Source of the DNA: a virus
Reading direction: 5' to 3' (one strand)
IMG/VR virus record: IMGVR_UViG_3300019850_000189
Coordinates: 1-64,000 of that record
DNA: 64,000 bases
Each line of letters begins with the position of its first letter. Position 1 is the first letter of the stretch. The position numbers and the translations under genes were made by a program. Under the pieces are notes generated by a model that did no database searches, was not told the DNA's origin, and saw only the letters and a program-made list of their open reading frames with translations. This document shows, in pieces, positions 1 through 64,000 of the stretch.

Positions 1-113
1 CCTTTATATTCGCCTTCGCCCTGAAAGCCATTCAGGAAAAACCCGGCAGTTGAAAATTCATTCCAGCCAGCTTTGAATAAGTTTTTAATGTATTGCTTTC
101 TAAGATCTTTCAT
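1..113 (-). CDS. YwqK/MORN-variant repeat protein, partial
   Basis: This is the N-terminal end of another member of the repeat family that fills 138-3354; the rest lies beyond the left edge. The 37 visible residues start MKDLRKQYIKNLF and continue into the conserved head (GWNEFSTAGFFLNGFQGEGE) that precedes the first 24-residue repeat. Start is the ATG at 113-111, as in its neighbours. Function unknown. Confidence 0.8.
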   Translation of the reverse strand, partial: MKDLRKQYIKNLFKAGWNEFSTAGFFLNGFQGEGEYK

Positions 114-130
114 TGTGTAATCCTATTTAG

Positions 131-140
131 CTTATCTTTA
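131..140 (-). promoter_or_regulatory. AAAGATAA-class promoter candidate
   Basis: TAAAGATAAG on the minus strand, 18 bases upstream of the ATG at 113. The same element and spacing recur upstream of the paralogue at 3354 and, in variant form, upstream of the portal and other genes. It overlaps the stop codon of the 138-623 gene. Promoter role is inferred from recurrence only. Confidence 0.45.
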
Positions 141-623
141 CGAATGTTGACCCAGACCAGCGGCCGCTTGCTTACCATTTTTGTAGAAAGCATGATTATA
201 TAATTTACCATCATTATGCCATCTTTTAAATTCGCCATTCAATTCGGCGTTTTTATAAAAACAATGAACAGCCAATTGACCATTTTCATACCATCTTTTA
301 TATTCGTCATTCAATTTGCCATTTTTGTAGAAAGTGTGACTATATAATTTACCATTTTCATGCCATCCTTTGAATTCGTCATTCAATTTGCCGTTTTTAT
401 AAAAACAATGAACAGCCAATTGACCATTATCATACCATCTTTTATGTTCACCTTCTTCTTTACCCTTTTTAAAAAAGCAACGAACAGCCAATTGGCCATC
501 TTCATGCCATCTTTTAAATTCGCCTTCGCCCTGGAAGCCATTCAGGAAAAACCCGTCAGTTGAAAATTCATTCCAGCCAACTTTGAATAAGTTTTTGATG
601 TATTGTCTTCTAAGATCTTTCAT
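138..623 (-). CDS. YwqK/MORN-variant repeat protein, 5 repeats
   Basis: 161 residues: a conserved head of about 35 residues (MKDLRRQYIKNLFKVGW, then FLNGFQGEGE) followed by five tandem 24-residue units of the pattern E-[FY]-K-x-W-x-x-[ND]-G-[QK]-L-x-x-x-x-F-[YF]-K-[NK]-x-x-x-x-x. The tail ends AAGLGQHS, near-identical to other family members. Units of this type belong to the MORN-variant/YwqK family, predicted to form a repetitive beta structure. YwqK proteins are often labelled antitoxins on thin evidence, and no toxin partner is visible here. No signal peptide or membrane segment. Role in the phage is unknown; a surface or binding scaffold is possible. Confidence 0.8.
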   Translation of the reverse strand: MKDLRRQYIKNLFKVGWNEFSTDGFFLNGFQGEGEFKRWHEDGQLAVRCFFKKGKEEGEHKRWYDNGQLAVHCFYKNGKLNDEFKGWHENGKLYSHTFYKNGKLNDEYKRWYENGQLAVHCFYKNAELNGEFKRWHNDGKLYNHAFYKNGKQAAAGLGQHS

Positions 624-650
624 TGTGTAATCCTATTATATATTCTTTTT

Positions 651-1055
651 TCATTTTAAGTAGTCCTTCACTACTTTACCATTTTTATAAAACTTATGAA
701 TATTTAATTGTCCATTACTATGCCACATTTTATACTCACCATTTAATTTACCGTTATTGTAAAATACATGAAACCATAATTGTCCATTATTGTACCATTG
801 TTTGTGTTCACCATCTAGTTTACTATTTTTATAAAATGAATAGATAAATAATTGACCATTTTCATACCATTGCTTATATTCACCATCTCTTTTATCATGT
901 TTATAAAATACATGAATCCATAATTTACCATTTTTCCACCACTCTTTATATTCACCTTCGCCATGAAAACCATTCAGGAAAACCCCGTCAGTTGAGAATT
1001 CTTCCCAGCCTACTTTGAATAGCTTTTTGATGTATTGCTTTCTAAGATCTTTCAT
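651..1055 (-). CDS. YwqK/MORN-variant repeat protein, 4 repeats
   Basis: 134 residues with the family head (MKDLRKQYIKKLFKVGWEEF, FHGEGE) and four 24-residue units. Its C-terminal tail (KVVKDYLK) differs from the GLGQH(P/S) tail of most siblings, so the 3' end has been replaced or has drifted. Lies 12 bases downstream of the 1068-1625 gene in the same direction. Confidence 0.78.
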   Translation of the reverse strand: MKDLRKQYIKKLFKVGWEEFSTDGVFLNGFHGEGEYKEWWKNGKLWIHVFYKHDKRDGEYKQWYENGQLFIYSFYKNSKLDGEHKQWYNNGQLWFHVFYNNGKLNGEYKMWHSNGQLNIHKFYKNGKVVKDYLK

Positions 1056-1067
1056 TTAATTTTCCCT

Positions 1068-1625
1068 TTACGGATGTTGGCCCGAACCACCGGCCGATAG
1101 CTTACCATCTTTATAAAAGCTATGAATGAATAATTGGCCGTTACTATTCCATCTTTTATATTCGCCATTCAATTTACCATTTTTATAAAAACAATGAACA
1201 GTCAATTGACCATTTTCATGCCATCTTTTATATTCACCATTCAATTCACCGTTTTTATAAAAACAATGAACAGCCAATTGGCCATTATTATACCAACTTT
1301 CATATTCACCTTCTTCTCTACCGTTTTTATAAAAACTATGTTCATATAATTGACCATTTTCATACCATCTTTTATATTCGCCATTCAATTTACCGTTTTT
1401 ATAAAAACTACGTTCACGTGATCTACCCTTATTATCCCATTCTTTATATTCGCCATTCAATTCATCATTTTTGTAGAAAGCATGATTATATAATTCACCA
1501 TTTTCATGCCATTCTTTATATTCGCCTTCGCCCTGAAAGCCATTCAGGAAAAATCCATCAGTTAAAAATTCATTCCAGCCGACTTTGAATAAGTTTTTAA
1601 TGTATTGTCTTCTAAGATCTTTCAT
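1068..1625 (-). CDS. YwqK/MORN-variant repeat protein, 6 repeats
   Basis: 185 residues: family head (with FLTDGFFLNGFQGEGE) plus six 24-residue units and the tail GGSGQHP. One unit reads WDNKGRSRERSFYK, the most diverged in the array. The start codon overlaps the stop of the upstream 1622-2338 gene as ATGA, which suggests translational coupling in one transcript. Confidence 0.8.
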   Translation of the reverse strand: MKDLRRQYIKNLFKVGWNEFLTDGFFLNGFQGEGEYKEWHENGELYNHAFYKNDELNGEYKEWDNKGRSRERSFYKNGKLNGEYKRWYENGQLYEHSFYKNGREEGEYESWYNNGQLAVHCFYKNGELNGEYKRWHENGQLTVHCFYKNGKLNGEYKRWNSNGQLFIHSFYKDGKLSAGGSGQHP

Positions 1626-2338
1626 TTAATTTTCCCTTTACGGATGTTGGCCAAACCAGTAGCTGCTTGCTTACCGTTTTTGAAAAAAGTGTGACTATAT
1701 AATTTACCATTATCATACCAACTTTTATATTCACCTTCTTTTTTACCATCTTTGTAGAAAGTATCAACACGTAATTGACCATTTCTATACCAAAATTTAT
1801 ATTCACCATTCAACTTGCCATCTTTATAAAAGCCATGTTCAGTTAATTGACCATTTTCATACCAAAATTTATATTCACCATTCAATTTGCCGTTTTTGTA
1901 GAAAGAATGATTATATAATTTACCATTATCGTGATATTGTTTATATTCACCATCCAACTCGCCATTTTTGTAGAAAGCATGAATATGTAATTTACCATTA
2001 TCGTGATATTGTTTATATTCACCATTCAATTTGCCATTTTTGTAGAAAGCATGAATAAATAACCGGCCATTTGAACGGTATTGTTTATATTCACCATTTA
2101 ATTTATTATTTCTATATAAGGCTTGGTCAGATAGTCGGCCGTTGTAATAGTATTGTTTAGATTCACCATTCAGCTCACCATCTTTATAAAAGGCATGAAT
2201 AAATAACCGGCCATTTGGACGGTATTGTTTGTATTCTCCTTCACCGTTAAACCCGCTCCTGAAAAATCCATCAGTTGAAAATTCACCCCAGCCCACTTTG
2301 AATAACTTTTTAATGTATTGCTTTCTAAGATCTTTCAT
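1622..2338 (-). CDS. YwqK/MORN-variant repeat protein, 8 repeats
   Basis: 238 residues, the longest member in the window: family head then eight 24-residue units. Units 1-5 use a YKQY core while units 6-8 use YKFW/YKSW, so the gene looks like a mosaic of two repeat lineages. Tail TGLANIRKGKIK reads through the position where siblings stop. ATGA overlap with the 2335-2919 gene upstream and the 1068-1625 gene downstream. Confidence 0.8.
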   Translation of the reverse strand: MKDLRKQYIKKLFKVGWGEFSTDGFFRSGFNGEGEYKQYRPNGRLFIHAFYKDGELNGESKQYYYNGRLSDQALYRNNKLNGEYKQYRSNGRLFIHAFYKNGKLNGEYKQYHDNGKLHIHAFYKNGELDGEYKQYHDNGKLYNHSFYKNGKLNGEYKFWYENGQLTEHGFYKDGKLNGEYKFWYRNGQLRVDTFYKDGKKEGEYKSWYDNGKLYSHTFFKNGKQAATGLANIRKGKIK

Positions 2339-2919
2339 TTAATAAACCTTTTGAATTTATCTCTACAATGTTTGCCCAGACCACCGGCCGCTTCCTTACC
2401 GTTTTTGAAGAAAACATAATTATATAATTGACCATTTTCATACCATCTTTTATGTTCATCTTCTTCTTTACCATCTTTGTAGAAAGTATCAACATGTAAT
2501 TGACCATTATTATTCCATTTTTTATATTCGCCATTCAATTTGCCATTTCTATAAAAACAATAAACAGCCAATTGGCCCTTACTATTCCATTCTTTATACT
2601 CACCATCTAATTTACCATTTTTATAAAAACTACGTTCATCTAATTGACCATTACTATGCCATCTTTCATATTCACCATTCAACTCACCATCTTTATAAAA
2701 ATGACGTTCATATAATTTACCATTTTCATGCCATTCTTTATATTCTCCATTCAATTTGCCATTTTTAAAAAAAATACGTTCATATAATTTACCATTTTCA
2801 TACCATCTTTTAAATTCGCCTTCATCTTGAAAGCCATTCAGGAAAAACCCATCTTCCGAAAAAGCTCTCCAGCCAACTTTGAATAAGTTTTTGATGTATT
2901 GCTTTCTAAGATCTTTCAT
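2335..2919 (-). CDS. YwqK/MORN-variant repeat protein, 6 repeats
   Basis: 194 residues: head MKDLRKQYIKNLFKVGWRAF with FLNGFQDEGE, then six 24-residue units and the extended tail GGLGKHCRDKFKRFIK. First gene of a three-gene ATGA-coupled chain (2335-2919, then 1622-2338, then 1068-1625). Confidence 0.8.
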   Translation of the reverse strand: MKDLRKQYIKNLFKVGWRAFSEDGFFLNGFQDEGEFKRWYENGKLYERIFFKNGKLNGEYKEWHENGKLYERHFYKDGELNGEYERWHSNGQLDERSFYKNGKLDGEYKEWNSKGQLAVYCFYRNGKLNGEYKKWNNNGQLHVDTFYKDGKEEDEHKRWYENGQLYNYVFFKNGKEAAGGLGKHCRDKFKRFIK

Positions 2920-2943
2920 TTAATAAGCCTTTTGAATTTATCT

Positions 2944-3354
2944 CTACGGATGTTGACCCAAGCCAGCCACTCGCTTACCATTTTTGTAAAGAACATGTCT
3001 ATATAATTTGCCATTATCATACCAACTTTTATATTCGCCATTTAACTCGCCGTTTTTATAAAAACAATGAACAGTCAATTGAGCCTTACTATTCCATTCT
3101 TTATATTCACCATTCAATTTGCCATTTTTATGAGATGCATGAGCCCATAATTGACCATTATCATACCATTGTTTATATTTACCATTTAATTTTCCCTTCT
3201 TATAAAATGTATGAATCCATAATTGACCATTACTATACCGTTTTTCATATTCACCTTCGCCATGAAAGCCATTCAGGAAAAAGCCGGCAGTTGAGAATTT
3301 GTCCCAGCCAACTTTGAATAAGTTTTTGATGTATTGCTTTCTAAGATCTTTCAT
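2944..3354 (-). CDS. YwqK/MORN-variant repeat protein, 4 repeats
   Basis: 136 residues: family head (MKDLRKQYIKNLFKVGWDKF) and four 24-residue units, ending RVAGLGQHP. Unit 2 has a degenerate ASHKNG in place of the usual FYKNG. Preceded by a TAAAGATAAG element 18 bases upstream and a spacer almost identical to that before the 113 start. Confidence 0.8.
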   Translation of the reverse strand: MKDLRKQYIKNLFKVGWDKFSTAGFFLNGFHGEGEYEKRYSNGQLWIHTFYKKGKLNGKYKQWYDNGQLWAHASHKNGKLNGEYKEWNSKAQLTVHCFYKNGELNGEYKSWYDNGKLYRHVLYKNGKRVAGLGQHP

Positions 3355-3371
3355 TGTGTAATCCTATTTAA

Positions 3372-3381
3372 CTTATCTTTA
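3372..3381 (-). promoter_or_regulatory. AAAGATAA-class promoter candidate
   Basis: TAAAGATAAG on the minus strand, 18 bases upstream of the ATG at 3354, within a spacer duplicated from the one at 114-140. Confidence 0.4.
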
Positions 3382-3408
3382 CGGATGTTGGCCTAAGTCG
3401 GCAAGATG
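3379..3408 (-). pseudogene. 3' remnant of a YwqK-family gene
   Basis: Read on the minus strand this stretch ends ADLGQHP then TAA, matching the tails AGLGQHP and AGLGQHS of neighbouring repeat genes. The following spacer (3355-3378) is almost identical to 114-137. No repeats or head remain, and a stop lies just upstream at about 3409. A further family member was probably deleted down to its last codons where the homing endonuclease gene now sits. Confidence 0.5.
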
Positions 3409-3430
3409 ACTTTAATTCTTTGCGTTGCCT

Positions 3431-5110
3431 CTACTTTTTTATATATACATAATTTCCGCAATCCCAGATCCGGTCCCAGCCATTTAGTTGCATATTTTGC
3501 CATTCAGTTAATATGGGATCAAATATATCTAATTTCTCTCTCAATTTGTGTTTCTGAAACTGAATTCTGGAGTATCTTTTACCATTATTCACATAGTAAT
3601 AATTTGGCTTGCTCAAATGTGAGAATTCAAAGTTGGCTTGTTTATAAACTTCGCCTGTAAAATATCTAGCATCAGCGTAAGTTATGATACTTCCATCTAT
3701 TTTGCTAATCAGTCTACTAAAACCACCTACTACAGATACTCCCTTTTTGTTCGCAAATCTAATTATTTCACAGTCAAAACCAGATTTATATCTTGGCTTT
3801 CCTATTATAATTAAAGACAGCAATTCTTTATCAAACAAACCTAATTTAATAGAGCCTCCTTTATAACCCTGTAGATGGTTATCCTCCATAAACTCTCTGG
3901 CATGACTTGTCCCAACTGTTTTCACCTGTAGTTTTCTGGCATAAAATATTTTATTTTCTATTCCCAATTTATTAAGTATTATTGACTTAACTATATTCTG
4001 TTTGTCAATCCATTCATCTTCAAATATATGAATGAGATTTATGTTGTGCTTCTTAGCCAATTCTGTTTTATGTAAATGATAGCCCTTGCCCTTTTGACCG
4101 ACTATTTCACCGTGCCAGTATAAACCATCAAATTCGATGCCTAATTGAAAACCTGGCAGGAAAATGTCAATTTCTCTCTTTTCTATTTTTATATTTCTTT
4201 TTATATCTAAATTATATGACTTTAGCCAATTCTCTATATCATCTTCATATTTGCTCGTATTATTTAGTTTAGGAAAACAATTCGGGCATCTTGGAATTTT
4301 GCCACTGATTAAATTATCCTCAAAAATTGTTCCACATGTAAGGCATTGCCATTTATATTTAGCATATATACCCCTATAATCATCTACATTAAACAACGGC
4401 CTAATCTTATCTGACAATTTGTCGACAAGGCTATTATAATACTTTATAAAATTTGTTTGCCTTGTTTTGTCTTGAATATCCTTGGATTGAGCAGGATTTT
4501 CTACGCCATATCTTTCTAAATTAGTTTGCTTTATCTTTCTCTGTATTCTTTTAGATTGACTGAAATAAGGAACACCATAGTTTTTTTCAAGTGTTTGAGA
4601 TGCCTTTTCTCTAATTTGAGCATCCTGCATTGGATTTTCTACGCCATACTTTTTAAGATTAGTTTGCTTTACTTTTTCCTGAATTTTTTTCGATTGAAGC
4701 GGATAAGCTACACCATATTTTTTAATATTAGTTTTCTTTATCTTCTCTTGAATTTGCTTTGAACCAAATGGATTTTCAGAACCATATTTTTTAAGATTGG
4801 TTTGTATTGCCTTTTTCTTAACTTGCTTATTTTGCGCGCTGCTAGGCGCGCCATATTTAACAATATTAGTTGCTTTAATTTTTTCTTTTATTGTAGATGA
4901 AGCAAAAACATTCAAAACTCCGTATCGTTGCTTAATAGTATCTTCTAGAAGGCATTTACCACATAAAGGTTTAAGAGCTTTCTTTCTATTTTTATAAATC
5001 CTTCTGAATTCCTTACCACATATTTTACAGGTGCCATAAAGCACAGTTTTATATGAAAGATGAGTTGTAGGAGTGATTTCTATTTTTTCGTTACTTTTCA
5101 ATATATACAT
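3431..5110 (-). CDS. Free-standing homing endonuclease, Vsr-like nuclease
   Basis: 559 residues. N-terminal CxxC...CxxC zinc-binding pattern (about residues 31-55), then about seven repeats around the phrase TNLKKYGVENP that are typical DNA-binding modules of this phage family, then a second CxxC pair. The C-terminal nuclease domain has EIDIFLPG, LGIEFDGLYWHGE and LIHIFEDEW, the conserved blocks of the Vsr-like (EDxHD) homing endonucleases often found with inteins and fractured genes. It likely cuts an allele lacking it, promoting its own spread. Paralogues at 5288-7162 and 41175-43028. No Shine-Dalgarno precedes the ATG; an ACATATATA motif lies only 6 bases upstream, so the message may be leaderless. 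Confidence 0.85.
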   Translation of the reverse strand: MYILKSNEKIEITPTTHLSYKTVLYGTCKICGKEFRRIYKNRKKALKPLCGKCLLEDTIKQRYGVLNVFASSTIKEKIKATNIVKYGAPSSAQNKQVKKKAIQTNLKKYGSENPFGSKQIQEKIKKTNIKKYGVAYPLQSKKIQEKVKQTNLKKYGVENPMQDAQIREKASQTLEKNYGVPYFSQSKRIQRKIKQTNLERYGVENPAQSKDIQDKTRQTNFIKYYNSLVDKLSDKIRPLFNVDDYRGIYAKYKWQCLTCGTIFEDNLISGKIPRCPNCFPKLNNTSKYEDDIENWLKSYNLDIKRNIKIEKREIDIFLPGFQLGIEFDGLYWHGEIVGQKGKGYHLHKTELAKKHNINLIHIFEDEWIDKQNIVKSIILNKLGIENKIFYARKLQVKTVGTSHAREFMEDNHLQGYKGGSIKLGLFDKELLSLIIIGKPRYKSGFDCEIIRFANKKGVSVVGGFSRLISKIDGSIITYADARYFTGEVYKQANFEFSHLSKPNYYYVNNGKRYSRIQFQKHKLREKLDIFDPILTEWQNMQLNGWDRIWDCGNYVYIKK

Positions 5111-5115
5111 GTATG

Positions 5116-5124
5116 TATATATGT
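5116..5124 (-). promoter_or_regulatory. ACATATATA-class promoter candidate
   Basis: ACATATATA on the minus strand between a terminator and the endonuclease start at 5110. The block TATGCTATGACATATATA is shared with the equivalent site at 7181-7198. Confidence 0.45.
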
Positions 5125-5137
5125 CATAGCATAAAAA

Positions 5138-5159
5138 AGCCCCTCAAATTTGAGGGGCT
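5138..5159 (-). terminator. Rho-independent terminator
   Basis: Perfect inverted repeat AGCCCCTCAAATTTGAGGGGCT followed on the minus strand by a run of T (plus-strand A run at 5133-5138). It would end the transcript of the 5288-7162 endonuclease. Near-identical to the terminator after the capsid gene at 7203-7222. Confidence 0.85.
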
Positions 5160-5287
5160 CATTCACTAACATTATCACAATGGTTTTTTTCATTAATATC
5201 TATTAATAACGAAATAGGGAGTCTATTAAATTAAGCTCTTTTATACAGATTATTGCCACAATCCCAAATCCTGTCCCAGTTGTTTAG

Positions 5288-7162
5288 CTACATATTTTGC
5301 CATTCGGATAGTTTATGATCAAATATTTTGAGGCGCGCTGATAATTTATGCTTTTGAAATCCAATACGTGAATATCTATTCTTATAATCTGTGTAATAAT
5401 AATTCGGAGTGCTTGTATTTATATATTTGAAACCAGCAGATTGATAGCTTCTACCATTAAAATATCTAAGATCCGCGTAGCTAATAATAGAACCATCGTA
5501 GTCTAAATGTGATATTAATTTAGAAAAAGCGCCCGGTATTCGGTAATTAACCTTAGTAGCAAATCGCAGCAATTCGAATTCAGCCGATTTATTATACCTA
5601 GATTTACCCAATGTAATTATTGCCACTATATTGTTTTTATAAAATAGCCCCAGTTTTATTAAAGACGGAACATATCCCTGCAGATGATTTTCTTCTAAGA
5701 AGTTTCGTGCCATTTCTATATCTACTTCTTGAGTGTCACATGTTCGCGCAAATATCTTATTTTCAATAATCCCAATTTTGTTCAATATGATAGACTTCAC
5801 TATATCTTGTTTTTCTATCCATTCATCTTCAAATATATGAATTAAATTTATGCCGCGGGCTCTCATTAGGTTAGTTTTATCTAAATGATAATTTCTATTT
5901 TTCTTGCCACCAAGTTCGCTATGCCAGTACAGACCATCAAATTCTATTCCTAAATTGCAATCAGGAAGATAAATATCTATTTCGCTATTGTCAATTCTAA
6001 TATTTCTTTCTACTTTGGCATAGCGCTTCAACCAATTCTCAATTTCGTCTTCATAACGGCTAGTATTTGTCAGAGGAGGAAAACAACTCGGGCATCTTGG
6101 AATTTTGCCATCTTCCAAATTATCCTCAAATTCAATGCCACATTTAACGCAGCGCCATTTATATGCGCCATTTATGCCATCATATTCATCAATATTGAAC
6201 ATTGGGGTAACTAAATTTTTAAGCCTATTTCCACTTATTAACTGATTATATAGTCTTATTTTACGAGCTCGTGACATCTTATTTCTTATCGATGGGACTT
6301 GCGCTGTGTGAGGCCTACCATATTTTAATAAATTACTCTGTTCTATTTTTATTTTAATGGCCTTGGAAGCAAACACATTATCAACACCATATTTAGCCCT
6401 AACCGTATCTCGTATTCTTTTTCTAATATCTGAACTGCCAAAAGGAGATGGATGACCGTATCTATCGATATTTGTAGCTTTTATTTTATCTCTAACAGGA
6501 GAACAGGTTTTGCTGGGCCAATCAACGCCATATGTGTTCAAACTGGTGGCTCTGACTCTGTCCTTGACGGCAGCATTCATCATTGGGTTTTCTACGCCAT
6601 AATGTTTTAAGTTGGTTTGCTTTATTTTTTCCTTGACAGAATCCAATTGAAGTGTGCTCTTAACTCCATACTTTTTTAAGTTTGTTTTAATTGAGCTACT
6701 TACGGCTTTCTTTACGTTTCTTTTATTTCTAACTTTTGGCAGCTTCAACATGCAATCAGTGCCATATCTTTCCAACAATGTCTTTTTCGTTTTTTCTTCT
6801 ACTTCTTTTCCATGAAGGCTGCTTGCGTTGCCATATTTCTTTATATTAGTTTGCTTGACTTTTTCCTTTATGCGGCCGGATTTCATTGGGTGTGAAAAAC
6901 CATACTTCTCAATATTAGTTTCTATACGTTTTTCTATTGTAGATGGTAACTGTGCTGAATTTTCAACACCATACTTTTCCATTAAACGATATTTTCGGCT
7001 GCAGTTTGTGCAAAGCTGTTTTAAGCGTTCTGGTTTATTTCTATATTGTCGCCTAAATTCTTTTCCACACTCCTCGCAGACCCCACCTATAACAGTCATG
7101 AATTTCAACTTCGTGTTGGGTGTTAGCTCCCGTCTTTCATTACCCTCTATAACATACATCAT
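5288..7162 (-). CDS. Free-standing homing endonuclease, C-terminally truncated
   Basis: 624 residues, same architecture as the 3431-5110 protein: CxxC zinc-binding patterns, about ten KYGV-type repeats, and the Vsr-like nuclease blocks EIDIYLPD, LGIEFDGLYWHSE and LIHIFEDEW. It stops at a TAG (5290-5288) right after SEWQNM. The sibling reads Q at that codon and continues LNGWDRIWDCGNYVY. Here the frame after the TAG still encodes LNNWDRIWDCGNNLYKRA before a TAA at 5233-5231, so a nonsense mutation has removed an 18-residue tail. A good Shine-Dalgarno (AAGGAG) precedes the ATG. Activity without the tail is uncertain. Confidence 0.85.
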   Translation of the reverse strand: MMYVIEGNERRELTPNTKLKFMTVIGGVCEECGKEFRRQYRNKPERLKQLCTNCSRKYRLMEKYGVENSAQLPSTIEKRIETNIEKYGFSHPMKSGRIKEKVKQTNIKKYGNASSLHGKEVEEKTKKTLLERYGTDCMLKLPKVRNKRNVKKAVSSSIKTNLKKYGVKSTLQLDSVKEKIKQTNLKHYGVENPMMNAAVKDRVRATSLNTYGVDWPSKTCSPVRDKIKATNIDRYGHPSPFGSSDIRKRIRDTVRAKYGVDNVFASKAIKIKIEQSNLLKYGRPHTAQVPSIRNKMSRARKIRLYNQLISGNRLKNLVTPMFNIDEYDGINGAYKWRCVKCGIEFEDNLEDGKIPRCPSCFPPLTNTSRYEDEIENWLKRYAKVERNIRIDNSEIDIYLPDCNLGIEFDGLYWHSELGGKKNRNYHLDKTNLMRARGINLIHIFEDEWIEKQDIVKSIILNKIGIIENKIFARTCDTQEVDIEMARNFLEENHLQGYVPSLIKLGLFYKNNIVAIITLGKSRYNKSAEFELLRFATKVNYRIPGAFSKLISHLDYDGSIISYADLRYFNGRSYQSAGFKYINTSTPNYYYTDYKNRYSRIGFQKHKLSARLKIFDHKLSEWQNM

Positions 7163-7180
7163 TTTTTGCTCCTTAAATTA

Positions 7181-7189
7181 TATATATGT
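7181..7189 (-). promoter_or_regulatory. ACATATATA-class promoter candidate
   Basis: ACATATATA on the minus strand, 18 bases upstream of the endonuclease ATG at 7162 and just after the capsid terminator. Confidence 0.5.
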
Positions 7190-7202
7190 CATAGCATAAA
7201 AA

Positions 7203-7222
7203 AGCCCCTCAATTGAGGGGCT
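7203..7222 (-). terminator. Rho-independent terminator after capsid gene
   Basis: Perfect inverted repeat AGCCCCTCAATTGAGGGGCT with a T run downstream on the minus strand (A run at 7198-7203). It sits 20 bases past the capsid stop codon and would end the head-gene transcript. Confidence 0.88.
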
Positions 7223-7242
7223 CATTTATTTGCTAGTTTGAA

Positions 7243-8754
7243 TTATGGACTGGCTGTTCTAAAGTCAACATCCATAAGACCATATAGTAACTCACCCAAT
7301 GGAACTTTGACCAAACCATAACGAGCAATAAAGCCACGCCTTGGAGTGAAATCATTAGGCCCATAAATTACAGGGGTAAGCTGAGTTACATAAGGAGCAT
7401 AAACTACGCCAGCACCAAATGGTGATATCGGGCTCTTGTGGCCTAGAAGAATTTTCTCTTCTGGGAACAAAGGGTCCTTATATACATCAAATTTACCAGC
7501 ATAATTACCAGCCTTAACTATACCAAGGCCACCTGTTGCTGTAACAGGATTAGGAATAAAACCTCTGAGAACTTCTAGCTGAGATGAAATCTTAGTAGAT
7601 GTAACAACCCAATTAGCAGGACCGATCTTACTCTTTCTATAAATCTCGTTAGATGTTTCAACGATTTTATTTACTAATGCAAGATGCCTGTCAAGGAAGT
7701 TACCTACTGTGTTGTTGTTGGAGTCCCATCTCCAGTTAAACTTATCCTTGGTTGCTGCACTGAACATACATTTTCTTACTATCTCACGGTCGATCTCAGC
7801 GATCATTTCGTTCGATACAAGAGAAGTAAGTTCTGCTTCGGCGTTCAAGTTATGATAAGCTTTTAGGTCCTGCTCAGCTTCATTTGACCAGTGAGCTTTT
7901 AGCTTTCTGGTTTTAGCTACGACAGGAATAGAGGTGATGGTTATTTTCATCTCCGGAATATCTTCGGAGAACTCCATGTCGATCTCATAATTGATCTCGA
8001 CTTTGAAGCCATCACTATTAAGAGCGTTTGTTATTGTAACATTGTTACCATTCATGCCGGTTACTGTAAAATCTGTGGATACATTGCCATAGACATCATA
8101 GACAACACCAGCACTTGTGCCGGCAGTACCTGTGAAGCTATAAACAACTTCGCCACCAGTTTCGCCAGTGTCAAGATTAGTAGCAACTTCGCGGATGATT
8201 GTGCCTTCTACAGCAGCTGTACCGCTAAGCGCAGCAGCCCACTTCATAGAAGCATATGTGTGACCTGCGGTCAGAGTATCCATTGCGAATGTATACGGTG
8301 CACCAGTGCTACTAGCAACAAACGGACCTACAACTTGTTTTGAATAGTAAGGTGAGTAACCTTGCCAACCTTCATCCGGAACCTTTAAGGGAGCGCTTGC
8401 TGAAAATGCAGAATATTGAGATCCTTGAGCTACGTTACCCTTTTCAGTACCAAACACGTACTTAAGATAAAAAATTACTGCTGCCGGACCAGCCATGGGC
8501 TGAACGGAAACAATATTGTTGGCTATCAAATTCGGAAAGACTCTCCTTACGATAGGAAGCATGATCTTCTGGATACCAACAACATCACTAGTTCCTGTGT
8601 TGTTACCCGCTTCTAAGAGGTACTCAGCCTCATTTTCAAGGAGCATAGCTGTATTGATTTTTGTATATTTCTCATCAATACCCTCCAAGAAAGGCTCCCA
8701 CTTAGATAATAGGCGACCCTCTTCCTCTTTGAGAAGTCTGCGTTTATCTACCAT
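7243..8754 (-). CDS. Major capsid protein, gp23-like
   Basis: 503 residues. It forms the capsid shell (HK97 fold in this family). The N-terminal region carries the T4 gp23-type signature: TGTSDVVG (53-60), LPIVRRVFP (66-74) and VSVQPMAGP (82-90). The segment before it ends AEYLLE (E48) then AGNN, a hydrophobic-x-E site expected to be cut by the prohead protease to release a 48-residue propeptide. It is last in the T4-ordered set portal, protease, scaffold, capsid, and is followed by a strong terminator. A short copy of its N-arm occurs in the protein at 34158-34328. Confidence 0.92.
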   Translation of the reverse strand: MVDKRRLLKEEEGRLLSKWEPFLEGIDEKYTKINTAMLLENEAEYLLEAGNNTGTSDVVGIQKIMLPIVRRVFPNLIANNIVSVQPMAGPAAVIFYLKYVFGTEKGNVAQGSQYSAFSASAPLKVPDEGWQGYSPYYSKQVVGPFVASSTGAPYTFAMDTLTAGHTYASMKWAAALSGTAAVEGTIIREVATNLDTGETGGEVVYSFTGTAGTSAGVVYDVYGNVSTDFTVTGMNGNNVTITNALNSDGFKVEINYEIDMEFSEDIPEMKITITSIPVVAKTRKLKAHWSNEAEQDLKAYHNLNAEAELTSLVSNEMIAEIDREIVRKCMFSAATKDKFNWRWDSNNNTVGNFLDRHLALVNKIVETSNEIYRKSKIGPANWVVTSTKISSQLEVLRGFIPNPVTATGGLGIVKAGNYAGKFDVYKDPLFPEEKILLGHKSPISPFGAGVVYAPYVTQLTPVIYGPNDFTPRRGFIARYGLVKVPLGELLYGLMDVDFRTASP

Positions 8755-8787
8755 AAATTTATACCCTCCTGAAAAAACCTTCTTTAA

Positions 8788-9675
8788 TTATTTTTCTTTA
8801 TTCACGCCTGCGAGTTCAAGCAATTCCTGCAGAGTTTCATTGTAGTCTGCCTTTTCCTCGTCCTCAACAAGAGGTTCAACGTTACCAGTTTTTGATTTTA
8901 ATCTAACTGACTCATCTTCTTCTTCTGGATCTAATTCTTCTTCGTCGGGCTCGTCTTCATCTTCATCTTCATCTTCATCTTCATCTTGTTCTAGATCTTC
9001 TTCAGCCATATCTGGCTCTTCATCACCCTTTTTCTTCTTTTTCTTCTTTTTCTTCTTTTTCCCCGTATCCGCTTCTTCATCAGGCTCTTCATCATAATTC
9101 GTATCTTCTTCATCATCCGACTTCTTCTCGTCCAGAGCTTCTTTAATAGCTGCATATTTCTCAACTACTTCTTCTTCTGTGCCCTCTCCAACGAGCGTTG
9201 CAACAACTCTCTTGATGTCTTCAGATAAACCTTCAGTAAGCTCCATGAGTTTCTTCTTGCCTTTTGTTAGCTCAAGTTCTTCTGATAATTCTTCGTTCAT
9301 CTCTGCCATTTTAGAAAATTCAGAAGCATACTTCTCACCTTCTGAGCCTTTAATAAGAGGATATATTATAGTTTTAATTTCATCAAGAACTCTCATTTCC
9401 GGAGAATCAAAACTTTCCGCGAGGACTTCAGTTTTGATTTGTTCATACATTTCTTTCAATGCTGTTACAAATCTCTTTGTATATACTCTCTTCATCTTCT
9501 CGCGAATATCTTGAACAACTGATTCATACTCTTCTTTGAGAGCGCTTTCCATTTCTTCATATTTAGAAGTTAGATCTTCCTCAACTTTATTTATGACGCT
9601 TTCTTTCCAAGACTCGAGCTGCTCTCTTAACTCTTCAGTCTCTTCAGGGGTAAGGTCAATATTCTCTAATGCCAT
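8788..9675 (-). CDS. Prohead scaffold/core protein, gp22-like
   Basis: 295 residues, very charged: a predicted coiled-coil N-terminal half (many E, K, L), then a K-run of about 12 (near 208-219), then an acidic DEDEDE stretch. Size, composition and position between protease and capsid genes match the T4 gp22 scaffold, which fills the prohead and is digested by the protease. Sequence-level homology cannot be judged by eye. The charge runs are simple repeats in the DNA (TCTTCA and TTCTTT types). Confidence 0.75.
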   Translation of the reverse strand: MALENIDLTPEETEELREQLESWKESVINKVEEDLTSKYEEMESALKEEYESVVQDIREKMKRVYTKRFVTALKEMYEQIKTEVLAESFDSPEMRVLDEIKTIIYPLIKGSEGEKYASEFSKMAEMNEELSEELELTKGKKKLMELTEGLSEDIKRVVATLVGEGTEEEVVEKYAAIKEALDEKKSDDEEDTNYDEEPDEEADTGKKKKKKKKKKKGDEEPDMAEEDLEQDEDEDEDEDEDEPDEEELDPEEEDESVRLKSKTGNVEPLVEDEEKADYNETLQELLELAGVNKEK

Positions 9676-9688
9676 GTATTATGCCTCC

Positions 9689-10612
9689 TTAGTCCTCTTT
9701 AGCGAACTTGGTAATAGTTTTTGTAAGAGTTTGCGGATTATAGCCTTTATATCCGATCTTCTCCATTATTTTGTAAAGAATATCATCTCCATATTCTTCT
9801 TGCACCTTTTTAAGTTTTCTTTCAATCAAGCCAATTTTAACAGTTTTATTTCCATTCTTGGCTTCTAAATGCCAATGATGACTAATGTGATTCAAAAACG
9901 TACCATATGAATCATAACCACTTTCCTTTAAATAGAAACGCGCACCATCAGCGACGCCTATATACTCTTTTTCCAGGTCTACAGCGACATTTTCTAACAT
10001 GTCATCAAGTACATCCTCCACCACTGTGCCAAGTGGAATTTTTGTTTCTTCGAGCTTTTCTTCTTTATGCTCATATACTGCTTCTGGATAGGCGTTTGGA
10101 GTAGATGGATCAGAAACAATATCAAAAGTAACCATTTTGTAATCCCCCGCGACCTCATCAACTCCGTTGTTCTTTTTCACGGTACCAAACCCTCTAGATG
10201 AGATCCCCAATTTAATACCACTTTTGAGTAGCTCCTGCAATACACGTCCTGATGGAGTTTCTAATACGGTAGCTTCGCCGTAAACTTCTCCAGTAGGTTG
10301 TATAGAAAGTTTTGTTACCAGATGTGAAACTTTATCCAAATGAATCCTTGCATCAGAAGGATGATCGAGTTCACCTAAAATTCTTTTTTCATTTATGCCT
10401 TCCTGTAATCTTTGTACTTCTCTTTCAAGAACGGATCTTGGATAAACTCTTCCATTACCATTTTTAACATCGGCCTGTTGAAAAATTCCCTTCAGCCTAT
10501 ATGCTTTAACGGTATTCTCTTCATCTTTATCCTCAACAAGCTCATACTTTAAATTCATTACATCTTGGATAATAGGCATTTCTTCAGTTATGATGTTTTT
10601 ATCTCTCGCCAT
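9689..10612 (-). CDS. Prohead core protease, gp21-like
   Basis: 307 residues. It cuts scaffold, capsid propeptide and internal proteins during head maturation. Family motifs are visible: NGNGRVYPRSVLE (51-63), GELDHP (80-85, His84 likely catalytic) and GISSRGFG (136-143, Ser138/139 likely nucleophile), as in T4 gp21 and herpesvirus-type assemblins. T4 gp21 prefers cleavage after [LI]-x-E. Several small proteins in this window start with a leader ending in such a site. Gene lies between gp67-position protein and scaffold. Confidence 0.88.
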   Translation of the reverse strand: MARDKNIITEEMPIIQDVMNLKYELVEDKDEENTVKAYRLKGIFQQADVKNGNGRVYPRSVLEREVQRLQEGINEKRILGELDHPSDARIHLDKVSHLVTKLSIQPTGEVYGEATVLETPSGRVLQELLKSGIKLGISSRGFGTVKKNNGVDEVAGDYKMVTFDIVSDPSTPNAYPEAVYEHKEEKLEETKIPLGTVVEDVLDDMLENVAVDLEKEYIGVADGARFYLKESGYDSYGTFLNHISHHWHLEAKNGNKTVKIGLIERKLKKVQEEYGDDILYKIMEKIGYKGYNPQTLTKTITKFAKED

Positions 10613-10627
10613 TAATTATCCTCCACT

Positions 10628-11950
10628 TTATTCTTCTTCCTCTTCTTCCTCTTCTTCACCTTTTGTTGCACCAGCAAGAAAATCAATGATTTCCTTCAAT
10701 CTGGTATCTTCAATACCTTTTGCTTTTGCATTTTCAAGATCAGATATGATGTTAGAGAGGAAATCGGCTTCATCGGAATCTGAATCAAGCTGCTTTTTTA
10801 TGGTTTTCAATGTCGCCACAATTTCCTTGATGTTTTCGTCATCAACTTCATCGGCTGCTTTGTCTTTCTTTTCTTTGCTTTTTTTATCAGGCTCCGAAGG
10901 CTCAGCAACCGCGTCCGGCGACAGCTCGGCAGCTTTTTCTTCATCATCTTGTTCAAACATTACTTCAGCGATTTGTTCTGGGGTAGCACCTAGTGATTCA
11001 TAATAATCTTCTTTAATTGCTTTTATATCGTCATGAATAAGTAATTTATTCATGATTTCTACTAAAGTATTTGCGTTCTTTGAATTTGTCATAAGAGCTG
11101 TTCTCATCATAACTTCTTGATATCTGGAAGGTTCCAACAAAAACAATTCCTTGTTGTTTTCAAAAAACATTTCGGCCGCTTCGATAGCATCCTCTAATGC
11201 TTCTGCTTGCTGGAGATCAAAAGTGAAGTTAGAAAATTTCTGCCTAAAGGCATCGGTTTTCCATAATTTATATAGCTTCCCAGCCAAAGCTTTCATTTTA
11301 GCTTTAATTTCTTTATCTTCCAAACTTTTGATATCGGGCGAAATGTAATTATATACATTTGTATCTACTTTGTAGCCCTTTTTATTACTCCAATCAACTT
11401 TGTTAAGAGATTGGCTAACTGCATTTTCAGCCTCTAGCTGTAGCTTAGCGGAAAGTTTTCTAACAAAAGGCTTAGTCATGAGTTCATGAATTTGAGCATA
11501 ATTTCTATCGCGCAATTCTCTCAATTTATGTTTAGCCATGATTGATGGGTTATCATATATTTTTCTAAGCTTGTTATCCTTCGCTTCTGTAATTTCCCTT
11601 CTAGCATTATCATAAAACTTGAGTCTGAAACCTTCAACTAACTCTTCTGTCGGTACGATTGGATCATTCTCGATGTCAAAAAGATCACCAACTTTTTCAC
11701 CAAGAACAGTATCATCGTTTTCGGTTAAATCTATTAGCTCAAAACCGCTAACGCTGAGAATTCCATTAGAGTAATCGTATGAGCAGATGTATGGTTGATT
11801 TGTTTCTTCATCAAGAACAATAATTTTGTCATCGTATAATGCCATTAAGGCCGCGTTCTCAGATTCAGCAAATATTTCAGAAAATTTGTCATAGAGCTTC
11901 TCACTACTCTTATCTGCAACCTTTCTGAATTGATTATATGTCAACTGCAT
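10628..11950 (-). CDS. Acidic protein in the gp67/gp68 position, unknown
   Basis: 440 residues from the ATG at 11950. That start is chosen because AGGAGG lies 7 bases upstream; an in-frame ATG six codons earlier overlaps that Shine-Dalgarno and is unlikely. Predicted mostly helical, with a lysine/acid-rich linker (about 345-365) and a tail of nine glutamates. Position between portal and protease is where T4 keeps the prohead core genes 67 and 68, so a core/scaffold role is inferred. No recognised domain. Confidence 0.6.
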   Translation of the reverse strand: MQLTYNQFRKVADKSSEKLYDKFSEIFAESENAALMALYDDKIIVLDEETNQPYICSYDYSNGILSVSGFELIDLTENDDTVLGEKVGDLFDIENDPIVPTEELVEGFRLKFYDNARREITEAKDNKLRKIYDNPSIMAKHKLRELRDRNYAQIHELMTKPFVRKLSAKLQLEAENAVSQSLNKVDWSNKKGYKVDTNVYNYISPDIKSLEDKEIKAKMKALAGKLYKLWKTDAFRQKFSNFTFDLQQAEALEDAIEAAEMFFENNKELFLLEPSRYQEVMMRTALMTNSKNANTLVEIMNKLLIHDDIKAIKEDYYESLGATPEQIAEVMFEQDDEEKAAELSPDAVAEPSEPDKKSKEKKDKAADEVDDENIKEIVATLKTIKKQLDSDSDEADFLSNIISDLENAKAKGIEDTRLKEIIDFLAGATKGEEEEEEEEE

Positions 11951-11964
11951 AGAATCATTCCTCC

Positions 11965-14538
11965 TCATTTCTTTTTATTATTAATTCCTCTAAATTCTCC
12001 ATGGAGGAACTGGTTTTGATATGTGTTGCTGCGCATCGTATTTGATATGCCTTCAGAAACATCATACTTAAGATTATCTTTGTCCTTATTTGACTTTTGC
12101 TTAACATATTTTATCATTTTCAATATATCATATTTATTCTCGAGCAAGAACTCCTTATCGCCAATTGTTATTGTTTTCCCTGCCACTTCTGGGCCGGCCG
12201 GAGCTTCGGGAGCTTCGGGAGCTGCTGGAGCTGCTGGAGCCGCTTCCGGACCAGCTTCAGCACCAGCTTCTGGTCCGGCTGGCACCTCACCAATTCCACC
12301 AGCCGTACCCGGCACTGCTCCTAATTCTCCGGCACCAGCTCCTCCACCGGCTGGAAGTGCAGCGCCAAATCCCTGAGCTCCACCACCAGCAGTCTGTTGC
12401 TGTAATGGAGATGCCAGTTCTAATTGCATATCTGTTTCCAGATCAGTAATTTGCTTATCTGAAAACTTCATAATATTCTTATATATCCATTTTTTAGGCA
12501 GAAAATTTTCTATTGACAGAATAGTACTTACCAAATTAATTTTTTGTGTTACAACCTCTAATTCAAGCAACTCAGCTATATTGGATGGAGGCGTTAATTC
12601 AATCTGGAAATTTCTGACATCCTGTCCCCTAAATCCTTGTAGTGTCAAAGACACTATAGCTATTTTTTCGAGGCCTTTCATTATGTGCCTCTGAATACGC
12701 TCAACAGACCTTGAAAATTTAATATCCATCTGACTCAAGGCATTTCGCGTATCCATTCCACCGCCTTCCTGCATATACTGAGGCGGTATGTGCATCGTCT
12801 TTAATAATTTATCTCTAAAGTATTTTGTATCATCAATTTCATTAAGTTGGCGGCCACCTTGAAGCACATCTATTCGGGTCCCCTGTCCTGCGGTTGCTCC
12901 TGATCTTACCGGAATCCAAAAGTCTTCCAATATAGATAAAGGAGTCGCTTTTTCGTTAATCTTACCGGAGTTCTTAACAAATGTTCCTTCATAGGAACCA
13001 ATGGCAAAATTATGATAATTCGCAATAGAGAGAGTTCCAGTATCTAATGTGTAATTTAGTTTTTCAACTTTTACAACTTTGTGATTAATTACGCGCTTAT
13101 ATTCTGGGTCTGCCCACATGGCAATTGCTCTTTCCGACATCATGTCGGCGTGTAATTGAAAATGTTCATTGCCAGACATTACTTGTATATTAGTGGGATT
13201 ATTATTTTTCTTATTAAGATCGCGATGATGCCTGACAGATATTGCCCCTTCTTCTTTCATATTATTAAAATCTTCTTGGAACATAAAGTCACTGATAGTA
13301 TGTGTAAAAACATACTGATTAATTGATGGGTCTACTACTAAATCATATCCTTTTATTTTATACTTGTCATCTGACTCTTTTCGATACAGGGGCATAAGGC
13401 TGTCCCCTTTGTTCAACTGTTCCGCAGGGACATAGGTTCCATCTCGCATGAGAAACTTATGGTCTGGAGTTACAGTAAACGATTGCCCATCATCTATAGT
13501 TACTTTTACTACAGGTGTAGATTTTCGTGTAATGCCTGCCCACTTAACATGCCCTGGAACAATCTTGTTGTTATTATCTCTATCTACAGAATATGTCCAT
13601 AGATCTTTGCCATTATCGAATTCATTAATAATATCTTGAAGTGGCAGAATTCTACCATCTAAAAGAGGAATTTCTGTGTCAAGAGCTAAACACGCTGGAT
13701 CGATATATTTCTTTTTTCTGAACTTTGCTTTAATTCGCTCTATGAATTTTTCCGCTTCGGGTGTGGAGAGTGTGCCGACATCAATATAAAATACCCTTTT
13801 CTCTGGTGCGCGCTCAAGTCTATATACGAGCATCGCATCTTCCATCAATGACAATTGTTTCCAAGTCCTGCGACCTGATTCTAAAACGGACCTTCCATAA
13901 GGAGCAAATATATTATCATCAATCCTAAAGTGTACAACTTCCCATGGCTGCAACTTTATTTTATTCGACTTTTCTGGATGCGCATAAATGGTTCTTTGAG
14001 ACCCCTCTTTAGCAACATTCTTAGCTACCGCAAAATTAAGTAAATTGCCATCAACCTCCATTCGTTCGACATTCATAGGAGGTAAATACTTAAGCGATAC
14101 TATTTCTTTCTTTTTATCATCGACAATTATTTCATAGAAATTATCGCCATACTGACATGTGCCATAAAATATGCGCCATAAATCTGCATTCATGTCTAAA
14201 TTATCAAAGAACGTGTGATTCAGATTTTTAATGATATCATCATTACTGGAACTTATGTCCAATACTTGTTCATTATTATTAAGCTGACTACCATCATCAG
14301 CATACGTAACCAATCCTAAATCTAGTTCCGGAACAAGAACCATATTTTCATAATCTTTATATCGTTCTCTACGCTCATTGGATACGGTTATATAAGTTGT
14401 CATCCAATGGTATGTATCCGAATCTATAAAATCGCGATCCTTCAGTGTTTGGATAGCTCTACTGGAATCAAGATCCTTTGCTGTTATTTTAAGCTTATTG
14501 AAAAAATCTTGATATTCTCGACTACGTTTGCTGGCCAT
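11965..14538 (-). CDS. Portal protein, gp20-like, with intein
   Basis: 857 residues as translated; 616 after removal of a 241-residue intein (residues 283-523). The exteins match the T4 gp20 portal type: an N-terminal domain with DLWRIFYGTCQYGDNFYE (about 119-136), a stem/wing region with RVFYIDVG (248-255), and after the intein DTKYFRDKLLKTMHIPPQYM (570-589). The portal forms the dodecameric DNA entry ring and prohead initiator. The C-terminus has a long Gly/Ala/Pro linker (about 720-790), unusual for portals. Preceded by a TAAAGATAAT motif 18 bases upstream; followed by the gp67-position gene. Confidence 0.88.
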   Translation of the reverse strand: MASKRSREYQDFFNKLKITAKDLDSSRAIQTLKDRDFIDSDTYHWMTTYITVSNERRERYKDYENMVLVPELDLGLVTYADDGSQLNNNEQVLDISSSNDDIIKNLNHTFFDNLDMNADLWRIFYGTCQYGDNFYEIIVDDKKKEIVSLKYLPPMNVERMEVDGNLLNFAVAKNVAKEGSQRTIYAHPEKSNKIKLQPWEVVHFRIDDNIFAPYGRSVLESGRRTWKQLSLMEDAMLVYRLERAPEKRVFYIDVGTLSTPEAEKFIERIKAKFRKKKYIDPACLALDTEIPLLDGRILPLQDIINEFDNGKDLWTYSVDRDNNNKIVPGHVKWAGITRKSTPVVKVTIDDGQSFTVTPDHKFLMRDGTYVPAEQLNKGDSLMPLYRKESDDKYKIKGYDLVVDPSINQYVFTHTISDFMFQEDFNNMKEEGAISVRHHRDLNKKNNNPTNIQVMSGNEHFQLHADMMSERAIAMWADPEYKRVINHKVVKVEKLNYTLDTGTLSIANYHNFAIGSYEGTFVKNSGKINEKATPLSILEDFWIPVRSGATAGQGTRIDVLQGGRQLNEIDDTKYFRDKLLKTMHIPPQYMQEGGGMDTRNALSQMDIKFSRSVERIQRHIMKGLEKIAIVSLTLQGFRGQDVRNFQIELTPPSNIAELLELEVVTQKINLVSTILSIENFLPKKWIYKNIMKFSDKQITDLETDMQLELASPLQQQTAGGGAQGFGAALPAGGGAGAGELGAVPGTAGGIGEVPAGPEAGAEAGPEAAPAAPAAPEAPEAPAGPEVAGKTITIGDKEFLLENKYDILKMIKYVKQKSNKDKDNLKYDVSEGISNTMRSNTYQNQFLHGEFRGINNKKK
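12970..13692 (-). mobile_element. Intein in the portal gene
   Basis: 241 residues. Begins with Cys (CLALDTEIPLLDG), block B is TVTPDHKF, block F is NYHNFAIG, and the end is GTFVKN followed by extein Ser. The penultimate residue is Lys, not the usual His; such inteins can still splice. Between the splicing blocks is VRHHRDLNKKNNNPTNI with a later HFQLH, an HNH-type homing endonuclease core. Insertion follows the portal residues KYIDPA. Confidence 0.9.
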
Positions 14539-14555
14539 TATATTTTATTTCCATT

Positions 14556-14565
14556 ATTATCTTTA
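14556..14565 (-). promoter_or_regulatory. AAAGATAA-class promoter candidate
   Basis: TAAAGATAAT on the minus strand, 18 bases upstream of the portal ATG at 14538, in a gap between genes. Confidence 0.5.
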
Positions 14566-14607
14566 TATTTTCTATATTTATAAATGTAGTTACTGATGGC
14601 GACATAG

Positions 14608-15009
14608 TTATTCAATTTCACCAAAGCTGTCCCTACTTATGACAACAGGTACAATGACATTTATTTCTGAAAAAGCCTTCTCAATGTTATCTAATAAGTC
14701 GACATCGATTCCGACTTTCTCAAAATATACATTCCATCGATCTGCAGCAAATTGGCGGGTTTTCGGACCAATTAATTGCTTAAGTGGAATGTGTAATACA
14801 AAAGTATCATCTTTTGTTTCTACAGATAAACTCTTAAAATTGATATCAGCGGCATCGCAGGCTTTTTTGAGCCTTTTTTTAAACTCTTTTTCTTGTGCAT
14901 CTTCAGCTTCTAATATTTTATCAATGTCGGTTTTATTAGCAATTCCACGCTCTTTCATCATTTCCTTAATAGTTTTCATCATATCCCCGGCGTCTATATA
15001 AATTTTCAT
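14608..15009 (-). CDS. Hypothetical protein
   Basis: 133 residues, charged, no membrane segment or recognised motif. An N-terminal helical half (KTIKEMMKERG, then a long EKEFKKRLKKA helix) precedes a beta-rich part. Start overlaps the stop of the 15006-15299 gene by ATGA. It lies between terminase and portal, so a head or neck role is possible but unproven. Confidence 0.65.
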   Translation of the reverse strand: MKIYIDAGDMMKTIKEMMKERGIANKTDIDKILEAEDAQEKEFKKRLKKACDAADINFKSLSVETKDDTFVLHIPLKQLIGPKTRQFAADRWNVYFEKVGIDVDLLDNIEKAFSEINVIVPVVISRDSFGEIE

Positions 15010-15299
15010 TTAGCGGCTTGCTTCCACATCGCCGCCGCAGCAACTCTTTTACCAGCCTCTTTCGAGCCGTAAAACTTGCCCGCTTTTGCCGCTACTTCTT
15101 TGAAGCGCTTACCTGGTTTGCCAATATCTTCGCCCTTTCTGGCTCTCTTGACAAGTTCAGTTCTTTTCTTCTTTGATACTTTTTTGAGCCCGGGGTGCTT
15201 GCTTGGCACCTGTTCGCTTATTTCATCACTTGTAATCGGCTCATCCATAATACTATCAATTTCTCTTTTCATCTCTGTGAAGAAAACAGACCATTTCAT
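15006..15299 (-). CDS. Small basic protein with possible capsid-targeting leader
   Basis: 97 residues, rich in Lys/Arg/Ala; segments KPGKRFKEVA, YGSKEAGKRVAAAAMWK recall small phage proteins of unknown function. The N-terminus MKWSVFFTEM contains a hydrophobic-x-E site like those of candidate internal proteins at 34-37 kb. Basic charge would suit packaging with DNA. ATGA-coupled to the next gene. Confidence 0.6.
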   Translation of the reverse strand: MKWSVFFTEMKREIDSIMDEPITSDEISEQVPSKHPGLKKVSKKKRTELVKRARKGEDIGKPGKRFKEVAAKAGKFYGSKEAGKRVAAAAMWKQAAK

Positions 15300-15314
15300 T
15301 ATCTTCCTCCAACA

Positions 15315-15626
15315 CTATTTAGTAATATTTAATCTTACGCGTCTTTTATCTCCGCCGCCTGGCAGAGATACTAAAGCATGGGTGGGCTTCCCAGTTTCAT
15401 CATAAATAATCTTCAATACTTTATAGCTTAACGCGCCCCCGTCTCCGTGTCTTACTCTAATATCTTCGCCTGGTTTAGGAACAGTAGGAACATTGATACT
15501 ACGACCATTGATCTTCCTAACATTGCTACCCAGACGCTTATTAGCTATCGCGCTAACAGAATCAGGTTTTCTGCTAAGTATTTTATCTGATGGTAAAGCC
15601 CCGTTTAAAAATTCTTTGAGATTCAT
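15315..15626 (-). CDS. Hypothetical protein
   Basis: 103 residues. N-terminus MNLKEFLNG resembles the leader of the candidate capsid-targeted proteins but lacks the Glu. The second half (GEDIRVRHGDGGALSYKV ... RRVRLNI) looks like a small beta-barrel with an SH3-like pattern. Start overlaps the stop of the upstream gene by one base (TAATG). Confidence 0.6.
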   Translation of the reverse strand: MNLKEFLNGALPSDKILSRKPDSVSAIANKRLGSNVRKINGRSINVPTVPKPGEDIRVRHGDGGALSYKVLKIIYDETGKPTHALVSLPGGGDKRRVRLNITK

Positions 15627-16027
15627 TATTCTGCCTCTTGCTCTGCTCCAGCTTTGCCCTCCTTGCCGACCTTCTCGGAACCAGAAGGTGTTTCTTCTTC
15701 TGGTGAGCTCTTCTTCTGTTTCTTTTTCGGCGAGGCGACAAAATGAGCTGGATAAACAGCATGATTAAGTTTTTGAAGAATACTGTCGAGGAAATTATAT
15801 ATATCTTCTCTTCCTGAAATCATGGAAGGTAAATCTACATAAAATATATTTCCGGCATAAGAAAATCTAATTCTTTTGTTACTCATCAAACTATATTTAA
15901 CTTTTCTGGTTAAACCTTCTTCTTTTTCAGCTTCTGAAATAAATTCAATTTCTCCCGGATCTGTTATGTCTTCTATCTTCTTAAATAAGTCTAAAGATTC
16001 TTTGAAGACTTGTTCTGTATTGCCCAT
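15626..16027 (-). CDS. Hypothetical protein with charged tail
   Basis: 133 residues: a structured part to about residue 100 and a low-complexity tail rich in Lys, Glu, Ser and Gly. No recognised motif. A well placed Shine-Dalgarno (AAGGAG) and a CAAAGATAAT promoter candidate at 16058-16067 show it probably begins a transcript that continues through 14608. Confidence 0.6.
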   Translation of the reverse strand: MGNTEQVFKESLDLFKKIEDITDPGEIEFISEAEKEEGLTRKVKYSLMSNKRIRFSYAGNIFYVDLPSMISGREDIYNFLDSILQKLNHAVYPAHFVASPKKKQKKSSPEEETPSGSEKVGKEGKAGAEQEAE

Positions 16028-16057
16028 GAATTTACGCTCCTTGTGAATTTTCTCATA

Positions 16058-16067
16058 ATTATCTTTG
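16058..16067 (-). promoter_or_regulatory. AAAGATAA-class promoter candidate
   Basis: CAAAGATAAT on the minus strand, 31 bases upstream of the ATG at 16027, just after the terminase gene. Confidence 0.5.
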
Positions 16068-16072
16068 TCGGT

Positions 16073-17710
16073 TTATTTACTAAGCCATTCAATAATGGCT
16101 TTTTCCGACATATATCCTTCTTCTGTATATTCGCCACCTAATTCTTCATTATCATATTGGTGTATATCTGGGCGGTCATTCTCATCTTTATAAAATTGCT
16201 TTAGAGCTTTGTCATTATATTTAAACGCTACATTATCGCGATTGCTTGTTAATCCCATTGGCGCAAAAGAACTTAGCATTGGCCGTATGAATGTTAAAAT
16301 AGCTAAAGACATAACAAGATCGTCATTATAGCCCTTGAGGGCTTCTGGCTTATTGCCATGCCATATGAAAGTTTCTAATTCCGCCAGAAGCCTTGGCGAT
16401 ACTAATTTATATTTATCTTGTTCAATACTGTTTATTAAACTATCTATAATTTGTGGCCGCGTCTTTACTGTTGTTATCCAGCCAGTTTTGCCCTTTTGTG
16501 TTGTATATACATTTGTATAAGGATCCTTTTCATCCTTGAAAACCCGCTCAAAAACAGCCAAACCATAACTATTTGATTCAATAATAACATAGGCATCATT
16601 ATAGTAACGAGCGACCGCTTTTATTACATTAGCGTATTGAAGACTCGAGACTGATTTATTTTTGTACTCGCAAACCTGTTTATTATCGCTCAATCTTACT
16701 ACATGAAACGCAGAAGCATCCTGTTCATTTCCAGTGCCGACATCAGCGGCCAGTATATATCTTTCTGAAGGCTGGGATGGGTCCCATATCCATAGGCCAG
16801 GGATTGAACTGTATTCATCCTTTAACAGCGCTTTCGCGAATTCGCTATTACCAGGAAATCTATACTTAACAACAGGATCTCGAACTTTTTTCTTCAAATA
16901 TCCGAGTGTTTTGCCAGAAATAACCGTATCGCCAGAACCAAGAAACTCGCACAAAACTTCAGATCTAAATTTTCTGTCTCCGAGTTGTCTTTCCTGTTTT
17001 AGAAGCCATTTGTCATCACGACCTGGAAATTCTCTCCAATTTATATCAATAAAGTGAAAATCATTCAGTTCCTCTTTTGCTTCCTCATACACTTTGTGAT
17101 ATAAATTGCCTATTCCATTTGTGGTAGATATAAGTATAGCATTGCCACCTGTTGATAGAGTTGGCCATGCTGCTGCCCATATATCATCGGCATATTCTTG
17201 AAATGCCACCTCGTCAAGTATCAATAATGATAGAGACTTGGATCGACCAGCCGTCCTAGTTTGTGGAACTGAGAAAAAACTTGATCCATTAATCAAGTTA
17301 AGGCCGTGCTTTGAACGATCCTGAGAATCTATTCTCAAGAATTCAGGTAATCTATCATATGAATATCTGGCTTTATCTTTGAATTCCATAGCTTCAGTGT
17401 CTCTAATGGAAATAATAAGAACTGTTTTATCATTATTGAAATTTATAAGCCATAAACCATAACAAGCTGTTAGCCATGAAAGGCCCATCTGCCTGGGTTT
17501 CTTAACTATATTAAACTGGTACTTCATGAAATCCTCGAGGGCCCTGCGCTGATAATCAAAAAGCTTAAATGGCAATTCTCCTTTTATAGGATCGATAATA
17601 TAACAATAATTATCAATGAAATATATAGGATCTTTTTTGCAGCGCTTGAACTCCTCTATCATATTTACGGCAATTATACGGCCGTCATTCAGTTTTACCT
17701 GATGTTTCAT
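16073..17710 (-). CDS. Terminase large subunit, gp17-like
   Basis: 545 residues. It is the ATP-driven motor and nuclease that packages DNA into proheads. ATPase domain: adenine-binding FDYQRRAL (51-58), Walker A-like KPRQMGLS (71-78), Walker B LLILDEVAF (162-170) with catalytic Glu, coupling motif STTNG (195-199). Nuclease domain of RNase H fold: AADVGTG (321-327, metal-binding Asp323), a VIIESNSYG block, and NDDLVMSLA near the C-terminus. Length is usual for the family and no intein is present. No small subunit is recognised next to it. Confidence 0.93.
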   Translation of the reverse strand: MKHQVKLNDGRIIAVNMIEEFKRCKKDPIYFIDNYCYIIDPIKGELPFKLFDYQRRALEDFMKYQFNIVKKPRQMGLSWLTACYGLWLINFNNDKTVLIISIRDTEAMEFKDKARYSYDRLPEFLRIDSQDRSKHGLNLINGSSFFSVPQTRTAGRSKSLSLLILDEVAFQEYADDIWAAAWPTLSTGGNAILISTTNGIGNLYHKVYEEAKEELNDFHFIDINWREFPGRDDKWLLKQERQLGDRKFRSEVLCEFLGSGDTVISGKTLGYLKKKVRDPVVKYRFPGNSEFAKALLKDEYSSIPGLWIWDPSQPSERYILAADVGTGNEQDASAFHVVRLSDNKQVCEYKNKSVSSLQYANVIKAVARYYNDAYVIIESNSYGLAVFERVFKDEKDPYTNVYTTQKGKTGWITTVKTRPQIIDSLINSIEQDKYKLVSPRLLAELETFIWHGNKPEALKGYNDDLVMSLAILTFIRPMLSSFAPMGLTSNRDNVAFKYNDKALKQFYKDENDRPDIHQYDNEELGGEYTEEGYMSEKAIIEWLSK

Positions 17711-17718
17711 TTCACATC

Positions 17719-19032
17719 CTAGAAAAAATCTATGTTCTTATAAGTAAAAGTTACATTTACATTTATATGTAATACCTTTAGCAAAAGATCGTATCCTTTT
17801 TGCGCTATTAACTTCAAATAATTAAACATCCTTTCAATAGGTTCTTTGAGGCCCTCCTCTATGGATAAATCAAGATACACATCGTGGTCCTTCGCGAATT
17901 CAATCAGATAGGCTTCTGTTATTATATCATGAGGCCCCATATCATTTGCGCTCAGTAAATTTTTCTGAGTTGCGCGCAGTGCAGAATACTTTGATGATCC
18001 GGATGTTTTAAAATTTACGTAAATAAAAACCTGGTCTTTGATCTTATCAACATATTCATCTGTAATAGAATGATAAGAAATCTTATCGCCGTCGAAAGAG
18101 GCCGCAAGCATAAAGTTAGCAATGGGGTCTATCGCTACATCCTCAAATTTTCCCTCGCCTGTCATGATTTCGCGAACAAATGCCTTTTTGAAAGCATCAT
18201 TGCTATTCATTACATTGCGCAAGGCAGATTGTACTATTTTATGTTCAAATTGATAATGTTCAAGCTCTTCTTTAGTTTTAGGAGCTTGAGCAGATAACCT
18301 TTTATGATCCAGAATGGTTCCTATATCTTTTGCGAGCTGTACGCTCGCCCCAGATCTTCTCAACGCATAATATAGCAGAGCCTCGCCTTCAGATTCCACA
18401 ATTTTTGACGAACATAATTGAGCTGCTTTCCCCATTTTTACGGATATCCTGTTGTTTTCACCTATCAATATATCCGTTTTGGGAGTAGAGTCTACTCTGC
18501 CTTTTACATAATCCTTCCAAAATTTACTAACGGTCGCGACTCGCAGAGAACCCGTTGACTTTGCTTTAGCTTTACCTTTTATTCTATTGCTAAGTAGCTT
18601 GGCGATTCTAATTCCAGCTTTTTTGGTTTCAGGGACAACCTTAATGTTATCCTCAAAACCATGTAAGCTATTCCAGGCCGATGCAATTGCATTTTCATAT
18701 GAAGCTGCTGTTATCGCTTTTTCGCCGGCGATAAGAGATACGGTAATCTTCCAACCTCCGAAATAAACTATTGGCCGGCGACCTTGATACATTTCAAATT
18801 TTGGCTTAAATCCAATTCGCTCAGCATGCTGCATAAGTGCTTCTGAAGCTGCCCGTCTTGAAGGATAGAAAGCTTTCTGTGGATATATTTTAATATTTGA
18901 TTTACGATCAGACAATTCATCTTCTTTATATATCTTAAAATGGAGTTCTTTCAACATGCCAACAATAACAGACAGTTTTAATTTTGGCTCATCTGCTTCA
19001 TCTATTGTTTCAAGAAATTTTACCACTTTCAT
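17719..19032 (-). CDS. Unknown phage protein, possible PD-(D/E)XK-like domain
   Basis: 437 residues. A central stretch TDILIGENNRISVKMGKAAQ (about 184-203) has the spacing of an Asp then x-V-K beta-strand pair seen in restriction-like nuclease folds and in conserved T4-type phage proteins of unknown function; this is only suggestive. The N-terminus MKVVKFLETIDEAD could be a capsid-targeting leader. Adjacent to terminase in the same direction, 8 bases apart. Shine-Dalgarno GAGGTG precedes the ATG. Confidence 0.55.
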   Translation of the reverse strand: MKVVKFLETIDEADEPKLKLSVIVGMLKELHFKIYKEDELSDRKSNIKIYPQKAFYPSRRAASEALMQHAERIGFKPKFEMYQGRRPIVYFGGWKITVSLIAGEKAITAASYENAIASAWNSLHGFEDNIKVVPETKKAGIRIAKLLSNRIKGKAKAKSTGSLRVATVSKFWKDYVKGRVDSTPKTDILIGENNRISVKMGKAAQLCSSKIVESEGEALLYYALRRSGASVQLAKDIGTILDHKRLSAQAPKTKEELEHYQFEHKIVQSALRNVMNSNDAFKKAFVREIMTGEGKFEDVAIDPIANFMLAASFDGDKISYHSITDEYVDKIKDQVFIYVNFKTSGSSKYSALRATQKNLLSANDMGPHDIITEAYLIEFAKDHDVYLDLSIEEGLKEPIERMFNYLKLIAQKGYDLLLKVLHINVNVTFTYKNIDFF

Positions 19033-19041
19033 TTTTTCACC

Positions 19042-19329
19042 TCAGAAGAGAACTTTATCAATCCTCTCTTTCATGGCTTTTTTAAATATCTCAGAGATTA
19101 CTTTATATTTTAAGCTATTTATTTTATTAGATACAAGTACTGATGGAATATTTACTTTGCGTCCTGGCTTTGTAGGGAACTCTTTAACTCCATCAACTAT
19201 TTTTTTCTCAAATTCAATGGGAACGTCTCGACCTTGAGTACGTCCTGTTATCTTAACTTTCCAAATACGAATATATAAATTTGTTTTCCCTTGGCCTGTC
19301 ATTGTATATGTATTGTAATACCATGCCAT
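19042..19329 (-). CDS. Small protein, paralogue of 19450-19752
   Basis: 95 residues starting MAWYYNTYTM. Shares with the next two genes a pattern: aromatic N-terminus, IWKVKITG strand, a loop ending PTKPGRKV, then a helix NSLKYKVISEIFKK. No known domain. Part of a local family of three small genes; function unknown. Confidence 0.6.
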   Translation of the reverse strand: MAWYYNTYTMTGQGKTNLYIRIWKVKITGRTQGRDVPIEFEKKIVDGVKEFPTKPGRKVNIPSVLVSNKINSLKYKVISEIFKKAMKERIDKVLF

Positions 19330-19449
19330 TTAGTAATCCTTCAGATATAAAATAGAACTTAATATCATGTCATTTTAAATATTTCTATATCTGCCACGAA
19401 ACCGCTTTTATAATTGAATCTTCATTTATGCTTTAAAAATATATTTTTC

Positions 19450-19752
19450 CTATTCTATAACCATCCTGTCTATTTCATATATACCAAAAAGGTGAAAGAG
19501 ATCAGTTATTACCTCATGCTTCAATTTATCTATTTTATCATATACAAGCGATGGGGAAACATCTGTTTTCTCACCTGGCTTTATAGGCGGCATTCCATAT
19601 TGTGTAATTGAACCAGGATGTGGATTGCCTATGTTCTTTATAAATTCTACAGGCGCACCCCATGATGTCTCAACTCCCGTTCTTTTGACCTTCCAAATCA
19701 TAACCAATAATAATGATTGATCTATTGTATTTGTGTTATAATACCATGCCAT
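19450..19752 (-). CDS. Small protein, paralogue of 19042-19329
   Basis: 100 residues starting MAWYYNTNTI; IWKVKRTG, KPGEKTDV and DKLKHEVITDLFHLF align with the 19042-19329 protein in the same order. It begins immediately at the stop of the 19753-20028 gene. Confidence 0.6.
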   Translation of the reverse strand: MAWYYNTNTIDQSLLLVMIWKVKRTGVETSWGAPVEFIKNIGNPHPGSITQYGMPPIKPGEKTDVSPSLVYDKIDKLKHEVITDLFHLFGIYEIDRMVIE

Positions 19753-20028
19753 TTAGTAGCGTTCCAATGCGATAGGATATACTAGATATTTCTCAAAAAG
19801 ATCCATTAGTATGAGTTGTTTAACTTGTTTTAAAGAATTATATACTAATTTAGGGTTTGGTTTTCCCGTTATGGGCGTTCCCTCTTTTAGGTTCCAATCA
19901 GGAGCAGTAAAATATATCTTTTTAACATAATACGTATTGTTAGAACTTTGTTGTTTAGCTACGCCCATAAGCATTAAAAAATCTTTATGTCTTTTGTGGC
20001 TGCGCAACCATTCGTAGTAGTATATCAT
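19753..20028 (-). CDS. Small protein, distant paralogue of its neighbours
   Basis: 91 residues starting MIYYYEW; ends with the helix LKQVKQLILMDLFEKYLV, matching the C-terminal helix of the two genes downstream, with a preceding GKPNPKLV. Its own Shine-Dalgarno is weak, but an 18-codon open frame with a strong one lies just upstream. Confidence 0.58.
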   Translation of the reverse strand: MIYYYEWLRSHKRHKDFLMLMGVAKQQSSNNTYYVKKIYFTAPDWNLKEGTPITGKPNPKLVYNSLKQVKQLILMDLFEKYLVYPIALERY

Positions 20029-20040
20029 ATTATGCGGCCT

Positions 20041-20097
20041 TCATCTATAAATTCTATAATTGCATTTTTCTTGAGTTCGAGATCGGTCTAATAACAT
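20041..20097 (-). CDS. Possible 18-codon leader frame
   Basis: ATG at 20097-20095 follows AGGAGG with 4 bases spacing; the frame encodes MLLDRSRTQEKCNYRIYR and stops 12 bases before the 19753-20028 start. It may be a leader peptide driving coupled translation, or chance. No homologue known to me. Confidence 0.25.
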   Translation of the reverse strand: MLLDRSRTQEKCNYRIYR

Positions 20098-20140
20098 AAA
20101 ACCTCCTGCGTCCAATTTATCTTTGGCAGAAGGCTCTATT

Positions 20141-20290
20141 TTATTTAAGTTTGAGTTGTTTCTTGATCTTCTTTAATTGTGCGGGAGCAATTCCAAATTT
20201 TCTGCAAATATAGCCCTTTGCTGCGCCGCTCATGATAAGATTGACAAGTTCATCCATATCATCAGCTTTTAATTTTACTTGCTTTGGCAT
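20141..20290 (-). CDS. Small helix-turn-helix-like protein
   Basis: 49 residues: MPKQVKLKADDMDEL, then VNLIMSGAAKGYICRKFG and IAPAQLKKIKKQ. The pattern helix, short turn, IxRKFGIAPAQLKK resembles a helix-turn-helix as in small resolvase-type or Trp-repressor-type DNA binders. It starts one base after the TAG of the 20292-21092 gene, so it is probably co-translated. DNA binding is inferred from pattern only. Confidence 0.5.
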   Translation of the reverse strand: MPKQVKLKADDMDELVNLIMSGAAKGYICRKFGIAPAQLKKIKKQLKLK

Positions 20291-20291
20291 T

Positions 20292-21092
20292 CTATTTCAG
20301 TACCTTTTTGGCCATTGCCTTGATACGGGGTATATCCACATTTCTAATTATTTTCTGAAGATTTGCCACCCAATATTTAGTAGTTGTTTTGTGACCAGAT
20401 TTCATGGCATCATGTATTTTATTTACTTCTTCTTTCGTAAGCTGTCTATTGTCTAATTCAATTGGCAGTTCCTTCATTGCGGAAATAGTCTGTTCCTCCA
20501 AATCCAGCAATTGTTTTTTCTCGGCGGGCGTATATTCATCATAGTCTTTGTCACCTATATTTCTACTTATAAAGCTATCAACCTCATTCATAACAAGAGT
20601 CAATGCGCTTCTACTTAGCATAAGACTTAATGGCAAATTGTTATTTTTCAGGTAATCGTAATATTCTTTGGCGCCTGATTTTTCAACTTCCTCATCAGTT
20701 ACCAACCACTTAATACCTAATGGCTTCATATATAAAGATATGTAAGGCTGGCCACGCCTTGCTACAGGAATGTCTCGGCTGGTTGCTGTTGGACCCCCAG
20801 CTAAACGAGTGGCCCTGGCGGCGAATGTGGCTAAACCGTAGTTACTACCCTTTTTCACCCACCAGAAATATCTCCAAGCTAAACGCTTTCCTAATTCATC
20901 TTCTTGCGCTTCAGAAATTTCTTTGTGTTCAACAGTTTTCTTGCTTTTCTTTGATTTTTTAGAAATTTTACGGGCCAACGCCATTGCTCCAAAATCCTGC
21001 GGACTCGGAATCGTTGCATCTTCTACCTTTATTTTCGAGTGTTTGTGTTTATTATATAGTACTTCTTCAACTAATTCTTTTAGGTTTTTCAT
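20292..21092 (-). CDS. Hypothetical protein with possible capsid-targeting leader
   Basis: 266 residues. N-terminus MKNLKELVEEVLYNK fits the leader pattern with L-V-E-E, followed by a lysine-rich segment (KKSKKSKK, about 45-52) and a mostly helical remainder. No enzyme motif seen. The basic N-terminal region plus leader would suit an internal head protein, but the protein is larger than the other candidates. Confidence 0.55.
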   Translation of the reverse strand: MKNLKELVEEVLYNKHKHSKIKVEDATIPSPQDFGAMALARKISKKSKKSKKTVEHKEISEAQEDELGKRLAWRYFWWVKKGSNYGLATFAARATRLAGGPTATSRDIPVARRGQPYISLYMKPLGIKWLVTDEEVEKSGAKEYYDYLKNNNLPLSLMLSRSALTLVMNEVDSFISRNIGDKDYDEYTPAEKKQLLDLEEQTISAMKELPIELDNRQLTKEEVNKIHDAMKSGHKTTTKYWVANLQKIIRNVDIPRIKAMAKKVLK

Positions 21093-21108
21093 TTATCTCT
21101 GTTCCCCC

Positions 21109-21540
21109 CTACAATTCCCCTCGATCTATTTTTTCTATTAATGACTTCTTATCTATCTTGACAGTGCCATCAAATACATTGACAGTTAGGTCCGCGGATT
21201 TTTTTCCTTCGGCCGAAGCTACTGCGAGCCTGGCTTGAATTTCCAGAAACTTTAATAATTGATCAATAGTTTTGTTCCTGATTTCGAGGCTTTTCGTCAT
21301 GGCCTCGCGTGTTGCGCCAAGCCTGTCATTGTTCATTTCGATGCGATTGCGGAAATAATTGAGTAACTCTTCTGCCTTATCTCGGTCTTGATTTATAAAA
21401 TCTATAACATTAGCTATAGCTTTGTAATTAAGATTAACCTCTTCACCATCTTTTATTCCTGTTATATTCTTGATTTCTTGCTCAATCTTTTCAGACTGAG
21501 AATCTTTTTGTTCCTCGTTATTATCAGCTGTAGATTCCAT
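21109..21540 (-). CDS. Coiled-coil protein, possible small terminase
   Basis: 143 residues: acidic N-terminus, long helices (about 45-115) with heptad-like leucines, and a C-terminal LTVNVFDGTVKIDKK. T4 gp16 (small terminase) is a coiled-coil protein of similar size, and the terminase large subunit is upstream of 17.7 kb on the same strand; however, the two are separated by several genes and no helix-turn-helix is evident. Overlaps the sigma-factor gene by 17 bases. Confidence 0.5.
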   Translation of the reverse strand: MESTADNNEEQKDSQSEKIEQEIKNITGIKDGEEVNLNYKAIANVIDFINQDRDKAEELLNYFRNRIEMNNDRLGATREAMTKSLEIRNKTIDQLLKFLEIQARLAVASAEGKKSADLTVNVFDGTVKIDKKSLIEKIDRGEL

Positions 21541-22129
21541 ATATCTCTTCTTTATTAGTATAAATTATCTTAAGATATTTACGTATTAGATTCTGTGAAA
21601 AACCGAAACCCTTGGCAAACTTGAAAAAATCTCGTTTGTTGAATTTACGCTTCTTCTTAAGATAGTTTTCAAGTATATCGTTCAGTGGCTGTAATTTTTT
21701 ATATTTATTTTCTGTGAAATATGTTCTCAGTTGATTAACAAGAATCTCTATATCAAAATCTACTAATTCATCTTGGTGAGTTAAAAAAAAGGTAAAATCA
21801 TCCAATGAGTGATTGTTTCTGTTTTTCTTGTTCTTCAAAGTGAAATATGTCAAAGATTTTTTAGCAACTAAACTAAAATAATTAAATGCAGTGCCTTTAT
21901 CAGGATCGAATCTCTCCAAAGCCACTATGCACGCTAGCATAGCTTCCTGCATTAAATCATCATACTGTTCAAAAGCTGTAAATTTGTGAGTAAAAATAAT
22001 GCCGTTAACAATTTTCTGGACTTTAAGCATTATCTGGTCTTTAATATGCGACTTTGTTTCTTCACTTTCTTCATTTTTATATAGACGGATTAATTCCTGA
22101 GCGTTATTATTGTTAAAGTACAAAGCCAT
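21524..22129 (-). CDS. Sigma-70-like factor, gp55-like late sigma
   Basis: 201 residues. The stretch DDLMQEAMLACIVALERFDP followed by KGTAFNYFSLVAKKSL (about 57-92) is a sigma region 2 pattern, with the aromatic/basic face that melts the -10 element. Region 4-like sequence is weak (KRDFFKFAKGFGFSQNLIRKYL). T4 gp55 is a similarly short sigma that reads late promoters. It would bind host RNA polymerase and could read one of the two motif classes found in this window. Confidence 0.78.
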   Translation of the reverse strand: MALYFNNNNAQELIRLYKNEESEETKSHIKDQIMLKVQKIVNGIIFTHKFTAFEQYDDLMQEAMLACIVALERFDPDKGTAFNYFSLVAKKSLTYFTLKNKKNRNNHSLDDFTFFLTHQDELVDFDIEILVNQLRTYFTENKYKKLQPLNDILENYLKKKRKFNKRDFFKFAKGFGFSQNLIRKYLKIIYTNKEEIYGIYS

Positions 22130-22133
22130 TTAA

Positions 22134-22568
22134 TTATTCTATACTTTTCTTGATAAAAGCTTTAAACTCAGTAAAATTCTCGTCAAAATTAATAACGCCC
22201 GGCTGGTCTTGCATATCCACCCTTATTTTAAAACTAACAGTCCCGTCTTCTTTAATTATAAAACTTACTCCCCTCGCACTATCTCCCAATTTAACATCTA
22301 TCGCAAAGTGCATATCAAAAAATCGCTCGTCAGCAATTGGTTGTCCTGACTTGATGGCTTTTGAAACAGCAAGCAGGGCTCCAGATACCACATCATCGCG
22401 GATTCTTTTTGAAGCAAACGACAGCAAGTCGTGTATATCTACCAATCGATCCAACTTTATTTTAGTAAGTTTAAAAACACGATCTTCACCTCTATCATTA
22501 AAGTTGGTAAAAATAAACTTAATTTTTTTTGATTCAGCTATCTCGTTAAGAATACTATAAAGTTTCAA
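22134..22568 (-). CDS. Hypothetical protein with leader-like N-terminus
   Basis: 144 residues from a TTG start preceded by GGGGA. The N-terminus MKLYSILNEIAESKK is very close to MKLYKVLNELIG of the 33959-34168 protein and contains hydrophobic-x-E. The rest is mixed alpha/beta with no motif I recognise. Confidence 0.55.
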   Translation of the reverse strand: MKLYSILNEIAESKKIKFIFTNFNDRGEDRVFKLTKIKLDRLVDIHDLLSFASKRIRDDVVSGALLAVSKAIKSGQPIADERFFDMHFAIDVKLGDSARGVSFIIKEDGTVSFKIRVDMQDQPGVINFDENFTEFKAFIKKSIE

Positions 22569-22705
22569 AATCGTATCCCCTATTTAACATAAATTTAGAC
22601 TAACTGCATATAATGTCCATCTATTCGCATACTTAACTTTTTTTTGTAATTAACTAATTTTCAATACCTCCTCATTGTTGAGATATTGTAATTTACCTGC
22701 ATGGT

Positions 22706-25546
22706 TTAGCTGCATTTACTATACCCGCATTTCAAGCAGACAGCGCATCCGCTTTGATATACCATGTCCTGGCTTCCGCATGACGGACAGACGACACCAG
22801 TTGCGACTTTTTCTCCATCCTTGATATATTTTTTAAGTACTCTCGCTATCGCTTTATTAAAGGCGGAAAAATCTTGCTTCTCTTTTGAGAGCTGATCGGA
22901 AATAAAATATATTGGAGTTCCATGCCGCAAGCTCATAGAAATCATTCGTGTAAGCACATTGTATTCTGTATTTTCAAAAAGTGCCAGAATATCATTAAAA
23001 GATAAATTGTCATCTTCTTCAACAGGTATGCGCAAAGAATATCTCTTTTTGCCCTCCTTAACAATTTTACCCTCTTTATACTTTTTAGGGATATTTATCT
23101 TGTCTTCAAGACCGGCAAAAATTTCATAAGGCTCATCGCCCATTTTACCTATCAACACAAGCCAATTTTTCTTTTCTGATGTTATATGATATACGTCGCA
23201 TGGAAGTTCTTTTGGCCTTGGAGGAGCATAATGCCTCTTGATTTTATAAGGTTCTCTACCCTCATCAACAATATTATTATAATTATTTTCTGTAATCAAA
23301 ACACCAGTTTTAGATCCTTCGCGGTAGACTGTAGCTCCTTTGAGCCCTTTCTCCCATGCGGATAAGTAAATGTCTCTGACATTATCTTTGGTGGCATTAA
23401 TAGGTAAATTAAATGTGGTAGAAATAGAACTATCACAATAATGTTGAACTATTTTGAGAAAATCTATTTTTTTTACGTTATCAACATTATATGCCGTGGA
23501 CCAAAAATCTTCATTGCAAAATTTCTTTACATTTTCTCTTGTAACCGCATGACGATTGTCTTTTAGATATCTGCTTACTGCCTCATTGAATACAAACCAT
23601 TCATTCCACTGGCCATCATTAGAACTTCTTTCTCTCCTAACATAATATTTAGAGAAAATAGGCTCTATGCCGGTGCCGCCGGCGCCGAGTATAATAGAAA
23701 TAGTCCCAGTGGGCGCATATGTGGTAGATGCGACATGTCTAAGATGCTTTATATCATCTTCTGATATAATATTCTCTTCTATCAGTTCTCTATAGTGTTT
23801 TGCTCGGCGCGCCTTTTTGAAATCAAACTTACCAAATGTTCCTCTTTCCGCACCAAGATCATTTGAAGCCTGAATAGTATACTTTCTAAAATTGGAAAAT
23901 ACTGTGTTGGCCAGTTCTAGAGCAGCAGGTCCATCATATTTCACCTTTTTTCTTATTAACCAATCTGCCCATCCTGTTATACCCAATCCAACGCGCGTCA
24001 TTGATCGCATTTTTTCTAGTTGTATTTTAGAAGGGCTGCGTTTTTCATTGAGTTCATTTAGTACTACATTGTCTAAATATCTAATACCAAAAAATGAAAG
24101 CTCCTTCAACCATTTTAAAAATTCATCTATTTCTAATGGGGCATAAACCAGTGATATAGAAGCCAGAACACAGGTGTTAAACGGATCCAACACTTGCTCA
24201 GAATTAGATGTATAAAGTATTGACCATTTTTTGTATGTCTTTCCTACTTCACGATATGACAGTGAATATGCTACTATATGATCTGGATGATCAACTTCAA
24301 TATCAAATGTGTCTTGAATACCAAGATATTCTACTGAGACAATTTCATGATTATAGCTTGACCATTTTCCTCTTTTTTTTGATTTCACGGCTTCTATATT
24401 TCCAGATAGGAGACTATCGCCCACTTCAAGATCTTTAGTAAATTTAAGCTCAAGATTTGTAGTGTAGAATTTATGTTCTGCTGTGCATTTAATAGAACTT
24501 CCATCATCAAAATTAACTCTATGCACCGGCTTAGGCCCAATTGTGAAACCTCTAACTATATGAGCTATAACAGGCTTATCGGCTTTTTTGTCCCAGGAAT
24601 GTACTTGCCACTTCAAATCTGGATTTTGTTCATATGCTTTGACAACATCTTTAATTGGAATAGGGTCTCTTCCATCAGCAAGAGCCACCAACGTGTCTCC
24701 AGTTAGACAACATGCGTTACTACTCGTTACCTTATATTTTTTACCATATATATCAGAATTGGAATAGTCGCGCATTCTATCTATAAATTGAATACCGGGG
24801 TCACCTGTCAGCCAAGCTTGGGACACCAGTAAATCAAACAATTCTTTGGCACTTTTCTTTACAATAACTTTATCATCTTCATATTCAAGACTCTGCCACC
24901 GCAAAATCCATTCTTTATCGTCGATCGCCGCCTTCATAAAATCATCGGTTATTTGAATTGAGATGTTGGCGGTAGATAAATTATTTTTACCTTCTTTTAT
25001 CTTACAGAAGCTTTCGAAATCTGGGTATGTATCATGAATTGAAATAAGACTTGCGCCGCGGCGGCCTTGCTGAGCTATAGTAGCCAAAACTGTATCAAAA
25101 TAGGGCATAAACGAAACAGCTCCCGTGGCTGTCTTAGCGGTATTGTGAAGTGGCATGCCTTTTGGTCTAAGGTCGCTTAGATCAACGCCATTGCCTTGAC
25201 CGTATGCCGCAAATTTACCCCACCAATAAAGGCTTTCAAAAATACTTTCCAAATTGTCTTTTGGCGGTGCTAGAGTTGTGCAGTTCACATTTGATATTTT
25301 GTTAGTATTTGTGCCAGCAGCTCTCCACTGTCCCCCGCCAGGGCTGAAGTATTTTTCAAGAATGAAATATCTTGTCTTTTCTACCATTTCTTTCTTTAAT
25401 TTTGTATCATATTTATTTTCGCTTACGGCAATTCTCATTGCCGCATCTGATATGCTCTCTTTCTTTCCATTTTTCTTGGTTTTAGCATATTTAGAGTTAA
25501 AAATAGTCTCTGCGAATTCACTATCAAAAAAATCTTCATTTCTCAT
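22706..25546 (-). CDS. nrdJ: Class II (B12-dependent) ribonucleotide reductase, with intein
   Basis: About 946 residues including a 169-residue intein. It reduces ribonucleotides to deoxyribonucleotides with adenosylcobalamin as radical source. Visible: SNVNCTTLAPP (N-terminal redox Cys), a catalytic block SNAC/SEQ split by the intein (Asn, thiyl Cys, Glu), FNTCVLASIS, the loop STTYAPTGTISIILGAGGTG, and a C-terminal zinc ribbon CPSCG...CAVCLKCGYSKC typical of NrdJ. No separate radical subunit is nearby, as expected. Start: the ATG at 25546 follows AAAGGA at good spacing; the frame extends to a TTG at 25594 but that would overlap the upstream gene. Confidence 0.92.
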   Translation of the reverse strand: MRNEDFFDSEFAETIFNSKYAKTKKNGKKESISDAAMRIAVSENKYDTKLKKEMVEKTRYFILEKYFSPGGGQWRAAGTNTNKISNVNCTTLAPPKDNLESIFESLYWWGKFAAYGQGNGVDLSDLRPKGMPLHNTAKTATGAVSFMPYFDTVLATIAQQGRRGASLISIHDTYPDFESFCKIKEGKNNLSTANISIQITDDFMKAAIDDKEWILRWQSLEYEDDKVIVKKSAKELFDLLVSQAWLTGDPGIQFIDRMRDYSNSDIYGKKYKVTSSNACCLTGDTLVALADGRDPIPIKDVVKAYEQNPDLKWQVHSWDKKADKPVIAHIVRGFTIGPKPVHRVNFDDGSSIKCTAEHKFYTTNLELKFTKDLEVGDSLLSGNIEAVKSKKRGKWSSYNHEIVSVEYLGIQDTFDIEVDHPDHIVAYSLSYREVGKTYKKWSILYTSNSEQVLDPFNTCVLASISLVYAPLEIDEFLKWLKELSFFGIRYLDNVVLNELNEKRSPSKIQLEKMRSMTRVGLGITGWADWLIRKKVKYDGPAALELANTVFSNFRKYTIQASNDLGAERGTFGKFDFKKARRAKHYRELIEENIISEDDIKHLRHVASTTYAPTGTISIILGAGGTGIEPIFSKYYVRRERSSNDGQWNEWFVFNEAVSRYLKDNRHAVTRENVKKFCNEDFWSTAYNVDNVKKIDFLKIVQHYCDSSISTTFNLPINATKDNVRDIYLSAWEKGLKGATVYREGSKTGVLITENNYNNIVDEGREPYKIKRHYAPPRPKELPCDVYHITSEKKNWLVLIGKMGDEPYEIFAGLEDKINIPKKYKEGKIVKEGKKRYSLRIPVEEDDNLSFNDILALFENTEYNVLTRMISMSLRHGTPIYFISDQLSKEKQDFSAFNKAIARVLKKYIKDGEKVATGVVCPSCGSQDMVYQSGCAVCLKCGYSKCS
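24203..24709 (-). mobile_element. Mini-intein in nrdJ
   Basis: 169 residues from CLTGDTLVALADG to ILYTSN, followed by extein Ser. Block B is CTAEHKFYT, block F DTFDIEVDHPDHIVAY. The penultimate residue is Ser, not His. No endonuclease domain. It sits directly after the active-site Cys of the SNAC/SEQ block, the insertion point known for the NrdJ-1 split intein (flanks NPC and SEI). Confidence 0.9.
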
Positions 25547-25559
25547 AGGATTGATTCCT

Positions 25560-26111
25560 TTATACTTTCCAGTAGAATTGTAGTACCTGGGCAAATTTTA
25601 ATAGACCGGCTTTATCGATAATTACTTCATCACTTTCTTGAAATGTGGGACTTAAAATGTAGGAATATGGGGGTTTAGATGGTTTAACCGGAGAAATTGA
25701 TATCTCTCGAGCTCCCGACTCGTCCAAGCTACGATCCAAGGAACTAATAGCTAAACTGCCATATTCACTCCCTATCTCTATCAGTGTATAGTTATTGTTA
25801 TCAGAATCCAATCTGAATTCAAACTTTTGATGGGGTATATCTCCCAATTCCAGTTCTAATGCTGCGCGCAGGTCAGGATACTGATCTCGTTTCAATATAA
25901 TTCCAAGAGGCATATATTTTTTTTTAGGAGTGAGCGCCTGCCTAATGCGATATTCAAGAGGCCAGAAATTTGGATCTTTAAAATCCCAGACGTATTCAGG
26001 TTCGGCATCATCTTTGAGCTTAAAGCGAGAAATTAAAATATATTCGTTACAGCCGCACCCGCAATGAATTTTTATTATAGGTTTCATAAATCCAGCATAT
26101 ATGTGTGTCAT
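25560..26111 (-). CDS. Hypothetical protein
   Basis: 183 residues. Early Cys-rich IHCGCGCNEY (about 14-23) could bind a metal; then YRIRQALTPKKKYMPLG and a beta-rich middle. It overlaps its upstream neighbour by ATGA and ends just before the nrdJ start, so it probably belongs to the same transcript. No family recognised. Confidence 0.55.
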   Translation of the reverse strand: MTHIYAGFMKPIIKIHCGCGCNEYILISRFKLKDDAEPEYVWDFKDPNFWPLEYRIRQALTPKKKYMPLGIILKRDQYPDLRAALELELGDIPHQKFEFRLDSDNNNYTLIEIGSEYGSLAISSLDRSLDESGAREISISPVKPSKPPYSYILSPTFQESDEVIIDKAGLLKFAQVLQFYWKV

Positions 26112-26815
26112 ATGGATTTAAACCCTTTTTTATCAAAAATAGCCTTTAGATCGAAATTATTTATTATTATACTATTAAAAATACTCCAAGGCCTTTTCAT
26201 ATTGGATTTTATATGCAGGTTAGATCCATCTATAGCCAAGATTATTTGCTCGTTATTCTGAAATGATATCATACTCGCGCTCTTGCTTATAAGTAGTTTT
26301 TCGTCGAAATAATACTTATTAGTCGATGGCAGTGTAGTATAATAAACATACTGTGGTTGTTTGATGGGGATATTATACAACATGTTTGCCGAAGTGCTGT
26401 AATGATCTCTCCATATATCTGCTGTTGTTGTTCCGCTGGAATTATAGTTTACTTTATAGTTATACGTGGTGGAGCTGCCATCTGAAGTCCAATATAGATC
26501 TAATGCCCGATTTTCATCTAAATAAGGCCATGTATTATTATATTCCGGCGGAGATAGATCCGCGGATAGATCTGGAGTGGCCTTGACACCATTTTTCAAT
26601 AATTTTTTTGCTGTATCTCGTTTTACTTTTTTATGGTATATGACGGGCAACATGTGAATATTGCTTCTCACATGCTTCCAGAAATCTGTAGATGCCTTAT
26701 CTAAAAAGATATTATCAGCAATCAATAATTCTCCGGATAACAAATTTAGTCTCATCTTTTCTTTTGACGGTTCTTTTATTTTCAATGTTGAATTTTCCAA
26801 ACATATTACACTCAT
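26108..26815 (-). CDS. Hypothetical protein
   Basis: 235 residues, no recognised domain. The middle is rich in Tyr, Asn, Ser and Thr (WTSDGSSTTYNYKVNYNSSG), as in exposed beta proteins. ATGA overlap with the following gene. Confidence 0.55.
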   Translation of the reverse strand: MSVICLENSTLKIKEPSKEKMRLNLLSGELLIADNIFLDKASTDFWKHVRSNIHMLPVIYHKKVKRDTAKKLLKNGVKATPDLSADLSPPEYNNTWPYLDENRALDLYWTSDGSSTTYNYKVNYNSSGTTTADIWRDHYSTSANMLYNIPIKQPQYVYYTTLPSTNKYYFDEKLLISKSASMISFQNNEQIILAIDGSNLHIKSNMKRPWSIFNSIIINNFDLKAIFDKKGFKSI

Positions 26816-26827
26816 GTTGATGCCCCT

Positions 26828-27343
26828 TTATTTCTTAGCAGTTTTAGCAGTTTTAGCACCTGATTTTAGTTTCACAAATTCATCTTCAAGCATTATGCCA
26901 TATGGAATTTGCCCATTTACTATGCTCTGCCAGTGAGCCTTGAGTTCCGAGCTAACATCCCTTTTTGACTCTAAAAGATTTTTTGCCTGCTGTTGAATCC
27001 ATGATATCACTTCCGAAGTTACAGTTTTAAAATTCTTTTCGAATTGCGGGTATAACATGTCCTCATAGATAATTATCCTAAGAGGCGAGAAGGCGAATTC
27101 TGGCAGCCAATGCCTGATGAAATTCCACATTATAGCTCCAGCCTTATCTCTAGTATCAACACAGGCACTAAATTGTTGAACCATTAAATGTCCTGCGGAC
27201 AATATAACTGCCGTCATTTTTTCTCTCGCATCTTCTTCATTTTTGAGATCTATTGATTTTGACATTTTTTCATACATCTTTACAAAATCATCTATAGACT
27301 TAACTTTTTTTACTTCTGCGTACAATTCGGATTTAATTGGCAT
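26828..27343 (-). CDS. Hypothetical helical protein
   Basis: 171 residues, predicted mainly helical, tail AKTAKTAKK. GGAGG precedes the ATG, and an ACATATATA motif lies 31 bases upstream, so it likely heads a transcript running into nrdJ. No family recognised. Confidence 0.55.
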   Translation of the reverse strand: MPIKSELYAEVKKVKSIDDFVKMYEKMSKSIDLKNEEDAREKMTAVILSAGHLMVQQFSACVDTRDKAGAIMWNFIRHWLPEFAFSPLRIIIYEDMLYPQFEKNFKTVTSEVISWIQQQAKNLLESKRDVSSELKAHWQSIVNGQIPYGIMLEDEFVKLKSGAKTAKTAKK

Positions 27344-27373
27344 TTTAGCCTCCTATAGCTATTAACTCCATCT

Positions 27374-27382
27374 TATATATGT
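27374..27382 (-). promoter_or_regulatory. ACATATATA-class promoter candidate
   Basis: ACATATATA on the minus strand, 31 bases upstream of the ATG at 27343, between two genes. TTTGACA lies about 8 bases further upstream. Confidence 0.5.
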
Positions 27383-27404
27383 TTCGGCATGTCAAATATA
27401 TGAC

Positions 27405-28376
27405 TTACGAAGCTCTTCTTTTAAATTTATTATAGCTTTTCATATGATCGCTAAATAATTCTTTAATGATTTTATCGGTATGTCTTTTATGCCACAACAT
27501 AGGTATAAATTCGGATCTAAATTTGTGGTTTATATCTGGTTTAAAAAGAACCGGTATTGAACCGTCGCTTTTCTTAAGCCACTCATTTTGTTGAAAAGCA
27601 TCCTCTTTATAAGGAAACCAATATGGTAACAAATATGCGGTTCTTAAAAGTTCTTTAAGATTTTGTCTTTGTAACGCTCTTATATCTTTCATTTGTGGTT
27701 CAAAATTTTTGCCATATGTTTCATTATAGATTTTTTTATATTCTTCTAAAAAGAAATATTGTTCTTTAGCTAGTTTAATTTCCATGTTCTCATTATTATT
27801 ATCCCTTGTAATAATAATAGTGTAAGGTACGTTAGTGTAAGGTACGTTAGTGTAAGGTACGTTAGTGTAAGGTTGTGTAGACATTCGGTGCTTTCCCCGG
27901 GACAAAATTTGTCTTTCATCGGCAATTTTTGTCACCTGGGGGGACAAAATTTGTCTTTCATCGGCAATTTTTGTCCCACCATGAGCCTCTTTTTGCGCGA
28001 CCAAAGAGGTATTATGAATGCTACGTAATTTATCCGATAAACCATCGAGGTTATAAACTATACCAGCTGTATAATATTTTTTACTATCGCTGGTATTATT
28101 AACATGTTTAACTGTGGTAAAATCTAAATAGCCTTTGTCTCTAAGAGACTTTCTTGTGCGTTGCAAAGTTCTATAAGATTGGTTGCCAGGAAAATCTTTA
28201 TCATGTATACGCCATTCTGGAGAATTTCTACTTACTTTTAATATTAATAATAATTCTGAATTTGTGATACCCAGTTCTCCTTGATGATCCAACAAGGCAT
28301 TTGGAATTGCGGTAAAACCACTATCTAATAAATCATCATCCCATCTTGGATTTTTATTCTGTTGTTTCTTCGCCAT
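27405..28376 (-). CDS. Replication-initiator-like winged-helix protein
   Basis: 323 residues. The N-terminal 100 residues (GFTAIPNALLDHQGELGI, then NSELLLILKVSR, then YRTLQRTRKSLRDKGYLDF) match the winged-helix layout of phage/plasmid replication initiators. The middle (about 135-190) is a low-complexity linker containing two DNA-level repeat families: TKIADERQILS twice and PYTNV three times. The C-terminal part is helical. As in lambda O, repeats inside the gene may be the initiator's own binding sites. Not a confident family assignment; a regulator is the alternative. Confidence 0.55.
   Translation of the reverse strand: MAKKQQNKNPRWDDDLLDSGFTAIPNALLDHQGELGITNSELLLILKVSRNSPEWRIHDKDFPGNQSYRTLQRTRKSLRDKGYLDFTTVKHVNNTSDSKKYYTAGIVYNLDGLSDKLRSIHNTSLVAQKEAHGGTKIADERQILSPQVTKIADERQILSRGKHRMSTQPYTNVPYTNVPYTNVPYTIIITRDNNNENMEIKLAKEQYFFLEEYKKIYNETYGKNFEPQMKDIRALQRQNLKELLRTAYLLPYWFPYKEDAFQQNEWLKKSDGSIPVLFKPDINHKFRSEFIPMLWHKRHTDKIIKELFSDHMKSYNKFKRRAS
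27818..27877. repeat. 15-bp direct repeats, 3 exact plus 1 partial
   Basis: TAGTGTAAGGTACGT occurs at 27818, 27833 and 27848, with a partial copy from 27863. In frame they encode PYTNV units, but near-exact DNA identity is stronger than a linker needs. Iteron candidate. Confidence 0.8.
27901..27975. repeat. 33-bp direct repeats containing palindromes
   Basis: Two identical 33-bp copies start at 27901 and 27943 (42-bp period, in frame). Each contains GACAAAATTTGTC, a near-perfect palindrome, and GGCAATTTTTGTC, a diverged one. Together with the 15-bp repeats they form an iteron-like cluster inside the initiator-like gene. Confidence 0.8.
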
Positions 28377-28497
28377 TTGTATATATTATCTCCTTTGATA
28401 AATTATCTATATAATCTAATAGTTCACTACTTGGCTTCCTTTTTTTTACTTCCTTCGAAAAAACCCAGCAAAAGCACTTTAGAACCAGTATTTCTTT

Positions 28498-28782
28498 TTA
28501 TTTTATTTCTTGATCAAGAACTATTTCATTATATATTTTCCATTCTTGGTTTACATCAATTTTGAATGATGGTACTATTTTTATAACTTCATATTTTACT
28601 AAATCATCAAAAGCTATTTCTACGAGGTTATGTACTGCGAAATCATTATTTGAAATATGTCTAAGCGTATCAAGATCAATAATGTTTAGATCAATGATCA
28701 TCTCCAAAAGCATTTTAGATGAATTGGTGGGGCATCTATCAAATAACTTACTAAATTTGGATTTATCTACATTATCATTCAT
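28498..28782 (-). CDS. Hypothetical acidic protein
   Basis: 94 residues, acidic, predicted helical. No motif recognised. Same strand as neighbours. The 28377-28497 gap downstream holds no gene I can support. Confidence 0.5.
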   Translation of the reverse strand: MNDNVDKSKFSKLFDRCPTNSSKMLLEMIIDLNIIDLDTLRHISNNDFAVHNLVEIAFDDLVKYEVIKIVPSFKIDVNQEWKIYNEIVLDQEIK

Positions 28783-28861
28783 TTTTCATTTATATATTTT
28801 AAAATTGATTGACACACAAACATCTCGAATGGAGAATCTATTTCAAAGAGCTCTTCAGGTG

Positions 28862-29536
28862 CTAATATATATGTTTTAGTATAGCATCACACACTGCAAG
28901 TTCAAATTCGGAGTCGATTTCAAAACACTCTTCTGGTTTCAAGATATATGGAATAACATTTTCACCGATTCTATTCATATTCTTAATGAATGTGTTGCAT
29001 TTTGTGATGTAAATGGATCCAAGTTCGTAGTACATTCCGGAGTTATATTCCTGACTGCGGGGCCTATTGGCGGGATCATAATTAGGCTTTCCATCTTTCC
29101 ATATAAATCTATCAACCTTGCCGACAGTTAATAAACTATCTGATTTTGTTTCTTTGAATAATTGGTAAGCCTCGTCTATTGTACCAGGCAATCTTACTGG
29201 AGATGTAGGTTGCAGTATTATAACATTATTGCATTTATTCTTCATTAACAAATCTGCCACAAATGGCTCTAGTTGTGCTTTATCTGTTGCGTGCTCTGTT
29301 TTTCTTGGCACTATAAATGTTTTCTTAAAGTCAAAAAGACTTATAAGACCCTCAAATATTTTTATATACTCGTAGTTTTCTGTAGATACTAGCACTTTCG
29401 TGATACATTTTGCCTCTTCGGCCGCTTTCATAGTCCAATAAATAAGCGGTTGACCTGATACGTCGCGGATATTTTTGTTCTTAATTCGACGGCTACCGCT
29501 GCGCGCCGGAATAATAGCTATATTTATAAATGACAT
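28862..29536 (-). CDS. Acylneuraminate cytidylyltransferase family (CMP-sugar synthetase)
   Basis: 224 residues. The family couples CTP to an acidic sugar (sialic, legionaminic, pseudaminic or KDO type). Signature IIPARSGSRRIKNKN (8-22) is the nucleotide-binding P-loop of the family; LQPTSPVR and NSGMYY follow in the right order. Length is usual. In a phage it may serve modification of host surface sugar or of a virion glycan; the substrate cannot be told. Its start lies within the end of the HNH endonuclease gene (13-base overlap). Confidence 0.85.
   Translation of the reverse strand: MSFINIAIIPARSGSRRIKNKNIRDVSGQPLIYWTMKAAEEAKCITKVLVSTENYEYIKIFEGLISLFDFKKTFIVPRKTEHATDKAQLEPFVADLLMKNKCNNVIILQPTSPVRLPGTIDEAYQLFKETKSDSLLTVGKVDRFIWKDGKPNYDPANRPRSQEYNSGMYYELGSIYITKCNTFIKNMNRIGENVIPYILKPEECFEIDSEFELAVCDAILKHIY
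28866..28874 (-). promoter_or_regulatory. ACATATATA-class promoter candidate (weak)
   Basis: ACATATATA on the minus strand over the last codons of the CMP-sugar synthetase gene, 84 bases upstream of the 28782 start. The overlap with coding sequence makes it less certain than the others. Confidence 0.25.
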
Positions 29537-30192
29537 TTGTTATATTTCCTAAGGTTTTCTTTTGCCCACAAAGGTTGTAAATTGCACAGTGCCCAGCATT
29601 GCTTGAATTCTCTATCCTCTGGCTTCTCAAATTGCCACAAAGACATCGGAATTATATGATCTATGTGCCATCGGCCATAGTTATCCCAAGACATCCCAGG
29701 TTGGAACAAAGCCTCCAAGTGCACTTTAAGTTGTTTAAGAGTATAGCCAACGAGCAATTCCCAGTGCTGGCCGTTTTTGTTGCCTTTAACAGAAATGTAG
29801 ATAAGACATCTAATATTGCTATTTAACCTGAACATTGGACTATCGGTTTTCTTCTTTGCAATCCAATCGGCAGTATACGTGGGATTTTTAATACGCCACT
29901 GTTTTCGCATATATGATATTTTGTTCGGATTGTTTTTTCTATATTCCTTGCCTTGTTTTAATAAATAACTGCGATTTTTAATATATCGTTGTTGGTAATA
30001 TATTTTGTTGGCGGCATACCTACTTTTTTGTTTCTGTTTAATTACATCAGCGTTAATTATATAATGTTGGTTTTCATATTTTTTTTTGCAGGTTTTGCAT
30101 TGAGCTATTCTTGTGCCACGATTTTTATTTGACCAGTAAAAATCAGTAATAGCTTTTTCTAATCCGCATGTTGAGCAATGTTTCGTATTCAT
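29524..30192 (-). CDS. HNH homing endonuclease
   Basis: 222 residues. N-terminal zinc knuckle CSTCG...CKTCKKKY, a basic middle rich in Tyr and Lys, then the HNH core WHIDHIIPMSLW, CNLQPLWAKENLRK. Paralogue of the protein at 51502-52257, with the C-terminal 55 residues close to identical in layout. Free-standing, placed between sugar genes. A TAAAGATAAC motif lies 8 bases before the ATG and no Shine-Dalgarno is seen. Confidence 0.88.
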   Translation of the reverse strand: MNTKHCSTCGLEKAITDFYWSNKNRGTRIAQCKTCKKKYENQHYIINADVIKQKQKSRYAANKIYYQQRYIKNRSYLLKQGKEYRKNNPNKISYMRKQWRIKNPTYTADWIAKKKTDSPMFRLNSNIRCLIYISVKGNKNGQHWELLVGYTLKQLKVHLEALFQPGMSWDNYGRWHIDHIIPMSLWQFEKPEDREFKQCWALCNLQPLWAKENLRKYNKCHL

Positions 30193-30199
30193 AATATAA

Positions 30200-30209
30200 G
30201 TTATCTTTA
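30200..30209 (-). promoter_or_regulatory. AAAGATAA-class promoter candidate
   Basis: TAAAGATAAC on the minus strand, only 8 bases upstream of the HNH gene ATG; a leaderless message would result if it is a -10 element. Confidence 0.35.
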
Positions 30210-30233
30210 GTTTAATCTAGATTTTATACAATT

Positions 30234-30614
30234 TCATAGCCAATCTATTTTTTTAAGTTCATTCAGTTCGCGAGTTTTTATATTTTTTTCACGTTCGGTA
30301 CGCATATTCACGGCCTTTTCTAGTATTTCTATAGTCAGGTCATCTAGTCGGCTTATGGCTCTGTCATCCACCAACACGTCACAGTTGACTTTTCCCATTA
30401 TTAAACTGTGAAATTTAAACCCTATCTGTTTCATGCTGTTATATGTTAAATCAAAATATTTCCAGTGTCGGGCTGTGTTTAATATTATTGTGTGGCCTAA
30501 ATCATATAGACTATTAACTATTTTAACGGCACCAGGAAGCGGCTTACATGTCTCATATTTCCCAGGACTACCTTGAGTTAAAAGGGTTCCATCTATATCA
30601 AATTCAAAAATCAC
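30234..30614 (-). CDS. HAD-family phosphatase
   Basis: 126 residues from GTG at 30614, chosen because GGAGG lies 6 bases upstream; an upstream in-frame extension would include that site. FDIDGTLL (5-12) is HAD motif I with the nucleophile Asp6 and acid Asp8; ILNTAR is motif II; a DVLVDDRA block is motif IV. Similar small HADs (polynucleotide phosphatase or sugar-phosphate phosphatase) occur in phages. It lies near the CMP-sugar synthetase, so a sugar-phosphate substrate is possible. Confidence 0.8.
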   Translation of the reverse strand: MIFEFDIDGTLLTQGSPGKYETCKPLPGAVKIVNSLYDLGHTIILNTARHWKYFDLTYNSMKQIGFKFHSLIMGKVNCDVLVDDRAISRLDDLTIEILEKAVNMRTEREKNIKTRELNELKKIDWL

Positions 30615-30641
30615 ATAATACCTCCAATAAGATGATGTACC

Positions 30642-30650
30642 TATATATGT
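30642..30650 (-). promoter_or_regulatory. ACATATATA-class promoter candidate, divergent region
   Basis: ACATATATA on the minus strand, 28 bases upstream of the HAD GTG at 30614. It would start the long leftward block. The rightward AAAGATAA candidate begins 3 bases away. Confidence 0.55.
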
Positions 30651-30652
30651 CA

Positions 30653-30662
30653 CAAAGATAAT
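30653..30662 (+). promoter_or_regulatory. AAAGATAA-class promoter candidate, divergent region
   Basis: CAAAGATAAT on the plus strand, 25 bases before the 30687 start. It would begin the rightward tail block. Confidence 0.5.
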
Positions 30663-30686
30663 CTAAAGGAATTATAGGAGACACTA

Positions 30687-30989
30687 TTGCAGGATGATAT
30701 AACCGGTACTCCGGAATTAGATGCTTTGGCTGGTAGATATGGAGGGGTATCCACCAAAACCCTGTGGGATAAAACCATAACTCAGGGCCCTGGGATTAAT
30801 GCTGGTCCGGCCAATAAAAGAACATATAAGTTGAGTCGAGGCACAGTTAGAAAATATTTTGATTATCTTAAAAAGCATGGCATTAGTTATAGTCGTAACT
30901 TCATCAAGAAAAAAAAGAAAAATAGAAAACCTGCCTTCATGTATTGGAAAGATAAAATAGACCCGGATAATCTTAGGATATTAAAATAA
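30687..30989 (+). CDS. Hypothetical basic protein
   Basis: 100 residues from a TTG start, with AGGAG six bases upstream. C-terminal half is basic (NFIKKKKKNRKPAF). First gene of the rightward block; stop overlaps the next ATG (TAATG). No family recognised. Confidence 0.5.
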   Translation: MQDDITGTPELDALAGRYGGVSTKTLWDKTITQGPGINAGPANKRTYKLSRGTVRKYFDYLKKHGISYSRNFIKKKKKNRKPAFMYWKDKIDPDNLRILK

Positions 30990-31294
30990 TGGCAACAAAA
31001 AAAATTTCATTGACTAACTTCAAGGCCGGAAAAAAATACTGCAGTTTTCGTAGTTCAGAAGATGCTATTATATTTTATGTCAAGCATGTTGATGAGAACC
31101 TAATGACTGTATATATGTGTGTCATTACCACATGGCATCATAAAAATAAAAGTTATTCCGGATTTAAAATAATGCCAGACTATAAAGTACGAGCAATAGG
31201 CCGTCCAGAAAGTTGGTTCTTTGGCGAAGAGACACATCTTTGTAAAGGCAGCGAAGACTATAAGAAATTTTTTGATCTACTATTTAGATATTAA
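30989..31294 (+). CDS. Hypothetical protein
   Basis: 101 residues, mixed alpha/beta, aromatic-rich. Starts on the last base of the previous stop codon, so translation is likely coupled. No motif recognised. Confidence 0.55.
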   Translation: MATKKISLTNFKAGKKYCSFRSSEDAIIFYVKHVDENLMTVYMCVITTWHHKNKSYSGFKIMPDYKVRAIGRPESWFFGEETHLCKGSEDYKKFFDLLFRY

Positions 31295-31305
31295 GAGGAA
31301 ATAAA

Positions 31306-32505
31306 ATGGCTGAAACAAAATTGAATCTGAATTATCAAGTTAATACTACACAGTTTGATGATAAAGTTGGTGACGCTGTAAAAACCGGTGGAGCCGCTGA
31401 TGAAGTACAGGATAAAATAGATTTAAAATTTAATCCGTCTGGACCAACAGGGGGCCATACTCATGATGGATCAGTTGGTGATGGCCAGAAGATAGATTAT
31501 ACACATTTAACAAGTGTACCGACATCCTTTAAGCCAATCCCGCACACTCATCAATTCCTTGACATAACGGATGACATAGCGTGGTCTCAAATAGATAGTT
31601 TGATATCCGGTACAGGCTCAGCAGAAACTATAATTAGATCTGATGATGATAGATTATCTGATAGCCGGGACCCAAATCTACATAGTCACCCATTTACAGA
31701 TATTACCGGCGATATAGCTTTTACCCAATTAGACGCCATTGTTTCAACAGGCAGCGAATCAAATAGAATAATTGCCGCGGATGATACTAGGTTGGCAGAT
31801 GCTAGAACTCCTATTTCCCATGATAATACATACCACAGCGAGACTTATATAACATCTGCGGGAGTTACATACGAGAATTTGGATAACAACGGCGATGTTG
31901 GAACAACATCATCTCAGGTTTCCCGTGGTGACCACAATCATAACACTCTTTATTATGTCCAGGCTACAGTTGACGGTCTTCTATTGGGCAAAGCCAATAC
32001 TCTGCATACTCATAGTAACGGCGATATTCTTGCTGGTGCATTGGCCGATGCTGTCAGCTACATAAATCCCCAGAGAAGATATTATTCATTTTCTCCATTT
32101 GGGTTTGGTGGATGGACTATCATTGGTGATGGTACTGCCTCGGTTAATCCTAATACCGCATCAAATGGTGATTATGTCATATCATGCTCCATCATGCCGG
32201 ATGATAGTGTTATGAAAGAATTTTCTTTATATATAAACACAACCGGTGTTCATGATTTAACTATAAGTCTAATGCGCACGGATATAGTTAATGGATCAGC
32301 TGATACTGTGGCACAAATAACTCATAACAGTTCTACTGCCGGATACGAGAAACTGACCACAAGTGATTTCAGCACAGGGATGGATTTAATAGACAAGGAA
32401 GTATATCATTATTGGATTTTATTTCAAGAAGATAGCACATTTGATGTGGATATAAATATTACAGGTGGATTTATTGCTTGTGATGTTGAGAAACCAATAC
32501 CATAA
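31306..32505 (+). CDS. Tail-fibre-like virion protein
   Basis: 399 residues. Five H-x-H pairs in sequence (GGHTHDG, IPHTHQF, NLHSHPF, DHNHNT, LHTHSN) and repeats of the type DDDRLSDSRDP / DDTRLADARTP with FTDITGDIAF are typical of metal-stabilised phage tail fibre shafts. The C-terminal 150 residues form a beta-rich domain that may bind a receptor. Shine-Dalgarno GAGGAA precedes the ATG. Alternative: a baseplate- or capsid-attached fibre. No chaperone gene is recognised nearby. Confidence 0.72.
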   Translation: MAETKLNLNYQVNTTQFDDKVGDAVKTGGAADEVQDKIDLKFNPSGPTGGHTHDGSVGDGQKIDYTHLTSVPTSFKPIPHTHQFLDITDDIAWSQIDSLISGTGSAETIIRSDDDRLSDSRDPNLHSHPFTDITGDIAFTQLDAIVSTGSESNRIIAADDTRLADARTPISHDNTYHSETYITSAGVTYENLDNNGDVGTTSSQVSRGDHNHNTLYYVQATVDGLLLGKANTLHTHSNGDILAGALADAVSYINPQRRYYSFSPFGFGGWTIIGDGTASVNPNTASNGDYVISCSIMPDDSVMKEFSLYINTTGVHDLTISLMRTDIVNGSADTVAQITHNSSTAGYEKLTTSDFSTGMDLIDKEVYHYWILFQEDSTFDVDINITGGFIACDVEKPIP

Positions 32506-32534
32506 TATTTGTTTCCATATTTGCAAAGCTTTCA

Positions 32535-32544
32535 CAAAGATAAT
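32535..32544 (+). promoter_or_regulatory. AAAGATAA-class promoter candidate
   Basis: CAAAGATAAT, 18 bases upstream of the ATG at 32563, in a 57-base gap. Confidence 0.5.
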
Positions 32545-32562
32545 AACAGATAGGGGGGTATT

Positions 32563-32742
32563 ATGCCCGTACAAAGCCATGGTGCTGAACAAATGATGCA
32601 ATACCAAAAGTTGGTTGATAAGATATTAAAGAACGAAACGGCCGATGAAGCTAATAAAGTCCGCATAGCAAAAAAGAATAAAATAAAAATAGGAGCTCCG
32701 GAACTTCCGCGAGCCGGAACCAGAGAGCCTAGGACTAAATAG
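32563..32742 (+). CDS. Small basic protein
   Basis: 59 residues, starting MPVQSHGAEQMMQYQK; second half basic (VRIAKKNKIKIG). A GGGGGG-containing Shine-Dalgarno and an AAAGATAA motif precede it; the stop TAG runs into the Shine-Dalgarno of the next gene. Function unknown. Confidence 0.6.
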   Translation: MPVQSHGAEQMMQYQKLVDKILKNETADEANKVRIAKKNKIKIGAPELPRAGTREPRTK

Positions 32743-32751
32743 GAGAATCAA

Positions 32752-33057
32752 ATGAACGTCAATTATTATGATGAAATTAATAAAAAATTGTCACATAATG
32801 ACTTTGAGTCATATACGACATCTGAGAGTTTAAAGCAAAAAAATAAAGATACAGTGGAGCTCGTTAAAGAGGCCTTTATTGAAGAGCTCAAAAAGCGAAA
32901 TTTAAGCTACAATAAGGAAGTAGTTGATATCTATCCAACTTGTATAAAAGTTGAGAAAGAAACTCTTGAATACCCTTATTATAGAGAAGCGGTTGATACG
33001 ACCAGAACCAGAATCAAAAAAGATTATGGTATTGATTTAGGACTTTATTCATTCTAA
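32752..33057 (+). CDS. Hypothetical protein
   Basis: 101 residues, charged, helical N-terminal two thirds. Strong AGGAG before the ATG. No family recognised. Confidence 0.55.
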   Translation: MNVNYYDEINKKLSHNDFESYTTSESLKQKNKDTVELVKEAFIEELKKRNLSYNKEVVDIYPTCIKVEKETLEYPYYREAVDTTRTRIKKDYGIDLGLYSF

Positions 33058-33068
33058 GGAAAAAATGT

Positions 33069-33959
33069 ATGCTATCAGAACAAGGAAAAGGAGAAGGCGC
33101 CATTGGAAAAATACCATTTGTGCGCACGTTAGCTGGAGCCGGAAAAATTGCAGGTCAAACACTTGGTCTGCCACTTGCAGGGTTTGTTTCAGCGAGCAAT
33201 GAAAAAGGAGAAAAAAGTCTATTTAAGCAACTTGGAGCTCAGAGCGGCAAATTATTTAGGACTGGCGCAAAGGCTGTGAAAGTTGCTTATGCTTATGCGG
33301 TAGCTCCAAAGCATGTTAGAAATGCCATTAAAAAATTGTGGAGGGCATGGCCCAATTTAAAAATAAGATTGATGAATATATGGGTATTGATATATCCCGA
33401 TATGCATAATCCAAATACATATAGTGTAGTTTATTACGCTCCGGATGGTTCAAAGCTTGTCCAGACTTCAGTTAGCAAAGAAGAGGCCGAAGAAATGAAA
33501 GTCCAACCGGAAACCGCGGGAGCCAAGGCTATAAGAAAGATAGAAGGCGGAAACAAAGCTAAAAAAAAGATAGTAGGCAACAAAGCTAAAAAAAAGATAG
33601 TAGGCAACAAGGCTATAAAAAAGATAGAAGGCGGTAACAAAGCTAAAACAGAAGCAGAAGATATTAAAATCGAAATTCGTTCAATGGGTATGGAATATGA
33701 TCAATTAGATATGATAGAAGAAGAAATAATGAATGAAGCCCTTGGTCTTCCTCCAGCAGCAGCACTTCTGGCTCGATGGAAATATGGTAAGTCAGCTACA
33801 TTGGTAAGATATAGAATTTGGATCCTACAATTTTTTGATAGTGCCCGTAATAAAACTTTTATAAGTATTTATGATGCGTTGCCACAGAAGCTGGAACCGG
33901 GTGAAGAACTTAATCCAATTCACAAATTCGCATATCAGGGCAAGCAGGAAATGATTTAA
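33069..33959 (+). CDS. Basic protein with lysine-rich repeats, possible internal protein
   Basis: 296 residues. Begins MLSEQGKGEG (an L-x-E near the start), then a basic Gly/Ala-rich region, an aromatic beta segment (VLIYPDMHNP), a central set of imperfect repeats around NKAKKKIVG (about 155-195), and a C-terminal domain (YRIWILQFFDSARNKTF). Overlaps the next gene by one base. The basic repeats would suit DNA contact in the head; no known domain. Confidence 0.5.
   Translation: MLSEQGKGEGAIGKIPFVRTLAGAGKIAGQTLGLPLAGFVSASNEKGEKSLFKQLGAQSGKLFRTGAKAVKVAYAYAVAPKHVRNAIKKLWRAWPNLKIRLMNIWVLIYPDMHNPNTYSVVYYAPDGSKLVQTSVSKEEAEEMKVQPETAGAKAIRKIEGGNKAKKKIVGNKAKKKIVGNKAIKKIEGGNKAKTEAEDIKIEIRSMGMEYDQLDMIEEEIMNEALGLPPAAALLARWKYGKSATLVRYRIWILQFFDSARNKTFISIYDALPQKLEPGEELNPIHKFAYQGKQEMI
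33530..33650. repeat. Imperfect 24/27-bp coding repeats
   Basis: Units resembling AACAAAGCTAAAAAAAAGAT recur about four times in frame, encoding NKAKKKIVG-like segments in the 33069-33959 protein. Confidence 0.7.
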
Positions 33960-34168
33960 TGAAATTATACAAGGTTTTGAACGAATTAATTGGAGCACCA
34001 ATTGGATTTTATTCCCTCCCATATAGACAACTATCTGGAAGTGAGGGTTATTATGGAAGCGTGAATGCGCCATTTATGCCTCCGCATACAACAGCTAATT
34101 TGGCATATAAAGCAGCTAAATACAAAAAGAAAAATAAAAAGAAAACGGAAAGAAAAAATGAAACTTGA
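33959..34168 (+). CDS. Small basic protein with capsid-targeting-like leader
   Basis: 69 residues: leader MKLYKVLNE (hydrophobic-x-E), a Gly/Tyr/Pro middle, and a strongly basic tail (KYKKKNKKKTERK). Its start shares one base with the previous stop, and its end overlaps the next gene. The leader-plus-basic-body layout is that of T4 internal proteins, which are packaged with DNA and trimmed by gp21. Inference only. Confidence 0.55.
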   Translation: MKLYKVLNELIGAPIGFYSLPYRQLSGSEGYYGSVNAPFMPPHTTANLAYKAAKYKKKNKKKTERKNET

Positions 34169-34328
34169 ACAAGTAATAAAAGAATCAGATTGTAGTACTG
34201 GTTCTACAGATGTTAAAGGAATCCCACAAAGGATGATGCCAATAGTTCGTAGAAAACTTCCCGTCAAGCCCACTAATATAGTTGTTTATGCGAAGAAGAA
34301 AAAGAAGAAAAAAAAGAGAACAATTTAA
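34158..34328 (+). CDS. Small protein mimicking the capsid N-arm
   Basis: 56 residues from the ATG at 34158; a longer upstream frame is possible but this start begins the shared leader. Leader MKLEQVIKE, then STGSTDVKG (13-21) and MMPIVRRKLP (26-35), ending in YAKKKKKKKKRTI. These two blocks align in order and near-exact spacing with TGTSDVVG and IMLPIVRRVFP of the major capsid protein, right after its predicted cleavage site. It could be a minor head protein that docks like a capsid arm, or a fragment-derived gene. Confidence 0.6.
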   Translation: MKLEQVIKESDCSTGSTDVKGIPQRMMPIVRRKLPVKPTNIVVYAKKKKKKKKRTI

Positions 34329-34351
34329 GTGCCAGAATGCTGGAGAAATAA

Positions 34352-34681
34352 ATGAATTTAAAAAAAATTATATCAGAAGTTGATTTTACAGATCCATTTG
34401 CCGGAAATATAGATCGAAACAAAAAAATGGATAGAGAGGGCCTAATTAGAGCAATTAGAATGGATATCGCCGCCGAACACGATGCGGTCGCTCTATATAC
34501 GGCACACGCTCTCGCGACAGATAATGAAACAGCTAAATTAATTTTGTTGGATATAGCAAATGAAGAGCGTGTTCATGCTGGTGAGTTTATGAAGCTTCTG
34601 GATATTTTGACGGATGGCCAAGAGAGCGAACTGCTTTCAAAGGGAGAGCAGGAAGTAAGAAATAAAACTACTGAGGAATAA
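34352..34681 (+). CDS. Ferritin-like protein resembling encapsulated ferritin
   Basis: 109 residues. Leader MNLKKIISE then VDFTDPF, then two helices forming half of a four-helix bundle: RMDIAAEHDAVALY (36-49) and DIANEERVHAGEF (67-79). The likely iron ligands Glu42, Glu72 and His75 have the same 30 and 3 residue spacing as Glu32, Glu62 and His65 of encapsulated ferritin (EncFtn). Such half-ferritins dimerise to build a di-iron ferroxidase site and act inside encapsulin shells. The C-terminus is acidic and lacks an obvious encapsulin peptide; the N-terminal leader may replace it. Rubrerythrin-like is the alternative name. Confidence 0.72.
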   Translation: MNLKKIISEVDFTDPFAGNIDRNKKMDREGLIRAIRMDIAAEHDAVALYTAHALATDNETAKLILLDIANEERVHAGEFMKLLDILTDGQESELLSKGEQEVRNKTTEE

Positions 34682-34682
34682 C

Positions 34683-35090
34683 ATGGAATTATTACGTCTT
34701 TTATCACAGTTAGAAGAACAAATTGCTGGCACGAGTGCGATGGGCGGCCCAGCCAAGAAAACAGAGTTCATGCCTCTGACCAACATTTCAGATTCTATTA
34801 AAAGGCACAAAAAGAAAAAGAAGAAGATATCACATTATATATCACTAAAGCAATCTGATGTTGTGTTGGGCGACGCAGAACGTAAAAACGAAGGCATATC
34901 AGTCGGCCGAGATAAATTCGCTAATGTCAGAAGTAAAGGCAATGAGGAATACACACCCGGAACAAAATCTAAAGCGAAAAATAAACCAAATGAAATAAGT
35001 GGTAGAGAAAGAAAAAAAACAAAAAGAACTAAACTCAATTATTCTGATTTTGATTTCGGAACAGTTGGAATGTTTAACAAATATGTTTAA
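34683..35090 (+). CDS. Lysine-rich protein with leader-like N-terminus
   Basis: 135 residues: MELLRLLSQLEEQIAG (L-E-E within the leader), then low-complexity, strongly basic sequence (RHKKKKKK, RERKKTKRTK) with no predicted fold. Two bases after the ferritin-like gene. Composition suits a DNA-associated internal head protein. Confidence 0.52.
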   Translation: MELLRLLSQLEEQIAGTSAMGGPAKKTEFMPLTNISDSIKRHKKKKKKISHYISLKQSDVVLGDAERKNEGISVGRDKFANVRSKGNEEYTPGTKSKAKNKPNEISGRERKKTKRTKLNYSDFDFGTVGMFNKYV

Positions 35091-35099
35091 GAGAGATAT

Positions 35100-36176
35100 A
35101 TGGCAAATCCATATAATAGACCAGACGATGAGCTCCTTGATAGTTTTCATCGTGAGAACCCAGATTTTGATTTAATGAATGCCGTCAATGATGAATTGCA
35201 TAATATATCTGCGGCGCCATGTCGGGTTTATAAGTTGGATGTATCACAGAGTAAAGAAGATCCAGATAATATATATCCAGAGTTGATATATAGGACCTAT
35301 CTGCCTCCTATTGTGGTTAAAATGTATTATGTTGAGCCAACATGGACAGAGGAGTTAAATCGGCTGGGCATTAATATGCCAGAGGAAATAGTGCTTTCTA
35401 CTAACCTGCAAAGATTGATTGAAAGTATGAGATACGCAAAAACAGTCTCTTCAAAGGCAAGTGCTTCAATCAATATCAGTTATACATTTAATGAACAATC
35501 AGGTTATCCTTTCTCCACTTATGAGGATCCGGCAAATGAATTGACTGCTGTAAATATTTATCATGATGGTAATGGCAGACTTTATTCTAAACTGGTTTTT
35601 TCAGATGGCAATGAAATATGTGATCCAAATTTCGAACTGAATTATGAGGATAAGTGTGGTATTATAGATCTGGCCCATCCTGCGGTATCGACGGTAGAAA
35701 AGCTGGTGGATTTTGTAGACGGCCTCCCAAATTATTCAGCAGATCTCGAATCCGGCTCATTGGATATTCTATCTTCTAAGATGATTCCTTTCGCAAATTG
35801 GATAAATATAAAAGATTACATATACCAGGTGCCGGTAGACCGAACAGGTGGCGTCTATGATAATGTAGCTGATGTTCTGGAGCCTGGAGACATAATTGAA
35901 ACTGTAAGAAGACACGAAGCCACACGGCAAGGGACCGAACCCATTCACGGGTTGGATGGATCACCCACTTTGGACCCGGTTACTTTAGCACCTGTAAGAG
36001 GTAAAATATACGAAGTAAGATATTCTTTCGTAAGCAATGAAACACCCAGCTGGCATTATATTAATTTTAATATCACGGCAGACAAAATACCAATGGATAG
36101 CTATGATCAGGTCTTGAAGGGCTTGCCGGCAGATGAGGTTTGGACTCCTGGGCCAGGTGGTAGATGGTATGCTTAA
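35100..36176 (+). CDS. Structural protein, possibly neck (gp13/gp14 position)
   Basis: 358 residues, acidic, beta-rich, with no signal peptide. Sits upstream of the gp15-like, sheath and tube genes, where T4 has neck genes 13 and 14. No sequence motif proves this. Overlaps the next start by 8 bases. Confidence 0.5.
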   Translation: MANPYNRPDDELLDSFHRENPDFDLMNAVNDELHNISAAPCRVYKLDVSQSKEDPDNIYPELIYRTYLPPIVVKMYYVEPTWTEELNRLGINMPEEIVLSTNLQRLIESMRYAKTVSSKASASINISYTFNEQSGYPFSTYEDPANELTAVNIYHDGNGRLYSKLVFSDGNEICDPNFELNYEDKCGIIDLAHPAVSTVEKLVDFVDGLPNYSADLESGSLDILSSKMIPFANWINIKDYIYQVPVDRTGGVYDNVADVLEPGDIIETVRRHEATRQGTEPIHGLDGSPTLDPVTLAPVRGKIYEVRYSFVSNETPSWHYINFNITADKIPMDSYDQVLKGLPADEVWTPGPGGRWYA

Positions 36177-36393
36177 CAAATATGAGATATACATGCGTGA
36201 TTATGGGCCTGGCGCAACAGGGCATGTTTATGAGATAAATATATATAGGGCGAAACCCAAAAAGCTTTTGTTTTCATATCGTTCGCGGTTCGCGCCTCAT
36301 CACTCAGAAAAAAGAACGCGCTCGATTACACGCATGGTATATAGAATTATAGATTTAAGAATAAAAAGGCATATTTTGAATCACTTATTGTAA
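36169..36393 (+). CDS. Small basic protein
   Basis: 74 residues from ATG 36169, which overlaps the end of the previous gene by 8 bases and has GGTGG upstream. YEINIYRAKPKKLLFSYRSR then a helix ending IKRHILNHLL. Similar in layout (strand, basic loop, terminal helix) to other ~90-residue proteins here, but too short to claim kinship. Confidence 0.5.
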   Translation: MLNKYEIYMRDYGPGATGHVYEINIYRAKPKKLLFSYRSRFAPHHSEKRTRSITRMVYRIIDLRIKRHILNHLL

Positions 36394-36405
36394 TAGGAGT
36401 TTGAT

Positions 36406-36699
36406 ATGGCTAGTTTGAGAGAGTTATTGAACGATATTTTAGTTGAAGGTTGGGCAGGAGCTCGTGGCGTTCCTGATGGATCAGGTCCGGGGCCCGGTAT
36501 GACAGCTAAAGGCCGGCAACAGGGTATGGCAAATGGAATCAATAAAGATGCCGTCCACTCAGCGGCCGCCAGGGCAGCAAAAACAATTTTTGGCAAGGTT
36601 AATGAAAAAGAACTCAAGAAGACTGTAGCTGCTGCTATTAAGAAAGCCAAAGACACAAAACAGGCTATTCAAATAGCTACCGACATGATGAGGGGTTAA
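36406..36699 (+). CDS. Small Gly/Ala-rich protein with leader-like N-terminus
   Basis: 97 residues: MASLRELLNDILVEG (L-V-E then Gly fits prohead-protease preference), a Gly/Pro linker (GVPDGSGPGPGM), then basic helices (KELKKTVAAAIKKAKD). Strong Shine-Dalgarno. Candidate internal head protein. Confidence 0.52.
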   Translation: MASLRELLNDILVEGWAGARGVPDGSGPGPGMTAKGRQQGMANGINKDAVHSAAARAAKTIFGKVNEKELKKTVAAAIKKAKDTKQAIQIATDMMRG

Positions 36700-36700
36700 G

Positions 36701-37000
36701 ATGAAACTTTTGGAATTATTAAAACAAGAATTACACACGCCTACAATTCCAATAGTAGATCTGAAAAATCTCAACAATAATATCGATGATTATCTTAAAT
36801 ACGCAGATGATCTTTCGGATAAGCAGCGGGAAACTTTTATTCGCACCATGGTTAGAACAATGCAGTCTATTTCCAGAAAACTTTCGGCCAATAATAAGTA
36901 TGAGGGCTTCGTAAGGAGAATGTTTGATAAAGATAATTTAGACGATAATTTGAAGAAATTAAAATCATATAATAATAAGCTCATAAAGGAAAAACAATAA
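36701..37000 (+). CDS. Small helical protein with leader-like N-terminus
   Basis: 99 residues: MKLLELLKQELHTP (L-K-Q-E), then charged helices ending KLIKEKQ. One base after the previous stop. Candidate head cargo or core protein; no motif recognised. Confidence 0.52.
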   Translation: MKLLELLKQELHTPTIPIVDLKNLNNNIDDYLKYADDLSDKQRETFIRTMVRTMQSISRKLSANNKYEGFVRRMFDKDNLDDNLKKLKSYNNKLIKEKQ

Positions 37001-37019
37001 ATACAATGAGAGGGTAGGC

Positions 37020-37340
37020 ATGAGAACCATTAAACAGAGGCTCATAGAACAAGATCTTAAGCAGGGGAAAACTATCATCAATAAAGGCAATAATGATAAG
37101 TATGTAGAAGCAATATTTTACGTCTCTCAAAAAGGCGGAAGTGGTTACGATAAAAAGGCCTTAATCAGTCAAGAGAGTGCCTTAGCTAAAGAATATAAAT
37201 TTAGAATAGATAAAGACAAGCTTGGTAATGTTATTGATCATATCCGTAGTCTGCCTGGAGTTACCATGCAAACTAAGAATCAATCAGAAATGGGGCAAGG
37301 CACAGGAAAAGAAACACATAGTTTTCCGGAAATTAAATAA
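37020..37340 (+). CDS. Small protein with leader-like N-terminus
   Basis: 106 residues: MRTIKQRLIEQDLKQ contains L-I-E; body mixed alpha/beta. Its stop shares a base with the next ATG (TAATG). Function unknown. Confidence 0.52.
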   Translation: MRTIKQRLIEQDLKQGKTIINKGNNDKYVEAIFYVSQKGGSGYDKKALISQESALAKEYKFRIDKDKLGNVIDHIRSLPGVTMQTKNQSEMGQGTGKETHSFPEIK

Positions 37341-37630
37341 TGGCAAAGTCAGAATTAAAGTTCAATGAATTAATTAAAAAGGTTGAGAATGATATAGAGC
37401 AGATCAAAGCTGCAATTGTCCAAAGAGCCTCTGACGAAATTAAATCAACGTTTCAGGAAAGCAATGTTAATATCGAGCCGGCACCTTCTGGAGCTAACAT
37501 ATCAGTCAATAATGAAGATCATGAGTTTTTAAAAAAAGAATTCGGAGCGGATAAATACAAGCCGGCCAATAAGTCGATCAGGATCAAAAGAGGAATAGGA
37601 AAGAAAATAAAGAGGTGGATGGGGCAATAA
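37340..37630 (+). CDS. Hypothetical protein, possible head-tail joining
   Basis: 96 residues: N-terminal helix (NELIKKVENDIEQIKAAI) followed by a beta part and a basic C-terminus. Size and position just before the gp15-like gene fit small neck/completion proteins, but there is no clear match. Confidence 0.5.
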   Translation: MAKSELKFNELIKKVENDIEQIKAAIVQRASDEIKSTFQESNVNIEPAPSGANISVNNEDHEFLKKEFGADKYKPANKSIRIKRGIGKKIKRWMGQ

Positions 37631-37631
37631 A

Positions 37632-38738
37632 TTGTCAGTGCCAACATATTTTTTATTTAAGAGATACAGTGTTGAGGTAAAGAGGTGGTTACAATCCATT
37701 TTTCACATTCCAAGATTGGACAGTACCAACGCAAGTGTAAAAGTTGTTTATGCCACCCCAGAAAGGGCCATAGCGAAGTATGTAGTTCCTATCCGAAATC
37801 AAATGACAGACATTCCGGTAGTCGGTTTATACCTGGCTAATATGTCTTATCAACTTGAAAAAAATACCGCTATTGAAAACTATGAGGTAATTAAAGACAA
37901 AGATAATAACATAGCAAAACGCATGAAACCGTTCCAAGTTTATAGTTTAACGTATGTAATTAATATTTGGACAAAGCTTCAAATGGATATGGATGTCATG
38001 CTTTATTCTCTATTGAGCCAGCTGACTCCATTCCGATACCTGGCCGTAGACTCAAATATCGACTACAAGGAATATGATAATTTGGATAGATTTTATCCAA
38101 TGGAGAATGGCCCGCAACAGGGCAAAAATATAGATGCGAACACGAATGAGTTTGAGAAAAAACATGGTCAATGGTTCCCATTGACTTTGGATTCAGTAAA
38201 TGATGCCTCTAACCTCGAACCCGGTGAAGCAGGTGAAAGGGTAATTAGAACAGACATCAATTTGCTCTGTGATAGAGCTTATTTACCAATTGGCGGATTC
38301 GAATATAAATCAATTCGGGAATTGGAAATAAATAGTGTTTTAGATTGGAATACTGAGGAAGGCATCAGTATATATGCTCTTTCAGATGCTGATTATAATT
38401 ATTTAATGGCTCATGATGAGAACTGGCATTCTCCTGTTCCGACATATGGAGACTTGCCGATGACAGGCAATAGCATCGGCGATATACGTAGAGTAATTTC
38501 TGAGAATGGCTTATACGATGATGGTGAACCCTATGTTTGGGGAGTAGAAGATATATCATTCTATAAACCAGCGGTTGATACCCTGGGAGATCTACCACTG
38601 ACTGGCAGTATAGACGGCGATATTAGATATGTTAATAATAAATCAGAACACTATCGATGGAATGGATTTACAAGCAAATGGCAATTATATAATAGATGGA
38701 TCAAATATAGAATCTATTTGAGAGATATCGTAACATAG
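37632..38738 (+). CDS. Tail terminator/sheath stabiliser, gp15-like
   Basis: 368 residues from a TTG start. The N-terminal 150 residues follow the T4 gp15 layout: FKRYSVEVKRWLQSIF, strand VKVVYATPERA, IPVVGLYLANMSYQL, and YSLTYVINIWTK then MDVMLYSLLSQLTPFRYL. T4 gp15 caps the tail tube and sheath and joins to the neck. This protein is about 100 residues longer, with an inserted repeat-like part (TYGDLPMTGNSIGDIR and DTLGDLPLTGSIDGDIR). It lies two genes before the sheath, as in T4 where 15 precedes 18. Confidence 0.68.
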   Translation: MSVPTYFLFKRYSVEVKRWLQSIFHIPRLDSTNASVKVVYATPERAIAKYVVPIRNQMTDIPVVGLYLANMSYQLEKNTAIENYEVIKDKDNNIAKRMKPFQVYSLTYVINIWTKLQMDMDVMLYSLLSQLTPFRYLAVDSNIDYKEYDNLDRFYPMENGPQQGKNIDANTNEFEKKHGQWFPLTLDSVNDASNLEPGEAGERVIRTDINLLCDRAYLPIGGFEYKSIRELEINSVLDWNTEEGISIYALSDADYNYLMAHDENWHSPVPTYGDLPMTGNSIGDIRRVISENGLYDDGEPYVWGVEDISFYKPAVDTLGDLPLTGSIDGDIRYVNNKSEHYRWNGFTSKWQLYNRWIKYRIYLRDIVT

Positions 38739-38748
38739 GAGCCACAAT

Positions 38749-38934
38749 ATGATTTTCAAGATTAAAAATAAAACTTATCAGCCTTTGATGCTAATCATTG
38801 AAGATAAATATGTAACACTTCCAGCGAGGAAGACGATTAAAGTACACCATATCACAAAACAAATGAGAAATTTGGAAATTAAAGGATTTTTACAAATTAT
38901 AAGAATTCAAGAGGAAATAGACCAATTTCTCTAA
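38749..38934 (+). CDS. Small protein upstream of sheath
   Basis: 61 residues, beta-rich N-terminus (FKIKNKTYQPLMLII) then basic. Short proteins of this layout often precede sheath genes in myoviruses. Function unknown. Confidence 0.55.
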   Translation: MIFKIKNKTYQPLMLIIEDKYVTLPARKTIKVHHITKQMRNLEIKGFLQIIRIQEEIDQFL

Positions 38935-38956
38935 TCGAAGTAAGGGAGGAATATAA

Positions 38957-41074
38957 ATGGCTAACAATTTTTTGATGAGCCCTGGTGTTCTTGTTCAAGA
39001 ACGGGATCAAAGCTCTTACACGGTAACGTCCGCAGCCACACAAGTCGCCATGGTTGGATATGCCTCGAAGGGCCCAGTTGACACGCCAATGCTGGTCACA
39101 AGCGCGCAAGACTTTATTAATAAATTTGGCGCGCCGCCATCCAATAATCCATATATGGGTTTAGCTGCCCTCAAATTTTTCGAGGAAGGCAGTAGACTTA
39201 TTATTAGCAGAGCTGGTTATAATACCAGAGATGTTAGAGGCCTACCCGGCTGGCAATCATCAGGAGAGGTAACATCTAATACTGGCTGGATGGGTAAATT
39301 AACAAAAGCGACCTCTGAAATAGATAGAGCATTACAAACGGCGGCTGTACCATCTATAACAGGCACCAAGGATTTTCAATACGGTCTTACATACCTAACA
39401 GATGTTGACTTCACCCTTAGATACTATAATGATAGAACAGGTGAAAGTAAGACATTTAACGTGAGCGGAGATTTACTTGCTGATCCAGGCCGGACATCAG
39501 TCGCATTATTGGCAAGTGATCTCAATACGTTAATTGGTACGATAACCGGAGCAAGCACTTATTTTGAGTTTTCACAGAGTGGTGCAAATTATTTAATTTT
39601 AAGAATGCCATCCGGTGAGAATGAATATCTTGACAATAAAGCATCAATAAGCATCTCAGGAACTGGCGGCAGCACAACCATCAGCCAACTAGGTTTCTTG
39701 CAGGACAATCGTTCTGCTCATGGTGTAGGCGATGGAACTGGTGCTGATATACCTGCCAGTGGCATAACTGTAACAGCGAAAACAGAAGGTTCTTGGGGAA
39801 ATGATATTACATTAAGATTTTATAGTGAAACCACTTCGCAATTCGATTCAAGTTCAGGAACATTCTTGACTCAAACAATTTATAAAGCTCAGGTTTACTA
39901 TAAGGGCGGCTTGATTGAAACTTTTGATCAGATAGATTGGGAAGATGATTCTTCTGATTATTGGGTTGAGGACTTATTCCCAACAGCTCTTGGAGAGGGC
40001 TCTAATTATATTTCGATAGAGTTTAATACTACGGCTAATCCAAGCTCACCATACACGCCTCCAGAAGATATATCTGCAGATAGTGATGATTTCATCCAAC
40101 TAGGAACGGATGGAGCGGAGGCTACTCAAGGTGCTAATGGTATTCCGATTGTTGATGACACATATGGTTTTAACGCAGAACAGACAGATGCGCTTAATAA
40201 TACAGCTCTTACAGAACTGGATAGAGGTATTAACACTCTAGCGAATTCAGAAACTTGGGAATTTGATGTTGTATTAGTCCCAGGACAATCTTCTTCTGTA
40301 GTAATTAATTCCATTTTCAATCTTGTAATGACCAGAAGAGATTGTATGGCTATTATAGACTCTCCATTTGGTCTTACTTATGAAGATGTGGCTGAATGGC
40401 ACAATGGTCAGGGCCATGGAAATTCAGCAGCATTTAATACTTCATACGCAGCGTTATATTGGCCATGGTTATACGACTATGATGCATATAACAGACAGTA
40501 TGTATGGCTTCCTCCTTCAGGATATGTTGCGAAGCAATATGTCTATACTGATAATGTTTCCGATCCATGGCAGGCTCCAGCTGGCATGACCAGAGGTAAA
40601 ATTACTGCTTTGGATTTAGAACAGTCAGCTTCACAAAGCCAGAGGGATCTACTGTATGGCGAAACAAATGCTGTTAATCCGATTGTCAACTTTGTCGGTG
40701 AAGGTCTCACTATATGGGGTCAAAAGACTTTATTGAGAGACACCAAAGCAACAAATAGAGTTAATGTCAGAAGGCTTTTGATTTATGCTGAAAGATTAGT
40801 CGCTAAGATGGCCAAGTCCTTTGTATTCGAACCAACAGATGAAACAGCGTGGGCTGATTTTACAAGACGGGCAAATGCTATTATGGAGCCAATAAGAATA
40901 AGAAGAGGATTGTATTCTTACAAGGTTGTTATGGATTCAACAACTAATATTCCAGAAGTAATAGATCAAAATAAAATGGTTGGATACATCTTTTTACAGC
41001 CTACAAAAACTGCTGAATTTATTGAGGTGTATTTTACTGTTACATCAACGGGTGATACATTTATTAGTGAATAA
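38957..41074 (+). CDS. Tail sheath protein, gp18-like
   Basis: 705 residues. Forms the contractile sheath. Typical sheath opening (FLMSPGVLVQERDQSSYTV, about 5-23) with VAMVGYASKGPVDTPMLV next, and typical C-terminal core: VNPIVNFVGEGLTIWGQKTL, a VNVRRLLIYAERL block, and YSYKVVMDSTTN with VGYIFLQPTKTAEFIEV at the end. Strong GGAGG. Longer than minimal sheaths, with inserted beta domains (about 120-400) that likely sit on the outside. A homing endonuclease gene on the other strand separates it from the tube gene. Confidence 0.93.
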   Translation: MANNFLMSPGVLVQERDQSSYTVTSAATQVAMVGYASKGPVDTPMLVTSAQDFINKFGAPPSNNPYMGLAALKFFEEGSRLIISRAGYNTRDVRGLPGWQSSGEVTSNTGWMGKLTKATSEIDRALQTAAVPSITGTKDFQYGLTYLTDVDFTLRYYNDRTGESKTFNVSGDLLADPGRTSVALLASDLNTLIGTITGASTYFEFSQSGANYLILRMPSGENEYLDNKASISISGTGGSTTISQLGFLQDNRSAHGVGDGTGADIPASGITVTAKTEGSWGNDITLRFYSETTSQFDSSSGTFLTQTIYKAQVYYKGGLIETFDQIDWEDDSSDYWVEDLFPTALGEGSNYISIEFNTTANPSSPYTPPEDISADSDDFIQLGTDGAEATQGANGIPIVDDTYGFNAEQTDALNNTALTELDRGINTLANSETWEFDVVLVPGQSSSVVINSIFNLVMTRRDCMAIIDSPFGLTYEDVAEWHNGQGHGNSAAFNTSYAALYWPWLYDYDAYNRQYVWLPPSGYVAKQYVYTDNVSDPWQAPAGMTRGKITALDLEQSASQSQRDLLYGETNAVNPIVNFVGEGLTIWGQKTLLRDTKATNRVNVRRLLIYAERLVAKMAKSFVFEPTDETAWADFTRRANAIMEPIRIRRGLYSYKVVMDSTTNIPEVIDQNKMVGYIFLQPTKTAEFIEVYFTVTSTGDTFISE

Positions 41075-41082
41075 TAATTATT

Positions 41083-41108
41083 ACCAGCAGGGGAATTCTC
41101 CTGCTGGT
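41083..41108 (+). terminator. Hairpin after sheath gene
   Basis: Inverted repeat ACCAGCAGG / CCTGCTGGT with an 8-base loop, just after the sheath stop. The U tract is poor (TCTCATTC), so it may be a weak terminator or mRNA-stabilising hairpin. Confidence 0.5.
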
Positions 41109-41174
41109 TCTCATTCAAAATAAATAATGTATTCTTTATTTTTCGATTTGAAGGATTTATTAACTATTTCATAT

Positions 41175-43028
41175 CTATTTTTTTATTATTTTCGTAAATT
41201 TTAAGTTTCCGCAATCGTATATACGCCAGAATCCTGCTTCATCCATAATTTGAAATTCAGTTTTGTTTTCATTATAATTAGAAAATTTTTTAAGCGCGCT
41301 TTTTCTATATTTGAATCTGTGTTGCCGTATTGATTGTCCGTTGGCTATATACCAATAATTAGGGGCAGTTTCTTTCACCAATTCGAATCCGATTTTTTTG
41401 TATAAATTTCCATTACTCCACCTTCTGTCCGCATAACTGTAAATCTCTACTGGATAGTAATGCTGAATGAAATACTTCAGCATTTTACTTGCTGCGCCCG
41501 GAATGGATGTATCCGGTATGGTAGCGTATCTAGTTAGTTCATAAACATTATCGTTGCTTTTCTTTTGGCCTAACGCAAGTCTAGGTTTTGAAAATGTCAT
41601 AACCGCTACTAATTGAGTATTATAGAACGCTCCAAGATTGATGTTGGCCTTATCACTGCCTTGCAAATGGTAGTTTTCTAAGAATAATGTTTTTTGTTTA
41701 CTATCTATTTCTTGTATGTGGGTTTTTCTGGCTCCAATTGTATTTTTATTAAAGCCAAGTATGGCCTTGAGACGGCTTTTAACTATTGCTTGTTTATATA
41801 TCCATTCATCCTCAAAAATATGAATTAATTTTATGTTGTTGTGAAGGCATTTCTGTGTTTTGTTTAGATGGTAGTATTTGTCTTTGTATAAGCTTGAGTG
41901 CCAATAAAGTCCGTCCAGCTCTATCGCTATTTTATATCGAGAAAGATAGATATCTATTTCTTGCGGCGGAATTATCGATCTTGAATTTGTTACTAAACTT
42001 ATTTTAAATGTTTTTAAGAAATCAGCCAGCTCTAATTCCATGTTAGAAATTCTGCTTGAACGAGGATAACAAAAGGGGCATCTTGGATTGGAACCACCAA
42101 TTAAATTGTCTTCAAATACTTTATTGCACTTAGTACATTTCCATTTTAAAGTGGTTTTTATGCCGCTGTAATCTTTTGGTTTAAATAAAGGCACAGCCTC
42201 TACTATGCGTTGCCCTGTAAATATGCTGTTCAGGAATTTTTGCCTGGATATATCACTAATTTTGTCTTTGACTAATTGGCTTTGCGCTGGGTTTCTCGTT
42301 CCGTATTTCTTTTGACTAGTTGCGACTATTTTAGCTCTAACGGTTACTGATGATAGAGGATTTTCAACACCATATTTCTTTAAATTAGTCTCTTTGACTT
42401 TCTCTTGAATTTCTTTATTTGCTAGGGGAAAGCGAGCACCATATTTCTTAAAATTAGTCATAGCTATTTTTTCTTGAATTTTTGTGCTTGAAAAAGGCAT
42501 TTCAGCGCTGTACCTTTTAAGATTAGTTTGTCTGATTTTGTGTTTTATTATTTCGTTTTGGGCAGGATTCATCACGTCATATTTTTCTAAGCAAGTTGAC
42601 GTCCTTTTTTGAATTATTTCCGGAGCCTGTGAAGGATTTTTAACTCCATATTTTCTTAACCAAGTTTGTTCTACTTTTTTATGTATTTCAGGATTATGGA
42701 GGCTACACTCAACGCCATATCGCTGTAAATTAGTGGCTTTCACTTTATTCTTCACAGCTTTATTTTGCATTGGATTTTCTGTTCCATATTTCGACAAGCT
42801 TGTTTCTTTTAATAAACATTGCCCACATTTAATACAAGGCTCAAAAAACTTTTTGTTATATAAGAATAACTGAGTTGTTTGTTTATTACAAAGGCAACAA
42901 TTGTACACTATTTTATCATTTTTGGCGACTTTTTGTGTTCCGTTGATTATTAAATATTTGTCTTTAACTTCAACTTGATTAACATTTATCACTTGATGAG
43001 TTTTAGAAACTATTACTTGTTTAATCAT
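41175..43028 (-). CDS. Free-standing homing endonuclease, Vsr-like nuclease
   Basis: 617 residues from the ATG at 43028, which has GGAG five bases upstream; the frame opens earlier but without a Shine-Dalgarno. Architecture as in the 3431 and 5288 genes: CxxC pair, about eight KYGV repeats, second CxxC pair, nuclease blocks EIDIYLSR, IAIELDGLYWHSS and LIHIFEDEW, and the intact tail FWRIYDCGNLKF. Antisense to and lodged between sheath and tube genes, a common site type for homing between essential structural genes. Confidence 0.87.
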   Translation of the reverse strand: MIKQVIVSKTHQVINVNQVEVKDKYLIINGTQKVAKNDKIVYNCCLCNKQTTQLFLYNKKFFEPCIKCGQCLLKETSLSKYGTENPMQNKAVKNKVKATNLQRYGVECSLHNPEIHKKVEQTWLRKYGVKNPSQAPEIIQKRTSTCLEKYDVMNPAQNEIIKHKIRQTNLKRYSAEMPFSSTKIQEKIAMTNFKKYGARFPLANKEIQEKVKETNLKKYGVENPLSSVTVRAKIVATSQKKYGTRNPAQSQLVKDKISDISRQKFLNSIFTGQRIVEAVPLFKPKDYSGIKTTLKWKCTKCNKVFEDNLIGGSNPRCPFCYPRSSRISNMELELADFLKTFKISLVTNSRSIIPPQEIDIYLSRYKIAIELDGLYWHSSLYKDKYYHLNKTQKCLHNNIKLIHIFEDEWIYKQAIVKSRLKAILGFNKNTIGARKTHIQEIDSKQKTLFLENYHLQGSDKANINLGAFYNTQLVAVMTFSKPRLALGQKKSNDNVYELTRYATIPDTSIPGAASKMLKYFIQHYYPVEIYSYADRRWSNGNLYKKIGFELVKETAPNYWYIANGQSIRQHRFKYRKSALKKFSNYNENKTEFQIMDEAGFWRIYDCGNLKFTKIIKK

Positions 43029-43042
43029 TATTGCTCCACAAC

Positions 43043-43051
43043 TATATATGT
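43043..43051 (-). promoter_or_regulatory. ACATATATA-class promoter candidate
   Basis: ACATATATA on the minus strand, 14 bases upstream of the endonuclease ATG at 43028. Confidence 0.5.
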
Positions 43052-43146
43052 GTTTGATAAAAAAAAGCATCAATTTTCATTAATTTATTAAGCATATAGT
43101 TGAGTGGTTATTTTTCTTAAAAAGAGCATCTTTTTTAGATTTATGC

Positions 43147-43156
43147 GAAAGATAAT
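43147..43156 (+). promoter_or_regulatory. AAAGATAA-class promoter candidate
   Basis: GAAAGATAAT, 33 bases upstream of the tail tube ATG. The tube would otherwise be cut off from upstream transcription by the antisense endonuclease gene. Confidence 0.5.
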
Positions 43157-43189
43157 AATGTATTAATTGAAAAATTTGGAGGCGCGGAA

Positions 43190-43729
43190 ATGCCAATTGT
43201 ATTATCTACGGCTGAACAAAGTATTAAGGAACCCAAACGTCAAAATAGATTTATCCTAAAATTCGACGCAGTCCCGGGTGGTGGCGAAGAAGCATTAGCA
43301 CTTGATTTACTATCCGCAGGCAGACCAAACCTGAGCTTCAACAGTGTTCCTATTAATCGTTTAAATGAACAATTCAAGTTCCCCGCTAATCCAACCTGGG
43401 ATCCAATGACATGTGTTTTCTATGATTATGACAAAGGCAAAGACTCATCGGCGCAGATACTGTGGAGATGGGCACGATCAGTTTATGATCCAGTTACTGG
43501 CGCAATGGGATATGCCACACAATATAAAACCAATTCTACACTGGTTATTTTATCTCCAGATGGATCTATAGCTGAGACCTGGGATTTATTTGGTTGCTAC
43601 CCAGATGCTGTTACTTTTAACGAAGTTAGTTATAGTACTTATGATGCATTACAGGTAAACATGACATTGAATTTTGATTATGCAATATTGCAGGAAGACA
43701 CCAGTCAGGGTAATATACCTTCAGCATAA
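43190..43729 (+). CDS. Tail tube protein, gp19-like
   Basis: 179 residues, the usual tube length. It stacks as hexamers to make the inner tail tube. Typical features: N-terminal basic KEPKRQNRFILKFD, central FNSVPINRLNEQFKFPANPTW-type segment (about 50-70), YDPVTGAMGYATQYK, and C-terminal FNEVSYSTYDALQVNMTLNFDY. GGAGG precedes the ATG; a strong terminator follows. Confidence 0.9.
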   Translation: MPIVLSTAEQSIKEPKRQNRFILKFDAVPGGGEEALALDLLSAGRPNLSFNSVPINRLNEQFKFPANPTWDPMTCVFYDYDKGKDSSAQILWRWARSVYDPVTGAMGYATQYKTNSTLVILSPDGSIAETWDLFGCYPDAVTFNEVSYSTYDALQVNMTLNFDYAILQEDTSQGNIPSA

Positions 43730-43747
43730 ATAATTTGAAATCGTATC

Positions 43748-43779
43748 AAAAGGCCTTCATATATGAAGGCCTTTTTTTT
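43748..43779 (+). terminator. Rho-independent terminator after tube gene
   Basis: AAGGCCTTCATATATGAAGG continues to a perfect stem, followed by eight T residues. Confidence 0.92.
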
Positions 43780-43906
43780 ATGCGATTTTTAGTTTTTTCA
43801 CTCAAAAAAATACTATCAATCAAATTTTGTTCCCAAAGATATTAGTAGCTGTATAGAGACAGCTGTAGCGTTTGGTAACACAAAATAGTATCAAAGGAGT
43901 TTTAAA

Positions 43907-44062
43907 GTGTCAGATACAACACGCATTTCAGAAAAAGAAAAAAAGGAACTGCAAGAAATATCTAAAAAAACTGGCATTTCATTAAAAAAATTAACCGATA
44001 TGGGCGCAAAATATGTTATTAAAGAATACCGAGAAGGCAATTTTGGTGTCCTGTCGGAATAA
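43907..44062 (+). CDS. Small ribbon-helix-helix-like protein
   Basis: 51 residues from a GTG with AAAGGAG seven bases upstream. MSDTTRISEKEKKELQ then ISKKTGISLKKLTDMGAKYV follows the strand-helix-helix pattern of Arc/CopG repressors. It sits directly after a strong terminator, so it probably has its own promoter (a CAAAGATATT variant lies at 43835). May regulate phage transcription; the fold is inferred from pattern. Confidence 0.6.
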   Translation: MSDTTRISEKEKKELQEISKKTGISLKKLTDMGAKYVIKEYREGNFGVLSE

Positions 44063-44079
44063 TGCCAAAGGGAGGAAAC

Positions 44080-44955
44080 ATGGCTAAAGAACAACAGCGC
44101 GAAAGTGTTGATATGTCAAATATCAATATAAAGAATAAACCTCCGGATATAGCAAGCAATAAGGAAAAACCAATTGTTGGCGAAACTCCAGCTTTTGAGC
44201 CGCCAGCAGAAGAGGTGGAACTTCCTTCTCACGGCTATCTATACCAGAATGCTACGTCTGATAAATTGGTTCTTAACGGTAAATTGCTGATCAGGCCAAT
44301 GACCATGACTGAAGAGAAAATACTTTCTACTAATCGTTTGATTAAAACCGGACAGGCACTGAACATGGTTTTCAGAAATTGTATCAAATCTGATATAGAT
44401 CCAGAGGATCTGCTTTCGTCAGATAGGATATTTTTGATGTATTGGTTGAGAGCCATATCATATGGCCCAGAATATACCTTTACCTTAAGGTGCCCAAATC
44501 CAACATGTCCTGTTGGAAAGTTTAAGTATACGGTTGATATCAGCAAACAGCCAGTTAAAGAGATGTCAGCCGACATTAAAGAGCCTATAGAACTTAAACT
44601 CAAAAGATCAGGTGCCACTATATTCTATAATCTGTCCAGAGGAAGAACAGAGACCCAGGCGAGACAGCTTAGAAACAAAAAGTTAATTAACGCTACAGAT
44701 ATAGATAATACATCAACTGAAAGACTTGGGCTCCTGATTAAAAAAATAGTTACACCGCAGGGTGAAGAACTCGAAGTCTCAAAATGGAATATGTTTCTGA
44801 ATTCTTTAATAGGAGAGGACTCATCGATCATTAGGGATGATATGAATGAGAAAGATGCTGGCATAGAACCTATAAAGAATATCAGGTGCCCTCATTGTGA
44901 TGAGGAATTTGATGAAGACATCCCTATAACGACCGAGTTTTTTCGTGTCAAATGA
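44080..44955 (+). CDS. Baseplate hub/assembly protein, gp26-like
   Basis: 291 residues from ATG 44080, which follows GGGAGG; six upstream in-frame codons would include the Shine-Dalgarno. VELPSHGYLYQ (about 47-57), IRPMTMTEEKIL, a DLLSSDRIFLMYWLRAISYG helix, and zinc-like CPNPTCP and CPHCDEEF fit the T4-type gp26 baseplate family. Placed after the tube as in many myoviruses. Its last codons overlap the next gene by 11 bases in the +1 frame. Confidence 0.55.
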   Translation: MAKEQQRESVDMSNINIKNKPPDIASNKEKPIVGETPAFEPPAEEVELPSHGYLYQNATSDKLVLNGKLLIRPMTMTEEKILSTNRLIKTGQALNMVFRNCIKSDIDPEDLLSSDRIFLMYWLRAISYGPEYTFTLRCPNPTCPVGKFKYTVDISKQPVKEMSADIKEPIELKLKRSGATIFYNLSRGRTETQARQLRNKKLINATDIDNTSTERLGLLIKKIVTPQGEELEVSKWNMFLNSLIGEDSSIIRDDMNEKDAGIEPIKNIRCPHCDEEFDEDIPITTEFFRVK

Positions 44956-45202
44956 TGAGGACACTAACTCGGACACCTACAAGTCTCTTCTGCAAATGCA
45001 GTTTATGCTGGCATATCACGGCGGTATAGATGTCTGGTTTACGCAGAACATGACTATTGAAGATAGAAATTATTTTGCCGAACTCCTCATCGATGAGAAG
45101 AAAAGAGAAGAAAAATCATATAAAAAATCTGAGCGAGAAGGCCAGATGCAAAGTAGATCCACGCCCCACAGACCTTACATAAATCCTCGTATAAAGATAT
45201 GA
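44945..45202 (+). CDS. Small tail-assembly protein, possibly gp51-like
   Basis: 85 residues from a GTG. A helix with YHGGIDVWFTQNMTIEDRNY then FAELLIDEKKREEKSYKKSE follows the layout of short hub-assembly proteins that accompany gp26-like genes. Overlaps the upstream gene by 11 bases. A strong terminator follows. Confidence 0.5.
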   Translation: MSNDEDTNSDTYKSLLQMQFMLAYHGGIDVWFTQNMTIEDRNYFAELLIDEKKREEKSYKKSEREGQMQSRSTPHRPYINPRIKI

Positions 45203-45216
45203 TAAATAGCTAAACT

Positions 45217-45240
45217 AAAGGCCGGTAAATACCGGCCTTT
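45217..45240 (+). terminator. Rho-independent terminator
   Basis: Perfect stem AAAGGCCGGT / ACCGGCCTTT with loop AAAT, followed by a T-rich tail; ends the tail transcript. Confidence 0.88.
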
Positions 45241-45273
45241 CTTGCTTTTATTAAATGTATTTGTTCTCCGAAA

Positions 45274-45282
45274 ACATATATA
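45274..45282 (+). promoter_or_regulatory. ACATATATA-class promoter candidate
   Basis: ACATATATA between the terminator and the gp47-like start at 45316 (33 bases). First site of the recombination gene pair. Confidence 0.55.
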
Positions 45283-45315
45283 GATATAAAACAATAGCAT
45301 GACGAAGGCAATTTT

Positions 45316-46335
45316 GTGAAAATATTATTATTCAGCGATCTACATGTATACAGACATATGGGTATGGATTTGTTTGTCAAAACGGCCGGCAAATTTCTAT
45401 CCTATGTCGAACAATACGCAATCAAACACAAAATAAATCATATCTACTTTCTTGGAGATATGTTCCAAATTAAGACTAAAGTTGATTCAATGGATTTTAT
45501 TTTTATACGGAACATAATTCGTTCATGGAAGAATAAATTCAAATTGTATTTTTTAATTGGCAATCATGATATGCCACTACCCGATAGCACAGATGGTTCA
45601 ATAATGCACGCTTTCGATGAGTATGGCCGCGTTGTGAAGGATTACGAATATTTTGATTTAAGCGATGATCTTAGGTTTCATTTTATGTCATATATTAAAA
45701 ATGACAATGGTAAGCTGCCGAATTTTAAAATTGGAAATGGTAAAAATGTCCTGTTCATGCATCAGGATGTGACTGGCTTTCGAATGAATAATTCCCATGT
45801 GGCCGGCCTGGGTTTCGATATTACTAAATTCAAACAGATGAATAAAGTTTTTTCAGGTCATTATCATTTACACCAACAAAAACTTAATATTGTATTCATT
45901 GGATCTCCATTTCAAACAAATTTCGGAGAACGCGATACAAATAAAGGCTTTGTTGTACTTGATACGAATACGTTGAATTGGACTTTTCATGAATTTAGGG
46001 GTGCTCCAAGATTCAAGTATGTAGATTATACCCAGATCAATCGTGTTAATGTTAATAATTGTTTTGTCAAGGTCATTATCCCATCAGAAATAAAGAATAC
46101 TGAGCCTATTATAGAAAAAATGAGGTCAAAAGGCGCTATTTCTGTCGATATCAGCACTACAACAGAAGAACTTATTAAAGAGTTGGAGTTTGTAGAAGAG
46201 CTTAATAAATCGACTATCAAGAAATTAGCTATGCAGTTTTTGGATAACATAGATATTTCAAATGATCTTAGCAAAAAGGAATTAGTCAGCATATTAGATA
46301 AAATAAATGACGAATACCTCGCACAAAGAGCGTAA
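45316..46335 (+). CDS. Recombination endonuclease subunit, gp47/SbcD/Mre11-like
   Basis: 339 residues. Nuclease partner of the gp46-like ATPase encoded next; together they process DNA ends for recombination-dependent replication. Metallophosphoesterase motifs are present: FSDLHV (6-11), GDMFQ, GNHD, and GHYHLH for the last histidines. The C-terminal helical part would dock on the ATPase. The initiator appears to be GTG (Val) or the nearby codon after a weak Shine-Dalgarno. Confidence 0.9.
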   Translation: MKILLFSDLHVYRHMGMDLFVKTAGKFLSYVEQYAIKHKINHIYFLGDMFQIKTKVDSMDFIFIRNIIRSWKNKFKLYFLIGNHDMPLPDSTDGSIMHAFDEYGRVVKDYEYFDLSDDLRFHFMSYIKNDNGKLPNFKIGNGKNVLFMHQDVTGFRMNNSHVAGLGFDITKFKQMNKVFSGHYHLHQQKLNIVFIGSPFQTNFGERDTNKGFVVLDTNTLNWTFHEFRGAPRFKYVDYTQINRVNVNNCFVKVIIPSEIKNTEPIIEKMRSKGAISVDISTTTEELIKELEFVEELNKSTIKKLAMQFLDNIDISNDLSKKELVSILDKINDEYLAQRA

Positions 46336-46429
46336 TGTGACAAAAAAAAGAGGGGAAATGAACCGCGTTTTGTAGCAATGATAATTAGCAAAATACCTGG
46401 TAATAAATAGAAAAGGGGAGGAACAATAT

Positions 46430-48313
46430 TTGAAGTTTCGCGATCTTCGACTTAGAAATTTTCTCTCTTTCGGCGATGAGGAACAATTCATTCATTTTGT
46501 GGATAATGATATTATTTTGGTTCTAGGCCAGAACTTAAAAGAGGGAGGTTCAAACGGAGCAGGCAAGACCACTCTATATAATGCTATAGTTTGGGCCATC
46601 TATGGCAAAACAACAAAGGGCCTGCAGGCCGATGATGTTGTTAATAATATAACAAATAGAGACTGCATGGTCCAGCTGGATTTTACAATCGACAATAAAT
46701 ATATTAGTATAAAGCGTTGGAGAAAAATAAACGGTAAAAAGAATAAGAATAAAATTTCCCTGAAAGTAAATGGTAATGATGTTTCTCTTGCCAACATGGC
46801 GGATACTCAAGATAAAATAAATAATTTAATTAAAATTAATTTCAGATCATTCATATCATCTGTTATGTTTTCGCAAGATAGAATATTTAATTTTACAGAT
46901 GCTTCTCAGTCAAAAAGAAAAGAAATTATTGAAAATGTATTGCAGGTCGATAATTTGGGGGTGTATGAAAAATTATTAAAAAATGATGTCGTGGAACTTC
47001 AACGACTTCAGGAGAACAAGTATCATCAGCAGGTTAGTAAAAAAGACATGGCGAATTCTTTGGTAACAAATATTCAGGATTATCTTACTTCATGTAAATT
47101 CAAGTCTAAACAACTTATAAATAAGATTAAAGATATGAATCGCGATTTAGAAAGACTTGAAAAAATAGACGGGGATCGTGAGCTCGAAAAACATAAGGAA
47201 AATGATATCTTGAAAAATCAAGAAAAGAAATTAATCAAAAGCATGGATGAATTAAAAATAAAAGAGAACAACGCTAGAGATAAATTGGATACATTATCCA
47301 GGCATGTGAAAGAAAAAGTTAGTAGAAAAAATAAAACTCTCGATAACCTAAAAATAATTAAAGAAGAGCTTCAGAAGGCAGAAAATGATCCAAGTAAATG
47401 CCCTTTATGCGGTAATGTAATAAATCCACATTTAATTAAGAAATATATTTCAGAACGAAAAAATTCTATAACAGTATATAAAAAAGAGCTTAGTGTTTTG
47501 GATGATGATTTTGATAAGTTAAAAATTAAACTCGATGAAGTAAATAGTTCAATTTTGGATTATGAAGAGCGAATAAAGAAATTGAATGAAAAAATAGATA
47601 AAATAAAATATGTAAAGCCAAAAATATCGCTTGATGAACTGCAGAAACTAGTTGAAGAGAAGATAGATTTAAGAAGCAAAATACAAATGCTTAATGACCA
47701 AAAAAATAATATAGTGGATCTTAAATTTATAGAAAGCATAAAAACACAGATTAAAGAGGCAAGAGCTTCAGCTACGGCTATTGAAAAAGACCTTGAAAAT
47801 ATTCAGAATACAGTTAAACATTATTCCTTTTGGCTCCATGCCTTTTCCAAAGGAGAGAATACGATCCGCTCATTTCTTGTCAATAAAATTATTGACTTTA
47901 TTAATAGCCGCATTAAACATTATCTAAACATATTTTTTGTTGAGGAAGTTCAGTTCATCCTTGATCGTGAGATGAATCACACGATATTTAAAAGTGATAT
48001 AGAGATTAGTTTGGCACAATTATCCGGGGGAGAAGAACAAAGATTGAATCTTGCTATCGCCTTTTCATTATTTGATCTCGTTAAGATTAATCTTGGCAAT
48101 GATATAAATATAATATTTATGGACGAAGTACTGGATAGAAATTTGGACGAGAATGGGGTAACAGCCTTACTTAAAATTATTGATGATATGAAAGAGAACG
48201 GAAATTCTATTTACCTTATATCTCACAAGGATAATTTCAAAGCATATTTTAATAATTTTGTTGTTATATATAAAGATGCGAACGGTATATCTAAAATACT
48301 ATCTGCCGCATAA
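46430..48313 (+). CDS. Recombination endonuclease ATPase, gp46/SbcC/Rad50-like
   Basis: 627 residues from a TTG with GGAGG seven bases upstream. Walker A GGSNGAGKTT (39-48), long coiled coil broken by the zinc hook CPLCG (324-328), ABC signature LSGGEEQR (531-538), Walker B IIFMDEVLD. Length is close to T4 gp46. Works with the preceding gp47-like subunit. Confidence 0.92.
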   Translation: MKFRDLRLRNFLSFGDEEQFIHFVDNDIILVLGQNLKEGGSNGAGKTTLYNAIVWAIYGKTTKGLQADDVVNNITNRDCMVQLDFTIDNKYISIKRWRKINGKKNKNKISLKVNGNDVSLANMADTQDKINNLIKINFRSFISSVMFSQDRIFNFTDASQSKRKEIIENVLQVDNLGVYEKLLKNDVVELQRLQENKYHQQVSKKDMANSLVTNIQDYLTSCKFKSKQLINKIKDMNRDLERLEKIDGDRELEKHKENDILKNQEKKLIKSMDELKIKENNARDKLDTLSRHVKEKVSRKNKTLDNLKIIKEELQKAENDPSKCPLCGNVINPHLIKKYISERKNSITVYKKELSVLDDDFDKLKIKLDEVNSSILDYEERIKKLNEKIDKIKYVKPKISLDELQKLVEEKIDLRSKIQMLNDQKNNIVDLKFIESIKTQIKEARASATAIEKDLENIQNTVKHYSFWLHAFSKGENTIRSFLVNKIIDFINSRIKHYLNIFFVEEVQFILDREMNHTIFKSDIEISLAQLSGGEEQRLNLAIAFSLFDLVKINLGNDINIIFMDEVLDRNLDENGVTALLKIIDDMKENGNSIYLISHKDNFKAYFNNFVVIYKDANGISKILSAA

Positions 48314-48338
48314 CATCAGCACAAACAAAATTCTATCG

Positions 48339-48348
48339 CAAAGATAAT
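48339..48348 (+). promoter_or_regulatory. AAAGATAA-class promoter candidate
   Basis: CAAAGATAAT, 16 bases upstream of the ATG at 48365. Confidence 0.48.
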
Positions 48349-48364
48349 TGATGTGGAGAGGCAA

Positions 48365-48934
48365 ATGGACAAGAAGGCTGAAACGAGTTTATACAAACTT
48401 AAGGGTGATGACGAAATAAGAGCTTTTCTCCTCGGCCGCGGCTGGTCCGAGGAAGCATCATACTTTTTTGCCAAAAAATTCAGCAGTTTTAACCTGGTAT
48501 TGGAAAGGGAGGATCATAGTAGTCTTGGGTGGCATATTCTTATTACAGGCACAGATAATTTTCATCTTAAAAATAATGTGGCCCTGAAGAATGAGATAAA
48601 TGTGTTAAAAGGTATATTTACCGGCTTCTGGTTTCGTGACGATGCATATAAGAATATTGTTGGCCACGAAGTGAGCGATGACGAAACTAAACATGAGGCG
48701 TACATGCCAGAATGCTTCACAAAAGATAAAGACAAAATACAATATTTAGTTTCAATGCTTCTCGGCTCAGGCGCAGATTTCGTATTTGATAATGAATATT
48801 TTTTAGCTTATTATGCTGATAATACAAATCGTAATAAATTACAACTTAAAATTATAAAGATAGAAGATCAGGTAAATTTACATTTTGATAAATCGGGCAA
48901 TCTCTTTTTTGCCAATGGCGAAAAGCTCATATGA
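48365..48934 (+). CDS. Hypothetical protein
   Basis: 189 residues from ATG 48365 (GAGAGG three bases upstream; a GTG 12 bases earlier is less likely). Mixed alpha/beta, no motif recognised. Follows the gp46-like gene. Confidence 0.55.
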   Translation: MDKKAETSLYKLKGDDEIRAFLLGRGWSEEASYFFAKKFSSFNLVLEREDHSSLGWHILITGTDNFHLKNNVALKNEINVLKGIFTGFWFRDDAYKNIVGHEVSDDETKHEAYMPECFTKDKDKIQYLVSMLLGSGADFVFDNEYFLAYYADNTNRNKLQLKIIKIEDQVNLHFDKSGNLFFANGEKLI

Positions 48935-48943
48935 GGAAGAATC

Positions 48944-49378
48944 ATGATTAGGGGAGATAAATATATTATATCAAAACAGATCGGCAATATTCTCATGTCT
49001 CGACCAGAAAGCAATGTTGCTGAAGTTAAAAGCTTTGTTGAAGGCAATATATTATTTAAAATTGGTAAAATGCAGTATATACTACCTATCAACATTTTTT
49101 CAGGATATATAATTGAGAAGATATCACCAGATAAACCAAAAGAAATCAGGATAGCTACGGCAGCAGTTAATAAAACACCTTTTGTTATAACAAAACCGGA
49201 TGTTACTCCAACGGAGCCAACAACAGAACCGGTCCATAATGATACTACCCCGGAGCCAACAACAAAACCGGCTCCTAATGACACTACTCCGGAGCCAACA
49301 ACAGAACCGGACACTAAGCCAGATAATACAATTATTACACCGCCGGATCCTGATGAGGATTTATACGATAATGATTAA
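48944..49378 (+). CDS. Protein with Pro/Thr-rich repeat tail
   Basis: 144 residues: a folded N-terminal 80 residues (beta-rich), then about three tandem units of the type NDTTPEPTTEP, ending in an acidic DPDEDLYDND. The repeats are near-identical in DNA (36-39 bp). The tail is probably an extended, exposed spacer. No anchor or signal peptide. Overlaps the next ATG by 8 bases. Confidence 0.55.
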   Translation: MIRGDKYIISKQIGNILMSRPESNVAEVKSFVEGNILFKIGKMQYILPINIFSGYIIEKISPDKPKEIRIATAAVNKTPFVITKPDVTPTEPTTEPVHNDTTPEPTTKPAPNDTTPEPTTEPDTKPDNTIITPPDPDEDLYDND

Positions 49379-49631
49379 TATATATAAAACAGGGACATTT
49401 TACAGCAATTTACAAAATGAATCTGCTTTAGTTAATAGACTACGGGAAAATTTTAGAGCAGGTCATCTTAAAATTAGCATAAGAGTGAAGAATGATGTCA
49501 TTGATTTTACAGCCAAAAGAAAAAGATTGTCTGTTACAGCTGCAAATAGCAAGATACTGGTAGATGAATATGAATTTGATGACGTTGAAGATGCTGCTGA
49601 ATATGTTTTTGGTACATTGAAGGGGAAATGA
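49371..49631 (+). CDS. Hypothetical small protein
   Basis: 86 residues from ATG 49371, overlapping the previous stop. Basic beta-rich first half, acidic helix at the end (DDVEDAAEYVFGTL). No family recognised. Confidence 0.55.
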   Translation: MINIYKTGTFYSNLQNESALVNRLRENFRAGHLKISIRVKNDVIDFTAKRKRLSVTAANSKILVDEYEFDDVEDAAEYVFGTLKGK

Positions 49632-49632
49632 A

Positions 49633-49902
49633 ATGGCTAAGTTTGATGATGTAATTGAGCAGATGCTGGGAGCAAAGCCTAATGATATATCAAAAGATAT
49701 AGCTGCGGCAAAAAACTCCGGCAATAGGGCTCTTGTTGGTTTATTGAATCAAAAACAGAATATTGCGCAAAATATACAGAAGATGCAAAATGATATGAAT
49801 AAATTAGATCTACAAATAGCACAAGCAAAATTAAAATTAGCAACTGGCCCAAATAAAGGCACCACTCCGGCAGGTAATACACCTCCTGGAGGAGCTGCAT
49901 AA
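49633..49902 (+). CDS. Small helical protein
   Basis: 89 residues: amphipathic helices rich in Gln, Asn, Lys and Ala (NQKQNIAQNIQKMQNDMNKL) and a flexible Gly/Pro/Thr tail. One base after the previous stop. Function unknown. Confidence 0.55.
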   Translation: MAKFDDVIEQMLGAKPNDISKDIAAAKNSGNRALVGLLNQKQNIAQNIQKMQNDMNKLDLQIAQAKLKLATGPNKGTTPAGNTPPGGAA

Positions 49903-49918
49903 TTATAGGAGATAAAAT

Positions 49919-50278
49919 ATGAAAGAAAGCAACAAAGAAGAAAAGAAAGTTCAAGCAGCCACTCAAGGCAATTTGGTTGAAGAGAAGTTGTCCGATAAGG
50001 AAAAGCTTAAAGCGGAGATAACCCGCGTTAAAGCATCTTTATCTAATCTTGCCGAGACTGTAGAGAAATGCGAGAAAATAAAGGCTCAAAAAAGATTGGT
50101 GCTTAGCGAAGATGGAAGCGTCACTAAAAAATCACCAGAAGAGGTGTTTACATTTGCCGTATCGGGAGACATTGTTTTAGCGATAATGAATATTATCGAT
50201 AATTTTCTCGGTAGAACAAAAACACAGCTGCTGGAAGATCAGAATAAAATTATTGATAAGTTGAATGAATATCTATGA
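49919..50278 (+). CDS. Coiled-coil protein
   Basis: 119 residues, charged N-terminus then helices with heptad pattern. ATGA overlap with the next gene. Function unknown. Confidence 0.55.
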   Translation: MKESNKEEKKVQAATQGNLVEEKLSDKEKLKAEITRVKASLSNLAETVEKCEKIKAQKRLVLSEDGSVTKKSPEEVFTFAVSGDIVLAIMNIIDNFLGRTKTQLLEDQNKIIDKLNEYL

Positions 50279-50844
50279 AAATTCGTAATGTGGCAACAGG
50301 ACAGAACTTACCGCAGAAGGTGTCTCAGTATGTGGTAGAGCTCTGTCTTCTGGACCCAAAGTTTTATGATAAGAGAGCCCTTGATGATATTATCACGGTG
50401 TTAGAAGATGAATTGACAAAGATCAATTTGGATTATAACGATTGGATAACCACGTTAGAGACCCTGGATGCGGTTCCGCGGAAGAATTTTTTTCTGGGAG
50501 AGAACAACATCAAATGTTTCGATGTTGAAGAAAAAATAGAAACAGATACCGATAGAGCAAAAGTTATAGTTTACAACATACGTGACAAAGATTTATTAAA
50601 AGAACTTATACAAAAAAAGAAGAACAAAGTTTATGTAACTGTTAAATTCATTTCTCCGCGCGTTATCAGGGAGCTTGTTGATATAAAAAGATTTTACAGG
50701 AAATTAATTTATTTATGCGAAACCTCTATTGCGAAATTAAAAGAGTGTTCTCAGGGAATAGAAATTTTAGATGGCGAATATAAAAGTAAAAATAATAAAC
50801 AAGAGCAATTGGCCGAACAAAATAGTATATCAGCAGCTGAATAG
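50275..50844 (+). CDS. Hypothetical protein
   Basis: 189 residues, mostly helical, with a beta pair (KVYVTVKFISPRV). Coupled to the previous gene by ATGA. Its 3' end overlaps the next gene by 74 bases in another frame. Confidence 0.55.
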   Translation: MKIRNVATGQNLPQKVSQYVVELCLLDPKFYDKRALDDIITVLEDELTKINLDYNDWITTLETLDAVPRKNFFLGENNIKCFDVEEKIETDTDRAKVIVYNIRDKDLLKELIQKKKNKVYVTVKFISPRVIRELVDIKRFYRKLIYLCETSIAKLKECSQGIEILDGEYKSKNNKQEQLAEQNSISAAE

Positions 50845-51115
50845 TAGTTCCAAAATTGCTCTCAATGATGGCGAGAAAATTTGGATGAAAACTTTGCTTA
50901 CACAGCTGGTAGATAGTATTATCCAAAATGATGAAGCGGATCCAAAGATATTCGCAAAGATCATTGAATTATCCCCGCGCTTGGATGATAGTGATATATT
51001 GAATAAATTAATTGCTGATGTTCAGGTCTGGAATAGTTATGCAGAGGATTTTGAAGAAGAACTCTCTGATTTTCCAATTGAGAGTTATTATCAAGAATTA
51101 ATAAAAATAATATAA
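50771..51115 (+). CDS. Hypothetical protein, start uncertain
   Basis: 114 residues if begun at ATG 50771. The 74-base overlap with the previous gene is large and the Shine-Dalgarno is weak, so translation may begin further in. The body from about residue 25 is acidic and helical. Function unknown. Confidence 0.5.
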   Translation: MANIKVKIINKSNWPNKIVYQQLNSSSKIALNDGEKIWMKTLLTQLVDSIIQNDEADPKIFAKIIELSPRLDDSDILNKLIADVQVWNSYAEDFEEELSDFPIESYYQELIKII

Positions 51116-51127
51116 TAGGAGATAAAA

Positions 51128-51505
51128 ATGCCAGAAAAAGACGAACGTATTGACAAGGTGGTAGATGTGCTGTATGATAATCTTCACCTTGAAGTGCCAC
51201 TCACAAAAGAATATCTTCGTGAGGTTATAAACACCGCAATAACTTTTGACACCAAGCAGCGAGATTATAGTACTCAAAATATTGCAGAGTTCAGCGCTCT
51301 GGGTGTCTTGATTCGTATGAGTGACAAATTCTCAAGGCTAAAGAATTTGTTGCTTCACAATAAAAAACCCCAACATGAGACTATTGAAGACACGTGGTTA
51401 GACATATCTATTTATGGAATAATTGGTTTACTTTGTCACAAGGGCAAATGGCCAGGTCAGAGGGAATTTAAAATAATAACGGACAAAAAAGAGAGCAGTA
51501 GTTGA
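51128..51505 (+). CDS. DUF1599/nucleotide-modification-associated domain protein
   Basis: 125 residues. The pattern KQRDYSTQNIAEF, LIRMSDKFSRLKNLL, and ETIEDTWLDISIYGIIGLL is that of the DUF1599 (Nmad1-like) domain of phages, thought to act on nucleotides or in DNA-base modification pathways. The D-K-x-x-R-L block is likely the active region. No modification enzyme is adjacent, so the specific role is open. Strong AGGAG precedes. Confidence 0.68.
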   Translation: MPEKDERIDKVVDVLYDNLHLEVPLTKEYLREVINTAITFDTKQRDYSTQNIAEFSALGVLIRMSDKFSRLKNLLLHNKKPQHETIEDTWLDISIYGIIGLLCHKGKWPGQREFKIITDKKESSS

Positions 51506-52257
51506 TTTGCGCTAAATGTAGACAAGAGAAAGATATATCCGAATTTTATATTCGAAAAAAAACTGGTAAGCCTGGGCAATGGTGCAAAGAGTGCGGAAAA
51601 GATTACAGCAGGGAGTATCGAAAACATAATGGAGATAAAACAAGGAGTCAGTGTAGGAAGTGGCGCCAAAAAAACCGAGAGTATTTGAGCTCATGGAGAA
51701 ACGAATATTATCAAACACATAGAGAACAAGAGATTTCTTGTAGCAAAGAGTATACCAAAAAGAATTATGAAAAGGTTGCATTATATCAACAAGGTTATCG
51801 CCAAAAAAATCATGAAAAAATATCAGCCAGAACAAAAGAATACTATAAAGAAAATCACGATAAAATAATAAATTATATAAACGAATACCAAAAGGACCGC
51901 CGAAAAAAAGACGATGCATATAAATTAAGCAGAAATATGTCGTCATCTATTTCTGCATCTTTAAGTGGTGGTAAGGGCGGCTATCATTGGGAAGATCTTG
52001 TCGGTTGGACGTTTAATCGGTTTCGAGAGGAATTTAACGAAAAAATGCTCTTGGCCAACAAAAATAATCCAAACAAAACACCAATGACTTTTGATAACTA
52101 CGGAGCAATTTGGCACATAGATCATATAATACCTAAATCATTGTGGCAATTCAATAAACCAGAGGATAGAGAATTTAAACAATGTTGGGCACTGTGTAAT
52201 TTACAGCCCTTATGGGCTAAGGATAATATGAGAAAGAGCAATAAAATTAATCCTTGA
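51502..52257 (+). CDS. HNH homing endonuclease
   Basis: 251 residues from a TTG overlapping the previous stop. Zinc knuckle CAKCR...CKECGKDY, a long basic middle with Y-x-x-x-x-x-K repeats, then HNH core WHIDHIIPKSLW and CNLQPLWAKDNMRK. Paralogue of 29524-30192; the 25 residues from NKPEDREFKQCW onward are almost the same in both. Confidence 0.87.
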   Translation: MICAKCRQEKDISEFYIRKKTGKPGQWCKECGKDYSREYRKHNGDKTRSQCRKWRQKNREYLSSWRNEYYQTHREQEISCSKEYTKKNYEKVALYQQGYRQKNHEKISARTKEYYKENHDKIINYINEYQKDRRKKDDAYKLSRNMSSSISASLSGGKGGYHWEDLVGWTFNRFREEFNEKMLLANKNNPNKTPMTFDNYGAIWHIDHIIPKSLWQFNKPEDREFKQCWALCNLQPLWAKDNMRKSNKINP

Positions 52258-52275
52258 ATTGAACAGAAATAGATT

Positions 52276-54030
52276 CTAATATTTTTTCATCTTTCTATCA
52301 ATTTTATCTATTATATTGTCAATACTCAACTCTTCCATTATAACATCTTCTTTAATGGCTGTGTAGTTATTGCTAATTCGTCCCTCTTTGATTGTTAGCG
52401 CCTCCTGGTTCCATGAATATTGATTGTTGAATGTGAACCATGTGTCCAGATAGCATCCAGCATATCCACCATTTTTAGCCAGTGGCTTTTTTTCTATAGG
52501 TATTTTGGGATCTGGAAAAAAACACCAGTCCAAAATAACCCATTCCAAACTTCTCTGCGAATCAGCACGATCTGCCAGATAAATAGAATAACCATGTCCT
52601 CCCATTTCTGCTTTTGGACCTGGTTTTACATATCCAGCCACCACCTTGGCGCGCCATGGCGGAATGCCTGCGTTAATGAGCAAGCTTGTAATTAAAATAC
52701 CGCCGTCTTCGCAATTTTTTACAATGCTTCCGTTTTTGGTAATGAAATTATGCGTCTCTTGCACTTCAAAATCCCTCATTTCTACTTCTTCTAAATCTTC
52801 GATATAAGAGATGGAGACTTCACTTATCCCTTCATATCCATAATCTTTCTGAAAATGTGAATTTGAATTATAAATAACTCTATATATTGGAGCAGTTCCA
52901 AATCCAGTATGTTCAGATTGGCAATAGACATATAAAGGTTTTCCTAATTGCAAATGAATCCTTTGAAGATCACTCACCAATTGTTCCGAGACAGTTGAAT
53001 AAAATAATCGAGAGTTGTTGTTATATCCTCTTTTGTCTGGATAATCAGTTATGTGGCCATCTCCCAAGTGATAGCCATTCAGAAAACTTTGTAGCTTATT
53101 TTCTGGGAGGTGGAAAAACTCTTCTGGAATATGGATATCAAAACTATTAGTTTTAAATTGTTTTAAGTAATCCTTAAACTGACTTTTCAAAAAAGTCAAT
53201 ATAGGCAAACCATTATGTTCATGTTCTGAAAATAAAATATTATTTTTTTCTAAGAGTGGAATTATTTCTTCAGTTATAGCATAGCCACTAGTAGCTATGT
53301 GCCCATGAGAATGCCACCCCTCTGCAATGTAATGCCCTATTACAAAACATAAGTCCTCATTTAACCATTCAATGTCTCGTATTTTATAAGGAATTTTTTT
53401 GGTCATTGGCATTTTTTTGGTCCACCATTTGCTAAGATCTAAATCTTTCACTCTAGTTTCTTTGTATATACTTTTTTTCTGGGATTGCCGTATAAGAAGT
53501 TTATGTTCGTCTGATACATCTATCCATTGCCCATTTCGCAGATGAACCCTTTTTAACGGCAGGAGACCTTTCTCCCATATTTTGCTAATATATTTATAAC
53601 AATATTTCTTTTTTTCAAAATCATAGGACAAAACATTGTCACCGACTTTCAGATCGCCAACTTTTTTTATACCATCTTCTGTGTATATTTCTTCATAATT
53701 AGCAATACAATCTCCAGTGCTAGCGGAAATTGTTTCAAATGGAAATTGCCAGAACTCGGGAATTTTTGCAGTATCATCGTCATATTTATATGTAAGAAAT
53801 TGGCATACGAATTTTTGCACCGCCCACGCTGTCTCATTGTGTGTTCTTTTCTTTAAGTTATATTTTTTGATTACCTCATGAAGTATGGCGTCATTGGCGG
53901 AAATAAAATCTTTCACATCAACTCCTATTTGCTTTTTTTGCCATCTAAGCGCCCGGCCTCCATAAATTATAGGAGCTCTTGGCCATTTGTTGTTCCAATA
54001 GTTTTCGCCATAATTACCATAATCTGGCAT
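52276..54030 (-). CDS. Transglutaminase-like cysteine protein with intein
   Basis: 584 residues as translated, 252 after removal of a 332-residue intein (108-439). The joined exteins give STGD-CEDGGILITSLLINAG, the catalytic-Cys block of transglutaminase-like proteins; AEMGGHGYSIYL supplies the His and VILDWCF the Asp. The intein lies directly before the catalytic Cys. The substrate is unknown; phage members may act on peptidoglycan or proteins. First gene of a small minus-strand island. AGGAGG lies upstream. Confidence 0.82.
   Translation of the reverse strand: MPDYGNYGENYWNNKWPRAPIIYGGRALRWQKKQIGVDVKDFISANDAILHEVIKKYNLKKRTHNETAWAVQKFVCQFLTYKYDDDTAKIPEFWQFPFETISASTGDCIANYEEIYTEDGIKKVGDLKVGDNVLSYDFEKKKYCYKYISKIWEKGLLPLKRVHLRNGQWIDVSDEHKLLIRQSQKKSIYKETRVKDLDLSKWWTKKMPMTKKIPYKIRDIEWLNEDLCFVIGHYIAEGWHSHGHIATSGYAITEEIIPLLEKNNILFSEHEHNGLPILTFLKSQFKDYLKQFKTNSFDIHIPEEFFHLPENKLQSFLNGYHLGDGHITDYPDKRGYNNNSRLFYSTVSEQLVSDLQRIHLQLGKPLYVYCQSEHTGFGTAPIYRVIYNSNSHFQKDYGYEGISEVSISYIEDLEEVEMRDFEVQETHNFITKNGSIVKNCEDGGILITSLLINAGIPPWRAKVVAGYVKPGPKAEMGGHGYSIYLADRADSQRSLEWVILDWCFFPDPKIPIEKKPLAKNGGYAGCYLDTWFTFNNQYSWNQEALTIKEGRISNNYTAIKEDVIMEELSIDNIIDKIDRKMKKY
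52714..53709 (-). mobile_element. Intein with LAGLIDADG endonuclease in the transglutaminase-like gene
   Basis: 332 residues from CIANYEEIYTEDG to SIVKN, followed by extein Cys. Block B is DVSDEHKLL, block F FEVQETHNFIT. Two dodecapeptide motifs, FVIGHYIAEGW and FLNGYHLGDGH, mark a two-motif LAGLIDADG homing endonuclease. Penultimate residue Lys, as in the portal intein. Confidence 0.92.
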
Positions 54031-54110
54031 AGGTTATACCCTCCTAAATATTTTAATGAAAAAATTAACTAATATATGATAAAATCTTTTGAAAAAGCTC
54101 ATATCGCAAT

Positions 54111-54410
54111 TTAAATCCTAAACCAATATTTGTTTAGATCAAATTTTTCACTGATCATCTGTTCTATGATCCATTTCTTGATATCTTTAATATTAAAAGG
54201 TGTGGCACCAGCTCCAACAAATATTTTCTTGCCGGGAGGGGTAAAGTAGTGCTCTTTATGCCCGAATGTAAATAGCGATTTGTCTACGATGACATAACCC
54301 TTTTCGTTTGGAACTCTGGTTCCGGTAAAAGCGTGAAGATATCTTATTTTTTTAGTTGGTTTGACCGTACCGGTTAGTTCGGCTGTTGATGTGTATAACC
54401 AAGCTTTCAT
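54111..54410 (-). CDS. Small hypothetical protein
   Basis: 99 residues, beta-rich with a C-terminal helix (NIKDIKKWIIEQMISEKF). Similar in length and layout to the neighbours upstream, but sequence kinship is not clear. Function unknown. Confidence 0.55.
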   Translation of the reverse strand: MKAWLYTSTAELTGTVKPTKKIRYLHAFTGTRVPNEKGYVIVDKSLFTFGHKEHYFTPPGKKIFVGAGATPFNIKDIKKWIIEQMISEKFDLNKYWFRI

Positions 54411-54411
54411 G

Positions 54412-54549
54412 TTAAAAATACACCTCTGCTCTCCTTATTGTGCTATAATAACCAATAGAAATAAAGTATTGTTTTCCCATGTCTGTGCCAATCACTAATT
54501 GCATTGTCTGAGTAGCAGTTGATAATGCTACTATATTACCCGGCCGCGT
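54412..54549 (-). pseudogene. Decayed copy of the 54531-54818 family
   Basis: An open stretch with no usable start reads RPGNIVALSTATQTM, then QLVIGTDMGKQYFISIGYY and stops at 54412. It aligns with PGDILKYETEMGN and DLVISLEGNEYDVVPLGY of the two intact upstream paralogues. It overlaps the last codons of the 54531-54818 gene. Likely a third tandem copy that lost its start. Confidence 0.4.
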
Positions 54550-54818
54550 TGGCGGAGGAAGAGGCCCTTAATTATGTCTCGTCTCAATTTTGAGGAAATC
54601 TTGATTTTAATTTTACCGGCAACTGTCCGTGCTGAAGTGCTTGCCATATGGTAAACTCTAAAGTCAGTCCAAAAGGAAGGTGTTTCTCCTGGTAAAAGAT
54701 ATCCTAGTGGCACTACATCATATTCATTTCCTTCTAGACTAATTACCAGATCAATCATACTCATGGGGTTCCCCATTTCTGTTTCGTATTTTAAAATATC
54801 TCCGGGTTTAATTTTCAT
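54531..54818 (-). CDS. Small protein, tandem paralogue of 54815-55084
   Basis: 95 residues, start MKIKPGDILKYETEMGNP. About half of its residues are shared with the upstream copy in the same order (DLVISLEGN, VVPLGY, PGE, LRRDIIKGLF). Starts by ATGA overlap with that copy. The PGDILKY opening recalls a small SH3-like barrel. Function unknown. Confidence 0.6.
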   Translation of the reverse strand: MKIKPGDILKYETEMGNPMSMIDLVISLEGNEYDVVPLGYLLPGETPSFWTDFRVYHMASTSARTVAGKIKIKISSKLRRDIIKGLFLRQRGRVI

Positions 54819-55084
54819 TCAGTAAATAATCCTTTAATTATATCGTATTTAAGCTTCGGAAAAACTTTTATTTTCGTTTTACCGGTAATTTCCAGTATGG
54901 TAACTGTTGCTATATGGTAAGCTTCAAGGTTTTCCCAAAAGCAAGGTGCTTCTCCTGGGAAAACATATCCTAGTGGCACTACATTATATTTATTTCCTTC
55001 TAGGCTAATTACCAGATCAATTATTCTCATGGGGTTCCCTGGTTCCATTTTATATTTTAAAATATCTCCGGGTTTAATTTTCAT
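54815..55084 (-). CDS. Small protein, tandem paralogue of 54531-54818
   Basis: 89 residues from the ATG at 55084 (MKIKPGDILKYKMEPGNP), preceded by GGAGG and overlapping the upstream stop as ATGA. A TTG 15 bases earlier is less likely because it overlaps that Shine-Dalgarno. Confidence 0.6.
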   Translation of the reverse strand: MKIKPGDILKYKMEPGNPMRIIDLVISLEGNKYNVVPLGYVFPGEAPCFWENLEAYHIATVTILEITGKTKIKVFPKLKYDIIKGLFTE

Positions 55085-55365
55085 TCCTGAACCCTCCAAG
55101 CGAACATTAAATCGATCATATATTTTTTATCATTTGTTGCTACAGCTCGTCCCTTATTTATTTCGTTATAACGAGGAATGCCTTCAGTCCCTGGCTTAAT
55201 GCCAATGAAACTAAAAATAACTTTAACTATTGGCCCTGAGTGGTATGTAGGCGCTGTAACTTGAACTATATCATTCCATAATGCTCCTCCACTAGCAAGA
55301 ACTCTATAATAAAATATAGAACCAATTGGCAACTTCTTTATTTGGTCATATGATAGTTTTTTCAC
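55081..55365 (-). CDS. Small hypothetical protein
   Basis: 94 residues: KKLPIGSIFYYRVLASGG opening like the PGDILKY of the next genes, beta-rich, ending with a short helix. Probably a distant member of the same family. First gene of the four-gene small-protein chain. Confidence 0.55.
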   Translation of the reverse strand: MKKLSYDQIKKLPIGSIFYYRVLASGGALWNDIVQVTAPTYHSGPIVKVIFSFIGIKPGTEGIPRYNEINKGRAVATNDKKYMIDLMFAWRVQE

Positions 55366-55400
55366 TTTACAAATTGTCCTAAATGTGATATATTTATAGT

Positions 55401-55625
55401 ATGAAACTATTCCAAAATATTTTTTTAGGGAAAGCTATCCAAGTAGTCCCACTTTTTACTAACATTTACTATTATCTTGAGTGTGAAGATTATAATGTTA
55501 TCGCCCACAAGAAAGAAAGCTGGAACCTTTATTATGGCACTATGAAGAATATTAAAAAAGCCATCCCTGCCCTTATCAAACTAAGACCAAACATTAAAAT
55601 TCAAATTAAAACCTATAGGATATAA
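55401..55625 (+). CDS. Small hypothetical protein
   Basis: 74 residues: aromatic beta-rich (NIYYYLECEDYNVI) then a basic helix (MKNIKKAIPALIKL). TGATATATTTATAG lies just upstream, an imperfect promoter-like match. No family recognised. Confidence 0.48.
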   Translation: MKLFQNIFLGKAIQVVPLFTNIYYYLECEDYNVIAHKKESWNLYYGTMKNIKKAIPALIKLRPNIKIQIKTYRI

Positions 55626-55788
55626 CATATAAACTAATCTTTGGCGGCAAAGATGACTTGAGGGCGCCTGGTAGGGAATTGGAGTTTGAAGGTTTTAGGC
55701 ATAATAGAAAAAGAAAATAACTTGAATGCCATCAGAAAAGCTATTTCTAATTATTTCGAGAATGGTACTAAAACGCCTAAAGTAAAAT

Positions 55789-55797
55789 ACATATATA
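55789..55797 (+). promoter_or_regulatory. ACATATATA-class promoter candidate
   Basis: ACATATATA, 20 bases upstream of the ATG at 55818, which has its own GAGGA. It lies inside an open frame that continues from an upstream TTG. Confidence 0.4.
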
Positions 55798-55817
55798 AAC
55801 ATAGGAATGAGGAAACC

Positions 55818-56144
55818 ATGATAAAAACAAATAAAGTAGTAAAAACTGTAATCGAAAATATATATATATGCGATAACTGTGGCGCAACTTCCAAGTCAGG
55901 CGGTTCATACCATAAATGCTCCATATGTGGAAAATTGTTCTGTCGGAATTGTACGGTAGTATTTGATTGGGCCATTCTGAAAGAGGGTGAATTCTCCGGT
56001 GATTATCCAGATTACATGTGTAAAAATTGTTGGGAAAATGGTAAGAACTATAGAGAAAAAATTATAGATATTCGAGCTGAGGCTGATGCGAAAGAAGAGG
56101 CATTAATGGAATCTTGGAGATCTTCTAGCGAGAATATGCCATGA
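55818..56144 (+). CDS. Zinc-finger protein
   Basis: 108 residues from the ATG at 55818, chosen for its Shine-Dalgarno and promoter motif; the frame is open back to a TTG at 55686 (152 residues), which remains possible. Cysteine pairs CDNCG, CSICG, CRNC and CKNC (about 18-77) with a His resemble a two-zinc RING/FYVE-like finger. Acidic helical tail. ATGA overlap with the next gene. Role unknown; protein or nucleic acid binding is plausible. Confidence 0.6.
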   Translation: MIKTNKVVKTVIENIYICDNCGATSKSGGSYHKCSICGKLFCRNCTVVFDWAILKEGEFSGDYPDYMCKNCWENGKNYREKIIDIRAEADAKEEALMESWRSSSENMP

Positions 56145-56419
56145 GTTTCAAACCAATGTCACTTATGCCTGGCGATAAAGTTGTTAATAGGGTGTCAATT
56201 ACTGGAGATCGTGGCAGTACAATACCTCCGAACACAGAACTGGTTGTGATAGCCACGAATGGTGATGATTGTGTGATGACACATTCAATTCTTCCAGAAA
56301 ATAAATGGCCAGGAGCTGAGTTATTTGTGGAAGATACCAGGAAATTGAAGCTCGTCGAAGAAGTTAAAAATATAGAAGTTGTTGATTTGGGAGGTAAATA
56401 TGAAGCTGGCAGCCGCTGA
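56141..56419 (+). CDS. Hypothetical small beta protein
   Basis: 92 residues: LMPGDKVVNRVSI and TELVVIATNGDDCVM suggest a small barrel. Translation coupled by ATGA to the gene before; its 3' end overlaps the deformylase start by 20 bases. Confidence 0.55.
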   Translation: MSFKPMSLMPGDKVVNRVSITGDRGSTIPPNTELVVIATNGDDCVMTHSILPENKWPGAELFVEDTRKLKLVEEVKNIEVVDLGGKYEAGSR

Positions 56420-56882
56420 AATAATTGAAAATGTGTTATCCAAGTCTCTTACCCACAAACAGATTGTTGCTCATTTGAATAATAATATGCCGCAAAAAAT
56501 GATTGAATTTTGTAAAGAAAAAAATGGCATAGGCTTGGCCGCGCCTCAAATTGCTCTTTTCCAAAGTTTTTTTGTGGCAAAAATATCTAATGAATGGCAA
56601 GTTTTCTTTAATCCTGCCATACTTCATAAATCTGATGAATTGATATCAATAAACGAAGGCTGCTTGAGCTATCCAGGCTTGCTTGTTAAAACGCAAAGGT
56701 CAAAAGAAATCATTGTTCAGTTCTTTACCATTAATAAAATGTTATCAACTAAATTGTCAGGTTTGGACGCTATCGTTTTTCAGCATGAGTATGATCATCT
56801 TCAGGGTATTACAATTTCAACACTGTTTAAGGATGGAAAGGCCAAAAAATCATCAAGTGTTAAAAATAAGATTGCCATGTAG
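56400..56882 (+). CDS. def: Peptide deformylase
   Basis: 160 residues from ATG 56400, with GGGAGG upstream; an upstream in-frame codon is ignored for that reason. Removes the formyl group from nascent protein N-termini. All three motifs are present: GIGLAAPQ (43-50), EGCLSYPG (86-93, metal ligand Cys88) and QHEYDHLQG (128-136, His129, Glu130, His133). Phage deformylases usually keep this catalytic core but lose the C-terminal helix, and this one is short too. It may speed maturation of phage or host proteins during infection. Confidence 0.93.
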   Translation: MKLAAAEIIENVLSKSLTHKQIVAHLNNNMPQKMIEFCKEKNGIGLAAPQIALFQSFFVAKISNEWQVFFNPAILHKSDELISINEGCLSYPGLLVKTQRSKEIIVQFFTINKMLSTKLSGLDAIVFQHEYDHLQGITISTLFKDGKAKKSSSVKNKIAM

Positions 56883-56894
56883 GAGGAATTAGTA

Positions 56895-57314
56895 GTGTCA
56901 GTTGAAGAAAAAAGAGTTAAAGAAATGAAATTAACATCAGAAAATGTTGAATTTGTGTTTAATGAATGTAAATTTGATTCGAAAACAAGTAAAGAGAAAG
57001 CCATACAGGTTGATGGTGTTGTTCACATTTATTCATTCGATCAAAGCAAGCTTAATAAACGCAAAAAAGATATTTATAGCATGCTCAGGCAACTGCCGGA
57101 TGAATTCCAGCAAGATGGTGGCGGGGGAATGTCTTTTTTGAAAGCTTGTGACGATAAAAATGGAAATCGATGGACTGATCTTCATCTTCGGATAGAGCAG
57201 CTTCTTTGTTTAGGCATAGCAACCGACCAGCTCGATTTTTGCTTGCCAAGAGAAGCATGGCATATTATGCCAGGCGGTATGCCATATGTCGTGGTATTAG
57301 GAGATAAAAAGTGA
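56895..57314 (+). CDS. Hypothetical protein
   Basis: 139 residues from a GTG with GGAGG upstream. The end LHLRIEQLLCLGIATDQLDF with REAWHIMPGGMPYVV is strongly patterned and suggests a conserved fold, but I cannot name it. Overlaps the next GTG start. Confidence 0.55.
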   Translation: MSVEEKRVKEMKLTSENVEFVFNECKFDSKTSKEKAIQVDGVVHIYSFDQSKLNKRKKDIYSMLRQLPDEFQQDGGGGMSFLKACDDKNGNRWTDLHLRIEQLLCLGIATDQLDFCLPREAWHIMPGGMPYVVVLGDKK

Positions 57315-57514
57315 GACGCAAGAGAAGAACAAGAGTACCATGGGCTAGAAAAATCAATGAGCCTGCGACGGAACATGATTCCACACTCAATGAAAAACTA
57401 ATCATCGCTCAGAACCGTATTGACGAAAACATCAGGAATCATAAGGGGCAGTTAAAAGATTTCAAAGCTCAAGTGGCTGATGAATTAGAACGCATCTGGG
57501 CAAAAATACTTTAG
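57311..57514 (+). CDS. Small basic helical protein
   Basis: 67 residues from a GTG that overlaps the previous stop (GTGA). Basic N-terminus (MRRKRRTRVPWARK) then one long helix. Function unknown. Confidence 0.5.
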   Translation: MRRKRRTRVPWARKINEPATEHDSTLNEKLIIAQNRIDENIRNHKGQLKDFKAQVADELERIWAKIL

Positions 57515-57524
57515 GCACAATGAT

Positions 57525-57533
57525 ACATATATA
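57525..57533 (+). promoter_or_regulatory. ACATATATA-class promoter candidate
   Basis: ACATATATA, 16 bases upstream of the recombinase ATG at 57550, in the gap between genes. Confidence 0.55.
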
Positions 57534-57549
57534 GAATGAAAGGACAGAT

Positions 57550-58338
57550 ATGGACACACTCACAAAAGAATTGATCAATAGTTTCAAAAAAGATTATCCT
57601 TACAATCCATTGGTGGTATTCGGTGAAGATGAGAAATATGGCAAAATTCCAGGCTGGATATCATCTTCAAGTTACAGTTTGAATTGGCTCGCTAGCAAAT
57701 CTCTCCGTAGAGGATTGCCTACCGGCCGGACCGCCGTTATTGTTGGGGATCCCTCGACAGGCAAAACCGCGATTGCCATATCCTGTATGAGAGATCCGAG
57801 CATAGATCTTATTGTTTATTTAGATAGTGAAGGCGGCGGTGCTGATGCCAGTTTTGCCGAATTTTTAGGTGCAGATCCGAAAAAGATATTATATTCTCCA
57901 GTTGATACTATGGATGAGCTTAAATCAAAAATGAGTAAAGTTATAGACACAATCGAGAAAAATCAATCCACTAAAAAGGTATTGGTTGTTATAGATTCAA
58001 TGTCCATGATAAGCACTGAAAAAGAAATGAACCCGGAGAAAGGCTGTTACGTTGAGGGTACCATAGTTCCCACTACTGATGGCTCAAAACCAATAGAAGC
58101 TATTACTATTGGGAATAAAGTAATCACACATCTGGGCGAGTGGAAAGAGGTAGAAAAAGTATGGGAATATACTGATAAAGACGACCTCATAGAAATCACC
58201 ATGGAGAATGATATTACTATCAAATTAACTCCTAATCATCGGCTACTAGTTCAACGAGATGGTTCATTGCAATGGATCGCCGCTGAAGATTTGAAGGTAA
58301 CTGATTTGTTGCAACAATTGGATAACAAAAAGCATTAA
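57550..58338 (+). CDS. RecA/UvsX recombinase N-terminal half fused to N-intein
   Basis: 262 residues: extein 1-165 and intein 166-262. The extein is the front of a RecA/UvsX strand-exchange ATPase, with Walker A GDPSTGKT (66-73), a LDSEGGGAD block (91-99) and Walker B VLVVIDS (144-150). It ends EMNPEKG at the L1 DNA-binding loop. The remainder of the enzyme is encoded separately from 58425, and the two halves must be joined by protein trans-splicing to give a working recombinase of about 432 residues. Confidence 0.9.
   Translation: MDTLTKELINSFKKDYPYNPLVVFGEDEKYGKIPGWISSSSYSLNWLASKSLRRGLPTGRTAVIVGDPSTGKTAIAISCMRDPSIDLIVYLDSEGGGADASFAEFLGADPKKILYSPVDTMDELKSKMSKVIDTIEKNQSTKKVLVVIDSMSMISTEKEMNPEKGCYVEGTIVPTTDGSKPIEAITIGNKVITHLGEWKEVEKVWEYTDKDDLIEITMENDITIKLTPNHRLLVQRDGSLQWIAAEDLKVTDLLQQLDNKKH
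58045..58335 (+). mobile_element. Split intein, N-terminal part
   Basis: 97 residues from CYVEGTIVPTTDG (Cys1) through block B KLTPNHRLL to a TAA. Length is typical of N-inteins of natural split inteins. In the same frame the sequence stays open for 29 codons beyond the TAA. Confidence 0.9.
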
Positions 58339-58424
58339 GGCGGGATAGTGTGTCATTATCATATGGGAGAAGGATTATACAGAAAGCCCAAAAAAGATTG
58401 TACGACAACTTTTAAGGAGTATAA

Positions 58425-58580
58425 ATGATGATTAATTATGAAGATGTTTTTGTAGAGTCAATGTACCGGCCGGTAAGAATAAAGTCCATCAAGAAAATTT
58501 CGAATAAGCAAAAAGTGTATGATTTATCGGTAAAAGATCATAAATCGTATTGCACAAATAATGGCATCATAGGCCATAAT
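58425..58580 (+). mobile_element. Split intein, C-terminal part
   Basis: 52 residues: block F VYDLSVKDHKSYCTNNG and the end GIIGHN followed by extein Ser, the classical HN/S junction. It has its own start (ATGATG) and AAGGAG Shine-Dalgarno. No endonuclease gene lies in the 86 bases between the two halves. Confidence 0.9.
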
Positions 58581-59384
58581 TCAGATATGGGCGCAAAAGC
58601 TAAACAGGTTCGTGAATATTTCAGGATTTATTCTCGCAAAATTCAGAAAATGAACATGTGTCTTCTCATGACCGCTCACTATACTCAAAGGCTGGATCCG
58701 TATGGTCCTCCAAAGGTTGTTGGTGGCGGCACAATTATGGCGTTTGCGCCAAGTCTTACTATTGAATTGAGCCACAATACGAAGGAAAGCGATATTGAAA
58801 AATCAGCCAAGGGTGCCAGCATTGTCGGCCTGAGAGCCAAAATCATAAAGTCGCGACTGGGCACATATGGCAAACAGATGGAGTTCGAGTTTAATATGAA
58901 TCAAGGCCTTGATCCATATTCAGGATTATTCAACATACTCAAAGATTATGGCATTATTATCCCTGCCGCGAAGGATCTGGAGGCACAAATAAAAGAAAAG
59001 AATATCCCTAAAAAGTCAACCGGCGCATGGATATTTAACGCCTGGGAATATCCGGAAATATTTGAAAACTTCAAAAAGCATATTCGCGCATCTGGCAAAT
59101 TCAGGGAAAAGGAATTCAATGGTTTTTGTGCAAAAAATAATGACTGGATTATAGATCTTATTCAATCATCATTGGATAAAGCCACACATATAGATGCGAT
59201 AAAGATGAAACCGGTCCAGGCCGCAGATGACGAAGCTCATGAAGAGACGGAGCCTGCCGTACAAACGGAATCAGATAAACCCAAAACCAAGAAAAAGACC
59301 GAAAAGGCGTCAAAAGACAAGAGCGCGGTAGAACTTCTTGCGGGCACATTGGCACCCAAGTCTGAGAAGAGCCAGAAGAAATAA
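58425..59384 (+). CDS. C-intein fused to RecA/UvsX recombinase C-terminal half
   Basis: 319 residues: intein 1-52 then extein 53-319. The extein begins SDMGAKAKQVREYFRIY, matching the part of RecA just after loop L1 (DSHMGLAARMM in E. coli RecA). CLLMTAHYTQRL is the next core strand, and a loop with GGGTIMAFAPSLTIEL follows. The last 50 residues are a Lys/Glu/Thr-rich flexible tail. Located 86 bases after the N-half in the same direction. Confidence 0.9.
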   Translation: MMINYEDVFVESMYRPVRIKSIKKISNKQKVYDLSVKDHKSYCTNNGIIGHNSDMGAKAKQVREYFRIYSRKIQKMNMCLLMTAHYTQRLDPYGPPKVVGGGTIMAFAPSLTIELSHNTKESDIEKSAKGASIVGLRAKIIKSRLGTYGKQMEFEFNMNQGLDPYSGLFNILKDYGIIIPAAKDLEAQIKEKNIPKKSTGAWIFNAWEYPEIFENFKKHIRASGKFREKEFNGFCAKNNDWIIDLIQSSLDKATHIDAIKMKPVQAADDEAHEETEPAVQTESDKPKTKKKTEKASKDKSAVELLAGTLAPKSEKSQKK

Positions 59385-59394
59385 AGGGTAATTT

Positions 59395-59949
59395 ATGGAG
59401 ACTGATTTTAAAGTTAGACAGTTGGTCATAGCCCTGTATGCGGTTATTATTCGCTCGCCCATGACGTTCTTCGGCAATATAGTATATTGGGTTGCGCACA
59501 TAAAAGACCTTTCAAAAGCCGTTAGGCAAAAGAAGAAATTGCGCAGCTATGCTCAATACTTTTATGGCGTTATCAGCACCATGAAAGAATATAAATGGAA
59601 ATCTGATCCACTCGGGGGTGCAATAGATTGGAGTCCATGGCCACTTACCATCATAAATAAAAATGAGCAGGACGATTGCGATGGATCCGCTCGCCTCGGC
59701 CGTTGGATGTGTAAATTTTCCAAGGATGTAGAATTCGCGAATGAATATATACTTGTAGATGGCTGGGATGTGCGAAGCGCTCATGTTATATGTATAGGCC
59801 GTTTGAAAGATTCGATGAAATGGTTTTGCTTTAATGTAAGCCAACTTTTAGAGGCCACAAGCTTTGAGAACATTCTAGACCAATTTGTAACAGACGAATT
59901 AACTAGTCATGGCAAATATAAAAATCTTGTTTACTATAAATTAAAATGA
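59395..59949 (+). CDS. Transglutaminase/papain-like cysteine protein
   Basis: 184 residues. DDCDGSARLGRW (93-104, Cys95) followed by VDGWDVRSAHVICIG (121-135, His130) has the Cys...His order of transglutaminase-like proteins seen in phages. The N-terminal 40 residues contain a hydrophobic stretch (LVIALYAVII, YWVAHI) that might be a membrane-associated helix. Different from the intein-bearing member at 52276. Activity and substrate are inferred. Confidence 0.6.
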   Translation: METDFKVRQLVIALYAVIIRSPMTFFGNIVYWVAHIKDLSKAVRQKKKLRSYAQYFYGVISTMKEYKWKSDPLGGAIDWSPWPLTIINKNEQDDCDGSARLGRWMCKFSKDVEFANEYILVDGWDVRSAHVICIGRLKDSMKWFCFNVSQLLEATSFENILDQFVTDELTSHGKYKNLVYYKLK

Positions 59950-59980
59950 AAAACATAAAATATATCAGACAGGAAATAAT

Positions 59981-60760
59981 ATGAAAATAGCAGTAGCATC
60001 AGATTTGCACATGGGCAACACAATTGATGTTGATAATAACAAATTCTCATTGCACACTATCGATAATGTGATGAAGTTTATCAAGTATCTGGAGAGCATC
60101 TCTGACAGAGTTTATCTTGCTGGAGATATTTGGGAAGGCTTGAAGTGCCCATTAAAAGCCTCTCTTAAAAAGCATATGCAGGTATTTAGGTATGTTAAGA
60201 AAAATAATAAAATAAAATACATAAGAGGCAATCATGATTGGGCCATGTTAGCTTATGGTTTTGGATATAGAAAAATCATCAGAATTGATGACAAGAATAT
60301 ATATATTGGACATGGCAACCTGTATGATTTCGGAAAAACCTGGTATAAATTTTTAGTAATTCCACTTGATTTATTAATTGGTATAATCGCCTTAATTCTG
60401 TTCCCTTTAAGATTTTTCATAGGCAGATTATTCGGCAGGTTTATTCTGGATAAAGTTCTCGAAGGGAATAAAGTGGATGATATAGATCAGATAGACACCC
60501 AAACAGAAATAAATTTCGAAGATCGCACTGAGCAGTTGGTCCAGGAGCAATTTTTGATATCCAATAACGTAGATACTGCCGCTTTGAGAATACTCAAAAA
60601 TGGTTTTGATGCTGTTATATTTGGGCACACCCATGAAGCCAGAAATGTTAGAGATGGCAAAAAATTGTATTTGAATTCTGGAAGATCCAATCAAAAACAC
60701 TTTGAATATGTTCTTTTGGATACTCAAGATATGAGCGCAAAAGTATGCAGGTTGATATAA
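59981..60760 (+). CDS. Calcineurin-like phosphoesterase with membrane segment
   Basis: 259 residues. Metal-binding motifs SDLHMGN (7-13), GDIWEG (48-53), GNHDWA (83-88), HG (111-112) and GHTHEA (about 212-217). A strongly hydrophobic segment at about 124-147 inside the core, missing from most relatives, resembles the membrane-associating insert of LpxH-type lipid A enzymes. A nucleotide or lipid pyrophosphate substrate is possible. Preceded by AGGAAAT. Confidence 0.8.
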   Translation: MKIAVASDLHMGNTIDVDNNKFSLHTIDNVMKFIKYLESISDRVYLAGDIWEGLKCPLKASLKKHMQVFRYVKKNNKIKYIRGNHDWAMLAYGFGYRKIIRIDDKNIYIGHGNLYDFGKTWYKFLVIPLDLLIGIIALILFPLRFFIGRLFGRFILDKVLEGNKVDDIDQIDTQTEINFEDRTEQLVQEQFLISNNVDTAALRILKNGFDAVIFGHTHEARNVRDGKKLYLNSGRSNQKHFEYVLLDTQDMSAKVCRLI

Positions 60761-60770
60761 GGAGTTTAAA

Positions 60771-61067
60771 ATGAAAGTAAAACAATTCAAAGCTTTGTAT
60801 TTGCGACACAGAGCACAAAGTATCTGCGATGTTGTTTTCATTAAAGATGGCGATATGACGGTCTTAAAAGATGATGATGAGATAGGAGACCGAATGGTTT
60901 TAATACGCCCCAAGGAAAAGATTGTACAAGAAGAGATTACAATTGATATTCCCGCGGATGTCTATCGGTTTATAGCTGAATATGCTCAGAAAAACCGCAT
61001 GATATTTGATGAAGCAATGGAAGAAATGATTAAAAAATCATTAGAGACAAACAAGGAACATATATAG
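60771..61067 (+). CDS. Hypothetical protein with ribbon-helix-helix-like C-terminus
   Basis: 98 residues. The last 45 residues (EITIDIPADVYRFIAEYA then a second helix FDEAMEEMIKKSL) follow the strand-helix-helix pattern of CopG/Arc-type DNA binders. First half is beta-rich. GGAG precedes. Possibly a regulator. Confidence 0.5.
   Translation: MKVKQFKALYLRHRAQSICDVVFIKDGDMTVLKDDDEIGDRMVLIRPKEKIVQEEITIDIPADVYRFIAEYAQKNRMIFDEAMEEMIKKSLETNKEHI
61059..61067 (+). promoter_or_regulatory. ACATATATA-class promoter candidate
   Basis: ACATATATA overlapping the last codons and TAG of the previous gene, 24 bases upstream of the ATG at 61092. Confidence 0.45.
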
Positions 61068-61091
61068 AGGTATATTAATAGGAGGCGTTAG

Positions 61092-61535
61092 ATGACATTA
61101 GCAGAAGCTCTCATGGAGCGCAGAGATATTATTAAGAAAATTAACAAGATTAAAGAAGAGATCAGAAGCAATCTTGTTACGAAAGAGGATTTCCAGTTAC
61201 CTTTTGACATGGATAAACTTTTTGATGATTTCATATTATATCAAAATAAGCTCATGGATATCAACACTAGAATAGATAAAACAAATGTGAAAGTCATTAA
61301 TGACAAATTAAATCAGATCAGAATTTTTGATGCTATCATTATGTTCTACAAGGAATGCAGGAAAGATATACTTCAGGATAGAGGTAGTGGCTTATACCGT
61401 GAAGAACGTCGCTATGTAAGAAATTATGATATTAATCAAATAAACAGTAATATTGATGAATACGAAAAAATTAGGAGAGAACTTGATCGCTCTATTCAGA
61501 AAATAAACTGGAAAACGGAGCTAGAAGAAGAATGA
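61092..61535 (+). CDS. DIP1984/septicolysin family protein
   Basis: 147 residues. MTLAEALMERRDIIKKI opening, NTRIDKTN in the middle, SGLYREERRYVRNYDINQIN, and IQKINWKTELEEE at the end match the DIP1984 family throughout, and the length is right. The family is helical; biochemical function is unknown and the septicolysin name rests on little. GGAGG precedes. Confidence 0.75.
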   Translation: MTLAEALMERRDIIKKINKIKEEIRSNLVTKEDFQLPFDMDKLFDDFILYQNKLMDINTRIDKTNVKVINDKLNQIRIFDAIIMFYKECRKDILQDRGSGLYREERRYVRNYDINQINSNIDEYEKIRRELDRSIQKINWKTELEEE

Positions 61536-61797
61536 AACGCGGGCGAATCTATTGGATAATGGAAAAGCAATTCCAAGAGCAAAACCTTGATAGGCACAGC
61601 AGCTGACGTGGTTCAAGACTTACCTTGCCATATAGCAAAACTTCCCACTCAAGAAGCTGTGAGTGTCACCAAAAACTCAAGATTCAAGACTTATCTTAAA
61701 GCTCTTCCGATCTTCTAGCTTTCGCCCACTTTTTTATGAGAAATTGAAAATAAAGGAATAGTTTAAATGTTATGCCTGCTAATAAGAACAAAATAAT
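61536..61797. other. Gene-free junction with adapter-like 13-mer
   Basis: No complete gene. A short frame from ATG 61532 (MKRGRIYWIMEKQFQEQ) ends after 24 codons, and another open stretch without a start (61560-61716) reads TAADVVQDLPCHIAKLPT and ends LKALPIF. The bases at 61701-61713 are GCTCTTCCGATCT, the sequence common to the ends of both Illumina adapters. Composition looks less AT-rich than the flanks. Either a decayed gene or an assembly join. Confidence 0.5.
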
Positions 61798-62133
61798 TTA
61801 GCTAATTTTTTTAACTATTTGATATGCCAGCACAATAATATTGTCCATTTTACTAATAATTTCTGTGAATTTGTTTAGCTTTTCCATGGATTCATTAATC
61901 ATTGCAACAGCATCTCCTGCCTCTTCGGTGAGAGCCTTAATATCATTGATGACTTGCTCACTATTGCTAAGCTGCTCCATATCGGCTGCTAAAATACTTT
62001 CAAAGTTTTGCTCCAGTTGTCTTATTCTTGTTCTTACCCGAATTACATCATTCTCCTTTTTATTTCTTAACTGGCGATATTCTGCTCGCAGCCCGTTCAA
62101 AGATGTTTCTAAGCTTTCTAATACATCTGTCAT
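61798..62133 (-). CDS. Coiled-coil protein
   Basis: 111 residues, one or two long helices with heptads (LESLETSLNGLRAEYRQL; MEQLSNSEQVINDI). No signal peptide. Overlaps the lipoprotein stop by one base, so the two are co-translated. Function unknown. Confidence 0.6.
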   Translation of the reverse strand: MTDVLESLETSLNGLRAEYRQLRNKKENDVIRVRTRIRQLEQNFESILAADMEQLSNSEQVINDIKALTEEAGDAVAMINESMEKLNKFTEIISKMDNIIVLAYQIVKKIS

Positions 62134-63011
62134 TAATTAACCTCATTGTATATTTTTTCCAGCGATTTTCCATATTGAATAAAATCACGCATATTTCGGT
62201 TATATTTAAATTCTTTCAATGAAGCGTGGATCCCTGGAATTGTTTCATATATTTTATGAACTAATTTAAGTGCCTCAAGATTTCTTTTATATTCTTTATT
62301 AAGATCGAAAGCCCTGTCTGCAATTTCCCTTCTGTGATTTGCATTTTTTTCATTAAACAATTCCTCTTCTATTTGCGCGAACAGCTGAGAATAGTTGTGG
62401 TATAACATAAGTTCTATTTTATCTATGATCTTTATAGACTGAATTGAGTAAGCTTCTATAACGGGTTGATTGTCTTTGAGAATTTCAGCTAAAAGTTCTT
62501 TTCTGCGTCTTTCCATTAATAATCTTGTAATCTCAGCTCCTGAAACTGTTAGCGTTGGCATTATCGCATCGGGCATAGATAATTCTAAATCTTTAATAAC
62601 TTCGTCTGAAGCATCATTTATACCCTTGGCCAATTCCATGAAATTATTTTTATCAACTATCTCAGAACCAGAAAGAGTGACCAGCAATCCAAAATAGTTT
62701 ATGGCAAGGGTATTAATATTATTAATTGCATGTCGCGACAAAGCAATTGCTTTCAACATTGATGTATTTTGCTCCGGATGTATACTATAGGCCGCGTTTC
62801 GTTCAAGAAATATATTATATAGTTCGCGGTCATTAAGTATTATTTCTTCTTCTAAAATCCTGTTAGTGAGATCGTAATTCTCATCAAGAACCGAATTAAT
62901 TGTTTTTGCGGCATTATTTGCAGTATCTAAAAGCGATGTGAAATTATCTGTTTGGATGGAGGAACAGCTTACTGTCATAAATATAATTAATATTAACCAC
63001 AGTTTTTTCAT
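62133..63011 (-). CDS. Predicted lipoprotein
   Basis: 292 residues. MKKLWLILIIFMTVSC is a lipoprotein signal peptide with lipobox and Cys16. The mature part is helical, with no enzyme motif. Preceded by a CAAAGATAAG motif 21 bases upstream. If phage-encoded, it could be a host-surface lipoprotein such as those that block superinfection; this is a guess. Confidence 0.65.
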   Translation of the reverse strand: MKKLWLILIIFMTVSCSSIQTDNFTSLLDTANNAAKTINSVLDENYDLTNRILEEEIILNDRELYNIFLERNAAYSIHPEQNTSMLKAIALSRHAINNINTLAINYFGLLVTLSGSEIVDKNNFMELAKGINDASDEVIKDLELSMPDAIMPTLTVSGAEITRLLMERRRKELLAEILKDNQPVIEAYSIQSIKIIDKIELMLYHNYSQLFAQIEEELFNEKNANHRREIADRAFDLNKEYKRNLEALKLVHKIYETIPGIHASLKEFKYNRNMRDFIQYGKSLEKIYNEVN

Positions 63012-63031
63012 TTAATTTCCCTATTGTCGAT

Positions 63032-63041
63032 CTTATCTTTG
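63032..63041 (-). promoter_or_regulatory. AAAGATAA-class promoter candidate
   Basis: CAAAGATAAG on the minus strand, 20 bases upstream of the lipoprotein ATG. Confidence 0.42.
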
Positions 63042-63048
63042 AATGGTT

Positions 63049-63057
63049 ACATATATA
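63049..63057 (+). promoter_or_regulatory. ACATATATA-class promoter candidate
   Basis: ACATATATA, 38 bases upstream of the methylase ATG at 63096. Back to back with the leftward AAAGATAA candidate, the same pairing as at 30642-30662. Confidence 0.5.
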
Positions 63058-63095
63058 ATAATAAGATGTCACAAAAACAGAAAAGAGGTAATTTA

Positions 63096-64000
63096 ATGTC
63101 CAACAGTTTAGAATTAAGCTTGTGGCGCGCAGCTAATGAATTAAGAACTAACAGTAACTTGGATGCACATGAATATATGAAGCCGGTTTTAGGCTTAATA
63201 TTTTTAAAATGCGCTGAGCGATCTAATTTTATAAATACACCAGAAAAAGCTACATTCTCATATATTAAGGAACACAAGTCTGGACTGGGTACCATTTTGA
63301 ATAAAGCCATGATGATTATAGAAGAAAACAATAACATGCTTAAAAATTCATTACCTAAAATGTATGATGCGCTAGATGATAGTGTACTGGCTTCTTTAAT
63401 TAATTTACTTGACAGTATTGCAGCAAAAAAAGATAAGGACTTCTTTGGCCAAATATATGAATACTTTTTAGGTAAATTTGCTCTAATGGAGGGCAGAAAT
63501 GGAGGGGAGTACTATACTCCTTCTTCTATTGTAAAATTAATATGCGCCATTATAAAACCTAAAAATGGCAAGTTGCTCGATCCGGCATGCGGTTCTGGCG
63601 GTATGTTTGTTCAGGCCTTAAAAAATACCGAAAATTTAGAAATTTTCGGGCAAGAGAAATCACATGATTCAATAAATGTATGTAAAATGAATCTAGCCGC
63701 GCACGGCTCAGAAGGCACGATTGTACAAGGGAATTCTTATTATGAAAGCAAATATGATGAAAAATTCGATTTTGTAATGGCAAATCCACCTTTTAACGCT
63801 AAACAATTTAATGCCGACAAACTAAAAAAAGATTATAGATATAAATATGGTATTCCGAATACAAATGCGAATTACTTATGGATTCAAATATTTATAAATG
63901 CGCTTAATGAAACAGGGCGCGCCGGTTTTGTTATGTCTAATATAGCTGCTGATGCTAGTTATACAGAATTAGATATACGAAAAAAGATTATAAAAGACAG
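63096..64000 (+). CDS. hsdM: Type I DNA adenine methylase (HsdM-like), partial at 3' end
   Basis: 301 residues visible, cut by the window end. AGAGGT precedes the ATG at 63096; an in-frame ATG 30 bases earlier lacks spacing. Helical N-terminal domain (HEYMKPVLGLIFLK), GGEYYTPSSIVKLI, SAM-binding DPACGSGGMF (162-171) and catalytic NPPF (230-233), all in HsdM order. It methylates adenine, normally with a specificity subunit and sometimes with HsdR; whether these follow cannot be seen. In a phage it could protect DNA from host restriction. Confidence 0.9.
   Translation, partial: MSNSLELSLWRAANELRTNSNLDAHEYMKPVLGLIFLKCAERSNFINTPEKATFSYIKEHKSGLGTILNKAMMIIEENNNMLKNSLPKMYDALDDSVLASLINLLDSIAAKKDKDFFGQIYEYFLGKFALMEGRNGGEYYTPSSIVKLICAIIKPKNGKLLDPACGSGGMFVQALKNTENLEIFGQEKSHDSINVCKMNLAAHGSEGTIVQGNSYYESKYDEKFDFVMANPPFNAKQFNADKLKKDYRYKYGIPNTNANYLWIQIFINALNETGRAGFVMSNIAADASYTELDIRKKIIKD

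Follow-up and report, generated by a model that had tools for sequence, protein, structure and literature searches.

A T4-like phage of a bacterial host, known from a metagenomic record of 189 kb alone, encodes an EncFtn-type half-ferritin (P0001), which appears to have had its destination changed from an encapsulin to the head of the phage itself; the probability of this explanation as a whole is estimated at about 0.72. Since P0001 starts with a head-loading tag of the T4 type, the phage head probably stands in for the encapsulin shell. Positions are given for the window, the whole analysed stretch of 64,000 nucleotides.

34352..34681, + strand: gene of the EncFtn-type half-ferritin P0001, 109 aa (profile, PDB, alignment and fold evidence)
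34342..34351, + strand: ribosome-binding site GGAG (34342-34345) and in-frame TAA (34349-34351), read from the sequence
34475..34477, + strand: Glu42, equivalent of EncFtn Glu32 (alignment)
34496..34498, + strand: Tyr49, equivalent of EncFtn Tyr39 (alignment)
34565..34567, + strand: Glu72, equivalent of EncFtn Glu62 (alignment)
34574..34576, + strand: His75, equivalent of EncFtn His65 (alignment)

The open reading frame at 34352-34681, from which the preliminary description started, is present and encodes 109 aa. An in-frame TAA is located immediately 5' of its ATG, which makes Met1 the first possible start, and GGAG is found 6 nt upstream. The next ATG corresponds to Met26, and initiation there would delete the conserved DPFxGN segment; TAA and GGAG before the ATG therefore assign the nine leader residues to P0001, barring a start at Met26.

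P0001 matches the NCBIfam family EncB_fam (NF058679) with E 1.3e-26 and 92.9 bits, above the curated cut-off of 90 bits. Scores below the cut-offs were obtained with Pfam EncFtn-like PF22277 (15.2 of 27 bits) and with TIGR04535 (68.5 of 125 bits), a narrower model than NF058679, also missed by the bacterial encapsulin cargo L002 (107 of 125). In the PDB, phmmer identified the Pyrococcus furiosus EncFtn 5n5e (E=7e-13) and Myxococcus xanthus EncC 7s8t (E=1e-12), and identity to bacterial relatives reaches 54%. Family membership is far beyond chance; the product of 34352-34681 is almost certainly a genuine EncFtn protein and, judged by its sequence, P0001 is an EncFtn-type half-ferritin with bacterial kinship.

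The 30/3 spacing of Glu42, Glu72 and His75, read earlier as a copy of the EncFtn metal ligands, was recovered: these residues align with the EncFtn ligands and are invariant in relatives. The spacing alone would be weak evidence, and the case is carried by alignment with EncFtns from bacteria, archaea and phages. Residues Arg36, Glu42, Ala45, Tyr49, Glu71, Glu72 and His75 do not vary across 22 aligned proteins from phages and bacteria, and the iron site of Rhodospirillum rubrum EncFtn is lined by the equivalents of P0001 residues 42, 49, 72 and 75 (PMC5012862). The AlphaFold model of the P0001 monomer, built with an alignment of relatives, has a pLDDT of 91 and agrees with the half-ferritin fold in two helices that had been proposed. 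It contains a separate leader helix (residues 3-9) followed by coil, two long antiparallel helices (28-55 and 59-86) and a short third helix (90-107). The top matches of this model in a PDB fold search are all EncFtn, EncC or EncB, the best being 5n5e with TM 0.86 by target; for a second model, of the leader-bearing relative L026, EncFtn was again first.

The N-terminal segment and the genes to which it has to be compared are as follows.

34352..34378, + strand: leader MNLKKIISE, proposed capsid-targeting sequence, with a predicted cut after Glu9 (I-S-E)
34379..34678, + strand: proposed mature EncFtn, residues 10-109 (alignment with bacterial proteins)
33959..34168, + strand: small basic protein, 69 aa, net +9, Lys-rich, leader MKLYKVLNE
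34158..34328, + strand: small basic protein, 56 aa, net +13, Lys-rich, leader MKLEQVIKE
34683..35090, + strand: basic protein, 135 aa, net +14, with a similar, non-matching start MELLRLLSQLEE
7243..8754, - strand: major capsid protein Gp23, E 1.3e-72
9689..10612, - strand: prohead protease of the gp21 type, Peptidase_S77 E 5.5e-26
11965..14538, - strand: T4-type portal (Gp20) with an intein
16073..17710, - strand: terminase large subunit
38957..41074, + strand: tail sheath, on the same strand as the EncFtn gene and 4.3 kb downstream of it
43190..43729, + strand: tail tube

The T4 internal proteins IpII and IpIII start with MKTYQEFIAE|A, as read from the T4 record. MNLKKIISE has the same spacing of hydrophobic(-6), hydrophobic(-3), hydrophobic(-2) and Glu(0), and it ends in [L/I]xE like the T4 capsid-targeting sequence. 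T4 gp21 cleaves behind the motif L/I-X-E, and the N-terminal 10 residues of IPIII are sufficient to confer targeting to the head (PMC9026906). The suggestion of a prohead-type leader agrees with this spacing and the I-x-E end, as well as with the presence of a gp21-type protease and Gp23 in the same phage. Bacterial EncB-type proteins mostly start with M-[P/A]-x-F-x-[N/D]-P-F, and in 35 of 37 distinct proteins, from two phyla, the start lies 60-62 residues before the motif EE[KR]xH. In P0001 this distance is 70 residues, made up by eight residues preceding the bacterial Met position and a 2-residue insertion. The bacterial initiator Met aligns with Glu9, and a cut after Glu9 would leave VDFTDPFAGN, similar to the bacterial PAFANPFQGN. 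On this alignment, the phage version is a single 9-residue N-terminal addition, placed exactly at the bacterial start.

Only nine ATG-started frames of at least 50 codons in the 189-kb record have the exact 9-residue pattern, and three of them are the consecutive genes starting at 33959, 34158 and 34352. A looser pattern of the N-terminal helix fits gene starts more often than internal Mets (33/299 vs 35/869, p=2e-5), also when combined with a [hydrophobic]xE site (16/299 vs 13/869, p=6e-4). The strict leader pattern is not enriched across the genome of this phage (gene starts 5/311 vs internal Mets 11/930); therefore, the evidence for the leader comes from the consecutive genes, from the looser pattern and from the relatives. 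The lack of strict enrichment would also fit auxiliary iron handling in the cytoplasm of the infected cell, with an incidental N-terminal helix and no packaging, and the fitting internal Mets illustrate that amphipathic N-terminal helices arise by chance. EncFtns with no recognisable leader are moreover encoded by the Gp23 phages L015 and L018. Against such cytoplasmic function stand the pattern on consecutive genes, the insertion exactly ahead of the bacterial start, the recurrence of leaders around EncFtn in other phages and the position of EncFtn genes among virion genes, so this alternative is considered unlikely. Outside the window, a small G-[KR]-F-K-N-K-[KR] protein with the leader-like start MKFKQALKE is encoded at record positions G000:150089-150289 (-); proteins of this type also occur in L026 (10280-10483, MKFYKYIKE) and L019 (2988-3215, MKFKKYLQE), and those of this phage and L026 match with E=8e-9.

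Two alignment-guided scans of IMG/VR gave 28 and 58 overlapping loci, together 63 viral EncFtn-like loci with 55 distinct proteins. A single-sequence pattern scan of viral contigs found no EncFtn, and searches of named-phage proteins with the relatives L026 and L035 gave no match. The starts of the relatives' reading frames were chosen mechanically and are clearly too late in L034, L052, L059-L061, L068 and L070. Gp23 was found in 9 of 50 EncFtn contigs and Peptidase_S77 above cut-off in 7 of 50, many of these contigs being fragmentary. T4-like leaders of other phage EncFtns include MVNFKDYLTE, MSKFKDYITE, MSRLSNYLTE, MKTFKTLISE and MKKFKEVINE. Among the neighbours of EncFtn, leaders are present on 8 of 12 ORFs in L019 (p=3e-6) and 7 of 23 in L026 (p=8e-5); a leader common to other proteins of the same phage is clear in L019, L026 and L047, and in L062 and L071 the gene adjoining EncFtn has an almost identical leader. 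The resemblance of EncFtn leaders to those of the same phage is positive overall (p=0.0055) and uneven between loci. In L012, the EncFtn gene (start MDKFIKDLAKKILNE-VQFAD) has the prohead protease gene on one side and the Gp23 gene on the other, all on one strand; in L026 and L037 it is located after the terminase gene.

Leader-bearing genes near EncFtn include matches to the DnaJ, NUDIX and RimK families. In L019 (185-6559) and L047 (1698-4598), T4-like leaders (MRFKxYLxE, MRLxxYxxE) are present on many consecutive genes, these families among them, and many enzymes may possibly be loaded into the heads of these phages.

In several phages the EncFtn domain is part of a larger protein. Protein gp74 of Eggerthella phage LE2-3 (L004 11356-14202, 948 aa) contains it, its gene being located between those of the portal and the capsid, and in L078, L079 and L081 the domain is internal or terminal in proteins of 438-583 residues. 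The tripeptide KTA, which precedes several leaderless phage EncFtns and was considered as an alternative processing motif, was rejected, since it is concentrated only in LE2-3 gp74. This protein has eight KTA, and a 24-kb stretch has 10 vs 1.9 expected; gp74 is possibly a processed polyprotein. The contig of L023 (G011) carries two copies of Gp23, and its Gp23 and Peptidase_S77 matches each cross one in-frame TGA, possibly due to TGA recoding or interrupted genes.

Since the tail sheath gene follows downstream, P0001 might be a component of the tail or neck that brings iron to the receptor (Ferrojan-type). The sheath gene is 4.3 kb downstream here, and in L020 EncFtn lies about 4 kb upstream of it, as in the window; a virion protein of a Vi01-like phage, called a ferritin by Phyre, has also been read as having a tail function (PMC10892097). 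The leader and the protease site are, however, signals of head maturation, the gene of L012 lies within the head cluster, and the Vi01-like protein has no detectable relation to P0001, which makes a tail or neck role very improbable.

No encapsulin gene (PF04454) was found in the 189-kb record, which may be incomplete, or in the 50 other EncFtn-bearing viral contigs, many of which are fragments. The C-terminal encapsulin targeting peptide of the T[V/I]G[S/D/N]L type is absent from P0001 and from all 63 viral EncFtn loci, while each of the 11 bacterial EncFtns encoded beside an encapsulin gene carries it. Loading of P0001 into an encapsulin of the host is hardly credible on this distribution, even though its closest encapsulin-adjacent bacterial relatives (e.g., L002, L094, L096-L099) resemble true cargo. 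The preliminary description had the leader in place of the encapsulin tail peptide. The peptide is indeed absent and the leader present, but this absence alone is not special, since bacterial EncB_fam proteins encoded away from encapsulin genes also lack the peptide.

In the phylogenetic tree, one large clade combines P. furiosus EncFtn with phage proteins; P0001, L012, L015, L018 and others are placed among bacterial proteins. The sequences are short, and the tree does not resolve the exact neighbours of P0001; a clade uniting P0001 with L012 is neither rejected nor supported (AU p=0.052). The starred branches require at least five changes between phage and cellular proteins. A 100/99 branch separates leader-bearing EncFtns from one another, and leaders were therefore probably gained repeatedly. 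It is somewhat favoured that ferroxidases of the EncFtn family were acquired on several occasions by T4-like and other tailed phages and, through a swap of targeting signals, directed away from encapsulins into the HK97-fold heads of these phages. The virion would then be the viral equivalent of the encapsulin compartment that oxidises iron.

Packaging of P0001 in the phage head, as judged from leader, protease and gene context, is likely. The leader would bind the prohead core, P0001 would be enclosed as the shell forms, and the prohead protease would cut off residues 1-9, after Glu9. Mature P0001 would form dimers or rings in which a di-iron site is located where the two subunits of a dimer meet, and the packaged protein would oxidise Fe2+. 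This oxidation could keep ferrous iron from the packaged DNA, and/or P0001 could be ejected with the DNA, handling iron and peroxide early in infection. T4 internal proteins are ejected together with the DNA. The chances are about even that the purpose is the shielding of DNA or of the infection from iron damage. R. rubrum EncFtn alone oxidises iron without mineralising it (PMC5012862); therefore, detoxification is favoured over storage, and iron storage in the head would need another component.

The preliminary interpretation is supported in every part that sequence can test. It knew of no described example, and in the open-access literature, which is what the search covered, neither an EncFtn of a phage nor a ferroxidase packaged in a head was found to be described, so novelty is not certain. 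If the head-loading explanation is true, virions hold a ferroxidase, and this would be a new way for packaged DNA to withstand iron and peroxide or for a phage to deal with host iron on entry; it would also suggest that enzymes of various kinds are loaded into heads by T4-type leaders. Encapsulins are thought to derive from phage capsids (PMC8346489); the cargo here appears to have moved in the opposite direction, gaining a phage head-loading signal, and would represent a naturally evolved cargo that exchanged one HK97-fold container for another.

Other features of the window were also annotated. The portal intein (Intein_splicing) occupies residues about 291-513 and has HNH endonuclease-like matches. 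Six tandem paralogous ORFs at 138-3354 (-) have near-identical starts MKDLR[K/R]QYIK[N/K]LFKVGW, and the one tested had only PHROGs matches of unknown function. The large ORFs 3431-5110, 5288-7162 and 41175-43073 (-) all match one L012 protein (E 3e-32 to 3e-60), which suggests that members of one paralogous family are dispersed in this phage. The T4 late promoter TATAAATA gave no signal in the window (14 seen vs 12.2 expected), an Rfam scan of 30-39 kb gave no match, and no tRNA was found in the window.

Among known systems, P0001 belongs to the same family as EncFtn and EncB-EncC (NF058679; 5n5e of P. furiosus, 7s8t M. xanthus EncC and 5da5 of R. rubrum), with the same helices and Glu-Tyr-Glu-His ligands, and shares with the EncB_fam subgroup the N-terminal DPFxGN segment. 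It differs from them in being phage-encoded, in its 9-residue leader and in the absence of an encapsulin gene and a C-terminal targeting peptide. LE2-3 gp74, of the ferritin-like superfamily, for which no function was reported in the literature found, has an EncFtn domain (40% identity) and likewise lies among head genes, between the portal and major capsid genes, but the domain is contained within a 948-aa protein without a leader. A ferritin in a tailed-phage virion was suggested for gp217 of the Vi01-like phage Sajous1 by mass spectrometry and Phyre (PMC10892097); gp217 has no detectable sequence relation to P0001 and was read as part of the tail entry system (PMC10892097). T4 IpII and IpIII resemble P0001 in leader spacing and the L/I-x-E end; a gp21-type protease and a T4-type head are present in its phage, and the neighbours of P0001 are likewise small, partly Lys-rich and leader-bearing. 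The T4 proteins are basic and DNA-associated and have leaders of 10 residues, whereas P0001, a putative internal protein, is acidic (net -9), of the ferroxidase type and has a leader of 9 residues.
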